From positions 186,001 to 250,000 of the forward strand of contig BLSF01000049.1 of the NCBI GenBank assembly GCA_012862575.1: a stretch of 64,000 bases of DNA, given 5' to 3'. Under the pieces are notes generated by a model. It saw only the letters and a program-made list of their open reading frames with translations. It searched no databases and was not told the DNA's origin. Of the stretch, positions 1 to 64,000 are shown one piece after another. Each line of letters opens with the position of its first letter. Within the stretch, counting starts at the first letter, position 1. This DNA comes from Parietichytrium sp. I65-24A (taxonomy: Eukaryota; Sar; Bigyra; Thraustochytrida; Thraustochytriidae). Position numbers and translations under genes: made by a program.

Positions 1-609
1 ATTGATTTACCGAATGGGTCGATGCATAACAGGGATAAAACGACCAATGTGAGCAGAAAGATGAGAGCTGCGGCAACTGTAAGAGACAAGGACATGTAAC
101 CGAAAGACTCTGAGAGAAGAACGCCTTCGTCTCTCAGTTGCAAGTCGAGTACTGCCATTGCAATCACTTGGAGGACACTACAAATCAAACAGGCTAGTTT
201 CGTTCCGGAGGGTCAGTCAGCCCCCAATCCTTCTCGAGATTCATATAGACAGGCAGGCGCCTGGAATGCGTCAATGTGCTTTGCCAATTTGGGCAAAATC
301 CGGAAACTTACTCAGCATGAACGCGAATAGAGGGCCGCGGTATCGGTAAAGCACGCCATACCAGCCAACAAAAGAGACCACAAACATAATCACCGTGAAG
401 GTCAGGGACGCAGCATAGGCAGGGACGACCGCAGATGTTTTCGGAGTGCCTGAGCTCGATGCGCTTTCTGCAGCCAGTTCACTTTGAACCGCTGTTCCCC
501 ATACGTATGAGCTGAGGATCAGGGACCCAAGTGCGAGAATCCCGACACAAGCTACAACCATGTAAAGCGAAGCAAATAAGCATCGGACGCTCATAAGAGG
601 GCGGCCCAT
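1..609 (-). CDS. Four-helix membrane protein, tetraspanin-like (3' end beyond window)
   Basis: Partial gene running off the left edge. Exon 1 is 609..312 and starts at the ATG complementary to 607-609. The donor GTAAGT begins at 311. An intron of 118 bases ending in CTAG at 194 gives exon 2 from 193 onward and keeps the frame across a split Thr codon. A possible donor GTAAAT lies at about 10. The joined product has four hydrophobic stretches: one near residues 10-33, a second after the Ser/Thr-rich loop (AYAASLTFTVIMFVVSFVGW), a third spanning the splice junction, and a fourth just before DPFG. This short-loop four-helix layout resembles tetraspanin or claudin-like proteins, but I see no CCG motif. 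Exact family unknown; the splice model rests on phase and continuity of hydrophobicity. Confidence 0.55.
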
Positions 610-2548
610 TTTGCGGCCCTCAAGCAGCCGCCAGCAGCTGTCCTCCTGTCTCCCAACCGCTTTCGAGCTGAGTGAGACTCACTGTCACGGCAAGAAATGT
701 TCTTGTCAGTTGCAAGATAGTGTGCCACAATTTCCGTTATGCTAGCTAGCTCTACAGGACTACTGAGGCTTTTGTTACGAAGCTTACTTAAAAAAATCTA
801 TGTGGCTTCGTTCAGTTCCAGCGAGTGCGAACGATACAGAGCTGCGGCTGTGGGCTTCTGATTGAGTAGCCAAGATCTCGTTAGAACTGGGAACCACCGG
901 CAGCTCCGCACCTTGTACTTTGCATACAATCCATATCTTGTCATCATGATGATAATCAAAAGAGGAGGCCGAATCCGAACCAGCAGAGCGCGAATGATAA
1001 GTGCTGATTGATGATGGTTGGGCTCGGAGGCACCATTTCTGGCCAGAGTGTGATTGAGTTGTTTTCAATTAATTGCACTCCAGGACGTCCCTGCTTCACT
1101 CACACCCACAATTATCCAACCCAATCCTGATCAGTCGGATTGAACGGTTCTGAGTCTGCTTTTCATAAAAGAAGTCTGGTTCGTCGGTTTAGGGGCTTTG
1201 GCTGAAGATTCATCTATCATGCAACAATCGATTCGTTCATTCCAATCGGTAGAAATCATTCTTCTGCTCATTGAATGAGCCGGCTGGGGAGAATCATTTC
1301 TCTTCTTTTGACCGAGCAGACATTCTGAACGAACAAAGTCTCAGCAGTCCTCGCTTTTGGAGTTCCAGCAATGCATTATCTGAAATAGGGCGGCTCTCTT
1401 TAGCTTCGCAAGAACTGAATAACAGGACAGTCTCTCCGGTTTTGCTTCAAATGCCCTCTATCAATCAAAATAAGACGTCGAAATTTGCAGTCCAATGAGA
1501 ATGAGCAACTTTCGAACCAAAAAGTGAGTAGCCAATAATTGTTTTATCTCTCACCCGAATAGCCAATAAATCAAATTTCTTGGAAGTGCCCAAAATCAAG
1601 TTCCAGTTCCTCCAGCTATGCCTACGGTTCACTAACAACCTAAGCTCCTTACTATCCTTTCGACCGTGTACTCTACAATGCTTAAAATACAATCCCAGTA
1701 AATCGAGGCAGTTTCAGAGATTAGAACAGACTAAGTTACAGATAGCAAGCACACATAAGTACTGGCTTTATACTTTTCGCCTATTTACTAGGCGGGTTCT
1801 ACAGAGGCTATTGTGTAAGAAAGTAAGACTTCTTAACATAGCGTGTTGTACAAAGCACAACTGACAACGAGTACCGGTACTGAGTACCAGGATAGAAGTG
1901 GTGGTTGTTTCTACTCAGCACACACCCAGGATAGTACCGGTTCTTATTGCGCTGTCACGGTCTGCCAGAGTCTCAACCAAAAAATTTAGAGGTCAAAAAA
2001 GAGAATACACAGTTCATTTTTGCCTGGCGTGCAATCACGACTTTCATTGCTCTGAAATTCTGAATTCTGCAAGTTGTGTATGCTCGTGGGATGACCAGAA
2101 TTTTGAACGTGTGTAAGCTCGTGCGGTCCTTTTGTGTGGCATAGCGGGCTGGCGAGTGTACGAGTAGCAGTATTTCCCGTGTCACCTGTAAAATCTCTAT
2201 TACCTCCATTGGACTACTGATTAGGCTTTACCGAGAGTTCTTCAATAATACGCAAAACTGTAGAAGTACCTCACAGTACATCCATACTCTGACGACTTAG
2301 CCGCTCAGGACGTGTGCTCAGTGTTCGAAATGATGGACGTTTTGTGAGTGTAGTACCGAGAGATACGGATCGTTAGCAGCCGACTCTCGGATCCGCCAGC
2401 TGGTAGAATAGGCAACTCGGCTGGCCGACGGTAGGCCTTCCTGTGTTCGTCCAGCGTCTCCAGAGTGTGTGTAGCTGTCACGACCTCAGAAATGGTATTC
2501 TTAGTGCCCAATCGCCTAAGATTTGGCTAACACCGGTACACCTCCTTA

Positions 2549-2720
2549 CCTTCCCTCTCTCTCGCCTCTCTCGCTCTCTCCCTCCCTCCATCCCTCCCTC
2601 CCTCTCTCTTCCCTCTCTCTTCCCTCTCACCGAACTGTGTTCCCTCTCACGTCCAGTCGCACTCACCTCGTGACATTTCACATCCTCTCCCTCTCAGTGA
2701 CCCTCTCTCTCTCTCTCTCC
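2549..2720. repeat. Polypyrimidine CT-rich low-complexity tract
   Basis: Almost uninterrupted C and T on the plus strand, made of CTCT and CCCT runs. It lies about 400-580 bases before the PP2C start. Most other microsatellites upstream of genes here are GA-rich on the coding strand, so this one has the opposite orientation. Confidence 0.9.
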
Positions 2721-2756
2721 CTTCGCCTCTCTTTCAATCTGTTCTGTTCTGACTGT

Positions 2757-2799
2757 GAATTCTGAATTCTGCATTCTGCATTCTGCATTCTGCATTCTT
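2757..2799. repeat. Tandem 7-bp repeat (CTGCATT) fused to GAATTCT units
   Basis: Two GAATTCT units are followed by about four copies of CTGCATT. This is the first of several GAATTCT-based clusters in the window. Confidence 0.9.
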
Positions 2800-3134
2800 T
2801 TCTCACGAGTTGCTTATAAGAGTCAGCCAAGCGCAAGTAGGAATCTCTTTCTCGCCCACCGAGCTCACAGAGCCCACCCACCCTCGTGGAGATCGAAGCG
2901 CTGAAGGGCAAGTGCGGTCGCAGGGCGTGGAGGTTTCGGATTCAGAGTCGGGCTCGAGGGCAGTGAAGCACATTTCAAAGAGACACGTGGCGCTTGCAGC
3001 GGGTGTCGCGGATTGTCAAAACTAGACGGGCGGAAACACGCTGAGGACGGGTGGACTTGCTGTATTGGAGCGAAGACAGGTTTCTTACTTTGGCGCTCAC
3101 TCTGGTCCCGACTCAAAAGCTTTGAACGAGAAAC

Positions 3135-5120
3135 ATGCTCTCAGCGTTGCGCAGAAGCGTGGAACGGTCCAAAGCGGGGGCGCCAGGTCAAAAGGTCGGC
3201 AAGGAGAAGCCATGGAAAGCAGAATACCATAAGCTGCTGGTGTGCGACAATGGCAAGGACAACACCCCGGAAACCACATCGCAAGGCGACCTGGTCTACT
3301 TTATCAGCCAGTCCCGCTCTCCGGGCCATAAAGATATCGGGCAGGATTCCATGGCAACTGCTCGGCATGGGGATTGGGAATGCAACGTGCTGTGCGATGG
3401 GCATGATCGCGACGGTCATCTTGTCGCACGTGCGGTGTGTATGACATTGCCGCACATTGTGCTTCGCCGCATTCACTCGCGAACATACCCACAAAAGAAA
3501 CCTGAAGCTGCGATTCTTCGCCAGGCATTTGAAGAATGTGCCAACCTGATCGCTTGGACTTCCGAAGGCGGTAAGTTTCGAAAAGAATGGTTTGAACGAA
3601 GTGACAGAAGTGCAAAAGGGACGTGGTTTAACAAGAGACTTGCTTGTTTGTTTGTGCAGTTAAAACTGGTATGTTTGTGAAGGTGTTTGGCGGCCCTTGG
3701 AAAGACAAAGTCGGCTACGTTGGAGACTCCAAAGACTCGTAAGTTCAGCTCTCCTTGGTTTTGGGTGCTAAACTCCTTTCACAGGTGGATTGGATGCTCA
3801 CGGACCTTTAACCTCCTTTGATCTTGATGTGCTTGCAGCTCCACGTCCGTTGTCATCATTGTTGATGCAAATGGCTACCACCGCCCAACCATCGAAAACA
3901 AGTACTTGAAGAGGGCAAAATACACAGGCGGGTCAACATGTATCTGTGTGGTTCGAAATATGAAAACTGGGGACTGCAGGCTAGCATTCACCGGCGATTC
4001 GAGAGCATTGATCGTTCGCGGCAAGCACTTCGATGATCCCATCTTGAAACCGATATTTGGTCTTCAAACGTATGATAAGAATGGCAAGCCATCTGTTCCA
4101 CCAATGGGTATCACCTCTCCTGCTCACAACGTGTTTAGCAAAGATGAACTTGTCCGGTTGAACACAAATCACGCAGGAGCGTTTGAGATTGACGGAGCTT
4201 TTTTGGTCAATCCCGTGACAAAGTTTGCCATTCAACCCACCCGAGGTTTCGGCGACTTTGACATGTTTGGAACGGGCTACACAAACGAGCCCGAGGTGTC
4301 ATCGTCTTTCAAGCTGGAGAAAGGAACCTTCATCATGTGCGCGTCCGACGGAGTTTTCGATGAACACGTGTGGAAAGACGACGAGCTCGTCACTTTCTTT
4401 GATCAGCAGCTGAAGACCTCTGGAAAGGTTTCTGTAATCGGCGAAGTTCTCTACAAGGAAACTCTTGAGCGAAGTCTTGCGGGAGGCTATGTTGACGACA
4501 TTTCCTTCTTTATGATGGTGGCCCCAGAGCCACAGGAAGAAAGCGAGACGTCTTCTTCTGCAGAGTCAGTGTCCGACTCTGCCGATGCGACGGAGGAAGC
4601 AAGCGTTGGGTCAAGGCATTCTTCTCGCCTGAGCGGAACTGAGGCTAAGGCCTCAGATGTAAAATCTCGTAAGAGCTTGCCAGCTGGAAACCGCAAGAGC
4701 TTGCTTGGCGGTCTGCTGAAGAAAAAGCCAAAGACACCAAAAGGCAAACCAAAGCGTGCCTCTGAGCCAGCCCCTAACGAAGAAGTCATTACTACCAAGC
4801 CTGACATTGAAAAGCCAAACCCAGAGGACCGACGCAAAACTATCGATCGCAAGGAGCGAGGATCATTCACGGAGCTTTCGGATCTATTGAAAGAAGAAAT
4901 GAGTGCGCGAGGAAATGGAACCAAAGACGAGAAGGATGACGCAAACGAAGAGCTCGCAAGTTTGGTCCTGAAGAGGTATGCCTCTCGTTATGGTCATTCT
5001 CTAGAGGAGATTGATATGGGACGCGAAGTGCGCACCGAGGCTGCACGCTTCGGAGCACGTCTTTCTGCGCGCCTCTCCCGTCGCCCCAAGTCAGACTCGG
5101 AAGACGAGGAGGACAAGTAA
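3135..5120 (+). CDS. PP2C-family protein phosphatase
   Basis: Metal-dependent Ser/Thr phosphatase of the PPM/PP2C family, 598 residues. Exons 3135..3570, 3660..3738 and 3839..5120; both introns have GTAAGT donors and CAG acceptors and the joined frame is unbroken. PP2C motifs appear in order: the first metal-site region HKDIGQDSM, a divergent CDGHDRDGH in place of DGHGG, TGDSRALI, GFGDFDMF, the metal-binding ASDGVFD and finally VDDISFF. The catalytic domain covers roughly residues 30-390. A Ser/Glu-rich then Lys-rich tail of about 200 residues follows, probably disordered and possibly regulatory or nuclear-targeting. Substrate unknown. The start is the first ATG of the frame that leads into the domain; the N-terminal 30 residues are basic. 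Function class is secure, specificity is not. Confidence 0.85.
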
Positions 5121-6349
5121 ATTCGTCTTGTCTTAGCTGTTGGTACGTATCATAATAACTTTTCTTTTCCTAAATAGAATGAAACATTTTCAATGTGTGT
5201 GTTTATGACAGTTCCTGATATTTCCTGATGGCGGAATCGATCGGCTGCGAGACTATTCTATTCGCTGAGTTCCGCAACTTGGCCATGTGTAGAACTTGGG
5301 TTCCCGTAACCCCAGGCATCATGAAAAATATTCAGAACATGTATAATAACACTCACGGCTAAGCTTTTGGCCCTTGCCGAATTTGCGCGCACAAGGTTTA
5401 ATTTCACCTTCAGGCGCAGGGCTGCTGTGGCGCTGAACTTTACCTCTTTTGCTCTATTGAGAGAATGCCTCAGAGTTCAGAAGAACTTAGTAAAATTTAG
5501 AAAGAGCTTGTTTTCAGATATGATTTCGTTCTCGACGAGATACAACGAGAGACGTCAGAGCCAAACGCCAGAGCGTCGCCAATACGACGAAGCGGCTTCA
5601 CTTTCAAGGAGTGAAGACAAAGCAAGGCATTCGGGCTTTCAAGAAGTTTCAGGAACAGTACCGAGACCATCAGCTCCATCAGCTGCCCGTCTTAACTGTA
5701 AATCAAGGGGTGCACTGTGCTGGGCAGGGGCTAAGGCTTGCGCATTCCTTTTCTGGTACGCATTGGGACACTACTACTGTTACTAATAACACAATTCCTA
5801 TCGATGCTCGATTGAACGAGTAAGAGTTTTTATACTAGGTTCAGCAGGAAATGGCTATGACTGAGAATAGCATAATTCTAATAATGAAGTTCATCTTTAG
5901 GTAGAGAAGTCTTACTCCGGGGTGAGAGTATACGACGCTGACTGGTATTATTCCGGTCCCAGCCAACGCTAGCTTGCAATGCCATGGATGCTTAATCTAT
6001 CTTGACCTATCTGAAGTATCTGAAGCATTGAGTGCTTTACCGGTACTGCTAGCTAGCACAAGGATTGTGATAGTTCAGTGTTCAGGACTCGAAATGAGAA
6101 TTCAGAACGTACTTTGAGGGGTTGGTTGTTGGTCAGTGCTACCACGAGGCACATATTACTGGCAGGTCAGGTCAGGTCGTCCGAGTCAGGCAATCCCCAT
6201 TCCACCCTTCGTGGCAACCATACGCGAGGCCATTTTCCACGGGCCGAGTGCGCGCTCGACACCATTTTCAGCTGCTAGGACTACGAGCTCGCGAAACGTA
6301 CTCAGGATCCACGGGTATTGTCGATTCGACGCTTTGGAGATAGCTCACG
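5121..6349. other. Intergenic, no supported gene
   Basis: About 1.2 kb between the phosphatase and the C1-domain gene. Open frames here are short and have no recognisable domain. A palindromic TACCGGTAC lies near 6038 next to a GCTAGCTAGC run. Confidence 0.5.
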
Positions 6350-7246
6350 ATGCAGGGCCAGTATTGGGACGACAGCGTGGTTCCCCACTCGTTCAAAGTG
6401 GCCACCTTCAAAAGGCCCACCAAGTGCGGCGTCTGCCATAAGCTCTTGACCGGGATCTTGAAGCAAGGTTGCAAATGTTCTGTTTGTGGATTTGCAGCGC
6501 ACGAGAAGTGCAAGGCCTTGGCGCACGGAGACTCGCCTTGCAGCTTAGGTGAACGGGAGCATCAGACGGGGAAATGGACATTCAAACAAGAAGCTTCATT
6601 CTTTCCTGAGGAGGAGCCAGCGCCAATGCTTTTGGACCCCTCGCATGATGAAGAGTGCTCCAGCACACATTCTCTACTGGCCCACGACTTGCGATCAAAG
6701 ACATTCACCTCACCTCGAGACTGTGACCACTGTGGAAAATTGCTTCTGGGTGTTTACAAGCAAGGGCTGGAGTGCAGCTGCTGTGGAGTTGTCGCCCATA
6801 AAAAGTGTGCCCAAGCGGTGCATAGCTCCTTTGAGTGCTGTGCGTCTGAATCAAGGCGGACCAAGCAGTCTCTGAGAGTGCCAATTCTCGAACAACAGGA
6901 CTATTTCGAGGACAACGAGGAAGCCCTATTCACTACGGGCCTATATGACGGAACGAAGCAGGATAGGTTTGGGGAAGACAAAGACAATGTCGAAACGCAG
7001 CCAAAGTTCGAGAAACTGGGCAAATTCGTAGAGAACTTGAAGCGCAACGTGCAAGACATGGATCGCGCCATCGATGCAGGACTTGACAAATGCTCCGCTG
7101 CAACACACAAGGCAATAGAATCTATGGAGCAGGATATTGCCCGCGAGTTTCGCAAAGGTTCGGGCTCGATGGCCAAAGCGTTGCATAAATTGGCAGATAA
7201 ACTTGAGCAAAAATCCTTGGAAGGCTCCAAAGGCCTAGAGGTTTAG
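6350..7246 (+). CDS. Protein with two C1 (diacylglycerol/phorbol-ester-type) zinc fingers
   Basis: Intronless, 298 residues. Two C1 domains with the H-x12-C-x2-C...C-x2-C-x4-H-x2-C pattern: residues about 13-64 (CGVCHKLL, CSVCGFAAHEKC) and about 112-162 (CDHCGKLL, CSCCGVVAHKKC). C1 domains bind diacylglycerol or act as protein-interaction zinc fingers in kinase C, Raf and DGK families. No kinase or other catalytic domain follows. The C-terminal third (from about 215) is charged and helical, with heptad-like spacing, so an adaptor or membrane-recruited scaffold is likely (inference). Whether it binds diacylglycerol cannot be told by eye. The start ATG lies 36 bases before the first conserved His. 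Confidence 0.8.
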   Translation: MQGQYWDDSVVPHSFKVATFKRPTKCGVCHKLLTGILKQGCKCSVCGFAAHEKCKALAHGDSPCSLGEREHQTGKWTFKQEASFFPEEEPAPMLLDPSHDEECSSTHSLLAHDLRSKTFTSPRDCDHCGKLLLGVYKQGLECSCCGVVAHKKCAQAVHSSFECCASESRRTKQSLRVPILEQQDYFEDNEEALFTTGLYDGTKQDRFGEDKDNVETQPKFEKLGKFVENLKRNVQDMDRAIDAGLDKCSAATHKAIESMEQDIAREFRKGSGSMAKALHKLADKLEQKSLEGSKGLEV

Positions 7247-7426
7247 TTCCAAGATATCATCTCCAACCGCCGCTTTGTAAACACATGTGTCACATATTAC
7301 TCTGAGCAATAGACGGTCAGTGAAAACGATCAACACACAAAAATCGATTCTTCATTGTTTTTTAAAATACCCGCGTGCGGTACACTTTTTCAATATACAG
7401 ATTTTCAGAGTTCTGAATTAGGCGAC

Positions 7427-9253
7427 TTATGGGAAGGAATAGAGTCGACGACCGAGGTCGATGGTCATTGACCCCCCAGGAAGAGGCTTCTTATCCTTGG
7501 TGGTGGTGAAAACGAAACGATGCCCCATAAAAGTGTTGATCTCAAAATTCGTGCCCTTGGCGAGTCGGCCTTGGTGTACATATGCACCAGAGTCTGGTGC
7601 AACCCAATACACATCCAAAGTTTGGTCCCCTTTGTTCAGGAAGGTAGCACGAAACTGACCATTCTCCGAATCCTCCTCATCTGCGTCGTCCGCGCCTGGT
7701 CTCGATGGAGAAAGATGCTTCCACCGGGTTCCTTCGCCATAGCTATGAGAAGAGTAAACTGGGTTTTCTGGTTCCACTGAAGGCGTAGACTTGTATCGGG
7801 CCCACTCAGAGTTATTGTCCTTGTTGCGGCGCGCAGTCGCAGCCAAATCGTCCCAGCTTTGGTCCTTCAAAGGCTTGAGAGGTTGGAAATGGCAGAACGC
7901 GCCGAGGTGATCGCCGCCTTGGTTGCGGTATGGACGGCCGTGAGCCAATTTCGCGGACTCATACATAGTCATGCTGCCACCAGGATGCTCATATCGAACA
8001 TGACGCCCTTTCCAGTCAATCACCTCCAATGGCCATGGATGCTCATTTGCTTTAGTCTCGTTGAGCTTTTTGATGCTCAGCGTCACCGACAGTACATGTG
8101 TGTCGATCCGATCAACGTGGTTTTTTAAGAAGCTGCCATCCGGGTAGATCCTTTCACCGTAAAAGCTGGTGAGTTTGACTGGCACACCAGCCCACTCCTC
8201 CACAAGCGGTTTGAGATATTTATTTGCCATCTCTTCCTTGATGTGGCGCTCTTTGTCCAGATCAATGAACTTTGTGGGTATCTCGGTGAAAGACATTTGA
8301 GTTGACTCAGAGTCCCAAGACTCTGTTCTTGCGTCATGCCTCTCGTAAAAGTCCAGCAACCACTTGAGCATTTCCTCGGGAATTGGCAGAGCTTTGAAAC
8401 CAAGCGTATGCGAGAATGCAGGAAATGCAGGTGCAAGGTACAGATTTCTCATGGTATTATCGATGGAGGTCGAGTCCCGGCGCTTGAGCCACTCACCTTG
8501 CTCCTTGTAGGTCCTCAAAAACGGACTGATTTGTGGCTCGCCCTCATTCCGAATGCGCGCCATGATCCATGCCTTCAGGTCACTGAGACCATCCCACAAT
8601 TCAGTGTTCGTGCAATGATCTTTGTATTCTTTGCATCCCATCAGCTCGATGGCTTCATTTTCCGGTGTTGAGCCACGGGAGCAAAAGTCAATGAACCCGT
8701 CGCAAGAGCGAGGCACGAACACAATCTGGACCTTGGAGGACTGCTGGTCCACGCCAAACCGCTCGGCCAGGTCAAGCTCGGGGATGAACTCGTACCAGGA
8801 TCTCCTCGGAGCAGAGTACATGTCATAACGCGCAATAAGGAGCCGCTCTCGAGCGGGGAGTTCTTTCTCAGCGAGAAGGTCCCATTTGAGGTTCTTGAGT
8901 TCCTTCACGCTCTCAGGGTCGCTGCTGTTAAAGAAGGCGACAACGCTGGGAGGGCGCAAGGCATCCGGAGTGTCCTGGAGAAGATCGTCGAGCAGACCGC
9001 CGTGAACAAGATCAATCACACGATGCCCAATTCGAACTTTTGGCAACCCCGGCTGCGAATAGTCGTAAACCGCCGGGATAGTATCATGAAAGTTTGGCGT
9101 TGTGGAGAAGATTGAGTCTTTCGACGTTTTGACGACTGTGTTGCCAAGGAGACTATCGAACTTGCTCTGAACAAAAGAGATTGAGTCCGTGAGAAGAGAC
9201 GCCTCCGAGGATGTGGCCGTCCAGAGAAGGACCGTAGCTCCGAAGATTTTCAT
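7427..9253 (-). CDS. Secretory prolyl-4-hydroxylase-like oxygenase with N-terminal thioredoxin-like and C-terminal VHL-beta-like domains (intronless copy)
   Basis: 608 residues, one exon; start at the ATG complementary to 9251-9253 because it opens a signal peptide (MKIFGATVLLWTATSSEA). Residues about 90-250: thioredoxin-like fold (PPSVVAFFNSSD, VQIVFVPRSCDGF) with no CxxC at the usual site but paired cysteines later. Residues about 290-460: Fe(II)/2-oxoglutarate dioxygenase of the P4H type, with FYGERIYPDGSF, the HVD metal pair near residue 379, and the distal His in LAHGRPYR near residue 439. Residues about 530-605: a segment like the pVHL beta domain (LDVYWVAPDSG, INTFMGHRFVF). Inferred role: hydroxylation of proline or a similar residue in the secretory pathway, with a linked reader. 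The divergent neighbour at 10735 is its paralogue and confirms the domain order. Oxygenase call strong; VHL call by eye. Confidence 0.8.
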   Translation of the reverse strand: MKIFGATVLLWTATSSEASLLTDSISFVQSKFDSLLGNTVVKTSKDSIFSTTPNFHDTIPAVYDYSQPGLPKVRIGHRVIDLVHGGLLDDLLQDTPDALRPPSVVAFFNSSDPESVKELKNLKWDLLAEKELPARERLLIARYDMYSAPRRSWYEFIPELDLAERFGVDQQSSKVQIVFVPRSCDGFIDFCSRGSTPENEAIELMGCKEYKDHCTNTELWDGLSDLKAWIMARIRNEGEPQISPFLRTYKEQGEWLKRRDSTSIDNTMRNLYLAPAFPAFSHTLGFKALPIPEEMLKWLLDFYERHDARTESWDSESTQMSFTEIPTKFIDLDKERHIKEEMANKYLKPLVEEWAGVPVKLTSFYGERIYPDGSFLKNHVDRIDTHVLSVTLSIKKLNETKANEHPWPLEVIDWKGRHVRYEHPGGSMTMYESAKLAHGRPYRNQGGDHLGAFCHFQPLKPLKDQSWDDLAATARRNKDNNSEWARYKSTPSVEPENPVYSSHSYGEGTRWKHLSPSRPGADDADEEDSENGQFRATFLNKGDQTLDVYWVAPDSGAYVHQGRLAKGTNFEINTFMGHRFVFTTTKDKKPLPGGSMTIDLGRRLYSFP

Positions 9254-10734
9254 TCTTTCGACGTGAATGCAGAGCAAGCTGAGCTACTCGCGAAGGATTT
9301 TGGTTCCAATCAAAACCCCGAAGGCTTTGACTTTGCAGTGTTTGGTTTCGGGTTTGCTTGGAGTCATGAGACAACATCCTTGCCGGTCGCACACTTGGAA
9401 ATAGGTCTTGGTCGAGAAAGCGTACGGTGGCCTTATTAATCGGTACGCTTTCGCGTTCATCAAAAACTTTTGGGCTACGAAATGTCTGTTGACTGCGAAT
9501 GCACGAACTGAGGGACCCCCTCAAATACATCAGTTTTGAGTAGACACTACTAAATACTTTCTTAGGTACTGTTCCTCCTATGTTTCTGCATATATGAGTT
9601 TGTAGCAATGCATGTTTCTCTGCGCAAAACGTCAGGTCAGAAGCTTCTTCATCGAATAAACAAAACTTGCTGAGAGAAACGAGAAACTGACCAACCGCCT
9701 CTTCCGGTTCTTCCGGTTTTCCAACTGATTGAAGCACAACTCTCAACCTCACTGTTTGCTCCTCCTGGCGAGAACTCACCGTGTTCGATAGAGACTCTGG
9801 TTCTCCGATGTTCTTCAGCTCCTTCCTTTTCCTTATGTTGTCGTTGGTGACAGTGTTACACAGTCGCTATTAGATGCTGACAGTATCTGACTTGGTTTCG
9901 AAGGAGTTTCTTCAGATTCAGATTTTCTTCAGACCTGAAGGGGGGACATTTGCCACGTTGCTTTTGACCAGCGAGGAACGATGCTTTGGTGCACAATCGA
10001 TTCCAGCTTTAGCGCTGCAGCTGACTAAAATCTCAGCGTGTATAACACAAGTGCCGGTAACAGTAACAGCGTCACTGCGTGCTACTATTGTACGAGGAAA
10101 CTTTCCACGAAACACCTCCCAACTATGCAGGGGTTAATATTATTAGTACCGCTACTCACTAACGAAACGCACGAAAAACTCCCACAAGTACCATCGGCAA
10201 TAAGATGCTTACGGCAAACTCATCAGCCCGGACAGCCCGGACGCTGGAACCAAGCTCATCCAAGCACTCGATGCATTTGTTTTCATTAGCCCTGGTAGAT
10301 ATGGCTCCACGCTTTCGAGGCCAAAATGAACCAAAGTCTCAAGCGGCACAAGATACAGCAGGTGCACGAGCGCGTCGCGAGCAAGTCTCTGTGCGAACTG
10401 GAGCACCAGCGAAGTGAAAATTTGCTTAAAATTTTTTATTTAAACACAAGCACATGCAAGCTATCATCGAGCCTACCGGTACTCAGTAACAACTACAGTG
10501 TCTTATTCGCAGTGCTGGGAAAGTGGGAAAAGTGAAGGAGGGAAGAACAGCTCTGTGTTCCCCGTGGCAGGCACGGGAAAGACAAGCAAGATCAAGCAAG
10601 AAAGCGAGACAAGAAAGAGAGAAGAGCGAAACACTTTGAAACCCTCCACAGAGACGGGATCGCCGTTACGCTCGACTTGATCACGTCGGAAGTCATATCG
10701 CTTTGACAACTCGTCATTTGGTTTTGCTGGCGCA
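9254..10734. promoter_or_regulatory. Shared divergent upstream region of the two oxygenase-VHL paralogues
   Basis: About 1.5 kb between two head-to-head start codons. No gene seen. It should hold both promoters, possibly shared. It contains CTACCGGTAC near 10471 and purine-rich sequence at 10505-10660 just before the plus-strand gene. I cannot identify a specific factor site. Confidence 0.4.
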
Positions 10735-12983
10735 ATGAGAACATTCAGGTTGCGGGCAGGCGCGGCAGTCCTTGTGCTCCTGCTTCAGGTCGCCTTGGCT
10801 ACGGGTTTCTGGACCGCGATCTCGGAGTTCCTGTTTGGCAAGAAGCCCAAGAACCCCAAGCCAGCTCCTCAACATGCAGAAGGCGTGATCGTCGCAGATT
10901 ACGCCGACATGGACCTTCCGCCAATTCGCACCAACGCACGAGTCTTGGACCTCATGCATGGCGACCACTTTGACACAATATTGCGCGACGTTCCGGATGA
11001 ATTGAGGCCTCCAAGTGTCGTTGCTTTCTATGATTCTTCAAACAAGGTTTGCATGCAAAAATTTCAAAGCCTGAAATTTGACGCAATGGCAGAGCGCAAT
11101 CTTCCAGCGCGTGAACGTCTTTTCATCTCTCGATACGACATGTACTCTGCACCACGCCGCACATGGTAAGTCCTTTAGATGTCTCCGGGTTTGCTCGCCA
11201 TCATAATACTAATTTTATGTCGCGCGGCCGGCACAGGTTCAAATTCACACCGGAAATGGATTTGGCCAAGCGATTTGATGTCACTGAGTGTCCTCAAGTA
11301 GTCTTTGTCCCCCGAAGCTGCAATGGGTCTACGGAGTGGTGCATTAGAGGAAAAGATCCTCGCGATGACAGGTTGCAACTGGTGGGCTGTGACGATTTTG
11401 TTGAACAGTGCGAAGGAACTGAGAAGTGGAACTGGTCAGGGAATTTGCAGGAGTGGATAACAGAGCGGATCAGGAATGAAGGTACTCCCAAGGTTTCCAG
11501 ATTCCTCGGCTCTTTCGCGGAACAAGGTATGTGGCTGCGCGTAAGTTGGCTGAGTCATAACTTTCCATGCATTGACAAGGCGGCCCTCAACCTGACAGTG
11601 GTAATTTTAAAATAGTCACGAGAGGTCACCACCACAGACACACACATCAGAAACACATACGGCGCTCAGCAATTCCCAGCGTTCACAGAGACAGGATTTA
11701 AGATTGTGCCAATACCTAAAGAGGTAAACGACTGGCTCCTGGCATTCATGAAAAGGAACGAGCAGTTTAGGCGGTCGGAAATCTGGCAAGGTCAGTCCAC
11801 TGCAATAAACTTCCATGAAGCGCAAACGTCTTTTGTGGACTTGGACAGGGAAGGCCATGCAAGGTCAAAGTTGGCCAATGAGTACCTTAAACCTCTTGTT
11901 GAGGAGTGGAGTGGCATGAAAGATCTTGAACTAACCGCATTCTATGGTGTTCGAGAGTATCACGATGGCTCGTGGCTGCACAATCATATTGACAGATTCG
12001 ACACCCACGTACTTAGCATCACAATTTCGCTTCTCAAGGAAGACGAGGCGCTTGCAGAGCAGAACCCTTGGCCCCTCGAAGTGATTGACTGGAATGGTGA
12101 TCATGGTAAGTCGAAAAGCGCCCTGTGGCACTGTATGCTCCCTTTAGCAGCGTTCGTCTAACCTGTGATGCATCAAAAGTTCGCTATCATCATCCCCCCG
12201 GTACCATGGTGCTATACGAAAGCAGCAAACTTATTCACGGAAGACCGTTCAGAAACAAGGGCGGCACCCATGCGGGATGTTTTGTTCATTTCAAGCCCCG
12301 CAGTATGCACAAAGCCGACGGGGGAATGTGGGATAAAATAGCAAGCGATGCGAGGAGGAACATAGAGCGATACACACAAAAGGCGAGGTATAGGTCCCGG
12401 CCATCTGAGCAGCCTGATGACATTGAGTACTCGGAAATGAATGTCGGAGAAAATAGTGTGTGGGAGCACTTGAAGGCACAAGAAGCGGATCGCTCCAAGT
12501 CTGAAGCGGATACCCCGTTTGCAGTCACATTCAAGAACAAGTCAGACAGGACCCTCCATGTATACTGGCTGTCAAATACAGGTGACAAGGTTCTTCAAGG
12601 CACCATCGGTGCAAGCTGTAAGTCAAAACGCTCTGATGAAAATGTCGAAATGAGCTGTCACAACTCACCATGATGATAACTGCAGCGAGCTTTGAGGTAA
12701 AGACGTTTGAAGGACATCGTTTCTTTTTCGCAAATAATGGCTCCGAGGAGCCGTTGCCGTCTGGCATTTTCGTAAGTTTCAGAACGAGTTAGTCCCTGGA
12801 AACACTGGAACCAAAATAATAAACATCTGACTCTTGGCTTTCCTGGACTAGACAATGGTACGCGGTCAGACCGTGTATAAGTATACTCTGAACAAAGACG
12901 GCCAAGAGAAAGCGCCAAGCAAGTGGGCTGATTTTGTTCGGGCAAAGCTTGCAGAGGAGAAAATGCTCGATAAGGAGTTGTAA
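10735..12983 (+). CDS. Secretory prolyl-4-hydroxylase-like oxygenase with thioredoxin-like and VHL-beta-like domains (intron-containing copy)
   Basis: Paralogue of the gene at 7427-9253, 626 residues. Exons 10735..11165, 11237..11540, 11616..12105, 12180..12617, 12686..12771, 12852..12983; the five introns are 68-80 bases, all GT-AG, and the phases agree. Alignment with the intronless copy fixes each junction. Signal peptide at the start (LRAGAAVLVLLLQVALATGF). Thioredoxin-like domain (PPSVVAFYDSSN, VVFVPRSCNGS), again with no CxxC. Dioxygenase residues: HIDRFDTHVLSI and LIHGRPFRNKGG. The VHL-like domain has LHVYWLSNTGD and VKTFEGHRFFF and is split by introns 4 and 5. A Lys/Glu-rich tail of about 30 residues is absent from the other copy. 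AATAAA overlaps the stop region at 12984. Confidence 0.82.
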
Positions 12984-13823
12984 ATAAAGCGCCACCTGCG
13001 CCACCATTGTCCATTGTGACGAGCACTGCACCACATGCACCGCTGACACCGCTGTAGCGCGCATTAAGACCTTCCTATTCGGATGCGGAGCAACTCCGTT
13101 CGAACTTATTTTTAAAGTATTTTTTTTCTCTCCTCGAGTAGCGCTAGGCACAAATTGGACACTTGCGTGGTGCATCTCCCCTTGCTACGCAACGTCGCCC
13201 CTTAGAATACGCCACAACAAACGGGGAACAGACAACGAGGACTAAGGTTCTCCTGATGAAACACTATAGCAGCGGAGATGGGGGGACCTCTTGGATAGCT
13301 TAGCTAATTTTGGATACTAAGTTGCTGCCCAGCCATCTACGGAGTGGAGTAGGATCGCCAAGACTGATAGAAAGCAAATCAGGTGAGAAGAGTGCCACAG
13401 ATAGAGAGGTGTGAGTCGTGTGAACGGAAGGCTGCGGCAACAAAGGTGAGCGACAGACTTGCAGGTCGGCAATACAGATCTCTGTCTGCGGCATCTGCGG
13501 CTGCGAATCGCCAGGAAAACAGCTCCTCAACTCGGGCGCGCGGTAAGTTAGCTCTGGGGTGAACGGGAAGGGAGGGGGGCAGGCTCTCAAAGAAGCAGCC
13601 TGCAAGTGAGACAGAGACGGAGACGTGGACAGAGCGAAAGAGAGAGGGAGAGAGAAACAGAGAGAAAGGCGAGGTACCCATCAGACAAGACAGCACAAGA
13701 CAGCAGAGGCTGGGTGGTGTGTTGGTTAGGTAGCGTGTGGAGCACTGTTGTGCTCAAGCTGGTGGCGGGTATTGACAGATAGAACAACTTTCGGTTTCAC
13801 AGCAATATATCGCATTGGAGAAA
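12984..13823. other. Intergenic leader region of PDH E1-alpha with GA-rich tract
   Basis: No gene seen. A GA-rich tract on the coding strand at about 13608-13669 lies 155 bases before the PDH start codon, matching the pattern before several other genes here. Confidence 0.5.
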
Positions 13824-15317
13824 ATGCTTGGACTTGCAAAGCGAGCAGCTCGCTCCGGCCAGAGCTTTACTGCCGGTGGCCAGAGATGGATGAGCTCCAC
13901 TCAATCGTTTGACATTCCTGTCGCTTTTAAGGGGCACAACATCGAGCCTCCTCCTCAAAAGGCAGAATCTTCCAAGGAGGAGCTCCTGGCATACCACAAG
14001 TTTATGTACACTTTGCGAAGGATGGAGATCACATCCGACTCGGAGTACAAGGCTCGCAACATTCGTGGGTTCTGCCATCTTTACGACGGACAGGTGAGTT
14101 TTCGGATTCATTGGGTTTCACTTTGTTGGCACTGGCACATGCACTAACGATACTCCCGACCCTGGGACTCAAAGGAAGCTGTCGCACAAGGTATCGAGGC
14201 GGCGCTGACTCGCGATGATGACTGGATCACCACATACCGCTGCCACGGAGCCGCGCTCGCTCGCGGCGCTACTGTCCAGGAGATCTTCGAGGAGATGTTT
14301 GGCTTCCGCAATGGAATTGCAAGGGGCAAAGGCGGCAGCATGCACATGTACAACAAGGAAACCAACTTCTACGGAGGCGCAGCTATCGTCGGCGCTCAAG
14401 TGCCAATTGGTGCAGGCTTGGGATTTTTCCACAAGTACAAGCGCCAGAGCGACGACGAGAAAACGAATGTGTCGATCTGCATGTATGGCGATGGCAGCGC
14501 TAACCAGGGGCAGTAAGTTTTGCAACCAACTGTACTTCTTCTGCGCCGCTGTACACAAGGACACCTTACTCACAAAAAAACTACTGATTTGTCTGACGTG
14601 AACAGGTGCTGGGAGGCTGCAAACATGGCCGCTCTGTGGAAGGTTCCAGTGATCTTCGCTTGCGAGAACAACGAATGTAAGTATTGCCAACTACGACGTG
14701 TTGCCCTATATTTGTCTCCAACCGTGGGACCTGGATCTGGATGCTAATTCCCGTCAATTGTGTTAAATGTTTGGCGTGTAGATGGTATGGGAACCTCGGT
14801 GAACCGCTCCTCCTACATTACTGAGTACTACAAACAGGGTAACAAGATTCCGGGATTGTTCATTGATGGTATGGATGTCCTTGCGGTCCGCGAAGGAATC
14901 AAGTTCTGCAAGGATTATTGTGGTTCTGGAAAAGGCCCAATCTACGTCGAGCTCAAGACTTACCGTTACCACGGACATTCTATGAGCGACCCTGGTATCA
15001 CTTACCGCAGCCGCGAGGAGGTCACCAAGGTCAGACAAAGCCGTGACCCTATTGAGAACGTCAAGAACCGCCTGGTCCAGGCAGGTTGGGCTACCGAGGA
15101 TGAGCTCAAGGATACCGAGAAGGCGATTCGCGTAGAAGTGCAGGAAAGCCTCCGCCGGGCAAAGGACTCGGCTCAGCCTGAGCTCGAAGAACTTTTTACT
15201 GACATCTACACCTCCGGAAAGGCACACGCAGAGCCAAAACACCGCCGCCTTGAGAGCGAATTCCCTTCTCGTATTCGCATGCCTGATCTTGAGAAGAGCA
15301 AGCGATTCGCAAACTAG
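13824..15317 (+). CDS. Pyruvate dehydrogenase E1 component, alpha subunit
   Basis: Mitochondrial E1-alpha of the pyruvate dehydrogenase complex: with E1-beta it decarboxylates pyruvate using thiamine diphosphate and acetylates the E2 lipoyl group. Exons 13824..14093, 14175..14512, 14606..14676, 14782..15317 (introns 81, 93 and 105 bases); 404 residues. Seen: a basic N-terminus (MLGLAKRAARSGQSF) suited to mitochondrial import, the substrate-loop YRCHGAALARG, RGKGGSMHMY, the thiamine-diphosphate motif GDGSANQGQ...ENN (split by introns 2 and 3) and the phosphorylation loop YHGHSMSDPGITYRSREE, whose serines are PDH-kinase sites in animals. Length fits the family (about 390-410). ATG chosen as the first in the frame; it begins the targeting sequence. 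Confidence 0.95.
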
Positions 15318-15642
15318 GTTCGTGAGAAGAAATAAGCAACGTTGTGGAATCAGTTTCAGATCCTTTCATAATAAAAAAAGATAAAAGATTTTGTGCTTCG
15401 ATGATGACTGTTTCTTCAACCTCTTCTACGGTACAGAAGATTCGGTGACCGTTCAGCTCGTTACGGCACCCTGATTTCAAGATATGATGTTTTACTTCCA
15501 TCTGTAGCTACCAGGTAGTCCGTTGCCTTCCACTCCGCGGGATGTGATGTGGTTGTGGCTATAAACAAAAAGAAAAAGGTGTTCTGTTCATTCATAAGGA
15601 AGGTGCAAAACCTTTCTGCGAGCCACGCAGTGCTTGTACTTG
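15318..15642. other. Short 3' intergenic gap between convergent genes
   Basis: Downstream of PDH E1-alpha and of the minus-strand SH3-like gene. AATAAA-like sequences occur near 15369. Nothing else recognised. Confidence 0.4.
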
Positions 15643-16695
15643 CTAATAAGGTTGTGAAGGCGTGTCAAGGCTCCATGAGCGCAGCAAGAGCCGTAAGGCC
15701 CGAATGTCAGCCTCCATTTGTGCAACCTTGTAGCGCAGCTTGTTGTGCTCTTCGAGAGTGACATACCTGCTCGGATCTAGGTCACCACCCATCGGGGAGA
15801 GGGAATAGTCTCTCGATTGCACAGACCCTTGCAACGGTGTTCTAGGCGGCGCATAGGGATGTTGCACTGGGTATTGGTTCGAGGACGCGTACAGTTTGGC
15901 TGAGGGTTCTTGGGATGGCATGCTTGAGGGAGCAAAGTTATCCTTTGGCGCGCGATATCCCTCTGAAGGAACAGCATGATCAGGCTGTTGCTGCTGCATT
16001 TGAGCCACGCGTTGTGAAGCTGGAGTTGGTGTAAGGCTTCTGACCGGGCTCATTGGTGCTTCCACTAGTAGGGTAAGATCCGGGGTACATGTCAGGATCC
16101 ACGCGTCCCCAAACTCATCAGACCGAACTTTAGCCCAGTCGCCGGCCCAACCAACAGCAAGCACCTTCCCGCTAGCATCCAAGCTCGAAACCACATCAGC
16201 GTCTGGTGTGGGTTCTTTGCGAATATTAATCTTCGCTCCTTCTGGAAGGTCTGGAGCGAGCTGGAGGTATCTAGGCTGCGCAGCTTCACCTTGACTGGTG
16301 TTAGCTACAGGACGTGTAGACGCTGCAGAGGGAGCCGGGGCCATTTCCAGCGGCTCCTCAGGCGGGATTTCGCCCTTCTCGCACACCTCCGTGAGCCGGT
16401 CCTTAATAATCTTCAACAGCTTATGCGACCTGACATTTGCGTTTTTGGTTGCGGTTGGTGCGAAAAGCTCGCGTATGGGCTCGTCTTCTGGCGCTTTCGG
16501 TGTGTTCTCAACTTTGTCTCTCAGATCTGCCACCTTCTCAACATCAAACTTGACGACCTTACCGTCGATCACTTCAAGTATGGAGTTGAGGTCGAAAAAC
16601 CTCAAACCCGGATCGCGTTTGAATAAAACCTGTTTCTGTTCTTGCGACAACCTTTCGTAAAACGCTTGAACTCGTTCAAATTCTGTGTCGTCCAT
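15643..16695 (-). CDS. Protein with bacterial-type SH3 (SH3b-like) domain and C-terminal coiled coil
   Basis: 350 residues, single exon; ATG complementary to 16693-16695. Not recognised as a named protein. Residues 1-110 are charged and helical (ERVQAFYERLSQEQKQVLF, then ELFAPTATKNANVRSHKLL). Residues about 150-215 resemble an SH3b/SH3-type barrel: INIRKEPTPDADVVSSL, GWAGDWAKVRSDEFGDAWI. A Pro/Gln/Ser-rich linker follows, then a short coiled coil (LEEHNKLRYKVAQMEADIRA) near the C-terminus. It is divergent from the EF-hand/WD40 gene across a 770-base gap. A scaffold or cytoskeletal linker role is only a guess. Confidence 0.65.
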   Translation of the reverse strand: MDDTEFERVQAFYERLSQEQKQVLFKRDPGLRFFDLNSILEVIDGKVVKFDVEKVADLRDKVENTPKAPEDEPIRELFAPTATKNANVRSHKLLKIIKDRLTEVCEKGEIPPEEPLEMAPAPSAASTRPVANTSQGEAAQPRYLQLAPDLPEGAKINIRKEPTPDADVVSSLDASGKVLAVGWAGDWAKVRSDEFGDAWILTCTPDLTLLVEAPMSPVRSLTPTPASQRVAQMQQQQPDHAVPSEGYRAPKDNFAPSSMPSQEPSAKLYASSNQYPVQHPYAPPRTPLQGSVQSRDYSLSPMGGDLDPSRYVTLEEHNKLRYKVAQMEADIRALRLLLRSWSLDTPSQPY

Positions 16696-17462
16696 CTTGT
16701 CGGTCCGCGAGCTGTTCCCAGCTGTTTTCTGGTGCCGTCGATCCGCTTATCAGCAGCTTCTTCTTCGCCAGCGTGCTCACCCAGCAAAGGTACTTTTTGA
16801 GCAGCGCTCCAAATCTCGCTCCAGCTCCGTTGCGTTGCGCTCGGCGTGGACTGTAAAAGCTGAAGAAGACAACGGCGCGTCTGGACGAGGCAGCAGGAAG
16901 ACCTTCGAACTCACAGTCTGGCTGCCACAAAGATCATGTGAAAGGATGTGAAGGGGCCCAATAACTGGCACTTTCGCTCACCTACCAATCCTACCAACCG
17001 GATAGACGGGCTCTAGTTCGGTTTCGTTCCGCAAATTTGTATATTTTACCGGTACGGGGTAAACGATGTGGAGTTGGCAGAGATGGCAGCGACGGCAATC
17101 TGTGAGGCGAGCCAGGGCTGGAAGTTTAGCTCTGCTGCGTACCACTCACTTTCAGTCCTGAAGCAGCGCTTCAAGACCTTCGAACTGCCAGATGACAGGC
17201 AGCGTTTTGCAGGAATTCGCAAATATTGTGCGCCGGCAGAGTGAGCCACTCCCAAGCGGAGGACAGGAAGAGGCAGAAAGAGGAAAGGGACCGGGATCCC
17301 ACAAAGCAAGCGAGAGCGCTGAGCTGAGCCGAGTGAGAGACGAGAGTAGGGGGTGAGACCTTTTCATTGTGGCAAGACTTATCTGCCTGCGTTCAGGCTT
17401 GGAGATGAAAGCAGGAACAAGAGTCACATAAGGCAGCAGAGGTGCCAAATTTGCGCGTGAAG
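16696..17462. promoter_or_regulatory. Divergent upstream region (SH3-like / EF-hand-WD40 genes)
   Basis: Separates two outward-reading genes. Includes TACCGGTACGGGG near 17047 and the small open frame at 17083-17244, listed separately. Confidence 0.4.
17083..17244 (+). CDS. Small 53-residue open frame, possible micro-protein or leader ORF
   Basis: ATG to TGA, 53 residues, 220 bases before the EF-hand/WD40 start. The product looks protein-like: AYHSLSVLKQRFKTFELPDD, then GIRKYCAPAE, with balanced composition. I cannot assign a family; a very loose likeness to small mitochondrial proteins is not enough for a name. A GTGAGC donor overlaps its end, but no downstream acceptor in the right phase before 17463 joins it to the next gene. 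It is either a stand-alone small gene, an upstream ORF of the WD40 mRNA, or chance. Confidence 0.3.
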   Translation: MAATAICEASQGWKFSSAAYHSLSVLKQRFKTFELPDDRQRFAGIRKYCAPAE

Positions 17463-20400
17463 ATGTCTGAGCTCTTGATGCGCATTGATAATGACTCTGT
17501 CAAGCATCTTAAAGACGCATTTGAAAAGTATGGCCGACTGAACATGGAGCAGTTTGCGAAGGTAATGCTAGAACACGTCGGGGCAAGCAGAGGAAGCACG
17601 GCGTCTTTGGAAAATATTTTGAAACAAAAGCAGGACAGTCAAGCTCGCCCGCGAGGAAATGAAAAGCACTTGCTGAGGCGGTGGACTGTAGAGCAAGCCG
17701 TGGAGCTGTTCAAACAAGTGGATGCGAACGGAGATGGACAAGTTGACTGGGGTGAATTTAGTGCCTTTATCATCGAGCTGAATAAGACAAAGGACTTGGA
17801 CTACAACACAAGCGACGAATACAGTGTCGTTCCTGTGCCATGCATGGACGTCAAGCTGAGCTCGCAAAGGGCGATAGAGCGAATTATGCTGTCGAAGTGG
17901 AGCAACAAGCTTTGTTTCTTTGAGAGAAATAGCGATCAGCTAAAGGCGTACACCCTTGACCAGGGCTTCCAAGTACGGCATCGCTCTTCCGTTCGTGTGA
18001 CCAGCAATTTCATATCGCATAAGGCCATCAGCGGCTGCTTGCTTGAAGCGCTCGATCAGGCAGTGGTGTCTACGGAATACAATGGGGCATTTTATCTCTC
18101 TCTCTTCGAAATGGGCCAGGTGACCAATATGCTAGAGCAGACGACAACACGAAGCGGTCAGAGGATCGTCCGATGGCATCCCATGAGTGAGCTCATATGC
18201 TGCACAGGTACTGCCAGAGGCGACGCCAAGGGATGCGTTATTTTTGTTTATGCAAGAAATAGCCGCAGCCAGACCTTATTAAACCAAAAGCCCACCCGAT
18301 TAGAATGGCACTACAAGAGGGTGACTGGACTCGAGTTCTTAAGCCATCAACACATCGCTGCAGCATCCCTTGACGGCTCATGTAGTATTTGGGACGCGAC
18401 GTCACGGGAGCCTCTCGCCGTCTTGAATCTGCATGACATGGGGGTGCAGGGATTTGGTACTCTGTCATTCGTCCCTCAGGAGGCCAGCAGCTCAGCGTCA
18501 TATTTTGCGCGGGCGAGCAGCGACACCATTCTCGCAAAGCTTGTATCGTGTCCTGTGCCTCGGTTTGGCGAGAACGTTGTGACTGCCCCAGAGCAATCAA
18601 GCGCGTCCGTTTGGGTGTTGTCCAACGACTTTAAAAACATCAAGATGCAGAAAAGCTTGCTCGGGCACAAATCTCCAACGACATGCGTCGGCTTCGTGGG
18701 GGACGAGGGCTTTGTGGTCTCCTGCGACGCACAAGGCGAATGCCGTCTGTGGAGCCCGAACAAAGACTACGAATGCACTCAGGTCTTTAAATTAGGCTGC
18801 TCGACCTTTTTTGCTCTGAGGAACCAGATTTTCACGCTTGGTGGTTTCCAGGGTCACGAGAAGAACCAAGGGTTTTGCTTAGTCAGTGCCGGTAAAGACC
18901 GCTCAAGACTAGTCATGTGTTGCTTGAACGAAACTATGCGCTGCTTGGTCACCGCAACAAAGCTGGAGGTTGCCGTTTGGGATCTTCAAACCTCTCGGAA
19001 AGCAACAATATTACTGATTAATCCGGCTATTGAAAAACGCGAGATTCTGTCATGCTCTCTGGACGACAGAGAGCGAAAGCTATTCATCGGTGACGACACG
19101 GGCCGAGTTACTGTGTACAATCTCATGAACGGGGCCCTCATAAAGTATATTGACCCACACCCTGTTGGGAAGCCTGTTACTTCAGTGACCTTTTGTGCTC
19201 AGAATAGATTATTGGTATCAACGTCATGGGGAGGAAATATTCACATCTGCGACGAAGACGATCGGGCTGGTCATATCCCAGGTAAGCACTCCGTGAAAAT
19301 GAGATCGGTAAAGATAGTCGACAAAGAGGAACAGGGTCTAGACATTTCCACATGTGCTGTATCTTATCATTTCAAGCAGATAGCGGTGTTCGGGGAAAAG
19401 CGCCTTTCAGCTCAAGAAAAACCTCGTGCCAGCTGTGTCGAGACCACTGATACTGAGGTGCCGTCAAGTCGGCTACGCGACTCCAAACGAACGAAAAGGA
19501 GGCAGGAAGGCGTTTTGTCGCTCTGGGATCTGGAATTTGCACGGCTGACCGGGATCTGCAAGATGGATCCTTCCATCACGCTAGCCTCCCTCGCATTCAT
19601 CGAGCCGAATCATCCAAACTTAATTGGACTTGATGTCTACGAGAATAAGGCGCATATTTGGTGCATCTATCAGGACTCTCAGTATTGCAGTTTTGAGCGG
19701 GTATTTCAGATCGACCTCGATGTACTTCCCAACGACAATCTCACCTGCCTCATGCGAGTGCAAAAGTCGAGTTGCGAAACCCTAGACATGTACGTTGGCT
19801 ACGAGGACGGTTCTATTATAAAAAGCTCTGTTGCTGTTGAACTGGAAAAAGTAGGCGAGCCAGTCCGCGAGGCAACTTACCGGCCCAATCGCCAAGCGCA
19901 TAATGTCGTTTGCGTTGACCAAAACATACGTCGCCGGCGATTGAGCGGCTCAGCAAAATGGGCTTCCGATGAATCGAGTGTGCTGAAATCAAAAGCTTTA
20001 TGGCAAGTCAAACATCCAGTCATCCAAAACCTGGGTTTAGTGACGTGCATGTCGATTTCTGTGCCAGACAAGCTATTATTCGTTGGTCACGAAAGTGGAG
20101 AATGCAATATCCTTCACACGGAGTCTGGGGAATTATGCGCGGTCATAGACACCTTCGAAATGGTTGTGCTGCCGCCATTGCCCGGCTTAAACCTCGGCCG
20201 CTTGCACAAATTGCTGCAATCTGAGACGGACGAGATTTTGAACGCTCTTGGAGCATCTACTGCTCCGTTGCCACGCTTCACTGTGCTCGGACAACTGCCT
20301 CCTCGGAGCACCACACCACATAAGAGCCCGAAAAAGGGTAAACTGAAACCTCTCACCAATAGTGCTTGCAGCGATGCTGATCGAGAAGAGCTGCGTACCA

Positions 20401-20777
20401 GCGCTATGGGTGATTATTGTTCTGACAACCATCTTGATGCTCCAACAGTTTGTAATAACCAAGAGGAGAACCAAGGATCTGGTTCTGACCCAGTGCAAAT
20501 TTTATTTCGGCGTATTCGCAAAGCCAGACAAGAACGTGCGAGGCCGCACACATCTGACGGAAGAGCTCTCGAAACGTCAACTACGGAGCTCCCTTCAAAT
20601 TCAAGGATTTTGCCACCCGTGTCGGCGGCACCTCTTGTAAAAGAACTGGGGGGGAGCAGAGGAGGGGCTAGCGGGGAACAGCAAGCGAAGGGCCTCAAGG
20701 GCCATCTGAATGATTTGTCTCTGGAAGACCCCGGGAGCAGACCGCGAACTGCGCCAAAAATGAATTTTCATGTTTAG
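17463..20777 (+). CDS. EF-hand plus WD40-repeat protein, WDR49/WDR64-like
   Basis: 1104 residues, one uninterrupted exon. An EF-hand loop DANGDGQVDWGE sits near residues 87-98, with all oxygen ligand positions filled, so calcium binding is plausible. A second, degenerate EF-like helix lies at residues 10-40. WD40 blades follow from about 130 to 870, seen as repeated WD dipeptide ends: GSCSIWDATSREPLA, GECRLWSPNKDYE, EVAVWDLQTSRKA, GVLSLWDLEFARL. The C-terminal 200 residues are low-complexity and charged. The order EF-hand then two propellers matches the animal WDR49/WDR64/EFCAB8 group, many of them in cilia or testis, which would suit the SPAG17 neighbour. Start: the first ATG; the frame is open only 54 bases further upstream without an ATG. 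Confidence 0.75.
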   Translation: MSELLMRIDNDSVKHLKDAFEKYGRLNMEQFAKVMLEHVGASRGSTASLENILKQKQDSQARPRGNEKHLLRRWTVEQAVELFKQVDANGDGQVDWGEFSAFIIELNKTKDLDYNTSDEYSVVPVPCMDVKLSSQRAIERIMLSKWSNKLCFFERNSDQLKAYTLDQGFQVRHRSSVRVTSNFISHKAISGCLLEALDQAVVSTEYNGAFYLSLFEMGQVTNMLEQTTTRSGQRIVRWHPMSELICCTGTARGDAKGCVIFVYARNSRSQTLLNQKPTRLEWHYKRVTGLEFLSHQHIAAASLDGSCSIWDATSREPLAVLNLHDMGVQGFGTLSFVPQEASSSASYFARASSDTILAKLVSCPVPRFGENVVTAPEQSSASVWVLSNDFKNIKMQKSLLGHKSPTTCVGFVGDEGFVVSCDAQGECRLWSPNKDYECTQVFKLGCSTFFALRNQIFTLGGFQGHEKNQGFCLVSAGKDRSRLVMCCLNETMRCLVTATKLEVAVWDLQTSRKATILLINPAIEKREILSCSLDDRERKLFIGDDTGRVTVYNLMNGALIKYIDPHPVGKPVTSVTFCAQNRLLVSTSWGGNIHICDEDDRAGHIPGKHSVKMRSVKIVDKEEQGLDISTCAVSYHFKQIAVFGEKRLSAQEKPRASCVETTDTEVPSSRLRDSKRTKRRQEGVLSLWDLEFARLTGICKMDPSITLASLAFIEPNHPNLIGLDVYENKAHIWCIYQDSQYCSFERVFQIDLDVLPNDNLTCLMRVQKSSCETLDMYVGYEDGSIIKSSVAVELEKVGEPVREATYRPNRQAHNVVCVDQNIRRRRLSGSAKWASDESSVLKSKALWQVKHPVIQNLGLVTCMSISVPDKLLFVGHESGECNILHTESGELCAVIDTFEMVVLPPLPGLNLGRLHKLLQSETDEILNALGASTAPLPRFTVLGQLPPRSTTPHKSPKKGKLKPLTNSACSDADREELRTSAMGDYCSDNHLDAPTVCNNQEENQGSGSDPVQILFRRIRKARQERARPHTSDGRALETSTTELPSNSRILPPVSAAPLVKELGGSRGGASGEQQAKGLKGHLNDLSLEDPGSRPRTAPKMNFHV

Positions 20778-21748
20778 ATGGCATGCGAACCAAAGCAACG
20801 CTTTCGCAGGCGTGAATACGATTGAGGATCTAATTTTCTTGTGCGTCCGGAAATGTCCGGAGTCTCCAATGAAAATGAAGGCTTTAACTTGCAAATGCAG
20901 CACCTCCCATTTAAAATACAAGTATTTAAGACACCAGAAAAGGACGAATTACTTGTTCAGTTCAGGTGTTCCCACTTGCAGTTCAACATTTTCTTACGAT
21001 TCGGGACTTTCAGGGCCCTGATTTTTTCAGAATTCAGAATTCACAGTCAGAACAGAGCACTATGGTGCTCCAGTAGCACACCCCTGGGAGAATCACTGAG
21101 CTCTCTCACATAGAGAAAGGGGTAGAAGCGCGATTTCAAAACGACTAGGGGGGGGGGGCGTAGAGTGGGGGGTGTAGGGATGTGTAGGGGGTCAAGGAGG
21201 CCAGATCAGTGTAATCAGGCGAAAAGCGGGGACGAACAGTTTGAGAGGAAGGGGGAGGGTGTCAATTCTGGCATTTCTGATGAATTTTGATCTTGTTCAT
21301 TCTTCAAGTCGATGGAAGAATAGTGCCAGCGAATGACTGAAGAGACTGAATGGTTTTGCGAGAGCCCAAGTTGGAACCGCCTCCTCCCGGCCTGGCCCAG
21401 ATTTACTCAACTGAGACTGGGAGAACAGCTGGAAGAAGAGCCAACTCGAAGGCAGGATGTGGTATGATGTGGTACTCACTGTCATTACTTCGTATCCAGG
21501 GAGGCACAGCAAGCCGGGCCATGCTAGATCTTTGAGTACACAGATGTACTCACTGTCAGTACAAAGTGCCGCAGTGCACAGTGCCACAGTGTGAGCACCT
21601 AAGAACGGACAGGATAGTTGATCTCGAGTGAGCGTCCCCTGCAGTTCCCGAATGCAGCAGAGAGAGAGAGAGAGAGAGAGGGAGAGAGGTGTTCTTTGCA
21701 TACTCAGAGTAACAACAAGGTTGCGTGAACTAGTGCAGGGAACGCGGG
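20778..21748. other. Intergenic with repeat motifs
   Basis: About 970 bases without a gene. Holds CAGAATTCAGAATTCACAG near 21030, a G-rich run near 21150, two copies of the 17-bp GTACTCACTGTCAGTAC-type palindrome (21472, 21546) and a GA microsatellite at 21658-21688. Confidence 0.6.
21472..21562. repeat. Two copies of a dispersed 17-bp imperfect palindrome
   Basis: 21472-21488 reads GTACTCACTGTCATTAC and 21546-21562 reads GTACTCACTGTCAGTAC, one mismatch apart. Exact reverse complements of the second copy occur at 29615 and 51972. Confidence 0.8.
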
Positions 21749-22249
21749 ATGGCGCCAATTCACGCTGCTTCACTTGCCGTTCTTGGGCTGTTGCTCAGTC
21801 TCGCGCGTGGGCAAGAGTGCTCTTCCGAGACCACGTGCTCTGGGTGTGTTGAGAATGGGTGCTTTTGGCAAAGTTCGGGAACGTGCAATAGCGACTGTTT
21901 GATCGCCGACGCTGCATGTTACGGGGTCTCTGACGAATGGAGCGCGCCGTGCCCCGTTGATGAGCCAGGTGAAATGTGCTGCCAGGCGCTTCCCTCTTGC
22001 GATCCTAACTTGGAGGAGTCCTTATACGAGTGCACAACGGATGAACTGGATGGCTTGACCTGTACACCGGCCGTCATGTGCTGCCGCGTCCTTTTCTGCC
22101 GCATCCCAGGGACTCAGGATCCAAACGCGACTGAGCGAACGACCAATTATGTGGAGATGTTGGACACCGCGGCGCCATCGGCATCTTCCACGAATCATGC
22201 ATGTGCTGCGCTGTTTGGAGCCGCGCTTGCATGGCGTCTCTTGTTTTAA
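21749..22249 (+). CDS. Secreted cysteine-rich protein, probably GPI-anchored
   Basis: 166 residues, one exon. Residues 1-21 form a clear signal peptide (IHAASLAVLGLLLSLARG). The mature part is packed with cysteines (CSSETTCSGCVENGCFW, then CCQALPSC, CTPAVMCCRVLFC). The opening Cys spacing is reminiscent of PSI/plexin-type Cys modules. It ends in a Ser/Ala-rich stretch and a short hydrophobic tail (HACAALFGAALAWRLLF), the usual layout of a GPI-attachment signal. One N-glycosylation sequon (NATE). Family unknown; a surface or wall protein is likely. A GA microsatellite lies 60 bases upstream of the ATG. Confidence 0.7.
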   Translation: MAPIHAASLAVLGLLLSLARGQECSSETTCSGCVENGCFWQSSGTCNSDCLIADAACYGVSDEWSAPCPVDEPGEMCCQALPSCDPNLEESLYECTTDELDGLTCTPAVMCCRVLFCRIPGTQDPNATERTTNYVEMLDTAAPSASSTNHACAALFGAALAWRLLF

Positions 22250-23115
22250 AGTTTGATTTCTAGATTTCACATGCTTCACATGCCCCAACTGTAAACTATT
22301 CCTGCCTCTTTTTGTTTCGCAATTTTTTGCAATTCTCTGCATTCTCTTCACTTTGTTTCTTGTTTTTTTACGAACACTTTTTACTTGCACCTTGCAGGAA
22401 ACGATTCACAGGACCCGGTGTCTCCGTTGTTCTCGTCACAGAACAGGTGTCGAGCTCTTGGGAGATATATTAGCTTTGGTGATAGTTCGAGCCATAGTAT
22501 ATCTCTCCTTAGTGCCCTCTAGCGCTTCCAAGTGCGGAACGCATAATCCAATCCACCACCACCCATCGGTGTCTTCACCAACCATTCTACTCGTAATCGC
22601 CCATAGTCCCCATAAGGGTTCATTATCCCAATTAGCGGCTCGATGGCCAAATGGTGGGCTCCAAACAGTACGGAGTGCTATGCAGTCGCATAGCTGCAGA
22701 GAGCCACCAACCCGTACACGAGGGGGTAGCTAGTACGAGTAAGGTGGATAGTAAGCGAAACTAACCCGACTTGCTTTGCCACATTGATTGACAGTCATTG
22801 ACAGACAAAGACAGAGGGAGAGAGAGAGAGAGCAATGATTGAGAGTGAGTAGATGAGTAGATAGCTTGAGCGATTGTTGGAGCAGCGACAACCAGCCAGC
22901 CAGCCAGCCAGCCATCTAGCCTAGTCGTGTGCGCGAGTGAGTTCGCCCCGGTCAGCCAGCCAGTCAGCAGTCGCTCAGTCAGTCACTCTGCGAGAGAAGA
23001 GCGCTCTCCAAGGTCGAAGCGCTTTGCACTTGCACTTGCACTCGCGCTCTGCTCTTTGCTTTTTGCTCTTTGCTCTTTGCGCGAGAGGGAAAGGGGAAAA
23101 AGGGAAAGCGAAGCA
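22250..23115. other. Intergenic and Nop56 leader
   Basis: No gene seen. Contains a GA tract at 22800-22834, a tandem CCAG repeat at 22891-22914, and a CT/GA-rich leader up to the Nop56 ATG. Confidence 0.5.
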
Positions 23116-24624
23116 ATGGCACTCTACGTGTTGCACGAGGCTGCCTCCGGGTACGGCCTGTTCGAGGTTGTGGAGAAGGAGGAGCTCGCCGCTCTCGATG
23201 CCGGCGCACAAAAGACCATCACCGAGCTGGAGCGCTTCAGCAAGGTGGTCAAGCTGAAGGCTTTTCTGCCTTTTACCACCGCAGAGAATGCTCTTGACAA
23301 CATGATGAAGGTTTCAGAGAACTTGGTGCATGAGGACCTCGCCAGCTTCCTCAAGACTAAGCTCCCAAAGGCAAAGTCCATGGTGAAGGAAGGTGCTCTT
23401 CTCGGAGTCTCCCATGCTCCGTTCGCGAGCGCAATCAAGGAGGAGACCGGCGTGCCATGCACCACCAGCGAGACCGTCAATGAGCTCCTGCGTGGAGTCC
23501 GCATGCACTTTGATCGCTTCGTCAAACAGCTCGAGAACGGCGCAGCAGAAAAGTCACAGCTTGGTCTTGGACACAGTTATTCCCGTGCCAAGGTTAAATT
23601 CAACGTGAACAGACAAGACAACATGATCATCCAGAGCATTTGCCTTTTGGACCAGCTCGACAAAGACATCAACAAGCGCGCCATGCGTATCAAGGAATGG
23701 TACGGATACCACTTCCCAGAGCTCCAAAAGATCGTGTCTGACTCGTTCATCTTCGCCCGCTTGGTGCAACTCATCGGCGCTAGAAACAACCTCAACGAAG
23801 AAAAGCTCGACGCACTTACAGAAATCACTCTGGACGAGGACGTCTCCCGCCAGATTGTCGACGCAGCAAAAGCCTCGATGGGAACTGACTGCTCCGCAAT
23901 CGACATTATCACCCAGAGCCGTTTCGCCGAGCGCGTAGTGGCAATGGCCAAGTACCGCAGGGACCTTCACCAGTATCTGCTTGACAAGATGTCCGTGATC
24001 GCACCAAACTTGGGCACACTCATCGGAGAAATCGTCGCTGCTCGCCTCATCTCACACGCTGGTAGCCTCATAAACCTTGCAAAGTGCCCGGCATCTACAA
24101 TCCAGATTCTTGGTGCAGAGAAAGCTCTCTTCCGCGCTCTTAAGACCAAGGGCAACACTCCAAAGTACGGTCTCATTTTCCACTCCTCGTTCATTGGCCG
24201 CGCTGGCGCAAAGAACAAAGGTCGCATCTCCCGCTACCTCGCAAACAAGTGCGCAATCGCTGCAAGAATTGATTATTTTTCGGAGGTGCCGTCCAACGCC
24301 TTTGGCGAGAAGCTCAAAGAACAGGTTGAGGAGAGGCTCGCATTCTATGACACTGGATCCACTCCGCGTAAAAATCTCGACGTAATGCGCGCTGCCGCCA
24401 AGGAGGCCGCTGTTGCCTCTGGGGAAGCAGCTTCCGATGACGAAGATGTGGAAATGGAGGACAAGAAGAAGAAGAAGGACAAGAAAGAAAAGAAGGAGAA
24501 GAAGGAAAAGAAAGACAAGAAACGCCAGAGGGAGGAGAGTGAGGAAGAAGACGAGAAGAAGGAGGAGGACTCGCCTAAAAAGGACAAGAAGAAGAAGGAC
24601 AAGAAGAAGAAGAAGAACGAATAA
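23116..24624 (+). CDS. NOP56: Nucleolar protein Nop56, box C/D snoRNP core component
   Basis: 502 residues, one exon. Nop56 pairs with Nop58 and fibrillarin on box C/D snoRNAs to guide 2'-O-methylation of rRNA in the nucleolus. Seen: NOP5-type N-terminal domain (LYVLHEAASGYGLFEV...), the middle helical NOSIC region (DNMIIQSICLLDQLDKDIN, RIKEWYGYHFPEL) and the RNA-binding Nop domain near residues 250-400 (GTLIGEIVAARLISHAGSL, CPASTIQILGAEKALFRAL, RGRI-like ISRYLANKCAIAARID). It ends in a Lys/Glu/Asp tail of KKE/KKD repeats, usual in Nop56. The frame is open for 189 bases before this ATG, but that part is repeat-derived leader; the chosen ATG begins the conserved domain. Confidence 0.95.
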   Translation: MALYVLHEAASGYGLFEVVEKEELAALDAGAQKTITELERFSKVVKLKAFLPFTTAENALDNMMKVSENLVHEDLASFLKTKLPKAKSMVKEGALLGVSHAPFASAIKEETGVPCTTSETVNELLRGVRMHFDRFVKQLENGAAEKSQLGLGHSYSRAKVKFNVNRQDNMIIQSICLLDQLDKDINKRAMRIKEWYGYHFPELQKIVSDSFIFARLVQLIGARNNLNEEKLDALTEITLDEDVSRQIVDAAKASMGTDCSAIDIITQSRFAERVVAMAKYRRDLHQYLLDKMSVIAPNLGTLIGEIVAARLISHAGSLINLAKCPASTIQILGAEKALFRALKTKGNTPKYGLIFHSSFIGRAGAKNKGRISRYLANKCAIAARIDYFSEVPSNAFGEKLKEQVEERLAFYDTGSTPRKNLDVMRAAAKEAAVASGEAASDDEDVEMEDKKKKKDKKEKKEKKEKKDKKRQREESEEEDEKKEEDSPKKDKKKKDKKKKKNE

Positions 24625-24812
24625 ATTTGTAGCAAACGTGCTCCCGTCAGTGAAACATGATTTTTTTCTTTTAAAACAAACGGTGTACTTTTCCTTTTCC
24701 AGAGCAAGGATCCAAGCTTGCAGCTCTGAGTTTTTAAGATCATGAGACACGAGTCTGTTTGGCGTTGGATGCCCTGCGAACAATGAGCTGTGTGTTTTGC
24801 TGACACAAGTCA

Positions 24813-26063
24813 TCACACCCGCTTTATGTGGATAGGCTCCGAGCAATAAGGGCAGGAGCCGAAAATGCTATCGAAGGTCTGGCGCGAAGTCGGGACTGAC
24901 TGGAGCCACTCGGCCAAGCACGAGGGATGAAAGCCTTTGGAGCACTTTTGGTTCTCACAAATCACATCTGGAAACAGAGTTTTCTCTGGATTGACTCTGC
25001 GGCGTTTGGTTCCTTCACCCGCGCCCGTATGTTCAATGTCAGTCGACAAGAGTTTGTACGAGTAGCAGATTCCGCATTCAGTGATGATACCTTCCTTCTC
25101 GGCGTCCGATGTGGTCGTGTCTGCTTTTCGGACAAAGTTAATAGATAAAATCCTTTCGAGATTTTCCCTGGGAAGATCCTCTGACCGCCATTGGAACATG
25201 CCATGGTTGAAATTGCTTCGAAGCGGTCCAATCGCGCTCTCTGATCCAAGAAACTGGCACTCGCAGACAGCTTGAGAGGTTAGCGGCGAGATCTTGACGA
25301 GAAGGGAGCTGTGCTTCCCAATCGCGATGCGACGATGAGTATCTGAGCGTGAAGGCGTGGCAGGGTCGAGAACCCACGTGTTTGAGTCAAAGTCGTCCAT
25401 GACTCGCCAAAAAGACTGGAAGGACTCCAGAACCTGGCAAAATCGGCTGTAAGCCGAGGCAAGCGTCTCTCCGTTGCGCCCTATTTGCGCCAGTCGCGGC
25501 TGATCCACCCCGAAAGAAGAATCACGTGGTTGAGGATGAGATTCTCCTCCGGCGGGTACGTCCATCACGCACCGTAGGGGCTGGAGAGGGAAAAGCTTTG
25601 GAACGTGGCAGGTCATTCGGTGGCTACGTCCTGCGCTATCGTTTACATGAACAACAATCTGCGACAAGTCTTCGCTGACACTTTCAACCTTCTCCCACCC
25701 CAGCTCCTCTAGCTGGCTCAGCAATGCTCTGAGACCCGCAGGCACATCGGCCCCTGGTTGTTGCTGCCTGGCGCTGCCGCTGCCGCTGCCGCCTTGGAGC
25801 TGACCGGAGCGCTGCCTCTCCACCTGCGCGAGGGCAAGCAACAGGCTTTCGTGCACCTCAACGGAGGACTTTGAGCTCTCCGTAATCCGCTCCATGCACC
25901 CGCTTTCGCGCAGCGCTTCCGCCAAAGCGGGCTCGCAGCGCACGCTCCATCGGCGCCCCGCGTCAGCCCTGTGAAGCGTGAAGCGAAAGTCTCTCCCTTG
26001 GAAAGTCGCCAAGCCACGGAACCTTTGCGAAGGGTGAGCGAGACTGTGCGCCACTAGTACCAT
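24813..26063 (-). CDS. FANCL: Fanconi anaemia E3 ubiquitin ligase FANCL
   Basis: 416 residues, one exon. FANCL monoubiquitinates FANCD2/FANCI during DNA crosslink repair. The C-terminal RING-like domain covers residues about 330-412: CGICYSYKLL, CENQKCSKGFHPSC, LAEWLQSVPTSRQTF and GSCPYCSEPI, which is the characteristic FANCL arrangement including the Trp-containing E2 contact loop. The middle part has the UBC-like double-RWD character (VHVNDSAGRSHRMTCHVPKLFPLQPL; SFQSFWRVMDDFDSNTWVLDP). The N-terminal ELF part is less clear (FRGLATFQGRDFRFTLHRAD). Length is close to the animal protein. It is head-to-head with RPB10 across about 760 bases that include the assembly join at 26638. Confidence 0.88.
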   Translation of the reverse strand: MVLVAHSLAHPSQRFRGLATFQGRDFRFTLHRADAGRRWSVRCEPALAEALRESGCMERITESSKSSVEVHESLLLALAQVERQRSGQLQGGSGSGSARQQQPGADVPAGLRALLSQLEELGWEKVESVSEDLSQIVVHVNDSAGRSHRMTCHVPKLFPLQPLRCVMDVPAGGESHPQPRDSSFGVDQPRLAQIGRNGETLASAYSRFCQVLESFQSFWRVMDDFDSNTWVLDPATPSRSDTHRRIAIGKHSSLLVKISPLTSQAVCECQFLGSESAIGPLRSNFNHGMFQWRSEDLPRENLERILSINFVRKADTTTSDAEKEGIITECGICYSYKLLSTDIEHTGAGEGTKRRRVNPEKTLFPDVICENQKCSKGFHPSCLAEWLQSVPTSRQTFDSIFGSCPYCSEPIHIKRV

Positions 26064-26138
26064 CCCGCCTGCCCCTCCCTCGTGCGACTCGGAGGAGGTA
26101 GGTCACCTGCGCACTCAGCGCTCTGGCATTATTGCCTT

Positions 26139-26200
26139 TCGCAGTCCCGCAGTCTCGCAGTCTCGCAGTCTCGCAGTCTCGCAGTATCGCAGTATCGCGG
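26139..26200. repeat. 8-bp tandem repeat, unit CGCAGTCT
   Basis: About seven units with drift to CGCAGTAT at the right end, 75-140 bases upstream of the FANCL start codon. Confidence 0.9.
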
Positions 26201-26477
26201 CTGTGCACGCAAGACTGGCGGAAGAACTGGACACCATTTTGAACAAAGCTTGGGCAAAAAAAAAGAAAAATGCACAGAACTGTTCATGAACAGTTTTGTT
26301 TCATCGAAGAAAAAAGATAGAACGAGCTACCGGTATCATTATCGTTTTCTGCCATCCGTCGCTAGCCTCCATCCACTCATAGTAGAGCGTACGGAGCTGG
26401 TATAATTTGATAGCGTTCGCTGGTGGAGAGGATGCTGTTAGCAAGAGAGGTGGGGAGTCGTAGGGAGAAGCGGGGAA

Positions 26478-26561
26478 CAAAGTCGAGTTCTTCTGTTCTG
26501 TTCGAAAGAGTGGCCGAGAGAAGGAGGAAAGGAAGCGCATTGGCGGAAGACGCAACGGAGA

Positions 26562-26596
<35 letters not shown>

Positions 26597-26722
26597 GGAC
26601 GAAAGGAGTAGGTTCTTCTTCGCTACAAGAAAACGACNCAAAGTCGAGTTCTTCTGTTCTGTTCGAAAGAGTGGCCGAGAGAAGGAGGAAAGGAAGCGCA
26701 TTGGCGGAAGACGCAACGGAGA

Positions 26723-26759
<37 letters not shown>

Positions 26760-26790
26760 AAAGGAGAGGTTTCTCTTTCGCTCAGAAAAC
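26478..26790. repeat. Duplicated about 150-bp block flanking a single N (assembly join)
   Basis: Copy 1 (26478-26637) and copy 2 (26639-about 26790) match base for base for more than 100 bases, starting CAAAGTCGAGTTCTTCTG, through the GA microsatellite, then diverge by small indels. The N at 26638 sits exactly between them, so two contig ends that overlap were probably joined without merging. Confidence 0.85.
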
Positions 26791-26828
26791 GCTCAGCGCG
26801 CAAGGGACCCTGACCTCAGACTCTCACA

Positions 26829-27181
26829 ATGATCATTCCTGTGCGCTGCTTCACCTGGTAAGTGGAGGTTGTGTTGGCGGTGGTTGACGTTGGAACGATT
26901 AGGCTGACCGAGACGAACAATTCTTGCGTTACGTTACGTGCTCTCGCGCCATCTCCTGTGCGGATGGGAATCTCTTGGGATGTGAATTTTTTAGCGGCAA
27001 GGTGGTGGGTAACAAGTACGAAAACTTCTTGCAGCTCCTGGCACAGGACGAAGTCACAGAAGCAAAGGCTCTCAACGCACTTGGACTCAACAGATATTGC
27101 TGCCGCCGTATGCTCATCACCCATGTAGATCTCATAGTCAAGCTCTTGAACTATAATCGCCGTGGAAAGGACGACGAGTAA
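26829..27181 (+). CDS. RPB10: RNA polymerase I/II/III shared subunit RPB10 (RPABC5)
   Basis: Exons 26829..26857 and 26995..27181; the 137-base intron has a GTAAGT donor and TTTTTAG acceptor. 71 residues, the normal size. The product begins [15 protein letters not shown], the near-invariant zinc-binding start of RPB10; the splice junction falls inside the second Cys codon of [21 protein letters not shown] supplies the second Cys pair and the conserved CCRRM motif. This small subunit anchors the RPB3/RPB11-type assembly platform of all three nuclear polymerases. The first exon is only 29 bases, so automatic annotation can easily miss it. Confidence 0.96.
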
Positions 27182-27501
27182 GGTCTGGAGGCGCACTGTA
27201 CTGACGTCCGTGGCTCTGTATTCTGTGGTGCTTGCGGACACTTTTGGGCGAGGGAAATTAATTCGATTCGACGTGGCAGTTCCACCTATCTAAATGTAAA
27301 CACTTTTTCTTCTTTCTCTCCTGATTATGACTCGATGTTTTGTAGCAGCCGTAGTTGCGCTGTGGTGTTAACTTTTAAAATTTAGAGTTTACAAACTCGT
27401 GCAAGCGCGAAGGGCTCAGGGCAATTTTTTCTGCATTCTGGTCAAATTAGTCTCGTCAGCACGCCCCCAAAAATCGAGGCACTTGGCAGAGCGTGAGCAC
27501 C
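27182..27501. other. Short gap between convergent RPB10 and amine oxidase
   Basis: No gene. AT-rich 3' sequence; nothing recognised beyond presumptive 3' UTRs. Confidence 0.4.
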
Positions 27502-29106
27502 TTACGGTACTCCTGTTTTCTTCTTTAGAGTCGATGCTTTGATTTGCCTCCCGAAAATGAAGTGTTCAAGCACCCCACGATCGGTCTTGCGCTCCGGCAG
27601 TGGGTCGTCATCCGAATTCTCTATCATGGATTGGAATGAAGCATTCCCCGCTTTGCCCAGCGCACGCAGAACCTGGTGTGCCGCTCTCTCGCCTGCCTCA
27701 AGGGCCCCATCCACGTAGCCTGTAGAATGGACAGCCGTTTCAGTTCCCGCGAAATGTAAAACTCCTTCCCACTCACTGCAGCGAATGGATCTCCAAAATT
27801 CTACCGAGGCATCGGGAGGGAGCGAGGGTACACACCCGTTTGTGTAAGTCTCCTTGCCCCAGTCAAATTCCATGAAGCTCGTGATTTCGCCGATCTCGCC
27901 TCCCTTAAGCTTGAAGCTACGCCGCAGTTGATCCACTAAAACTTGCTTCTTTTCGTCGAGTGAACTTAGTTCTCTCCAGCGTGTCCCTTCGCCTTTGGAT
28001 GTGATAAAAGCCATGAGGCCGGGGCCTTCGTCAACCTTTGTGTCGTCCAGAAAATAGCTGGCAGCGCCACACGAGGAAGCGAGCTGGCCACTGTATCCTG
28101 CGTCCTTCCACCAAGCTTGTTCAAATCCAAGCCGCGCCTTGGCATAGCAACCTTTCCCGCGCTCGAATGCACTCCCCAAGGCGGATTTCTCTGCGCTGAG
28201 AGGCGGAGTGAATTGTATGGACTGATAAAGTGACGGTTGAAAGGCAACAATGCAATGCTTTGCGCTGAGCAAGGTGCCATTCTCGAGTGCGATAGATACG
28301 CCATCCCCAGCCTTGTCAATATTTTTCACCGGAGAATTCATTTGAACTTTGCTTGGATGAGAGATTCGAGCAGCAAGGCGGCGACATAGCTCTTGAAACC
28401 CGCCATCGGCAAGTTTGTACTCTTGCGCGCCACCGGTGACAGCTATCAGTCGCGAAAGAGTGCCTGACGACCTACAGTAGAAGAGAAACCAGAGAAGACT
28501 CATGTCAGCTGGCTCGGAGCCAAAGACAGGGCGAAAGGCAGCGTGAAGCACGGCGATTGCTTCCTCGTCTTTAGTCCTTAACTTGAAATAGTCGTTCAGG
28601 GAAACACTGTGCAACTCTTTCCCGCCCTTGCAAGCCCATGGCTCCGCTGGGTCGATCGCTTTTGAGGACACTTCCAACGAGTTCATGATTCGCGCGAGCG
28701 CTAAGAGAGTTCGCAAAGATTGGCCCTTGGGCAAGCCATTACCCTTAAACGTACGAAGCTTGCCCGGGAGCGCCTCAAGAACGTTGGTCCCAGAGTCGTG
28801 TACCTTGTAGAACTGCATGCCCGTGTCCTTGGCCGAACGCTTCCTAAAATTGGGACGCACTGCCGCCGTCAGACAAAAGCACGGCGCCCAAAATTCCCCA
28901 TACTCGATCTGTTTCACTTACACGCGCCGATGGAAGGAGTCCACGTATCCTGCGCCCCGGTCCTCAAAGCATCGCCCACCCACGCGGTCCCGCGCTTCGA
29001 GAACCAGTACCTTCAAGCCTTTTTCGCAGGCGAGTTTTGCCGCAGCGAGTCCGCTTGGACCAGCGCCGATGACCACCAGGTCCCACTGTTCGTCCGCAAG
29101 ACTCAT
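27502..29106 (-). CDS. Flavin-containing amine oxidase (monoamine oxidase-like)
   Basis: Exons 29106..28922 and 28843..27502 on the minus strand; the 78-base intron has GTAAGTG donor and TTTTAG acceptor and restores the frame. 508 residues. N-terminal FAD-binding Rossmann motif [20 protein letters not shown] with [11 protein letters not shown]-terminal FAD motif [20 protein letters not shown] followed by [11 protein letters not shown]. Between them, [11 protein letters not shown] aligns with the region of animal MAO that carries the cysteine bearing covalent FAD, so covalent flavin is possible (inference). Likely oxidises a primary or polyamine, giving aldehyde and hydrogen peroxide; substrate unknown. 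No signal peptide or evident tail anchor. Could instead be a polyamine-oxidase relative. Confidence 0.85.
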
Positions 29107-29789
29107 CGCGCTCGCTGATTGGCAACAGAATTAATTGCCTGCTTTGACGTTGACGTGCCAAGCCGCCCCTCTTATCTCTTCGGTGTCTTCGCCTCTCCTT
29201 CTACCTTTCTCACCTTTTACCTTTTACCTTTTACCTCTTTCCTTTTGGCCCGCTCCTTTTACTCTGTTTTTCCTGGCGCACACAGGTGATCAACGAGCTG
29301 TTCACTGCCTTTCTCATTGATAGGCATAGGAGGAAAGGTACCAGGTACTGTCAGTACTAGTGTCATACATCGTAAACAAGACCTCATTAGGTAAGGGGAT
29401 CTAAAGCAACCTTACACGAGCAATCAAGGTTTATGCCTCGTGACATAGTCCTATCTATGGCGAGATTAGTTGTCTGCGCTCGATGTCGAAAGGTGTCGCG
29501 AAAAGAGAAAGAGTATCACTGAGTATCACAGATTATCACAGTGTCGCAGTGTCACAGTCAGAAAAGGTAGGATCTCCTCCCACAGCGTGCCCGTTGCTCT
29601 CCGCCGCGTACTGAGTACTGACAGTGAGTACGCCCCACTCTTCCTCACTTTCTCACTTTCTCACTTCCTCACTTTCTACCACTTTCCAAAGTCAGTGCGT
29701 GGTGTCAGGCGCTGGAGAGGGAGAGACACAAAACCGAGAGAGAGAGAGAGCGAAGGAGGGAAGAAGGAGGGACAGAGACGCGGGAGGAT
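29107..29789. promoter_or_regulatory. Divergent upstream region (amine oxidase / START protein)
   Basis: Includes tandem CTTTTAC (29213-29238), tandem TCACTTTC (29641-29679), two GTAC palindromes (29345; 29615-29631, an exact copy of the 17-bp repeat) and a GA-rich tract from about 29714 running almost to the START-protein ATG. Confidence 0.5.
29615..29631. repeat. 17-bp dispersed imperfect palindrome
   Basis: GTACTGACAGTGAGTAC, exact reverse complement of the copy at 21546 and identical to 51972. Confidence 0.85.
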
Positions 29790-30797
29790 ATGGACTCCTT
29801 GGGCGCAGCCGCCTTCGCGGTGCCGTTTCTGCTCTTCTCAGTGGACTTGTGGCTCCATGCACCTGTGCCAGCGCCTCACAAGCATGTGGCAGTGGCAGCC
29901 TCAGTGTTGGTGGTACCGGTAGGAAAGCTCGAGTGGTTTTTAGCAGCCGAGGCGCTCTGGCTAGCTCTGGTTCTCCTGGGAATGGTGCAGGGGCTCGAGC
30001 AGAAAAAGGAAGCCGCGCAGCAACAGCAGCAGCAGCCAACGATTACTGAAGAGCAAACTGCGAAGAGCTCGGAACCGCAAGTTCCAACATTGCCGAGCCA
30101 GGGCGAGAAGAAGATTGAGGAGGGACTCACAAAGTTAGTGAGCAATCTCAGCAAAGCAAGCAACGCAGAAGGTCAAGCGTGGAAGCTGCAAGAGGACAAG
30201 GACGGCATCAAGATCTATTCCAGCAGCATCCCAGGTGAAAGCGCCAAGCGCTGGAAGGTGGAAACAATCATCCAAGGTGCACCGCTTGAGGAGCTGATGG
30301 CTGAGTTGTTCGACTATGACAAACGCGCCGGCAAGAACGGATGGGACACTGCTATTAAAGAAGGAAAGGTCCTGCAAACCTACAAAGGGGACAAGTTCTC
30401 CTTGTCTCGGATGACTACTAACGCCGCTGCCGGAGGAAACGTGAGCTCTCGGGAGTTCTTTGACTTGAGGGCCAAGTACATGCACGGCGAGCACTCCAGT
30501 GCCCCGGAAGGCGGGGTCATCATCGTGATGACAGGTCTTGATCCAAAAGCCGACGCGAAATGGCTCCCGCAGATCCCCAAACCTGACAAGTCTTTGGTGG
30601 TGGGCACCACAATCTCTGGAGCTGGCGTTTGCATCACGCCGGTTCCGGGCAAGGAGAACACATTCACGTACACTCTTATTAGCAGTCTGAAGCTGGGCGG
30701 GTGGCTGCCTTCTTCTCTGATCAACACCGTCACCAGTGGTGCTCTCTTGGAGTCTCATCAAGCCATGCTTGCGCACCTGAAAAAGAAGTTCAATTAG
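29790..30797 (+). CDS. Membrane-anchored START (lipid-transfer) domain protein
   Basis: 335 residues, one exon. Two hydrophobic segments near residues 7-25 and 35-68 should anchor the N-terminus (AAFAVPFLLFSVDLWLH; WFLAAEALWLALVLLGMVQG). A Gln-rich linker follows. Residues about 115-330 match a START domain: WKLQEDKDGIKIYSSSIPG, LFDYDKRAGKNGWD, VSSREFFDLR and the C-terminal helix TSGALLESHQAMLAHLKKKF. START domains hold one lipid in a hydrophobic pocket and move it between membranes. The ligand cannot be read from sequence. A GA-rich tract directly precedes the ATG. Confidence 0.82.
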   Translation: MDSLGAAAFAVPFLLFSVDLWLHAPVPAPHKHVAVAASVLVVPVGKLEWFLAAEALWLALVLLGMVQGLEQKKEAAQQQQQQPTITEEQTAKSSEPQVPTLPSQGEKKIEEGLTKLVSNLSKASNAEGQAWKLQEDKDGIKIYSSSIPGESAKRWKVETIIQGAPLEELMAELFDYDKRAGKNGWDTAIKEGKVLQTYKGDKFSLSRMTTNAAAGGNVSSREFFDLRAKYMHGEHSSAPEGGVIIVMTGLDPKADAKWLPQIPKPDKSLVVGTTISGAGVCITPVPGKENTFTYTLISSLKLGGWLPSSLINTVTSGALLESHQAMLAHLKKKFN

Positions 30798-31827
30798 TCT
30801 TGTGCTGTCATATTTTATATATTTTATATTTTATTCCGAATTCCAATTACCGCAAACCCGGAACAATCCAAGAACATGATTTTATCAACTCTTTCAATCA
30901 ATCAACCAAGCGAACAGGCGCAGACAGCAAAGCTACAAAACACTCTGTGGACACCTGCTCCGGAAATAAACGAGGCAACGGTACTAGTACCGAGTTCTCC
31001 ATCTCCGACGACACAACTCCGCGCTTCGGCGACCACATCACGTACAAATGCTCAGAAGAGAAAGATTAACCCGTCCCGACAAAGCCAAGAGTTAGCCAAG
31101 AGAGAGACAAGAAGAGAGAGATGGTAGGAGAGAACAAAGGAACTTTCGAGATTCGAGAAGCATTTGGATCTTTCGGAAACTCTTACAATGGTTTCCTATT
31201 CACGTGCTACTCCAACTCCCCGAAAGGAAAAGCTGCCTAGGCTAGGTGAACTACTAACCCACGCCTCTCCCGCATTCATTAGACCTATGTTCAACTTGGT
31301 AGTTTAGTTAACGCCTGTGGTAACATGTGCTCAGAGCTCCCTCCACACGTGGTGCTCACAAAGTCATCATCGTGCGATCAACGAGATCAACCTCACTGTG
31401 ATTACACAGTCAATGAAGTCAATGAGCGGTTTTTTGGTTTGAAACTTTGAACAGAGCAAATCTGTAGGCACTAGCACCCACCGTCAGATCTATCTAATCA
31501 CCCTCGATTCCTCCGATCTTCTAGACCAGCACCATGTCTCCTGGCTAGCAGTCCTGGCCCCCGCTACCAAAAGCTACCATCGACTACTAAAAACCACAAG
31601 GTTTCGCTCATTGGTGAAGCAACTTGAAGCTGGATAGATAGTATCCCACCCAGCTAGCCTCTCGGTTAGCGTGGGTGATAGTTCTGCTGGTAGTTCTGCT
31701 GGTAGCGGTGGTAGGTTCGAAGGTTGGGAGTCCTTGGGACTTTGGCAGAGCGCGAGACGAAAAGAAGAAGAAAAGGAAGAAAAAGAGAGAGAGACAGAGA
31801 CAGAGACTGAGAGAGAGGGAGGAGGGA

Positions 31828-31863
<36 letters not shown>

Positions 31864-32324
31864 GCCTTCTTCTTCTTCTACTTGTTGTTGTTGTTGTTGT
31901 TGTTGAGTGCCTCGGTGTGTCGCGTCGTGGGTTGGGTTGCGTTTGGTGTGTCGGATCGGGTCGGGGTCGTTCGGAAGGCTTTGTTCGTCCGTGCGTTCGA
32001 GCCTTGTCTGGCGGAGGCGCGATCCTTCTGCTGCGGGAGTGCCTCTCGGCGTTTCTCCTTCTTTCCTTCTTTCCTTGCACCCTGGCATCTTTTCGTTGCG
32101 AGGCGTGGACTCCTGGAAATCCCTTCGGTCAGTGCGTCGTGTCGGGCACTGGTTCTCGTGGGAGCGCACTTGTTGTTTCTTCTGGAGGGCGGGAATTTGC
32201 GGTGTAATAGGAACTTGGCGCTAGTCGGAGTCGGCGAGCCACTTGGTCGTTTTGAGGCCTGAATTCTGCATATATTGGTCGTACGGCGCGGCCGGTTTTG
32301 ACGTATCTTGAGCACATTAGCGCA
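30798..32324. other. Intergenic, GA-rich leader of Nup205
   Basis: 1.5 kb without a supported gene. A long GA tract at 31783-31862 is followed by a TTG repeat (31885-31906); open frames crossing it on both strands are products of this low complexity. Confidence 0.6.
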
Positions 32325-35300
32325 ATGGATCCCAACGAACTACGGAATTTGGAGAGCCTGTGCGCCACCATCTACAACCCTGTGAACCAGGAGTCGCAGC
32401 TGATAGATAGGTTGGAGGCGCAGCGGCAGCTCATGCGACTGCATTCCTCGGCGCAGTACATCTCCCAACTTCAGTACACGCTGGAGAATTCGAAATCTCC
32501 TCAGACTCTCTTATTTGCATGCAAAGGCCTTGAGTTGATATTTACTAATGACTGGCGGAACACTAGCCAGACGCAGCGGATAGAAGTGCAAAAGTTTCTC
32601 TTGCAGCTGTTGTGCAACTATTCGGAATCTAGCAACAGCTTTGTTAGCAACGCGCTCATCAGCACGCTCTGTCGCCTGACCAGGCTGGGATGGTGCTCGG
32701 AGCCGCAGCTGCGCGTTCTCATGGACGAGATCGTCGGACTCACAAGAGGTGGTCCCAGCCGCGCAATCTTGGGCCTTCGGATATTGTCCGAGCTCATTAA
32801 TGAGTTTGAGGCTGGGAGGACGGAGTCTTCTGGCAGGTTGGATACGGAGGGCAGGTTGGTGGCTCAAGCTTTCCGTGAGCAGGACGGTCTCACAACTGCT
32901 TTTTTCCTTGCCCTCGATGCTGTCAACACGGCTTTCAACTCGAGGAATCCCAAGGACCGACCCGTGCTTAAGGCGGCGCTTATTACCTTGCACTCTTGCT
33001 TGTCCTATGATTTTGTGGGGACCGGGTATACGGAAAACGACGACGTTGTAGCGTGCTTGTATATCCCTGTGGACTGGGCCAAGCACATCGCCACGGCGCA
33101 AGCTTTGAGGATGCTTTTCCAGATCTATAATGCCCAGTGGCAGGTATCCAACGAAAGCGAGATTGACTCTTCGGACGAAGGGCCAGCAAGCATGAGCTTG
33201 CAGTGTATCGCGCTCATTTCCAGCACTCGGCGATCCGTTTTTGACGACAATAATAGGCACGAGTTCCTTGTGGCCCTCCTCGAAGGGACCACACAGCTCA
33301 TGCAGGAGAAGACAGGTCTCAGCCACAGCGAAGCTTGTTTGCATCATCTCTGCAGGGTGCTATCTCGCGTGAAGGGCCATTTTCAGCTAGTGGAGCTGGC
33401 CAAACCGCCACAGTATCAAGTATGGCTGCAAACGCTGGGCGGCTTCACGGAGGAGATCCTCGCAGCCTGGAGGTCGGTCAGCATGAGATCTGTGCACTAT
33501 TTGATTCGTCTATGGGGTGCTCTGGTCCTTCCAACGGCGTACTTGCGCATGCGGGAGAGTATAGGTCGTCCACAGGATGGGTCGATGGATAATGGTGACG
33601 ATCAGCCCAATTTCTTGAGAGGGTTGGACAACTACGTTCCGCGTATTGTCCAGGCATTTATTTCCACTCGGGCGGAGATGTGCAGTGCTGCGGCTCTGGA
33701 GGAATTGAGCGAGTCGCAAAACAGCAACAACACAAATCTCATGGGAATGGATAGGAAAGGGTACGGAAACTTTGGGCGCGGAGCGGGCGGCATCGAGGAT
33801 AACCCGCTGGACGACGAAGGCATGCTCTTGGAGCAACTCACTCCTCTTTCGATGCTAGCTCGTTATCGATACAGTATTTCCGCGAATGGAATCGGGGAGC
33901 TGTACCTAAAGGCCATGGCTGACCGATCCTTAGCTATTTCGCAGCTCATTTCCCAGCGCTCGGATGAGGCAAAGATGAGGCTCACCGACGCACAAGCAAG
34001 ACTTGCGTTCTTGACCTACCTTATTGGAGCAATTATTGGCGGCCACGTTACTCGTGTGTCTGCGCGCGCCATCGAAAACCTGGAGGAGTTGAACTCGGAG
34101 CTTGCAGCTTTGGTGTTCAAGATGGTGAGCGACTCTCAGCGGACAGAGGAGGCAATTCAAAATCATGGCGAGTCACCCGCTGTTCTCATCTTTGGGTTTG
34201 GAAGCAATGCCGGATGGCGCCTTGAGCTGGCCACCTTGTATTTCTTCAGATGCTTTCAGACTCTTTACATTGAATCGCGAGCCAAGGAAGATGAGGTGGA
34301 GAAGCGTAGTCGACCAAGGGCTATCGAGATGGTGGAAGACCCGGGCGGTTTTGTGACCTTTTCTTACTTTCGAAGAGGCGCCATAGGTGGGCCTTCGAGT
34401 TCTCCTGGTGCAAAGTCAACCTCCCTGGTCCCTTCCTCGGCATCCAGTGCGGGCAACAAGTCGCTAATGGTGCCGGGGCCAAATATGCTTCCATTCTTTC
34501 AAATGCGATCCTTGCCCTCAGCCTCTCCTTCGCTGGACATTCTAAATCGCGGATTGTTGCCAATGCTTCGAGGGAACAGTTCCAGTGGGCAAGGTGATGG
34601 CGGTGACGATGACGACGATGGTGACCCAAACATGAATGACTCAAATTTCCAGATTGGGGAGGGGGCCGCCAAGGGCTCCACTCCGTGCCCTTCTCCGATC
34701 GTTGTCGACGAATTGAGTGCTGCCGAGTTGGCGAAGAAGGAGAATCAACTGAACGAAGAGGCAAACATGCGTGCGGCTGCAATGCAGCAGAGTATTGCTC
34801 ACCGTGTGGGCGTACAGGGGGGCGACCGAGCACTTCTAGATATTGCTATGCGTCGGATTTTCGGCTTGCTACAGTACGCGCAACACGTGAATGAGCGGGG
34901 GGTGCCTCTTGACGATTCTTCCGCCCCTGTGACTCTGGTCCAGCGCGCATTGAGCGTGTTGTACCAACTTAGTGTCGGAGTCACCATCGTTCACGCTGGC
35001 AAACTATCGAAGCCGAGACTTGTGAGCAGTGGTCGCCTGCTTTTGGAGAGCGAGGTGATCCAGGGCCTCCTGCTCAACCCATCTGCTGAACGCTTCCCTC
35101 TTCTTCGAGAGCCGCGCCATGGACGTGCGCGGTCATTTATGATGGCCACTCTCTCCAAATTGCTGTTCACACAGCTGCGATACCCCTCCTCGCAAGGCAA
35201 CGGCGATATTCCGGAAAATATGTTTGACGTGAATGCAGGAGTTTTGACTGCCCAGGAGAAGGTAGATGAGCGTTTCATTGCTTTCATGACTCCGATGACG

Positions 35301-36842
35301 GAGGTGATGGACGGGCTTATTAACATGGCAAAAGCAAATGTCATGGATCTGAGACGGCCCGATTTGAAAGGACCAATTGTTGGCCTCTTTAGGGATTTGC
35401 GGGGAGTTATTTCCTCCGCCACAGCTGCTCGCGAGTACGACCTGGTGTTCGCGTGGTTTTTCCCAAACCGAATCAAGGTCCTCTCGGCGGTGGCGCAAGT
35501 GTGGAATGATAGCATGGAAGTGATGGTGCCTTTACTTAAGTTGTTATCAGAAGTTGTTCACAATCGGGGCTCAAGGATTATGTTTCCTGAGCTCAGCCCC
35601 GGCGGCCTAATTCTCTTCAGGGAGGCGGCAAATATCATCGTGTCGTTTGCGTCGCCTCAGTTACAGGCTTTGGAGCACGCAAAGGAATCGCAGCGCGCTG
35701 GCCACGAACATCGCGAGAATATCCGCCGTAAACTCGGCGACCTTAACAGCAACGTAACACAGTCCCTCCGACAGGCCCTTGGGGACGGCGTCGGAGGACA
35801 AGGTGGGTCGAGCGACCCGATGTCCATGCAGGCCCTCAAGGAGGCGGTTATGGAGATGGGCGAAGAGTTCTATGGCACTGGCGGGTCTGCCTCAAAGGAG
35901 AAGGAGAAAGTCTCGCTTGCGACCGTAGTGGAACTTGGGAAGAGCTCAGTTGGGCCGGGTATTACGGTGGACCAAGAGTCTTTGCAACAAAAGTGCTCAC
36001 GAGTGTGCCTAATCAGTCTTAGTAGGATGATGAGCGGGCGCTATGCTCCTCTCGGCGTTTTCCAGCTTTTTGGGGACTCAAGTTTGACCGAGGCACACCG
36101 CTCGGTTCTCGAGCTTGCCTTGTCCGGTTCGCCAAAGCACGTGATGAGCTTTCCAAAGATGGCTCGTGCCTTGGTGCAGCTGCTTGGCCTATTAGCGGAT
36201 CAATTTATAATGTCGCTGGTTGACATTTCGTCGCCATTGTTTGGGCGGATCATGGCATGCCTAGGCGAGGCTTTGGCTGCGCCGGCCTCACCTCTGACCC
36301 CTGCGGCTGCTCGGACAATTGAAACTATTGCAATCTTTCGTTGCCGCGCTGCTGCAGCTGTTCACGTCCCTAGCGAGGGCACAAACGTAGAGGTGGACTC
36401 CCTGCAAAGAATTCGCGCCGTCCTCAATCCGGAGCACCGCACTCGTGGGGATACTACGAGTTTGGAGACGTACCAGAAAGCCGCTCAGCTTTTCGCGATG
36501 CACGAACAGGCACATCCAAATCTGTTTGGCAGTCTGCTCGCCCACTTTATGCATACACTCTTCTCATTTCAGAGCAGCGAGAGCCCGAACCAGTGGTCGT
36601 ACGCGAAGCCAATCATGCCTCTCATTTTCTGCGCCCCACGAGAGTTTGAGCGGCAGAGGGCTGAGTTTTTGAATGCCCAATCTTCGGCGCGCGAAGTGCG
36701 GGTAAGGGAAGCCTATGACCAGCTGTTTTCCAAACTAGCACCGGCTTTGTCGAACCCGTCTCTGTTCAACATGCTCTTGCGCTCCAACGAGGCTTTTAGT
36801 AAACAGTTGTCCTCATTTTGCCGTGATTTGAGGCGAGAGTAA
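32325..36842 (+). CDS. Nuclear pore scaffold nucleoporin Nup205/Nup192
   Basis: 1505 residues in one exon. Nup205 (yeast Nup192) is a large alpha-solenoid of the inner ring of the nuclear pore. Seen: an all-helical protein with the family N-terminus (LRNLESLCATIYNP, AQRQLMRLHSSAQYISQLQY), FLLQLLCNY, then FVALLEGT-like DNNRHEFLVALLEGTTQLM, LIRLWGALVLP, and a C-terminal solenoid with YQKAAQLFAMHEQAHPN. A disordered Gly/Asp/Ser-rich insert lies near residues 680-830 (SSSGQGDGGDDDDDGDPN). Start: the first ATG; the leader frame upstream has no ATG. A somewhat short Nup205 (animal about 2000), close to fungal Nup192 in size. No intron despite 4.5 kb. Confidence 0.82.
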   Translation: MDPNELRNLESLCATIYNPVNQESQLIDRLEAQRQLMRLHSSAQYISQLQYTLENSKSPQTLLFACKGLELIFTNDWRNTSQTQRIEVQKFLLQLLCNYSESSNSFVSNALISTLCRLTRLGWCSEPQLRVLMDEIVGLTRGGPSRAILGLRILSELINEFEAGRTESSGRLDTEGRLVAQAFREQDGLTTAFFLALDAVNTAFNSRNPKDRPVLKAALITLHSCLSYDFVGTGYTENDDVVACLYIPVDWAKHIATAQALRMLFQIYNAQWQVSNESEIDSSDEGPASMSLQCIALISSTRRSVFDDNNRHEFLVALLEGTTQLMQEKTGLSHSEACLHHLCRVLSRVKGHFQLVELAKPPQYQVWLQTLGGFTEEILAAWRSVSMRSVHYLIRLWGALVLPTAYLRMRESIGRPQDGSMDNGDDQPNFLRGLDNYVPRIVQAFISTRAEMCSAAALEELSESQNSNNTNLMGMDRKGYGNFGRGAGGIEDNPLDDEGMLLEQLTPLSMLARYRYSISANGIGELYLKAMADRSLAISQLISQRSDEAKMRLTDAQARLAFLTYLIGAIIGGHVTRVSARAIENLEELNSELAALVFKMVSDSQRTEEAIQNHGESPAVLIFGFGSNAGWRLELATLYFFRCFQTLYIESRAKEDEVEKRSRPRAIEMVEDPGGFVTFSYFRRGAIGGPSSSPGAKSTSLVPSSASSAGNKSLMVPGPNMLPFFQMRSLPSASPSLDILNRGLLPMLRGNSSSGQGDGGDDDDDGDPNMNDSNFQIGEGAAKGSTPCPSPIVVDELSAAELAKKENQLNEEANMRAAAMQQSIAHRVGVQGGDRALLDIAMRRIFGLLQYAQHVNERGVPLDDSSAPVTLVQRALSVLYQLSVGVTIVHAGKLSKPRLVSSGRLLLESEVIQGLLLNPSAERFPLLREPRHGRARSFMMATLSKLLFTQLRYPSSQGNGDIPENMFDVNAGVLTAQEKVDERFIAFMTPMTEVMDGLINMAKANVMDLRRPDLKGPIVGLFRDLRGVISSATAAREYDLVFAWFFPNRIKVLSAVAQVWNDSMEVMVPLLKLLSEVVHNRGSRIMFPELSPGGLILFREAANIIVSFASPQLQALEHAKESQRAGHEHRENIRRKLGDLNSNVTQSLRQALGDGVGGQGGSSDPMSMQALKEAVMEMGEEFYGTGGSASKEKEKVSLATVVELGKSSVGPGITVDQESLQQKCSRVCLISLSRMMSGRYAPLGVFQLFGDSSLTEAHRSVLELALSGSPKHVMSFPKMARALVQLLGLLADQFIMSLVDISSPLFGRIMACLGEALAAPASPLTPAAARTIETIAIFRCRAAAAVHVPSEGTNVEVDSLQRIRAVLNPEHRTRGDTTSLETYQKAAQLFAMHEQAHPNLFGSLLAHFMHTLFSFQSSESPNQWSYAKPIMPLIFCAPREFERQRAEFLNAQSSAREVRVREAYDQLFSKLAPALSNPSLFNMLLRSNEAFSKQLSSFCRDLRRE

Positions 36843-38215
36843 GAGTAATTTTTTCTTCCTACTGAAAACAAGAATTCGACGCACATTTTTTTTTTAATCT
36901 TTCCAGTTCCAGAATTCAGAATTTAGGTCTTTCTTTTGTCAAACTTTTCTTTGGTTCAAGAGCTAGCCTTTGGTTTCCCACTCTCAGAATAAAAAGGAAA
37001 TGAACAAATGAAGGACTCCATGTTTCTGCGAGCATGCTGCAGCCTGGCTTGCTGGCTGCGGCGGCTTCATCTGCTCGCGTGCTTTAGCTACTAGAAGATG
37101 TGGTGCGCATCGTCAAACTACCGTTAGTCGGACAGATCCAAAGCCCTTTCGATCAGGCTAGGAGCAAGCGAAAGACCATATCATTGAATTCATCGATCAT
37201 ATTCGATCATCCTTTCGTCGACATGATTCTCATTTGCGTCCCCCGCCGTATCGCTTCTGATGTCGGCCCTGCTTGGAGTTTGTCAGCTAGCTACAGGCTG
37301 CAAGTCACCGAAAGTCCCGAAGGTCTTGGGTGTTCCAGACAAGACTTTGGCACGTCTGAGTTCTGCTGACATCCCTGGGGTCCGAAGCTTCTACTTACGC
37401 AGACTGACAGGACTGACATCTCGCATTCCGTTTCCCTCTTTGACGGAAGTTGGTCTTTTCTGCTGTCATCTCTACAACTTCTTCCACTGCGGGAGTCGGG
37501 CATCCCACTCATGCAGCCTCCCCACAAAACTCTCCTACCATTGCTCTAAGGAGCGCTACTGTCTTCTCGTGCATCTGTCAGCCAATCTCCTCCGCATAGC
37601 TCTGCATAGCACCGCATAGCACCACGTAGCACTGTCGCGCTTCCGGTAGGAGTCTCAATAGGCGTGGAGGTAGGGGTAGGAGCCAAGGCGCCAAGGCGTC
37701 AGGCTGATCCTGACCTGAGTAACCTGAGTAACCTGATGTAACCTGAGTGAATTGTGCTTCTGGTATCAACTCACTCACAGTCAATCATCAATCAATCAAT
37801 CAAAATCACAAGAGGAAAGAGCGAAAGAGAGAAAGGAGGACAGAGACAGAGACAGACACAGACACAGACACACACACAGAGAGATCGATAGAGAGAGAGA
37901 GAGAGAAAGAAAGCAAGAAAGAAAGTGCGCGTGTGGTGGTGACAGAGGGCACTTGACCAAATAGTCCGTGGCTTTGTTTCGCAGTTCGCAAACTCGTCGG
38001 CTGTTCGGTTGGCACGTTGTGGCACGTCGACGCTCTTCTTGGCAGCAGTGCGCAGCTCTTCGTGGTCGGCCGCGACGGTGGACCGTCTTGTCAAGTCTTC
38101 GCGCGCGTCAGAGGAGGAAGAGGAAGCAAGTCCGTGGCTCGCAACTGTCAGCTGTCAACTCTCAAGTCGGGGAGGCTCGGAGCGCTGGTGTGGGAACTGG
38201 AAGTAAATTGGAGGA
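36843..38215. other. Intergenic, leader of GTP cyclohydrolase
   Basis: No gene seen. A purine-rich tract at 37815-37921 (GA, then ACAGAC units, then GA) lies about 300 bases before the next start codon. GAATTCAGAATTTAG occurs near 36913. Confidence 0.5.
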
Positions 38216-38923
38216 ATGGACTTTGCGGTGGGCCAGCCAAAGCCACGGTCGCAGTCATGTGGCAGCGTGACCTCTCCCGCGGTGACTCCCGCGCGACTGG
38301 AGCAGCTGTCGGAGCGTCTGCCTTCGCGAGTTGGGTGCTCGGAGGAGGAGAATGCTGAGCGCGAGGCGAAAATGGCGGCCGCTGTGAAGGTCCTGCTGGA
38401 GTGCATGGGCGAGAACCCCGATCGCGAAGGACTTGCTCGGACGCCGCTGCGAATGGCCAAGGCGATGCTTTTCTTCACGCAAGGGTACTCGCAGTCGCTG
38501 GAGGACGTTGTGAACGACGCGATCTTTGACGAGAACCATAATGAGATGGTCGTTGTCAAGGACATCGACCTATTCTCTACCTGCGAGCACCACCTGGTGC
38601 CGTTTTTCGGCAGGGTGCACATTGGCTACATCCCGAACGGCAAGGTGCTGGGGCTTTCCAAACTTGGTCGTATTGCAGAGCTCTTTGCGAGGCGGCTTCA
38701 GGTGCAGGAACGTCTAACGACACAGATTGCGGACGCGGTGATGGAAATCCTTACGCCACAGGGTGTCGGGGTCGTCATCGAGGCGACCCACATGTGCATG
38801 GTGATGCGCGGGGTCCAAAAGCCGCAGGCGAAAACCACGACCAGCTCTGTTCGCGGCGTGTTCCAGTCTGATCCACGCACAAGACAAGAGTTCTTCTCAC
38901 ACATCTACCAGGGAGCGAGATGA
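38216..38923 (+). CDS. GTP cyclohydrolase I
   Basis: 235 residues, one exon. Converts GTP to 7,8-dihydroneopterin triphosphate, the first step of tetrahydropterin or folate synthesis. Zinc ligands: Cys and His in [12 protein letters not shown] and the Cys in [12 protein letters not shown]. Other family motifs: [48 protein letters not shown], and the C-terminal [19 protein letters not shown]. The first 60 residues are Ser/Arg-rich, as in many eukaryotic forms. Length is normal. Cytosolic by lack of an evident targeting signal. Whether the product feeds folate or BH4 cannot be told here. Confidence 0.95.
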
Positions 38924-39389
38924 CGAGGGGCGATTTTGACTTCAATTTCGATTTCGATTTGAAATCAATCACACACTGTTTTAAAATATCGCCGCATCTT
39001 TTCTTTTTACTGCACATGTCATAAGATTGTTGTCACCTTATAGAAATATTTACGCATAGCTACCTTGAGGCCCTCGCTTTTGTTTGGGAAGAATCCCGTA
39101 TCCCCTGTTTTTGCCTTGTGTTCTTTTTGATTCAAACGTCGTGATTGGTTGGATCTAACGGGTTTTGAAGGCGTGTGTGGGGCATTGGCCCAGCCCACTC
39201 ATCGAACCTCAACAGCAACGTTTTAACTGGAACAAAGAGATTGACTTGACTCTTAAGGAAGATCGCGGCGTCGCTTGGCGGGCCGTGGATTGTGAGCGTC
39301 GTGTTGTGTTGGCGTGCCGTGCCGTGCCTTGCCTTATTGGTTGAGAGAATGTTTGTTTTGGAGTTACTGTTTCCTTTTTTAAAAAAGTG
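38924..39389. other. Gap between convergent GTP cyclohydrolase and Mic60
   Basis: No gene. A run of ATTTCGATTTCGATTTG near 38945 and AT-rich 3' sequence. Confidence 0.4.
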
Positions 39390-41243
39390 TTAATTTGCAG
39401 CGGAGGCAGTCAAGGTTGAGATGTGGGACTTGATTAACAAAATAGCTTGCTCTAGAGCAATCCGGTCTTTCGCTTGAGCCAGCCAGTCGCTCGCAGAGTC
39501 TTTGACTAGGCCTTGCAAGCTGTCCATCTCCTTGACGGCCGCTTCGAGGTCGTTCTTCTCTAGGAGCATGTAGCGCGCCCGTGCAAGAGCGGCTTGCTGT
39601 GAGTTGGAAGCCTCGTCATCTTGCGCTTTGCCGCCGCGGAAAGTCAACCCTGCGACGACGTGGGCAACGGCGTGCTCGAGGACACCAGCGTCATCCGGGA
39701 CAAGTGCGACGCGGTAGCAATTGTCGTAAACGGAGCTGAAGCGCTGCAAGAGCTCGAGCTCGGTGGGCACCATTCCCTGGCGAACCCTCGCCGAGAGAGA
39801 CTTTAGCGCAGACTGGACAACCTTGTCGCCTCCGGCGGCGCGCTCGACCTGGGCGACGCGGGCGCCGAGATCAGCAGGGCTCTTGTAGAGCGAGTACTGC
39901 ATGTCCACCACGGCGACGGAGAGGTCGTGGAGCTCCTTGGAGACTTGCTGGTTCTTGGAGCGCGTGGCCAGAGCGGACTCCAGCTGGCGGACCTTGTCCT
40001 TGAGCTGGGAGAGTGCCTGCAAGCGAGACTGCATCTCCTCGCCAGCCTTGTTCTCGATGGCGGTCTTGGCCTGCACGAAGCGCTGTTCCAGCTCTTTGCC
40101 GATCTCTTGGCGCTGGCGGTCCATTGCCTCTTGCGCGGACCGCTGCCACGCCTCCTCCTTGTGCCTGAGAAGGCGCGCAAAGTGCTCCTCCTGCTGGGCG
40201 GCGACCTGCTCCTTGGTCTTGGCCGCGCTGTTGGCCACCTCGTAGCGCACGAGCTCCTCGTAGCGCTCCTGCTGCTCGCGGAGCAGGTCGTCGTACTTGG
40301 CCACCAGGTCCTCCGTGTGCCGCTTGGTGAGCTCGTGCATGCGCAGCGCCTCCCAGCGATTGCGGTCCTTGAGCTCCAGCACCAGCTGCACAATCCTGTG
40401 CCGCAGGCCCTCCTCGTCCAGCTCGCGCAGGTCCTGCGCCAGCACCACCTCCAGGTCCGCGCGGAGCTCCTTCTCAATGTTCTTGATCTGCTCGTCCGTC
40501 GCATCTCCCGCGCGAGACCGCATCTCCCGCGCCTTCGACCGCACCTTGTCCAGCTTCTCCCGCGCGGGCGCCACCACCTTCTCAGCGCCCGACGCCGAAG
40601 ACGACGACGACCCCGCGGCAGCTTCCGAAGAAGAAGAAGATGCCGAAGAAGAAGAAGGAGATGATGATGATGATGCAGAAGAAGAAGATGCCGACGAAGA
40701 AGAAGAAGAAGAAGAAGAAGTGGTAGTAGACTCCTCGGCCTGCTTAATGCGTTTGCCGACCTCCTCCACCTCCTCCTTGGAAAACGTCTCGGCGTGCGAC
40801 CCGCTGGCCGCCCACCGCGCCTCCAGCTCGTCCAGCGCGGCGCGAAGCCTGGCCGGCGCCATGTCTCCCAGTAGCAAAGCGTTCTCCTGGGCCGCGGCCT
40901 TGTCCGCGGGCAGCTGCAGCACGGGCGCCACGGCGTCGTACAGCGCGGGGAACTGTTCGCGAACGCTCGCGCGGAACCGGTCGTCGGAGCGCAGCAGGAA
41001 CGCGCCGTACAGCGGCGGCGCTAGCGCGGCGCCTAGCAGCAGCGCGCGACCCGCACCGCCGGATGACTGGGGAGCGGGCATGGAGCCGGCCTGGGCGCCG
41101 CCGGGAGGAGCCGCTTCAAAAGGCTGCTGCTGCTGCTGCTTGCCTGCCGGGGAAACTCCATCTTTCACCGACTTGCTGTAACGGCGCACGGACCGCGCGG
41201 ACCGCACCGACTGCGAGAGGGTACTGCGCATCATCATCGTCAT
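39390..41243 (-). CDS. MIC60: Mic60/mitofilin, MICOS core subunit
   Basis: 617 residues, one exon; start at the ATG complementary to 41241-41243, which opens a basic, Ser-rich mitochondrial presequence (RSTLSQSVRSARSVRRYSKS). A transmembrane segment follows at residues about 61-85 (RALLLGAALAPPLYGAFLL). Then a Ser/Glu low-complexity stretch (171-210, poly-Ser coded by TCT/TCC runs), a long coiled coil (210-440) rich in Gln/Arg/Glu, and the C-terminal mitofilin signature near 470-540: LKSLSARVRQGMVPTELELL, then QRFSSVYDNCYRVALVP. Mic60 sits in the inner mitochondrial membrane and shapes crista junctions. The frame extends 118 codons upstream without support. Confidence 0.87.
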   Translation of the reverse strand: MTMMMRSTLSQSVRSARSVRRYSKSVKDGVSPAGKQQQQQPFEAAPPGGAQAGSMPAPQSSGGAGRALLLGAALAPPLYGAFLLRSDDRFRASVREQFPALYDAVAPVLQLPADKAAAQENALLLGDMAPARLRAALDELEARWAASGSHAETFSKEEVEEVGKRIKQAEESTTTSSSSSSSSSASSSSASSSSSPSSSSASSSSSEAAAGSSSSSASGAEKVVAPAREKLDKVRSKAREMRSRAGDATDEQIKNIEKELRADLEVVLAQDLRELDEEGLRHRIVQLVLELKDRNRWEALRMHELTKRHTEDLVAKYDDLLREQQERYEELVRYEVANSAAKTKEQVAAQQEEHFARLLRHKEEAWQRSAQEAMDRQRQEIGKELEQRFVQAKTAIENKAGEEMQSRLQALSQLKDKVRQLESALATRSKNQQVSKELHDLSVAVVDMQYSLYKSPADLGARVAQVERAAGGDKVVQSALKSLSARVRQGMVPTELELLQRFSSVYDNCYRVALVPDDAGVLEHAVAHVVAGLTFRGGKAQDDEASNSQQAALARARYMLLEKNDLEAAVKEMDSLQGLVKDSASDWLAQAKDRIALEQAILLIKSHISTLTASAAN

Positions 41244-42455
41244 CACGGGTGTGGTGCGTTTCGGGAGAACCAGCGAAGCTCGGCGAATCCGACCGCGAGA
41301 GGCTGCTTGTGGTTTTCTTTTTTTGGGGGGTTTTCTCTTTGGTGAGTTTCCCCGGTATCCCCGATGTGTGCGCGGGGGAAGGGAGTGACTGAGTGAGTGA
41401 AGCGGATGGAAGAAGGGAGGACGAACCACTCGACTGAAAAGTGCCAGCTGGCACCGTAGCTGAGCGATAGAGTCTTCTATGGGAAGAGAGGGCTGTCTTG
41501 TCTCGTAGCGCAGTCCGCGTCTTCTCTCGTGTGAGGAGGATCTTCTGCGATGCACGCACAACTGCGGGAGGTGTACTCGCCGCCGCTCGCCCGTCACGGT
41601 GCTAGCCAGCAGGGTAATGCCTGCTAGGTTACCTGGGAAGCTACCGCTGACGGCTAAGGAGCACTATCCGACGCTTCCTACCAGAGGAGTAGCCACGGCT
41701 ACCGCTCCAGGGGACGATCCGACTATGGAATATGCTGGGTGAGGTCTTATGGGCGACCTGCAGATCAGACGAGTCACGAAGAACCCATTTAATTAATTAA
41801 TTACTTGTTTCTCTCCTTCTTTTTTATTATCAGGTTATCGTTGAACAATGAGTGGGGGGCTGGATTGGATTGGATTGGATTGGATTAGATTGGATCGGAG
41901 AGAAACGCTTTGTTTACCTTTCGCGCGATCCCTTACTGCGAGAGAGAGAAAGGCCGTCTCCCTCGAGACAACAACAGCAGGTTCGCAAGAGGCTCTCCAT
42001 CCGTCGGGTTCCAGTACCATTCACCCTACCGCCCTGATAGCGCCCTGGGTTCTTCCCCCAAGAACCGGAACCATCTGGAGAAGAGCGCAAAGAGCTCGGC
42101 AATCTATATCTATACACGCAAGGCGACGAAGATCATGAAGATCATGAGAATACGAGGATGACGATGACAATGAGAGAGTAATAGTTACTGTTACATGGGG
42201 TTTCATTATTGTTACAGACAAATTGAGTGAGCAGCGCGGAGGAACACAGACACAAGACACACACTCGCGCACAAACACACACACACAAACCGGTTCCTTC
42301 ATTCCTCGCGCGATGGCTCAGAGCGCACTCTCGCTCTCACACCGAGAAAGAAAGAAAGAGAGAGACAAAGAAAGGAGGAAGGACCAGCGAAGATGGAGCA
42401 GACGCACACACACACAATGGCAATGGCAGAGACGGTCAGAGGGGAGGGATTTGAT
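41244..42455. other. Intergenic between Mic60 and AP2 gene
   Basis: 1.2 kb, no gene. Contains a GGATT pentamer repeat at 41861-41896, GA-rich sequence at 42340-42385, and ACAC-rich runs near 42260 and 42405. Confidence 0.5.
41861..41896. repeat. Pentamer tandem repeat GGATT
   Basis: About six units of TGGAT/GGATT with one A change near the right end. Confidence 0.9.
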
Positions 42456-43784
42456 TTACTGCTGCTGCTGCTGGTACAGCTTCTGGATCTCGAGCAAGCG
42501 CAGAAGGTTCTGCACAGTGGCGGAGCCCTCATTGCTGAGCACGTTCTTGATTCCGGTCTGCTGGCTGTCCAGTGTCTTCTCCAGCTGCTGGTGCTCCATG
42601 ATGACACTCATGGCGTCCACTGCGCGGTCCTGCGGCTGCATGCACGAGAGCTTGACGAGCGCGTTGGCCAGCGAGATCGCCACCTCGCGGTGAGTGTACA
42701 AGCCGCCGAGCTCAGGCTTGCCGTCCAGAGGCACCTGGACCAGATATTTGGAGAATTGCGGGTGGTACGTGACGCACTTCTCGGCCTGGGCGTGGATGAC
42801 CTGGGAAACGAGGTCGGCATACGTGTCGGAAGAAGAGTTTGCGGCGCTTGGGCTCGCAGGCTGCGCGAAGCTAGAAGAAAAGTCGCGCTCGAAACCGGCT
42901 GAAGCGCCAAAGTGCTGCTGCTGCTGCTGGTTGCTAGGAGACATTGGCAGTGTCGGGAGAGGAGCGGAAAGCTGTCTCTGGAGCGCAGGGTGAGCGCGCG
43001 AGTGCTGGTTCGAGTTGGAGGCGGCGCTCCCCAAGGCATTGTTGCGGATCTGGAGGCCAAGATTGTTGAGGGTATGTTCAGCGGCCAGTTTGTTGTTGTT
43101 GTTGTTGCTGTTGCTGCGGAGAAGGAGGTTGTTGTTGCTGCTGCTGCTGCCGTCCGCAATCGCTTGCAGCTGCGCGGCGGCAGAAGCGAGCATGGACGGA
43201 GAAAAGCCAGCGCGGAGCAAGGTCTCGGTGGTCTCTTCGAGGCAGTTGTTTTGAACTGCGGTTTTCAGAACCGCCATCAGTGCACCGAGTGAGTCGTTGA
43301 CAGGAGACGCGGACGCGGAGCGGGGCGGGTTTTGGTGCTCTGGGAAGTTGAGTTTTGCCGCAGGCCCGTTGAGCTCCTTGGCCCTGGCGTCATAAGCACG
43401 AGCAGCAGCTTCTTCGTTGCTAAAGTAGCCGAGGTGCTCGCGGTTGCCGTTTACCTCGATGCGAGCGCGCCATGCTCCACGACTCTTAAGCCAGCAGACT
43501 CCGCGGTACCGAGAGCTGGAAGATCGACCTTTGCAGCTGCCCTTGGAGGATTTTGGCGTGTCTGGGTTGCTGCTTGCATCCTCCTCGTCGCTGGCCTCGT
43601 GGCTGTGCATTCTCCGTTTGGCCGGGGACGGGGAGATTTCAGGGAACGGAATGTTGTTGCCATTGCCGAGTGATGGGCTGATGGGTGATGGCGAGGTGGA
43701 GTCCTGGTTGCTGAGCTGGGTGACGAGGTCGAGCGACCTTTTGCCGCCGAGGATACAAGATGGCAGGCTTGTCATCATAGTCAT
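42456..43784 (-). CDS. AP2/ERF-type DNA-binding protein
   Basis: 443 residues, one exon; ATG complementary to 43782-43784. An AP2 domain at residues about 90-150: SRYRGVCWLKSRGAWRARI, then REHLGYFSNEEAAARAYDAR and GPAAKLNFPE, with the YRG and RAYD elements of plant AP2/ERF factors. Near residues 337-385 a second, degenerate AP2-like stretch may exist (VTYHPQFSKYLVQVPLDGK, GGLYTHREVAISLANALVK). The rest is Ser/Asn/Gln-rich with poly-Gln from CAG runs, including the C-terminus. Likely a sequence-specific transcription factor in the nucleus; targets unknown. CT tracts at 44491-44612, i.e. GA on the coding strand, lie upstream. Confidence 0.82.
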   Translation of the reverse strand: MTMMTSLPSCILGGKRSLDLVTQLSNQDSTSPSPISPSLGNGNNIPFPEISPSPAKRRMHSHEASDEEDASSNPDTPKSSKGSCKGRSSSSRYRGVCWLKSRGAWRARIEVNGNREHLGYFSNEEAAARAYDARAKELNGPAAKLNFPEHQNPPRSASASPVNDSLGALMAVLKTAVQNNCLEETTETLLRAGFSPSMLASAAAQLQAIADGSSSSNNNLLLRSNSNNNNNKLAAEHTLNNLGLQIRNNALGSAASNSNQHSRAHPALQRQLSAPLPTLPMSPSNQQQQQHFGASAGFERDFSSSFAQPASPSAANSSSDTYADLVSQVIHAQAEKCVTYHPQFSKYLVQVPLDGKPELGGLYTHREVAISLANALVKLSCMQPQDRAVDAMSVIMEHQQLEKTLDSQQTGIKNVLSNEGSATVQNLLRLLEIQKLYQQQQQ

Positions 43785-44210
43785 ATTCGGCGTCTGGATG
43801 TGACGAAGATTGGTCGTCCAAGTGGTTTGGGGTTTTGGCTGGGCGAAATCAATCAACTCCACAGCACAGGCTGGAGAGAGATGGGTGGGGTGGTATGCGT
43901 CTAGTATCAATCAGCCAGCCGAGTCCAAAAATGAACAGGAAAAAGATGCGGAGCGCGAGAGGTCCGTCCGAGCAAAACCTTTCCCTAGTTTGTCTAGTTT
44001 TGTTCCTCTCTATCCAAGTGCTGAGTACAAAAATCGCACTTGCACCAGCAACAGAAAGAAAGACTCCAGGAGGCGGTGAGGTCAGGTCCGTTTGTTGCCA
44101 CAAAGTACCAGTTGGAGGTTTGCTGAGCGCCCGATTCCTTGAAATTTGGATGGACTGCCAGACAAGTCAGTTCCGAGTTTGTTTGTTGTCGTTTCCTGTT
44201 GTTTGTTGTT

Positions 44211-44255
44211 TGGTTGTTTGGATGTTTGGATGTTTGGATGTTTGGATGTTTGATG
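44211..44255. repeat. 8-bp tandem repeat, unit GATGTTTG
   Basis: About five units, preceded by TTTGTTGTTTG-type drift; upstream of the AP2 gene. Confidence 0.9.
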
Positions 44256-45545
44256 GGAATGGGTGGGTGGATGGATGGATGACTGAATGGATGGGTTGAC
44301 GGATTGGTGACTCACTGTCAAGATGGTTCAGGTTTCGTCGCAGTCGATTGGTAATCACGGCTTTCAGCGCAGCAAAGCACAGCACAGCACAGCACGAGAG
44401 TTCCCAATTGTGAATTGTGTGTCTGATTGTCTTTGTTGCGCCTTCTTGGTCTGCTCGCCAATACAGTTTCTGGACGATGCTTTTTGTTTCTTCTCTCTCT
44501 CTCTCTCTGTGCTTCTTCCTTTTCCCTCCTCTCTCTTCCTTCTCTTCTTCTTCCTCTTCACAACGCGTCTCGTTTGTGGTTTGTTTGGCTGTCTCTCTCT
44601 CTCTCTCTCTCCTCTGTGCTTTCTGTTTGCGCTGGAAGGCAGTGAGGCGAGCTGAGAAGGAAAGAAAAAGTAGAGAGGACGGATGGATGATTTGAGATCT
44701 GGGTTTTGGACCGAGGCCTCCAGACAAACAATTTCTTTCCTTTCTCTCTTTTTTTTGTTGAGTTGGCAGACAGATAGACAGAGCCTCTCCGCAGGGAGGC
44801 ATGCTACCCTTTCCGTTAGTTGACACTATTTGAGAACTGGGAGAGAGGGGAGAGAGGGAGGGAGGGAAAGAGAGAGTGAGTAAAAGGGTGAGCGAGAGAG
44901 AGACAAAAAAGGGAACACGAGACAGTTAGTTTTGCTGCGTCTTCTTTGGCCGATTGAAACGATCGTTTTATACGTCAGTGCGCCATTTTCTCTCTCGTGA
45001 TCCCAACACCGAAAACCTTTTTGAATTGGTGATACCTCTCTCCTCTCTTACTCTCTCTCTCTTTCTCTCTTTCTCTCTCTGACACAGGAGAGAGGTTTGC
45101 GGTCGGACTCCTAACGTGCAGGCAAGCGATTTGCGTAGAAGAAGAAGGTACTTTCACACGGCTCTCTTTTCGCGACCTCGATGGCAAATTCAAAAACGCT
45201 GCTCTGCATGAGCCAACTCTATTTTTCCGAAGTCCCCTCACACGAAGATACAGAGATTCTTCTCCACCTCCACTGCCCCTTCTTCCTCCCTGCTTCCACG
45301 CACTCGCTCTCTCTCACTTTTTCCTTCTATATAGCGTAATCGTAGTGTATCCCCTCTCATCGCATAAGGATCTGACGATGACTCGCACCCTCTCTCTCAG
45401 TGCCGATATCTTTCCTTCAATGGGCTTGGCTCCCTCCTTCCTCCTCCCCGATTCTCCCTTCCTTTTCCCGGCATTCTCCCTCGCCTTACGCAATACAAAC
45501 TATGCAAAGCGCCAGCAAGCTGCCCTCACACCCGCTCCATCCCGG

Positions 45546-45995
45546 TCAAGATAGTGACCAGTTAGCTACTACTATGCCGGGGAAAGAGACACAAACAATG
45601 CCATACATCACTGGAGGTTTTACCGGCAGCTGGGAGAGGGAAGGGGCATCCAGCAAATAGGAACTCCTAGCGGCGGGAGGAAGCTTGACTACTCTTCGCC
45701 GTATCTGTTCCATACGAGGTCTCGCCACGCTGCCTTCCGGAGAAGGAAGGGGGTTGCTAGCCAAATGAATGAAGGCGGTAAGGAGGACTATCCCTCGGTA
45801 GTGTGGCGGTGGGTTTTGAACTAGTCGGCCGAGAGTGGCAAGTTCGTTTTTCAGCTCGTAGGCAACAAGTATAATCCGTCCTACTGCGAGACTCTGCGGT
45901 TCATTGGCACTGACGAGAAGCTGTTCCCTCTCGGCGGAACCGACCGAAACGGGACCTATGCTTTCCCCTATTAGCCCTACTCCTGCAGGTACCAT
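45546..45995 (-). other. Putative 149-residue open frame, probably a relic
   Basis: ATG to stop on the minus strand, with hydrophobic, protein-like composition (GRIILVAYELKNELATLGRL; GIVLLTAFIHLASN). The plus strand also shows coding-like patches through the same bases (GKFVFQLVGNKYNPSYCETL) broken by stops. Only one strand, if any, can be real. No family recognised. May be a decayed gene fragment. Confidence 0.2.
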
Positions 45996-48900
45996 GCGCG
46001 GTGCGAATAATAGTCAGCCGGGGGAACTTGCGAAGTCTTACTGCCATCTACACCTCCACCCTATCCCTCCTGCATGGGACAGGCCCTCCGCATTGCCGTA
46101 GCTGGAGTACTGAGGGTGGCCTCCACTAACGTTTCCGCTAAAACGGTCGAAGGGAAGCGTGCAAGTCCCTATTCGGCCACTATGGAGTCCTAAGGAGTCT
46201 TCAGTCCTCACTTGGGCAGATCGTCGATGGCATCACAAAGTTTGTGCCACGGCAGTATGCGCGGTCTCTTACAGTACTGAGTGGGCGGGTCTTATCAAGG
46301 TTAAACACAAAGAGAAAACCTTCGACGGATCTATTTCTTCAAGCCCAAAAAATGCAGTGATTTAGTTTCGAATTCAGAATTCAGAATAATTCATTTAGAA
46401 TTCAGATGATTCGCCGGTAGCCGCATGCTTGCAGATATGTCTGCGCGCTTTTATGGTCGCGAGCAGGACAAGTGCATGACGGCAAAACGCATGCGAAAGT
46501 AGGGTTGATTGTCTTGTCACTGTCGGGTTAACACGACACGAGCATTTCACGGCTGCGTGAGCAACCAAGTACCAATTTAGATGGCTAGCTAGTACAAAAT
46601 CTATCAACATTATAGTACGACTAACAGAAATCTGACTCGAATCTAAAACATAGTTCGTGGAGGGTGGAGATGGGTGGAGGAGAGACAGAAAAACACGAGC
46701 TGGCGATTGTAACTTGATTAAAACTTAGCAAGGTGGTTGTCAGCTCGTGCACTGCGTTTCTTTTCGCTCCACAAAACGCTGAATTTCCCACTCGGATGAT
46801 CCGCGTGTTGGTTCGTTTCCCAGGTCTCTCCAACTTCCAACTGAGCGCGTTCTGGCCTTGCTACGAGGGACCTAGGCGGCAGTGACTCGTGCGACCGAAC
46901 TTTTCATAATGCGTTCGTTATTGGTGGCTAACGCTCAACTTAGCACATGTCGCGCGAGCTGTTTCGATCGATGCTTGGTGGGGCGGTGGGGCTGCGGCAA
47001 TGCGTCGTCGTTCTCGATGCTTTTTTCACACAGTGCTGTTTCTTTTAGTGTGAGTCAACAATCAGGGTTTCGCTTCGACGGCGGGGAAGAAAATAAGTGA
47101 GTGAGGAAGTAATGGAGGAAGCATGGAAGGAACACTCGAAGGTTTTGCTCTTTTTAGAACAGAGAATGTGCTTCCAGCAATGCTGTGGAGAGCAAGTATG
47201 TGGAATGTGAATGGCTCTCCCGCCGAGCCGGGAAAGAGGAAAAAAAAACTTCTAAAGTCTGCTTCTCTTTTATTGCAAGTAAAGTTCAATTCGCTTTGCA
47301 TTTCGCATTTTGACTGATAAAAAATGAACTCGAACCGATGCCTAGGCTTTCCTCTCTCCGGACCAGCAAGGCAGAGTCCAGGGCGTGTTCCAGAAGAGAC
47401 GAGCGCAAATGTCTCCTTGGTTCGGTCTGGAATATACTTCAACGCTTTCGATACATTGTTTCCTGCAGTAAAGGGAAAAGGCTTTACATTTTAGTACTTT
47501 CTCCAGCGGCAACCGCAAAATGTCTGTACATATTGTGACTCTCGGGACCTTCCCTGGGACCTGAACGAGTGCAGCGAGGTCAGAAAGACAGATTCAAAAG
47601 GCTCCGCCGGCATTTATTTTGTATACTTTTGGAGCGATGCGATGAAGTGCCTGGCTCATTGCATTGCTCCACATTTCCCTCGTGTTTTGAGATTCAAAGA
47701 ACGAGTCCACCAGTCAGAGCCAGGCAAGTCTGTCGATCCGTCCGCCCTCGCGTGTACAAGTTGGAGGACAGTAGGTACTCAGAGGTATTGCGCAAGATCG
47801 ATCTTTTGACTGGATGAGTCATCCAAGAAACCTTTTTACAGTAAATTTTTAGAAAGTAGTAAAAGCACAATTTAGACTGCATTTCGAAATGAATGTTTCG
47901 AACTTGTAAAAATCGCAATTTGTGAAATTCGTGAAACAAAAGATCTAGAGATTGATGATTGGAAGAGAGATGAAGTCTTGAGAAGGCACATACAAACTTT
48001 ACTCACACTGTGTCGTGCAATGGCGTGGTTCACTCTTGACGGATCTCTTGAACAGGCTACTGTAATGCAAGTGTTGCGAGCTGTCAGCGCGAACCTCGTG
48101 GTCCGCCAAAAAAAGCAAGCGTTTCTGTCACTACGACTTTACATCGATCACAAACACGACATTTACGAAACTCACAGCACGAGTGGCCTCGATCCCCCCT
48201 CCCAAACTTCGGACAAGGCGGGACCATATTTTGAACTCCGCGCCAAAGCCAGGTGGTTTCTTCACGCGACATTGCTCCGCAGTCTTTCCCTTTTTCTCTC
48301 TACTCCCCATCCCCACTTTTCAGCCTCTGACCCTGCAGGTACAAGGTTCACTGCAGACCTGCTATGGTATACTTCCAAATCCGCCACACGCATCACACCA
48401 TTTGGCACAGATGAAACTCAAGCCAGGACCTTTCGAGCGACGAAACTCCGAAGACCTTTTTTCTCCTGGCATAAGCTTAAGTTGGGATCGAACAACTTCA
48501 AACCCGCACGTTCGACCTTGACACTCGTTCACATTGTACATTTACATTCACATTCACGTCCACTGCCTCTCTTTGCTGGGCTCGGATGGATGTACTCCCA
48601 GTTAGTATCAATTAAATGGCTGTTCTACTAGCCAAGCAACTATCTCTCTCTATGGAAGAGCATTTAGCAGTTGTATAGAAGAACGTAGCAGCCATGAGAT
48701 GAACGGATCTGAAAGTTGCATGAATCCAACGTGAGCCGTGAATTTGTACATCGCAGATGCTGGAGACTACCGCATTTACGTTTATGATGCCGGTAATCCG
48801 CAGGTGGGGTTCGCTAGTAGACGCGGCGCGATCATACTGAGCCCATGCCATCCCTACGGAGAGCTGTCAAAGTACTAGAGCTTGGCGTCGTACTGAGGCG

Positions 48901-49133
48901 AACTCAGGTACAGTGAAAGCAAGTTTCACAAAGCCACTTGCCACATCTTTTGGTAGTGAGCTTGATCCAAAGCCGCTCAAAACCGTAGCGATATGTATTT
49001 ATTTATGCAGGCCACGTCGCCACGCCATCTTGCCGCGACTGTGCAGTCGTCGCCATCTTTTTTCCAGTGCTTGGGATGTGGCTGCCTCCCTTGTCCCCAA
49101 TTTCAAGGGCTAAAAGTACCTCTTAATTAGTTC

Positions 49134-49169
49134 GTATTACCTGGTCAACCCGTATTACCTGGTCAACCC
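49134..49169. repeat. 18-bp direct tandem duplication
   Basis: GTATTACCTGGTCAACCC occurs twice back to back with no mismatch. Confidence 0.95.
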
Positions 49170-51971
49170 ATCCCCCAGATATACTTAGCACTAGAAGTGA
49201 GTACTTATACCTTCTCCAAATTCCTCTCTTTTTCGCGTTCTCGCCAGCCTCTTGCTTTCTTCCTTTCGATCGCTCATTTTTTTTGCTTGGGCTGTTCTTC
49301 ACAGCAACACCATGCAACACTTCTGAGAAGCGCTGGAGGTTAGTGAAAACATGTAGCACCGGGAACGTACAGATTCTGCGAACATCTCGAGTTAGTGGCC
49401 ACTTAGAGGAGAACTGACTCAGAATCTCTTGTTTGCAAATGAATGCGAACCATGGAACCAGAAGGTGCAAGTGTGGGCCGATTGCTGGCGAAGTACAGAT
49501 AGAAAGTTATATGTGGCACTGAGCTGGCCTCCAACAAAGAACGCATTTTCGCTCAATTGTTTATGTCTAATACTGTCTCTCATTTCATTCACGAAAATAA
49601 TTAAATCTGAAAGAAGCAGTGGTTTTGAAGAAGGAGGTGAAGAAAAGATCGCATGTTGTTGTTTTTCTCACAGCACAATGCACAGTAAGTATACATCAAC
49701 CCCTACGCTCTCCATCTCAGCGCTTTTCATAGCAAGGGAGGAGGAAGGGGGCCCCTCTCAATCCGACAGCTACTGCCTGTGAGAGTACCTCAGGGTCGTG
49801 GCGAAAAAAAAGGAAAAGTAATGCTCCCTCACAATCAGGTTGTCGCGGGAGGAGGATGGACGGTAGAGTGGGCGTAGAGCAGATTAGAACAAAACAGAAC
49901 AGAAAAAAGAGGAAGTGTGACGGGAGAAAGCAAGAGGCAAAGAAGATTCAGAATTCGGATTTGTGTCGCCGCTTGACTCTCGTTATCTCCTTCCTACGGA
50001 GCGTGGCCTCCAACTTGGAAGGAAAGAGAAGGAGCACCCTTCCCTCACCCTCACAATACCTTACAAACGCCAAACACCCCCATCCTACGCCGCCCACGAG
50101 GAAAGAGGAAAGAGGAAGAATCCTGGTTTACCAGATCGCAGTCACAGGCTCTCTCTCACATTCGCACTGTCTCAAGCTCCGCCACATGGCACATGCCCAC
50201 TCTGCCACCGTTTTCGCTAGAGCTCCCGGTACGCCACGCAGGTTTGAGTTCTCGGCCAGCCTGAGCCAGAGGCCACGGCCAAGGGCTTGTGCCATAGAAC
50301 CTGCATATGGAGTTCTACTGGACGCGCCAGTGCAAGTGGAAGGCGTACTCCGGAGTATTACTGCGACGTGGAAACTCCTACGGAACAAAAGCCGCCGCGA
50401 ACTTTGGCGCATTCCTTCCTTCTCCCTCCCCCCTTTCGCATTTTTTCCAAATTCCACACATCATCTCCTTTTAAGAGGCAGGAGTAGGCTGCTCTATCGA
50501 AACAGGTAGCAATGGTAGCGCGAGGTCTGTCTTTGTCTTCGTCTTTGTGAGGAATTCACGGATCCCAAACTTTTTCGAATTAGTAAAAAATAGAGCAGGC
50601 TTGGAGGTGGCTGGTATGGGATAAGAAAGAGCCTTTCAAAGGGAGAAAGAGAGAAAGAAGGAGACTTCGGGAGAAGCCCGGAGGCTTATTTTAAAGTGTA
50701 TTCTTCTTCACTCTGAGCAGAAATTCGAGAAACCGACCATTTACATACCAGCCGAGAAACAGCTCTCGAATTCTCCGCATTCACATTCACGTTCACCTCC
50801 ACAATGAATCAGGAAACACCAGTACCTTCAGCTACCCCCGCAACTAGAACATCTGGACCCAGATTTCGATCGCCACCTTCGCCACCACAACCTTTCGCAA
50901 ATTCCAAACCCGTAAGAGTGTCCATTGCTCAACTAATCCGAGGTAGCATCGAAGCTGGTGTAGTCCCGGCCACTGGCACGTTAAGGAGAAGGCTGGAGTC
51001 GTGCTGATCCTAGCTGGCGAGGGGACCGACTATCACAAAAGAGAAAATTCTAGCTAAGACTACCGAACGGTCAGAAAGTCTGCAGAGCCAGAAAGACAAA
51101 CAGACTGGCAAACAGACCGGACTAAAACTTTTTCTAGGAGAAACAAATAGGTCCGCTCGTCGCAACCTGTCACTGTGTCAAGGTTGCGACCAAATGACAC
51201 GAATGCGTAACGACAAGGCTAGTCCAGCGAGCCCAGCTAGTCTTGTAAGTAGTACTGGCAAGTGCGTACTTTCCAGGTCACAATTCCAGTGTTCCTCATT
51301 TTACTGTTAGTTTGGCGCATTTTCTCATCAACAATCAATCTCATCAACAATCAACAACTTACCTTTTGCCTTTAAAAAAAAAAGAAAAAAAACTTGAGAG
51401 AAACACCAACCAACCGATCGATCGATTGTTGGCTCGCGATGCGGGAGCACTCCATAGCAGCATTCACCGCACAGCGAAAACCAATATAATTATTTATTCA
51501 AAACAAGCAACCAAAAAGCCCAAAAACAAACCAACATTGGGCGACTGGTTTACTGCTTCACATCTCTCTAACTAGCGCCCATCGCTAGCTCTGGGGTAGA
51601 ACCAGCGCCGGGCCGCAAGGGCAGACCGACCAGGAGCAAGTGTACTCATTACTCTGTCACCAACAAACAGTGGGTCGACCGTCTTTCTCCTCCAAGTTAA
51701 AGGTGTGGCTGGCTGGCTAGCTGGTTGCGGAGGGTGCGGAGACCACTAGTACGCGGGGGATTAGAAGAAGAAGTGGCTACGGGCTTGACCGTCGAATTCG
51801 CACGGCCAGCGGGGATGATGCTCCGCATCCCATTCGACGCGATGGCTTAGGCTTGGGCCGGAGGTTTTCTTTTTCTTTTTTTCCAACCCTATCTATCATC
51901 ATCTCGACATCCCATCCCAACCATCGCCGTCGTCATCATGTCGCCCTCTTGCCAGTTAAGAGTTCTGAGTG

Positions 51972-51988
51972 GTACTGACAGTGAGTAC
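51972..51988. repeat. 17-bp dispersed imperfect palindrome
   Basis: GTACTGACAGTGAGTAC, identical to 29615-29631. Confidence 0.85.
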
Positions 51989-52109
51989 AGTACTCGCTCA
52001 CTCTCTCCTCCATCCCATTAATCCCATCCCTCGTTCCTCATTCCTCATTCCTTTTCGCCGCGCCCCACACACTCGGCGACGACAACAAGATGCTGACAGA
52101 AGTGCCGCG

Positions 52110-52138
52110 TTGTCAACATTTGTCAACATTTGTCAACN
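52110..52138. repeat. 10-bp direct repeat running into a single N
   Basis: Three partial copies of TGTCAACATT end at an undetermined base at 52138, which probably marks a contig join or a collapsed repeat. Confidence 0.6.
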
Positions 52139-53935
52139 CCCGTGACTCGTTTTACCTCACATGTGAGAGATTGGTAGAAATCTACTCGGCTAGACCTGCG
52201 CGTAACGCCGTCCCTTGTCAAGATAAGATCGCGAGACCCAAGGATTCCGAACTTTTAAAAGAAAAGGAAAAGTTTCCGCCCTCGCTCACTCACTCCACTC
52301 TGCACTCTCAAGACTTTACCAATCGAATTCCTTTCTCACTCTTCTCTTTTTACCACACTGGTTTTTGAAGAGCATGCCCCGGAAAGGCTTCGTGGAAAGG
52401 ATTGGAGATTGCCAATCGTCAAAGGAAATTTTAAAAATTGTTCTTCCCTCACATTTCCGCACCCCTTCTGCATGACACGGCCCCCCCCACAACGTAGCCC
52501 TTGGCCAGTGGAATCCCTAATTGGCACGGACCCAGCCTCCCTCTTAGCACGGCTCCATCACTAGCGTAGTGCTTCCCTCTCTCGAAGACATACTCAGCAC
52601 GGTCCTTGGCCAGGAGGCGAACCTCGGAAAAGGGCCACGTGGCCTGAGACGGGGAAACTGTTTCCCCGAGAGGCATGGGCTCGTGGCCCTCAGAACGGCT
52701 TTCCACAGCCACACGCTAGCGGAGTATAACTGGTCTCTACGAGCTGCATCCTGCCACACGCCAAGGCCACATGCCCCACGGGTCCCAGTTAGACCTGTAG
52801 CCACCCACTAATAGACTGTGGTCCTTGAGACGTCCTAGAGAGGCTTACCGTGTGGACCTTGTAGTCACCGTCTAAGTTTTCCGGTAGCGAGAACTTGCGT
52901 CAGTGAACAAGTGCTATGACGAGCAGAGATATAGCCTTCACTATGAAGTATCATAATGTTCAGAAAAACCTTGTGAAACAAGTGTCCATCATTTTAGCGC
53001 GAAAAAATGTGAGGAGCCGAGGGATTTGCGTCACTTTTTTGACACTCCGAAGGAGTGAAAGCGAACAACGTCAGCCTTCTCCCGCCACTCGAAAACATTT
53101 CCACCGCTCGGATTCTGGTCTTTCTCTCGCTCTCTCTCTCAGTCTCCGCCTATTCCCCTGCGTGTGTGTTTGTGTCTGTGAGACAGAGAGAGAGAGAGGG
53201 GGAGAGCTCGATTCCACACGCAAAGCGGAGCAGTCTGTGGGGAACTGTCGCATTCGGCAACGCTTTTCTTGCACTGACGGTGTGAGTCAAAAGTACCTTC
53301 AACGACGCTTTGCTGACCCGAAATCTTAATAGGTATATAGCCTTCCAGGGCTCCGAAATCAGCGAAAGCGAGCGTATTATTTCTTTGCAATTATCAATTA
53401 TCAATAGATAGCAAACGCGAAATAAGAGCAAAGCGTGTGCGCCGGAGGACGGGAACTGGGAGGAAAGATCAACAAGATCTATACGTAGTGATTCACAGTC
53501 AGCAAAGATCTTCCCGCGATCTTTTTTCTTTTCTTTTCCATTCTGACTTTTTCTGCGAGCGAGAGCGCAGACAAATTTATTTTTTGATTAATTTTTTAAA
53601 TGTCGTGAAAGAGTCGCTGCCAAGCCCAAAAGCAGAAGGGTAATAATAACTAACGAGTAGCAAGCACACGGTCTGTCCTGCTCTCCAAATGCGCGCTCGA
53701 CTACGCGATCCGCTACCAAGGGTCCCAATCATTCTTCTTTGGGGCGATGCCGAATCCACAGTCGCCAGGAGGGAGACGGGGAACTTGTATTTTCTTTTTT
53801 AGAAACTTGGGCAACGTTGGTGACTGTGATCTGTGATCTGTGATCTTGAAAGTCCGAAACAAGCCAGGATACTCTGCGGTCTAATAAGGGGCGAAAGGGA
53901 GGGAGGAGAAAAAGAAAAAACAAGACGAGCCTTCG

Positions 53936-53987
53936 GAATTCTGAAAATTCGGAATTCTGAAAATTCAGAATTCAGAATTCAGAAAGG
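53936..53987. repeat. GAATTCTGAAAATTC cluster
   Basis: Alternating GGAATTCTGAAAATTC and CAGAATTC units, the densest of the palindromic GAATTC clusters. Confidence 0.85.
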
Positions 53988-55272
53988 GGACCGAACGGCC
54001 GACCTGGCGTTTCCTTCTTCGTAAAAAATCTTTCACCAAAGTCGCTAGCTATCTACTATCGAATATTACTCGCGGCTCTCAGTACCGGTACCGGTAACTT
54101 GTTCTAAATTCTCTGGATTCTCTTGATCAAGAATGAAGAGGAGGGGTTCGCGCTCACTCACACAGGCTTCTTTGAAGTAGGTAGGGTCAAGAGATGGGCT
54201 AGTACCCAGTGGCCAGCAATCAAAGAAAGAAAGAAAGAAAGATCGCTGGTAAATTTCACTACTAGAAATGTGTTCAGTTTTTTTTGGAATTTTGTTTTTT
54301 CGCCAGAGGGAGACGGTCTCCAAGTCCCAACAATCGCTTCTCCTCGGAAAGCAGTAGGGACAGTCAAAGGCGGGGAACAAAAAGAGGGGGCAGAAAGGCA
54401 GAAAGGCGGAAGAAAGTTGAGACAAACGACATCGAACAACACACACACAGAGAGAGAAAGAGAGAGAAAAAGCGTACTTGTAGTGGACACGTGGCTTCTC
54501 ATTCTCTCCCTTTGTCCATCCTCTCAATCCAACACCAGAACACACCAGAATTCAAGGTTCGAAACGACCAATTAGGCACTCTACCGCAGACACATGCGAA
54601 AGCAGAGGGCGACTCTTTGCGAGTCGTCATGAGGGAAGCCTCCTCTTCCTCCACTCCCCAATGTATTCCGAACCTCAAGCCCACCGTTATCGCTAGGTTC
54701 AGCCCATAGGCCGTATCTAAATATGATATTCTGAACTCAAAGGAACCGTGACTGGAGCTAATGCTGACAGTAAGCCAAAGCACAAATGTGCCGCAGGACT
54801 GACTCTCTCTCTCTCTCTCTCTCTTTTTTGTCTGTTTTGATATGCACTCTCTGCACGTGGGCACGTGGTCCGACTGAGACATTTCTTGTCTTGTGTAGGC
54901 TAAAAGCTGTCTCTCGCTCTTAGCTATATCTACATATCTACGCAGCGTGGATGGACTAGTGGATAGTATGCGATACCTTAGGAGCGGACACGAGGTGGAC
55001 CTGAAAAGTTACTGCTTCGTTTTTATTTCCTCTTCTTTTATGAACCAAACTCTTACTTTGAATTAAAAGTGGATTCGAGGCAGCAGAGGGCAACTAACCC
55101 TCTTGTCTCCTTCCAAACTCATCACCTTCGGACACGCATACGAGCGCGAGAAGTAGAGTGCAAGAGAAAGAGAAAGAAAAAGAAGAAGAAGAAGGGATTA
55201 ATTAAAAAAACGCTTGCGAAAGCTGCTCCAAGCAGAGAGAATCACGGCAGTGAGAGTCGTGTGGCGCTGTCG

Positions 55273-55289
55273 GTACTGACTGTGAGTAC
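55273..55289. repeat. 17-bp dispersed palindrome, one-base variant
   Basis: GTACTGACTGTGAGTAC differs from the copies at 29615 and 51972 only at the central base. Confidence 0.75.
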
Positions 55290-55702
55290 AAGTCGCCCAA
55301 ACGCATTGCGCAAATCACTGACGAAATGATTGGCAAGCCAAAACACCTTTTCACTTCCCACTCCTCCACTCTCGAATGGTAGTACTACCCCTTAGCAATG
55401 ACTTAATCCCAGTAGCAACTTGCCTAGCACTCAAAGTTCATCTTCCACGCGAAACGGAGGACGAACCAGGATTCACGAGGAGATTTGGGAACTTGGAACT
55501 CTTAGCTCATCGCATAGCCATCCCTTAATCGCCCCGCCGTACCTCCAAGCTGCGTACGTCTTTCCACCCCTTCGCTACCGCCACTTAGTCGATGCTCCTA
55601 GCGGCGGTGCACACGTTCGCGGCAAGATCCAAACCTTGCCAAACCCAGGATTGCAATCAGTTACTTTGGAAAGTAAGAACTGCAACTTGCCGGAAAAAGC
55701 TG

Positions 55703-55745
55703 AATTTAGAATTTAGAATTCTGAATTCTGAATTCTGAATTCTGA
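55703..55745. repeat. GAATTCT ladder
   Basis: GAATTTA units pass into four GAATTCT units. Confidence 0.85.
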
Positions 55746-58499
55746 AATTGCAATGCAGAAGCGACTGCGAGTTGAGCCAACACGCCCTCGATACTCACAA
55801 GCTTTCGTTGCAACGGAGACCTACGAAGCTCAACAAATCGAAAATTGAAAACAGCACTTCCAATCGAATGATCATCCTTTTTCTTTGTCAGAAAGAAAGG
55901 CAGTTTAATTTATTTTTAACTTGTGTCACAGCGAATTAATTAATTACACGCTAGCCGGAGAGACTCTGCCGGCACGCGATTTTGAAACGGGGAAGAGGGA
56001 AAGAAGGAAGAGTACCTTGCGGTACCCGTACTGAGTACTCGTGGAACTGAAAATGGGAAACAAACAAACCAAAGCAAGAATGAATGAATGAATAAGAGCA
56101 GGAGCTGTGACTTCACAGTCAGAGACAAAATCTCCGACGTTCCCGAGCCGCTCACAAATTGTTGCTCCAAAGAAAAACGCTTGGTTCCGGTCTCTCTCGT
56201 TATGCGCAAACCCGACGGACTCCAAACAACAAAATCGACAAAACAAAGGAATCAGGGAAGGAAAGAATGAAGGAAGGAAGGAGCCATAGCTTATGCATTT
56301 CGGTCGGATCTTGTTTGCGATATGAAAAGAGAAGGTAAAAGGTGGGGCACGTGGAATTCACGTGAATCGTCCAAGGAAATGTACCAGGTGCCCAGTGCCG
56401 CCTGTCGCCATCCATTCATTCGTCCTTTCATTCACTCATCAGTCTCTGCACCTCTCCACCCATTTCCACCTGAGATCCACGCACACTCACTCACACGCAC
56501 CGCCTGGGACACGGCCCTCGTGCGCAAGATACCTTCTCGGACACTGTAGCTAGCACCATTTGCTCATTTACGCACTCTCTATCTCTCTATCCATCTATCT
56601 ATCTATCTCTCTCTCCCCGCGGAGTTCTCTGCAGTGATCCTAATTTTGACCTTGGTCTTGGTCTTGATCTTGATGCTGATCCTGCGCGAAAACGCAGTGC
56701 TGGAAAGTGCCGGTGTGCGCCGGCTTGTTTGAGTGGCGCACTATGGTCTCGAATCGATATTAATAGAAAGAAAAAGAAGGCAGGACGTCGCGAACCCGAT
56801 TTGCTAAAGGGGCGGCTCCTGGAGGTCGATGGGCTCCAACATGCTCTCGAATCTGTGAACGCGCGGAAGCTGTTTTGTACCTGTACTAGTACCGGCACTC
56901 ACAGTCAGTACCCACTGCCGCAGGAAAAAGATCGAAAGAATCGAAAGCCCCTCCTGGCTGGCACTGTCAATTCGGACTGGGCGTGCACAAAAGCCGTCTC
57001 GGTGCCGGTATTGTGGGTTGAATTTGCATACAAGTGCATGTGCATGCGTGAGAAGGAGGAACCAAAGTGTGCATTTTGGATCAGGAGGCGAGAAAAAAAA
57101 ACGTCCAGAGTCTCGCCTAAAAGGCGGGGGAACCTAGTACTCGAGTACCGCGCAGCAGGCTAGTCAGTCGCGTGCGACAAAGACGCCAACACCCGGCCGC
57201 AAGTCGAAGCTTTGACCGTTCAGGTCTTCTTTTTGACTGTTGCAAGGGATGGTTTTTGTTTTTTTTTGCTTCTTTCTTTGCTGTGAATGAATTAGATTGT
57301 CTACTTTGCTTTTTCTTTTTGGCTTTTCCCAGATTGGTGTATTTTTCTAGTCACCTGTAAAGATATATCTTGGCGTTTCTATTTTCAGGTTTCGTCTTTA
57401 TTTTCCTCCTTCTCTGCATGTGCTTGTCCCCTGCCCTCCTACTTGGCAGAGATGGCTTAAAAATCATTCTACGTTTTTTCTTTCGCGTTCCCGACAATGC
57501 CAAGAACGCACACGCGTTGAAGGAACCTGAACGGGTTGAATTGCACTTCAAAATAAAGTCGCTTCTTCGCCTGTACGCAGGTGCGGCTCCCTTTCGGAGG
57601 AGCACCGGGGCCCGGAGTGTCGTACTCTGCCCGCAGTGGTTGTTGCCCTTTCTGTGTGGCATGACGCGCATTTCGACCTTTCAACCAAGAACTCGAAGAT
57701 CTCCATCTTCCTGCGCAAGAGCTGAAATGCAAATCTCCGCCACGGCAAAACCATTCAAAACCTTGGCTTCTTTCTCGTTTTCTGCAAGTTTCGGGAAACA
57801 AAAGGTGCCGAGCCCCAAGTCAGTCCCAAAAGAAGCATTCTTTAACATCCAGGCGACGCAATAGCAGTGCACACGCTTGCGCAAAAGGTCTTTCTTTGTC
57901 CCCTGAGCCGTCCTGTCTTTCTTAACTACAAAAATAAACGAGAAACGAGAAACGAGAGCACCAAAGTGTGGCTTGGCCTCCTTCAGGCCCAAAACCCGGG
58001 CGGCAACGGTGAATAGGGGCGCTGCGAGTCTTACAGTTCATACTCGTGCGTTTGTGAGAAAAGAGCCAAAGTTCCGTGGCGCCTAGTGCACCTTTTCGTG
58101 GCTTTGACTTGCTCTTTTCTCTGCCCAGCCACCGAAAACCACCCAGCGGACCGTTCTTTTTTCTTAGGCGTCCTGGTGGACCTTCAACGGTGTTCGAAGA
58201 TTTTTCGCAACTGCAGACTCGCACTGACAAACTCCGGATAACCCGTGTGTCTCCCCTTCCTTTCCCCCGTATCTCTCGTTTTCCAGAAAGCAGTGGCCAT
58301 CGCTTCTTCCTCATGCGGCTGGTCTTCTGTTTCCTTGGTTTGGCGCTCCGAAACCGCACACCCCGTCTGCTATACACACAAGGATTAGATGGTGAAGTTC
58401 GCTGACAACGAGGATTCTCCGGGCGACGGTGAAACTTTTCCTTGTATGAAATGCTTACAGCCCCACCCACTAAACTTTGCCGTCTTCCATTGTTCATGA

Positions 58500-59720
58500 A
58501 AAATTTATTTCAAGTGCTGGTTGGAAGTCCGTGAGAGGCTGTTCAGATACTCTGACACCGCGACGAGAAATCTTCGAGTCGCCACCGCGCCCGTTCCGCC
58601 TGATGGTAAAGAGGGGCGGGCCCCAACTTGGTAGGCTCCAGAACCGGGGACCAACGCGTACAACCCAAGTGAGGACAATATGTACCAGCTGCTCATCTCT
58701 CCGGGGTCCTCATCGCCTGCGAACCCAGCTGGCCCATACTGCGTGCGCAAGGTTTGGTGAATCCACTTCTGCCCATCGATCGGGCAACCCGCTCCGACAA
58801 ACATGTAAAGAACGTGATGAACTGGCTGGTTGTTGTGAGCGTACTGCTCAGATGAATGTCTCTGCATCTCTAGTTCCTCGTGGATCTTCTGGCGATTTGG
58901 CACTGTGTTGGGAGCTGCCATCATCTCGTTCAATTTGACATACAATGTTGATGGGCTCTTCTTCACGCCGCTGAAACCTTCGTACGCATCGCAAAGGCCA
59001 TCTGGGTCGTGAGGCGCATAAAACCTGTACTGCCAAGGACTCCTTCAGTAAAAGCCCCCATCCACTTGAACTCGTCAAACAGCTCTCAAAACCTCCCACT
59101 AAAGTCTTTCTCTCGGAAGAACAACGTTTTACTGTCGAAAAGATTCTTCCAATGATGGGATCGCTTCTGGAGTAATATAGCTGTTTCCGGATCTCCGAGC
59201 TGCTCGGCGGCCTTCGCAACGCGAAAATCAATCAGCACATAGTTCAGAGTCATTGCGACGCTCGAGTCCTTCTTAGCCCCTCCTGACACGTACCCGCTGC
59301 TCATGTACTCAGCCATGTACTCGCGTCCATGAGGGGACGCCTTGGTCGCAGAATTCTACCCGAGTTCAACCATCCTGAGAACAATGTGAAGTCAAACCCG
59401 GAAGTTCATGTATGAGAGGCTGAGTTCGACACCCTTGGCGTCGTACTGATACACCTTTGTCGTGCTGATAAATGGCATCCCGGTGAAGAACCCGTAGTCG
59501 CCAATCCATGGAGAAGGCTGATGCGTGCACCTGATGCCCGAAAGTGTGGTCTTTGTAGGGTTGTACAACCACGGCGTTCGCCCGTTATTCTCAAGAGTCC
59601 AGTGAGTCATACCAAAAGGTCTCGAGAGAAGGGGCAATACATTTCCTCTGCTCAGCGCGAGCGTCCTTGGTATAAATTTCCTCTGCTGCAGCGCGAGCGT
59701 CCTTGTTATCGATACCCCTT
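58500..59720 (-). pseudogene. Decayed GH92 alpha-mannosidase
   Basis: Remains of a glycoside hydrolase family 92 enzyme (calcium-dependent alpha-1,2-mannosidase), read in several frames. N-terminal end near 59630-59400: PFGMTHWTLENNGRTPWLYN and GDYGFFTGMP, the family GDYGD-type region. Middle near 59316-59089: EYMSSGYVSGG, LIDFRVAKAAEQLGD, KRSHHWKNLFDSKTLFFR, ended by an in-frame stop. Then FKWMGAFTEG, a frameshift, and YRFYAPHDPDGLCDAYEG. C-terminal part near 58800-58600: VHHVLYMFVGAGCP, then GDEDPGEMSSWYILSSLGLY, the catalytic-acid region. At least one stop and two frame changes, a short middle (total about half the normal 700-800 residues) and a 30-bp tandem duplication at 59641-59705 show it is dead. 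Introns cannot explain an in-frame stop beside a conserved motif. Confidence 0.8.
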
Positions 59721-60632
59721 CGAATGTCTACATATTCGAGAAGCTGTGCGTCTGGGATGATTTTAAGTGAGTTTCACGTGAATTACAAAGCGTTATATAG
59801 TAAACCGAGACTCCAAAAAACTTTACATCTTCTAATGACGATGCGACACCTGATGTGTCTGACCTCATGGGAATTTGATTCCCATGCCCATTCATGCTAC
59901 TGGCAGCCCCAGTGTCAATGGAGTTGTCAGCAAAAAGCTTTGTAGCCTCGATGGTTGCCGTGGACAACGATAGAGAAATCTCCGTTCTCTTTGAATCTTG
60001 ATTTTTCCAATTCCTTCTTGTGTACTCGAGTACATTGCATATTATGACTCGGATGCAGCTGAATGCTTTTTTTAAAAGGGCTCTGCACCCTTGCTGTGGT
60101 GGATGATCGTAGTTCTTATGTGATACTTTATTCTGTTTTGTCAACTAGAAACGTAAATGCATAAGATAGGTAATTTTTTAAGGTAATCGGTAGTGTGTCA
60201 CGAAACTCATACATATACATCGTTTGCAAACACACGGCAATGACTCATTAGCAAATCTCTTACCATCCCCGCTAAGCCGTGGAGACAGCGTGGACCTATC
60301 CATATCTACGGTAAACTCTAAGCTCGTTTCCCCCACGGCCCACAGCTAGCAAGCTACTCCCACAGCTCCCGCAGTACTCGAGTACGCGCGCAGCAATCCT
60401 CTTAGTCATAAGTTGACCCTCCTAGCGATAAGCGCTAGTCGAGCCAGCCCGAGAGCTTCGCCGCGGTAGTTTTTTTGTAGAGAAGGTCTTCTAGCTAGCT
60501 AGCTAGAGCGCGTTTCCGCGAGGACAGATTTTGGCACAGAGAGAGAGAAAGACGGGGACGGCTTTACTGCTTTACTGCTTTACTGCGGGAATTGGAGACA
60601 GCGTTTGAAGGGAAGAAGGTTGGTGAGAGAGA
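59721..60632. other. Intergenic upstream of GOS28
   Basis: No gene seen; may hold further decayed 5' sequence of the GH92 relic. Includes GTACTCGAGTAC palindromes near 60024 and 60374, a GCTAGCTAGCTAG run near 60493 and a short GA tract at 60537-60551. Confidence 0.5.
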
Positions 60633-61292
60633 ATGGGCTGGAGCGAGGCGAAGCGAGAGGCGAGCGGGCTGGAGCGGCGTCTGGACGATGAGCTTTCCAG
60701 GTTCATGCGTATGGAGGTGAACAAGGACGACCCCGAGTTCGTGAGCGATGTGGAGCGTAATTTGGAGCTGGAGCTGGAGGCTATTCTGAGGAAGCTAGCG
60801 GACGCCATCGACCGGATGATCGCGAGCCCGAACGCGGACAAGCCTCCCACGAGCCATGCGCAGATTCAGAGACTGAGAGAAATCATGTTCGACCAGAAGA
60901 CCAAGTTTAGGGCGGCGCAGAACAGGCTCAAGCAGGTGCGGGAGAGCGAGGCGCTCAGGAAGCTGGTGCAGAGGGACATGCGAGGCGATGGAGAGGACAG
61001 GGGCCAAGAGATGCTCATGCGTGAGCGCAACTCCATCGCAAACTCATCCCGCGTAGCAGGCGATATTATTAACCAGGCTGTGGAGGTTCACGGCGACTTG
61101 ATCAGCCAGAGGCAGAGGCTGTCAGGCGCCACTGGGACATTGATGGATATCGGTAAAAGGGTCCCTGGTATCAACGCTCTCATTAAAAGAATAGAGGACA
61201 AGCGGACGCGGGACAATACCATCATCGCTCTTGTGATCGCATTTTGCACCTGCTTCATGCTTTGGTATTGGCTTAGCGGCTGGGGAATCTGA
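60633..61292 (+). CDS. GOSR1: Golgi Qb-SNARE GOS28 (GOSR1)
   Basis: 219 residues, one exon. GOS28 is a Qb-SNARE in ER-Golgi and intra-Golgi fusion. Seen: N-terminal helices starting with WSEAKREASGLERRLDDELS, which is the usual GOS28 opening; a central LMRERNSIANSSRVAGDIIN; a SNARE helix ending GKRVPGINALIKRIEDKRTR, a close match to the animal protein's end; and a single C-terminal membrane anchor (IIALVIAFCTCFMLWYWLSG). Tail-anchored topology fits. Length matches the family (about 220-250). A short GA tract lies 80 bases upstream of the ATG. Confidence 0.9.
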   Translation: MGWSEAKREASGLERRLDDELSRFMRMEVNKDDPEFVSDVERNLELELEAILRKLADAIDRMIASPNADKPPTSHAQIQRLREIMFDQKTKFRAAQNRLKQVRESEALRKLVQRDMRGDGEDRGQEMLMRERNSIANSSRVAGDIINQAVEVHGDLISQRQRLSGATGTLMDIGKRVPGINALIKRIEDKRTRDNTIIALVIAFCTCFMLWYWLSGWGI

Positions 61293-61849
61293 GAAGAAAA
61301 TCTTATTGGGCATCTCCTCGCTTGGATCTGATGCCAAGCTTGCGTGTCGCTCGCTGAATGGGAAGCATACCACCCTCACCCATAATCGTACCAAATTTTT
61401 TAACCGTGTGCCCACGCGCGTTGAACGCCGTTGGTTCTGCCTAAACTTTTGATATACCGGCCCCAATACCTGGAAGCTTGAATTGGTATAGGAGGGCCAG
61501 AACGCCTGTTCTCCTGTGTCTGTGTATGATGGGCAAGTAGACGGCCATTTAGTGTTCCAAACATCAAGTTTCTCTGTTTGCTTGTTTGCTCGCGCTGCCC
61601 CATTCACACTTCGAATTCACGGTCACAACTTCTACATTTCTTTCATTTTCCACTCTCAATTGCTACTATGTAGCCCCCTCTTCTTCTTTCTTAGAATATA
61701 AAAAGTTGCCACTGTCTTTTTCTTCTTCTTCTTATTTTTATTATTTTTATTATTCTCCCGGTTCTTGGTCGGACGAGAAAGTTGAAATTTCGAAACAGCC
61801 ACAATACTTATACTTTTGTGTTATGATTTACATCCCGAGAAGACAGAAA
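61293..61849. other. Gap between convergent GOS28 and SPAG17-like genes
   Basis: No gene. AT-rich, with a TCTTCTTCTTATTTTTATTATT run near 61722-61755. Confidence 0.45.
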
Positions 61850-64000
61850 TCAGTCCTTCGACTCGATCTCCTCCATGACGTCCCAAAAATTGATTGGGTC
61901 ATGCACGGGTAAGTTCCGAGGCTCCGGGCGTGATGGGCGTAATGGAGGGGCTGGGTTGTGTGAAGACTCGCTATGATATCCTTCTTCGTCGAATTCTCCT
62001 GGGACCAACCCGTCCATATGATCTTCGTCATAGTACTCACCATCCATGAGAGGACTCAGCTGATTGTCTCGAGCAGCGCCAGCCGCTCCTTTGTAGGCTG
62101 TACGCGCAGTTGCATTGGACCGATGAGACAATTGTCGTGCCGAAGTACCTGATTTTTGTGAAGAGTTCTCCCAGTTCATTTTCTGGAGACGCTTCTTTTC
62201 GAGCTTTAGCAATTTCCGTCTCTCCTTTAAGATCTGCTGCTGGATCCGAGACTCTACTTGTATGACTTCCTCAGAACGAGGGTCTAGCACGTTAAATCGC
62301 TCGTCGAGTGCTTCCAGATCGCGCTTCCACCTGACAAAAGCTTGCTCAGACTGGGTGAGCTGATCACGCTCTTCGGCTGTGATTTCCGGAACGATCTTGA
62401 CACGATCAATCACATACCATCTGCAATCTTGCTCTGCGCGTCCTGCTCCTCGTTGAGCTTTGAACGGGAATCTACTCCCTGCATAGGTGAAATGGTCGTG
62501 TACGACCCTTGCAAATCTGTTGCTTATCTCAGACTGCCTCAATAGCGGGGGGATCACCTGAGCAGTGACTAGTAATTGAGGCAGAGGAACCCCAATCTCG
62601 TACGCCACCGATCTTACACCGTCAGATGGCAATTGAGCCGGGCCAACATTGTTTGCAGACTTTCCCTTGCCTTTTTTCGGTGGCCCCGAGGATTGGCCCT
62701 GTGCTTTCTTTGTCTGCCGCCTTTTAGGAGAGCTCGGGCCAGTCTCAACAACGTCAACTTTTTGCACGGGGCACATCATTTCTTCGATTCGGGTGCGATA
62801 CCTTTTGCATGTCTTGAGCCTGGATTCTTCCAATTGCTCTGTAGTGAGAAATTCGCTCGCACCGCCAGAGCCATCCAGAAGAAAAAGTCGTGGTGGGACT
62901 GGGTAGTTCAAGATCGCTTTCACTGGGTCAAAAGCGCCGGAGAGCTTGACTTCTACCTTTCTCTGAGCCTTACTTGTCGCAGATAGGACGCTAAACTCAT
63001 TGCTCTCCCAATCCCTTATGCGTAGCGAACCATTGTCACAATTGAAAACATAGCAGGCCAAGTCCCGATCTGCCACTTCCCGAGCGTCTTGGTGAAGACG
63101 TTTGGCATCTTCCTCCTCGGTGATAGCTTTTCGGCGTGATTGCTGTTGCGCGTCAACGTTCCACGGGCGCCATGCGACCCTACCCGAGTCATCGACCTCA
63201 ATCGTTGTCCCGTCGGCCTTCACAATCCGCATGTGACCATTCACTTTGGCGGTGACTCTGGTGTCGTATTCAACATACACTACCGTGGCATCGGGGCACA
63301 AGGTGGTACTGCGGGTCAATTTGCCACCTCTGGAGATATCTACGCGCCCTCCATGCGAGTGCTGATAGGCTGTTGTCTCGAAGCCCATGAAAATTTTGAC
63401 ACTGGCAAAGGAAACCTTCTCAACTCGAACAACATCCTGCTCGGTGTATATGCGAGTTCCATCGTCGCAGCAACACAAGGTAGCGCCACTGGTGTAGCAG
63501 CACATAATCATACCGTCTTCTCGGCGATAAAAGATTTTAGTCCCGGTTTCAGAATCAGTGGCAACCTCAATTTGAAGTTTCTCCACGCTCGCCTCACCCT
63601 CTGAGCCTGGCCCTGGCCTTGGAAATTTGGAAGTTCTTTTTGTACCGCCTTCCAAGAAAGAGCAGGTTACTATTTCATCTCTACTGGCTGAAATGCGCGA
63701 GACATCTCCATTTCTATAATAAATGGTTTTTGAGCCGTCCTTACGGTTGACGAGCACGGTGCCTTCCCCAAAAATTTCTCTCGTTAGCTCGCCTTCTGCC
63801 TTTGATTCTCCATCTCCGTCTGTCTGCTCCTGCCGGGACATGAAAATGCGCCCATCTGAAGAATGCGCCACAAGCAGGCCATCTGCGGAAACATAGTTGG
63901 ATCGAATCGTTTCGAAACCATCAGGCTTGCCAGGACAAGCTTCTGCGCGGCGGATGGAAAGGAAAGCAGAGTCATCAAAGGTGGCGTAGAATTCGGCCTC
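61850..64000 (-). CDS. SPAG17/PF6-like central-apparatus protein, C-terminal part (5' end beyond window)
   Basis: The frame is open from 64000 to the stop at 61850, giving 717 residues and no start codon that needs to be real, so the gene continues to the right. The sequence has repeated beta-type phrases of the sort DGSKTIYYRNGDVSRI, DGTRIYTEQDVVRVEKV, DGTTIEVDDSGRVAWRPW, which are typical of the C-terminal half of SPAG17 (Chlamydomonas PF6). After a Lys/Pro-rich linker come RFARVVHDHFTYAGSRFPF, a helical ERDQLTQSEQAFVRWKRDLE and an acidic Pro-rich tail. SPAG17 belongs to the C1a projection of the axoneme central pair and is needed for ciliary motility. Family by eye; other MORN-like beta-repeat proteins are the alternative. 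Confidence 0.65.
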   Translation of the reverse strand, partial: EAEFYATFDDSAFLSIRRAEACPGKPDGFETIRSNYVSADGLLVAHSSDGRIFMSRQEQTDGDGESKAEGELTREIFGEGTVLVNRKDGSKTIYYRNGDVSRISASRDEIVTCSFLEGGTKRTSKFPRPGPGSEGEASVEKLQIEVATDSETGTKIFYRREDGMIMCCYTSGATLCCCDDGTRIYTEQDVVRVEKVSFASVKIFMGFETTAYQHSHGGRVDISRGGKLTRSTTLCPDATVVYVEYDTRVTAKVNGHMRIVKADGTTIEVDDSGRVAWRPWNVDAQQQSRRKAITEEEDAKRLHQDAREVADRDLACYVFNCDNGSLRIRDWESNEFSVLSATSKAQRKVEVKLSGAFDPVKAILNYPVPPRLFLLDGSGGASEFLTTEQLEESRLKTCKRYRTRIEEMMCPVQKVDVVETGPSSPKRRQTKKAQGQSSGPPKKGKGKSANNVGPAQLPSDGVRSVAYEIGVPLPQLLVTAQVIPPLLRQSEISNRFARVVHDHFTYAGSRFPFKAQRGAGRAEQDCRWYVIDRVKIVPEITAEERDQLTQSEQAFVRWKRDLEALDERFNVLDPRSEEVIQVESRIQQQILKERRKLLKLEKKRLQKMNWENSSQKSGTSARQLSHRSNATARTAYKGAAGAARDNQLSPLMDGEYYDEDHMDGLVPGEFDEEGYHSESSHNPAPPLRPSRPEPRNLPVHDPINFWDVMEEIESKD

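Follow-up and report, generated by a model that had tools for sequence, protein, structure and literature searches.

The window, a stretch of 64,000 nucleotides from the thraustochytrid Parietichytrium sp. I65-24A (assembly GCA_012862575.1, contig BLSF01000049.1, positions 186,001 to 250,000), contains two divergent neighboring genes, G1 and G2, that encode the same combination of domains. G1 (7427..9253, minus strand) is a single exon, an open frame running from an ATG at 9253 down to 7427, and encodes a protein of 608 amino acids in which an HGRP-type 2-oxoglutarate (2OG) oxygenase is followed by a C-terminal VHL beta domain. The predicted structure of full-length G1 has a pLDDT of 91.6 and a pTM of 0.81. 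G2 (10735..12983, plus strand) encodes 626 amino acids with the architecture of G1 and a C-terminal tail ending in DKEL. Our splice model divides it into six exons (10735-11165, 11237-11540, 11616-12105, 12180-12617, 12686-12771, and 12852-12983), separated by GT..AG introns and maintaining the frame, and relatives from transcript sets, such as P0001 and P0006, share its layout. The open frame of G1 and the splice model of G2 agree with the gene coordinates of the original prediction, which was made from the DNA letters alone. The two proteins are 49% identical over 552 alignment columns. Searches with whole G1 were uninformative: Pfam and a phmmer search of the PDB returned no match, and NCBIfam assigned no family.

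In the assembly used for genome searches (42.5 Mb in 172 contigs), contig C30 carries a third paralogue and contig C36 a distant relative. Named close relatives of G1 and G2 come from the thraustochytrids Mucochytrium quahogii and Hondaea fermentalgiana. In a phylogenetic tree, Hondaea FCC1311_021912 and G1 belong to one clade, supported at 99/98, and G2 and Hondaea FCC1311_021902 lie outside it. Because the two Hondaea genes have close locus tags and a contig of 278,370 bases is given for both, the paralogue pair looks older than the split between the Parietichytrium and Hondaea species.

The oxygenase and its secretory setting

The oxygenase domain of G1 (7826..8419, minus strand; residues 279-476) carries the HxD metal motif as H379-V-D381 (8111..8119) and the distal metal ligand with a near-invariant arginine as H438-G-R440 (7934..7942), followed by P. 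We counted these residues in alignment A1, whose 75 rows comprise G1 and 74 relatives (P0001-P0074; P0075-P0080 and spliced G2 are omitted). The HxD histidine and aspartate are present in 75 and 74 of the 75 rows, respectively, and the distal histidine and arginine in 73 each. By alignment to G1, the domain of G2 occupies approximately 11670..12370 on the plus strand (exons 3-4), and its sequence holds HID at 11985..11993 and HGR at 12236..12244, so both genes have the HxD and distal HGRP motifs that had been predicted. The model and alignment of G1 show the P4H/PHD type of 2OG oxygenase fold together with the HxD...H metal triad. Prolyl hydroxylases are among its best structural neighbors in Foldseek, and other 2OG oxygenases equal them in VIA score (6n1f, 15.5; BesD, ALKBH7, and SnoN, 13.3-13.4). 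The VIA rows obtained with full-length G1 concern residues 279-476 for the most part, so that missing thioredoxin or VHL rows there carry no evidence. Sequence and predicted structure thus identify G1 and G2 as Fe(II)/2OG oxygenases of the P4H/PHD structural class with an intact metal triad, like the algal prolyl 4-hydroxylase (P4H; 2JIG and 3GZE), the P. putida P4H 4J25, and PHD2/EGLN1.

The HGRP enzymes differ from these in several respects. P4H/PHD enzymes anchor 2OG by a lysine or arginine located 9 to 10 residues past the distal histidine. That residue is absent from its usual place in G1 (G447/D448), and the corresponding columns of the 75 rows hold no conserved basic residue; near-invariant instead are R440 (H+2) and H449 (H+11; 73 of 75 rows). 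The HGRP proteins also have a thioredoxin-like region before the oxygenase and the VHL module behind it. In G1, the former spans 8534..9061 on the minus strand (about residues 65-240) and is modeled as strands and helices. The thioredoxin-like domain proposed earlier stands as far as a weak resemblance to PF13098, matched in 5 of the 75 rows with a best E of 0.01, but a CxxC motif is absent from residues 90-260 of G1.

The signal peptide that had been expected in both proteins is suggested more strongly in one of them. Judged solely by the best 17-residue Kyte-Doolittle mean, the N terminus of G2 (10735..10800, plus strand) is strongly hydrophobic and signal peptide-like (2.15), whereas that of G1 (9188..9253, minus strand; residues 1-22) is a short stretch that makes a weak candidate (0.91). 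DKEL at the end of G2 may serve as a C-terminal retention signal; G1 has none, and such signals are rare among the close relatives, which are mixed in this respect. These features suggest that the chain is secretory and probably resides in the endoplasmic reticulum (ER).

The VHL beta domain and its pocket positions

The C-terminal segment of G1 (7430..7663, minus strand; residues 531-608) is modeled with a pLDDT of 90.8 as a seven-stranded beta sandwich that superposes on the pVHL beta domain, and all of its listed Foldseek and VIA rows are VHL. The claim of a pVHL-beta-like C-terminal segment was thus borne out by the predicted structure of G1, through the very analysis, structure prediction, that had been named beforehand as able to refute it. 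In G2, the domain is spread over exons 4-6 (12512..12884, plus strand). The sequence signal came from cut segments and family profiles. Hand-cut segments of both proteins match the Pfam VHL model (PF01847) but score below its gathering cutoff of 21 bits (G1, 13.5 bits, E of 0.077; G2, 19.7 bits, E of 8.6e-4); the C30 paralogue (22.1 bits) and the relative P0145 (35.8 bits) pass it. A family VHL profile that does not include G2 matches G2 at an E of 1e-28. Against the PDB, the family profile recovered 25 sequences at E <= 10, of which 24 are versions of pVHL, with E values of 0.13-1.3 that are singly not significant. As a control for chance, a VHL profile run against 4054 reversed or shuffled sequences gave nothing below an E of 0.5. 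The VHL alpha (elongin-binding) domain is missing: G1 ends at the beta domain in the predicted structure rows, and at E <= 1 the 75 rows match 22 Pfam families, with VHL_C not among them.

The joining of oxygenase and VHL segment on one chain, as originally predicted, is evident from the single frame of G1 and recurs in its relatives. A VHL block is present in 61 of the 74 aligned relatives, which derive from genome, metagenome, and transcript sets and include Mucochytrium, Hondaea, the chlorarachniophyte Amorphochlora, and a transcript labeled 'Norr...' that we read as Norrisiella. The search for relatives was restricted to 0.55-1.75 times the length of G2, which favors the same layout. The 13 of 75 rows without the block mostly have short ends past the oxygenase, and two of them (P0052 and P0068) were excluded by name as misaligned. 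In both paralogues, sequence and model together place a VHL beta domain on the same chain as an oxygenase of the P4H/PHD fold.

In the descriptions given by PMC6650433 and PMC9528729, the hydroxyproline pocket of pVHL is lined by Trp88, Tyr98, Ile109, Ser111, His115, and Trp117; Ser111 and His115 bond the hydroxyl, and Tyr98 bonds the hydroxyproline carbonyl. W550, T574, H578, and F580 of G1 align with human W88, S111, H115, and W117. Across 65 rows of the HGRP family (P0047 is counted twice for its two modules), the position of Trp88 is W in 63, that of Ser111 is S or T in 63, that of His115 is H in 64, and that of Ile109 is I or V in 52. The position of Tyr98 is Q in 52 rows, and that of Trp117 is F in 64 and Y in 1. 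Alignment A3 takes in 55 of the 74 relatives. When columns were ranked by conservation, five of the six pocket positions fell in the top 8 of 53 in the HGRP family, and four fell in the top 5 in the P4H set described below (70-71 rows, with partial matches included and their gaps excluded from the ranking). The corresponding hypergeometric figures, 1.1e-4 and 2.5e-4, use cuts that were picked after the ranks were known. Asn78, a residue not named among those of the pocket, takes first and third place. The pattern resembles a retained pocket, yet the conservation may be partly structural, and the Gln and Phe substitutions could change the ligand.

Recurrence of the oxygenase-VHL pairing

The original prediction of the pairing in two paralogues was sound but understated its extent, which reaches canonical P4Hs and other domain orders. 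In the same genome, 4 of 19 PF13640 loci have a VHL module and 15 show none. The protein on C67 is a canonical P4H (2.5e-11) with a VHL module behind the enzyme (Pfam, 0.0015), and the canonical P4H on C127 has the same order (family profile E of 4.6e-9). On C58, a membrane anchor (recognized by eye) is followed by VHL, ShK, and P4H domains (family profile E of 6.3e-9), and on C37, a frame with a VHL-like segment leads into the start of a P4H match (2.8e-5). The distant relative on C36 has the VHL module ahead of an HGRP oxygenase and ends in GRDEL (1.7e-8). In the proteins on C127, C58, C37, and C36, Pfam sees no VHL and the family profile alone does. Three VHL searches of the genome yielded 10 genes, 7 of which are oxygenases, and two of these searches were seeded with modules from oxygenases; with the Pfam VHL model alone, 2 of 5 matches are oxygenases. 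The modules on other proteins belong to an aldo/keto reductase ending in QRDEL, an AdoMet-decarboxylase/spermidine-synthase fusion, and one protein of unrecognized kind.

The module is also found beyond this genome on relatives of the C67 protein. Among the 120 of 138 matches listed, it is present in 55 at a domain E below 0.01 (E scaled to 138), including 45 of the 53 closest, and in none of the last 45 listed (P0162-P0206, many of them plant P4Hs) at E < 0.05. The 25 proteins of alignment A4, chosen for carrying the module, all have the Pfam P4H domain, and 7 have the Pfam VHL domain. Their profile matches the algal P4H 2JIG at 3.3e-48 and pVHL at 0.029, as expected of canonical P4Hs carrying the module. 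Both Pfam domains are precomputed for 2 of the 120 listed relatives, P0120 and P0145, so databases do display this architecture. Another search of proteins, made with alignment A2, gave a list of only 7. The protist protein P0074 unites three parts on one chain, namely an HGRP oxygenase, a segment resembling VHL, and a PF13640 domain, and the single hhalign alignment of A1 with A4 apparently runs to its P4H tail, which makes that comparison uninformative on the HGRP domain. Taken together, these sequences show that the pairing of oxygenase and VHL module recurs in several layouts, canonical P4Hs among them.

HGRP domains are also found in marine bacteria, on chains in which a P4H-like domain precedes them (recognized by eye in L002-L007, L009, L010, P0085, and P0086; PF13640 is precomputed for P0085 and P0086). 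A VHL profile found no match in the open reading frames of bacterial loci L002-L010 or of 31 viral HGRP loci, which indicates that the enzyme can do without the module. Searching 8 bacterial genomes that hold HGRP proteins (that of L005 excluded) gave no VHL match and none for the control, so this result leaves absence there unproven.

Possible roles of the VHL module

Our preferred explanation, to which we give a probability of about 0.5, is that these are secretory P4H/PHD-class oxygenases in which the VHL module acts as a built-in reader of product or substrate and holds the client for further oxidation. The module would dock a client segment that already bears hydroxyproline, docking would keep the catalytic domain on the client, and nearby residues would be oxidized further, processively or sequentially. 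Hydroxyproline binding, the residue oxidized, processivity, and the secretory location are parts of this scheme that we infer from sequences and models. Several observations weigh against it: the substitutions of Tyr98 and Trp117, the rank of Asn78, the VHL modules on proteins other than oxygenases, the 15 PF13640 loci and the bacterial and viral HGRP domains lacking VHL, the modest share of oxygenases among Pfam VHL matches, the dependence of four of the genomic modules on the family profile (E of 2.8e-5 or better), the missing 2OG anchor, and the scarcity of retention signals. Moreover, collagen-like clients are not evident in the searches made, which gave 7 matches at E <= 0.01; the best two of these resemble repeats, read in questionable frames.

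Some of these observations would be explained if the module were a beta sandwich that binds proteins or ligands in a general way, serving in substrate docking, in dimer contact, or as an aid to folding, without reading hydroxyproline. The changes at Tyr98 and Trp117, its presence on non-oxygenase enzymes, and the conservation of Asn78 to the level of the pocket fit this alternative, which we consider a real possibility of lower probability; the near-invariance of the Ser111, His115, and Trp88 positions in two oxygenase families and the recurrent pairing with hydroxylases argue against it. A more tentative proposal, compatible with a built-in reader, is that canonical P4Hs make 4-hydroxyproline, which the VHL module of the HGRP enzyme docks while its oxygenase carries out a second, different oxidation, whose target might be the hydroxyproline itself or a neighboring residue. 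The marine bacterial chains, the domains united in P0074, and the departure of the HGRP active site from P4H at the 2OG anchor would suit such a sequence of steps, but prolyl hydroxylases are among the best structural neighbors, and the second product is hypothetical. The suggested parallel with animal oxygen sensing is weak. A one-chain sensing and degradation device like EGLN-HIF-pVHL would use the same pair of folds, with a PHD2-like oxygenase, and is very improbable given the secretory features; we set it aside because the VHL alpha domain is absent. We attach almost no weight to the idea that gene prediction or assembly produced the layout as an artefact. The five introns required in G2 might speak for it, but it is contradicted by the uninterrupted frame of G1 and the relatives of the same layout.

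Comparison with known systems sharpens these possibilities. The module shares with the pVHL beta domain (PF01847; 1LQB and 6I7Q) the fold over residues 69-152 and the Trp88, Ser/Thr111, His115, and Asn78 positions, and differs in its missing alpha domain, Gln mostly at Tyr98, Phe at Trp117, fusion to an oxygenase, and secretory setting. Its nearest functional analogue is the peptide-substrate-binding (PSB) domain of the collagen P4H alpha subunit, a separate peptide-binding module on a hydroxylase; PSB, however, is a TPR-type domain rather than VHL, and the partner of collagen P4H is PDI. As stated in PMC12433258, the PSB domain binds proline-rich peptides as well as a peptide with two hydroxyprolines, and its role in the reaction is unknown.

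Animals are known to write and to read hydroxyproline with separate proteins; here, both folds share a chain, a layout that suggests hydroxylases that retain hydroxylated substrates. If so, the chain could move along its client or add a second oxidation after reading hydroxyproline. It is conceivable, if doubtful, that in SAR protists the VHL fold works in secretory hydroxylases, with one polypeptide writing and reading proline oxidation, in a use older than animal HIF. Reading of hydroxyproline during the assembly of matrix proteins, rather than in oxygen sensing, might then predate the HIF system, which would be a later cytosolic reuse. Because both folds occur in one chain and in several domain orders, two questions become testable with small soluble domains: whether the VHL fold reads hydroxyproline outside animals, and whether a product reader lets hydroxylases modify their substrates processively, the latter bearing on the role of the peptide-binding domain of collagen P4H.

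Among the open-access matches listed, judged by title and the start of the abstract, no description of a VHL-hydroxylase fusion was found, in keeping with the original statement that no described system of this order was known. In PMC9618697 and PMC5800844, which deal with the HIF pathway, PHD and VHL appear as separate genes. From the bacterium Litorilituus sediminis, a protein is described that is predicted to be secreted and bears a VHL beta domain, with no fused oxygenase named in the relevant part of that account (PMC9002001), and a VHL homologue has been reported in the choanoflagellate S. rosetta (PMC9618697).

VHL modules in other arrangements within the genome and in relatives

The two modules that make up the paralogous window genes G1 and G2, an HGRP-type 2-oxoglutarate oxygenase and a VHL beta domain, also occur together on contig C36 of the same genome, where they are joined in the opposite order: the HGRP oxygenase encoded there (486 aa; L027 2136-3602, minus strand) carries its VHL segment N-terminal to the oxygenase, and its sequence ends in an acidic tail followed by GRDEL. 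On contig C58, a single chain (L046 2972-4417, minus strand) combines a membrane anchor recognized by eye, a VHL domain matched by the profile that we built from the G1 family, ShK, and a canonical P4H. VHL modules are additionally found on an aldo/keto reductase with the C terminus QRDEL (C13, L051 1423-2775, minus strand), an AdoMet-decarboxylase/spermidine-synthase fusion (C21, L050 1-1821, plus strand), and an unknown protein (C5, L001 742-1881, plus strand). Among relatives retrieved by searches, P0047 and P0148 each have two C-terminal VHL-like segments, and P0077 has a single N-terminal one.

The HGRP domain in marine bacteria and viral contigs

By eye, a P4H-like domain is followed by an HGRP oxygenase domain within single proteins of marine bacteria (L002-L007, L009, L010, P0085, and P0086). 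P0086 additionally contains a PqqD-like insert. The HGRP domain is also encoded on 31 contigs of a viral collection (L066-L096), one of which, L084, holds P4H-like and HGRP parts in a single frame. The VHL profile had no match in these 31 contigs.

Records named Batrachochytrium salamandrivorans and window neighbors

Several relatives, including P0034, P0037, P0042, and P0117, come from records labeled Batrachochytrium salamandrivorans (BASA81/82). The three such records present in the tree were placed within the protist family, and our guess is that the underlying assemblies are contaminated.

Ordinary neighbors in the window encode a PP2C phosphatase (3828-5117), a C1-domain protein (6344-7243), and a pyruvate dehydrogenase E1 alpha-like protein assigned by eye only (13815-15317). 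Further ordinary genes, at 17409-36839, encode a WD40/EF-hand protein, a Nop-domain protein, FANCL, an amine oxidase, a START-domain protein, and an exportin-7-like protein.
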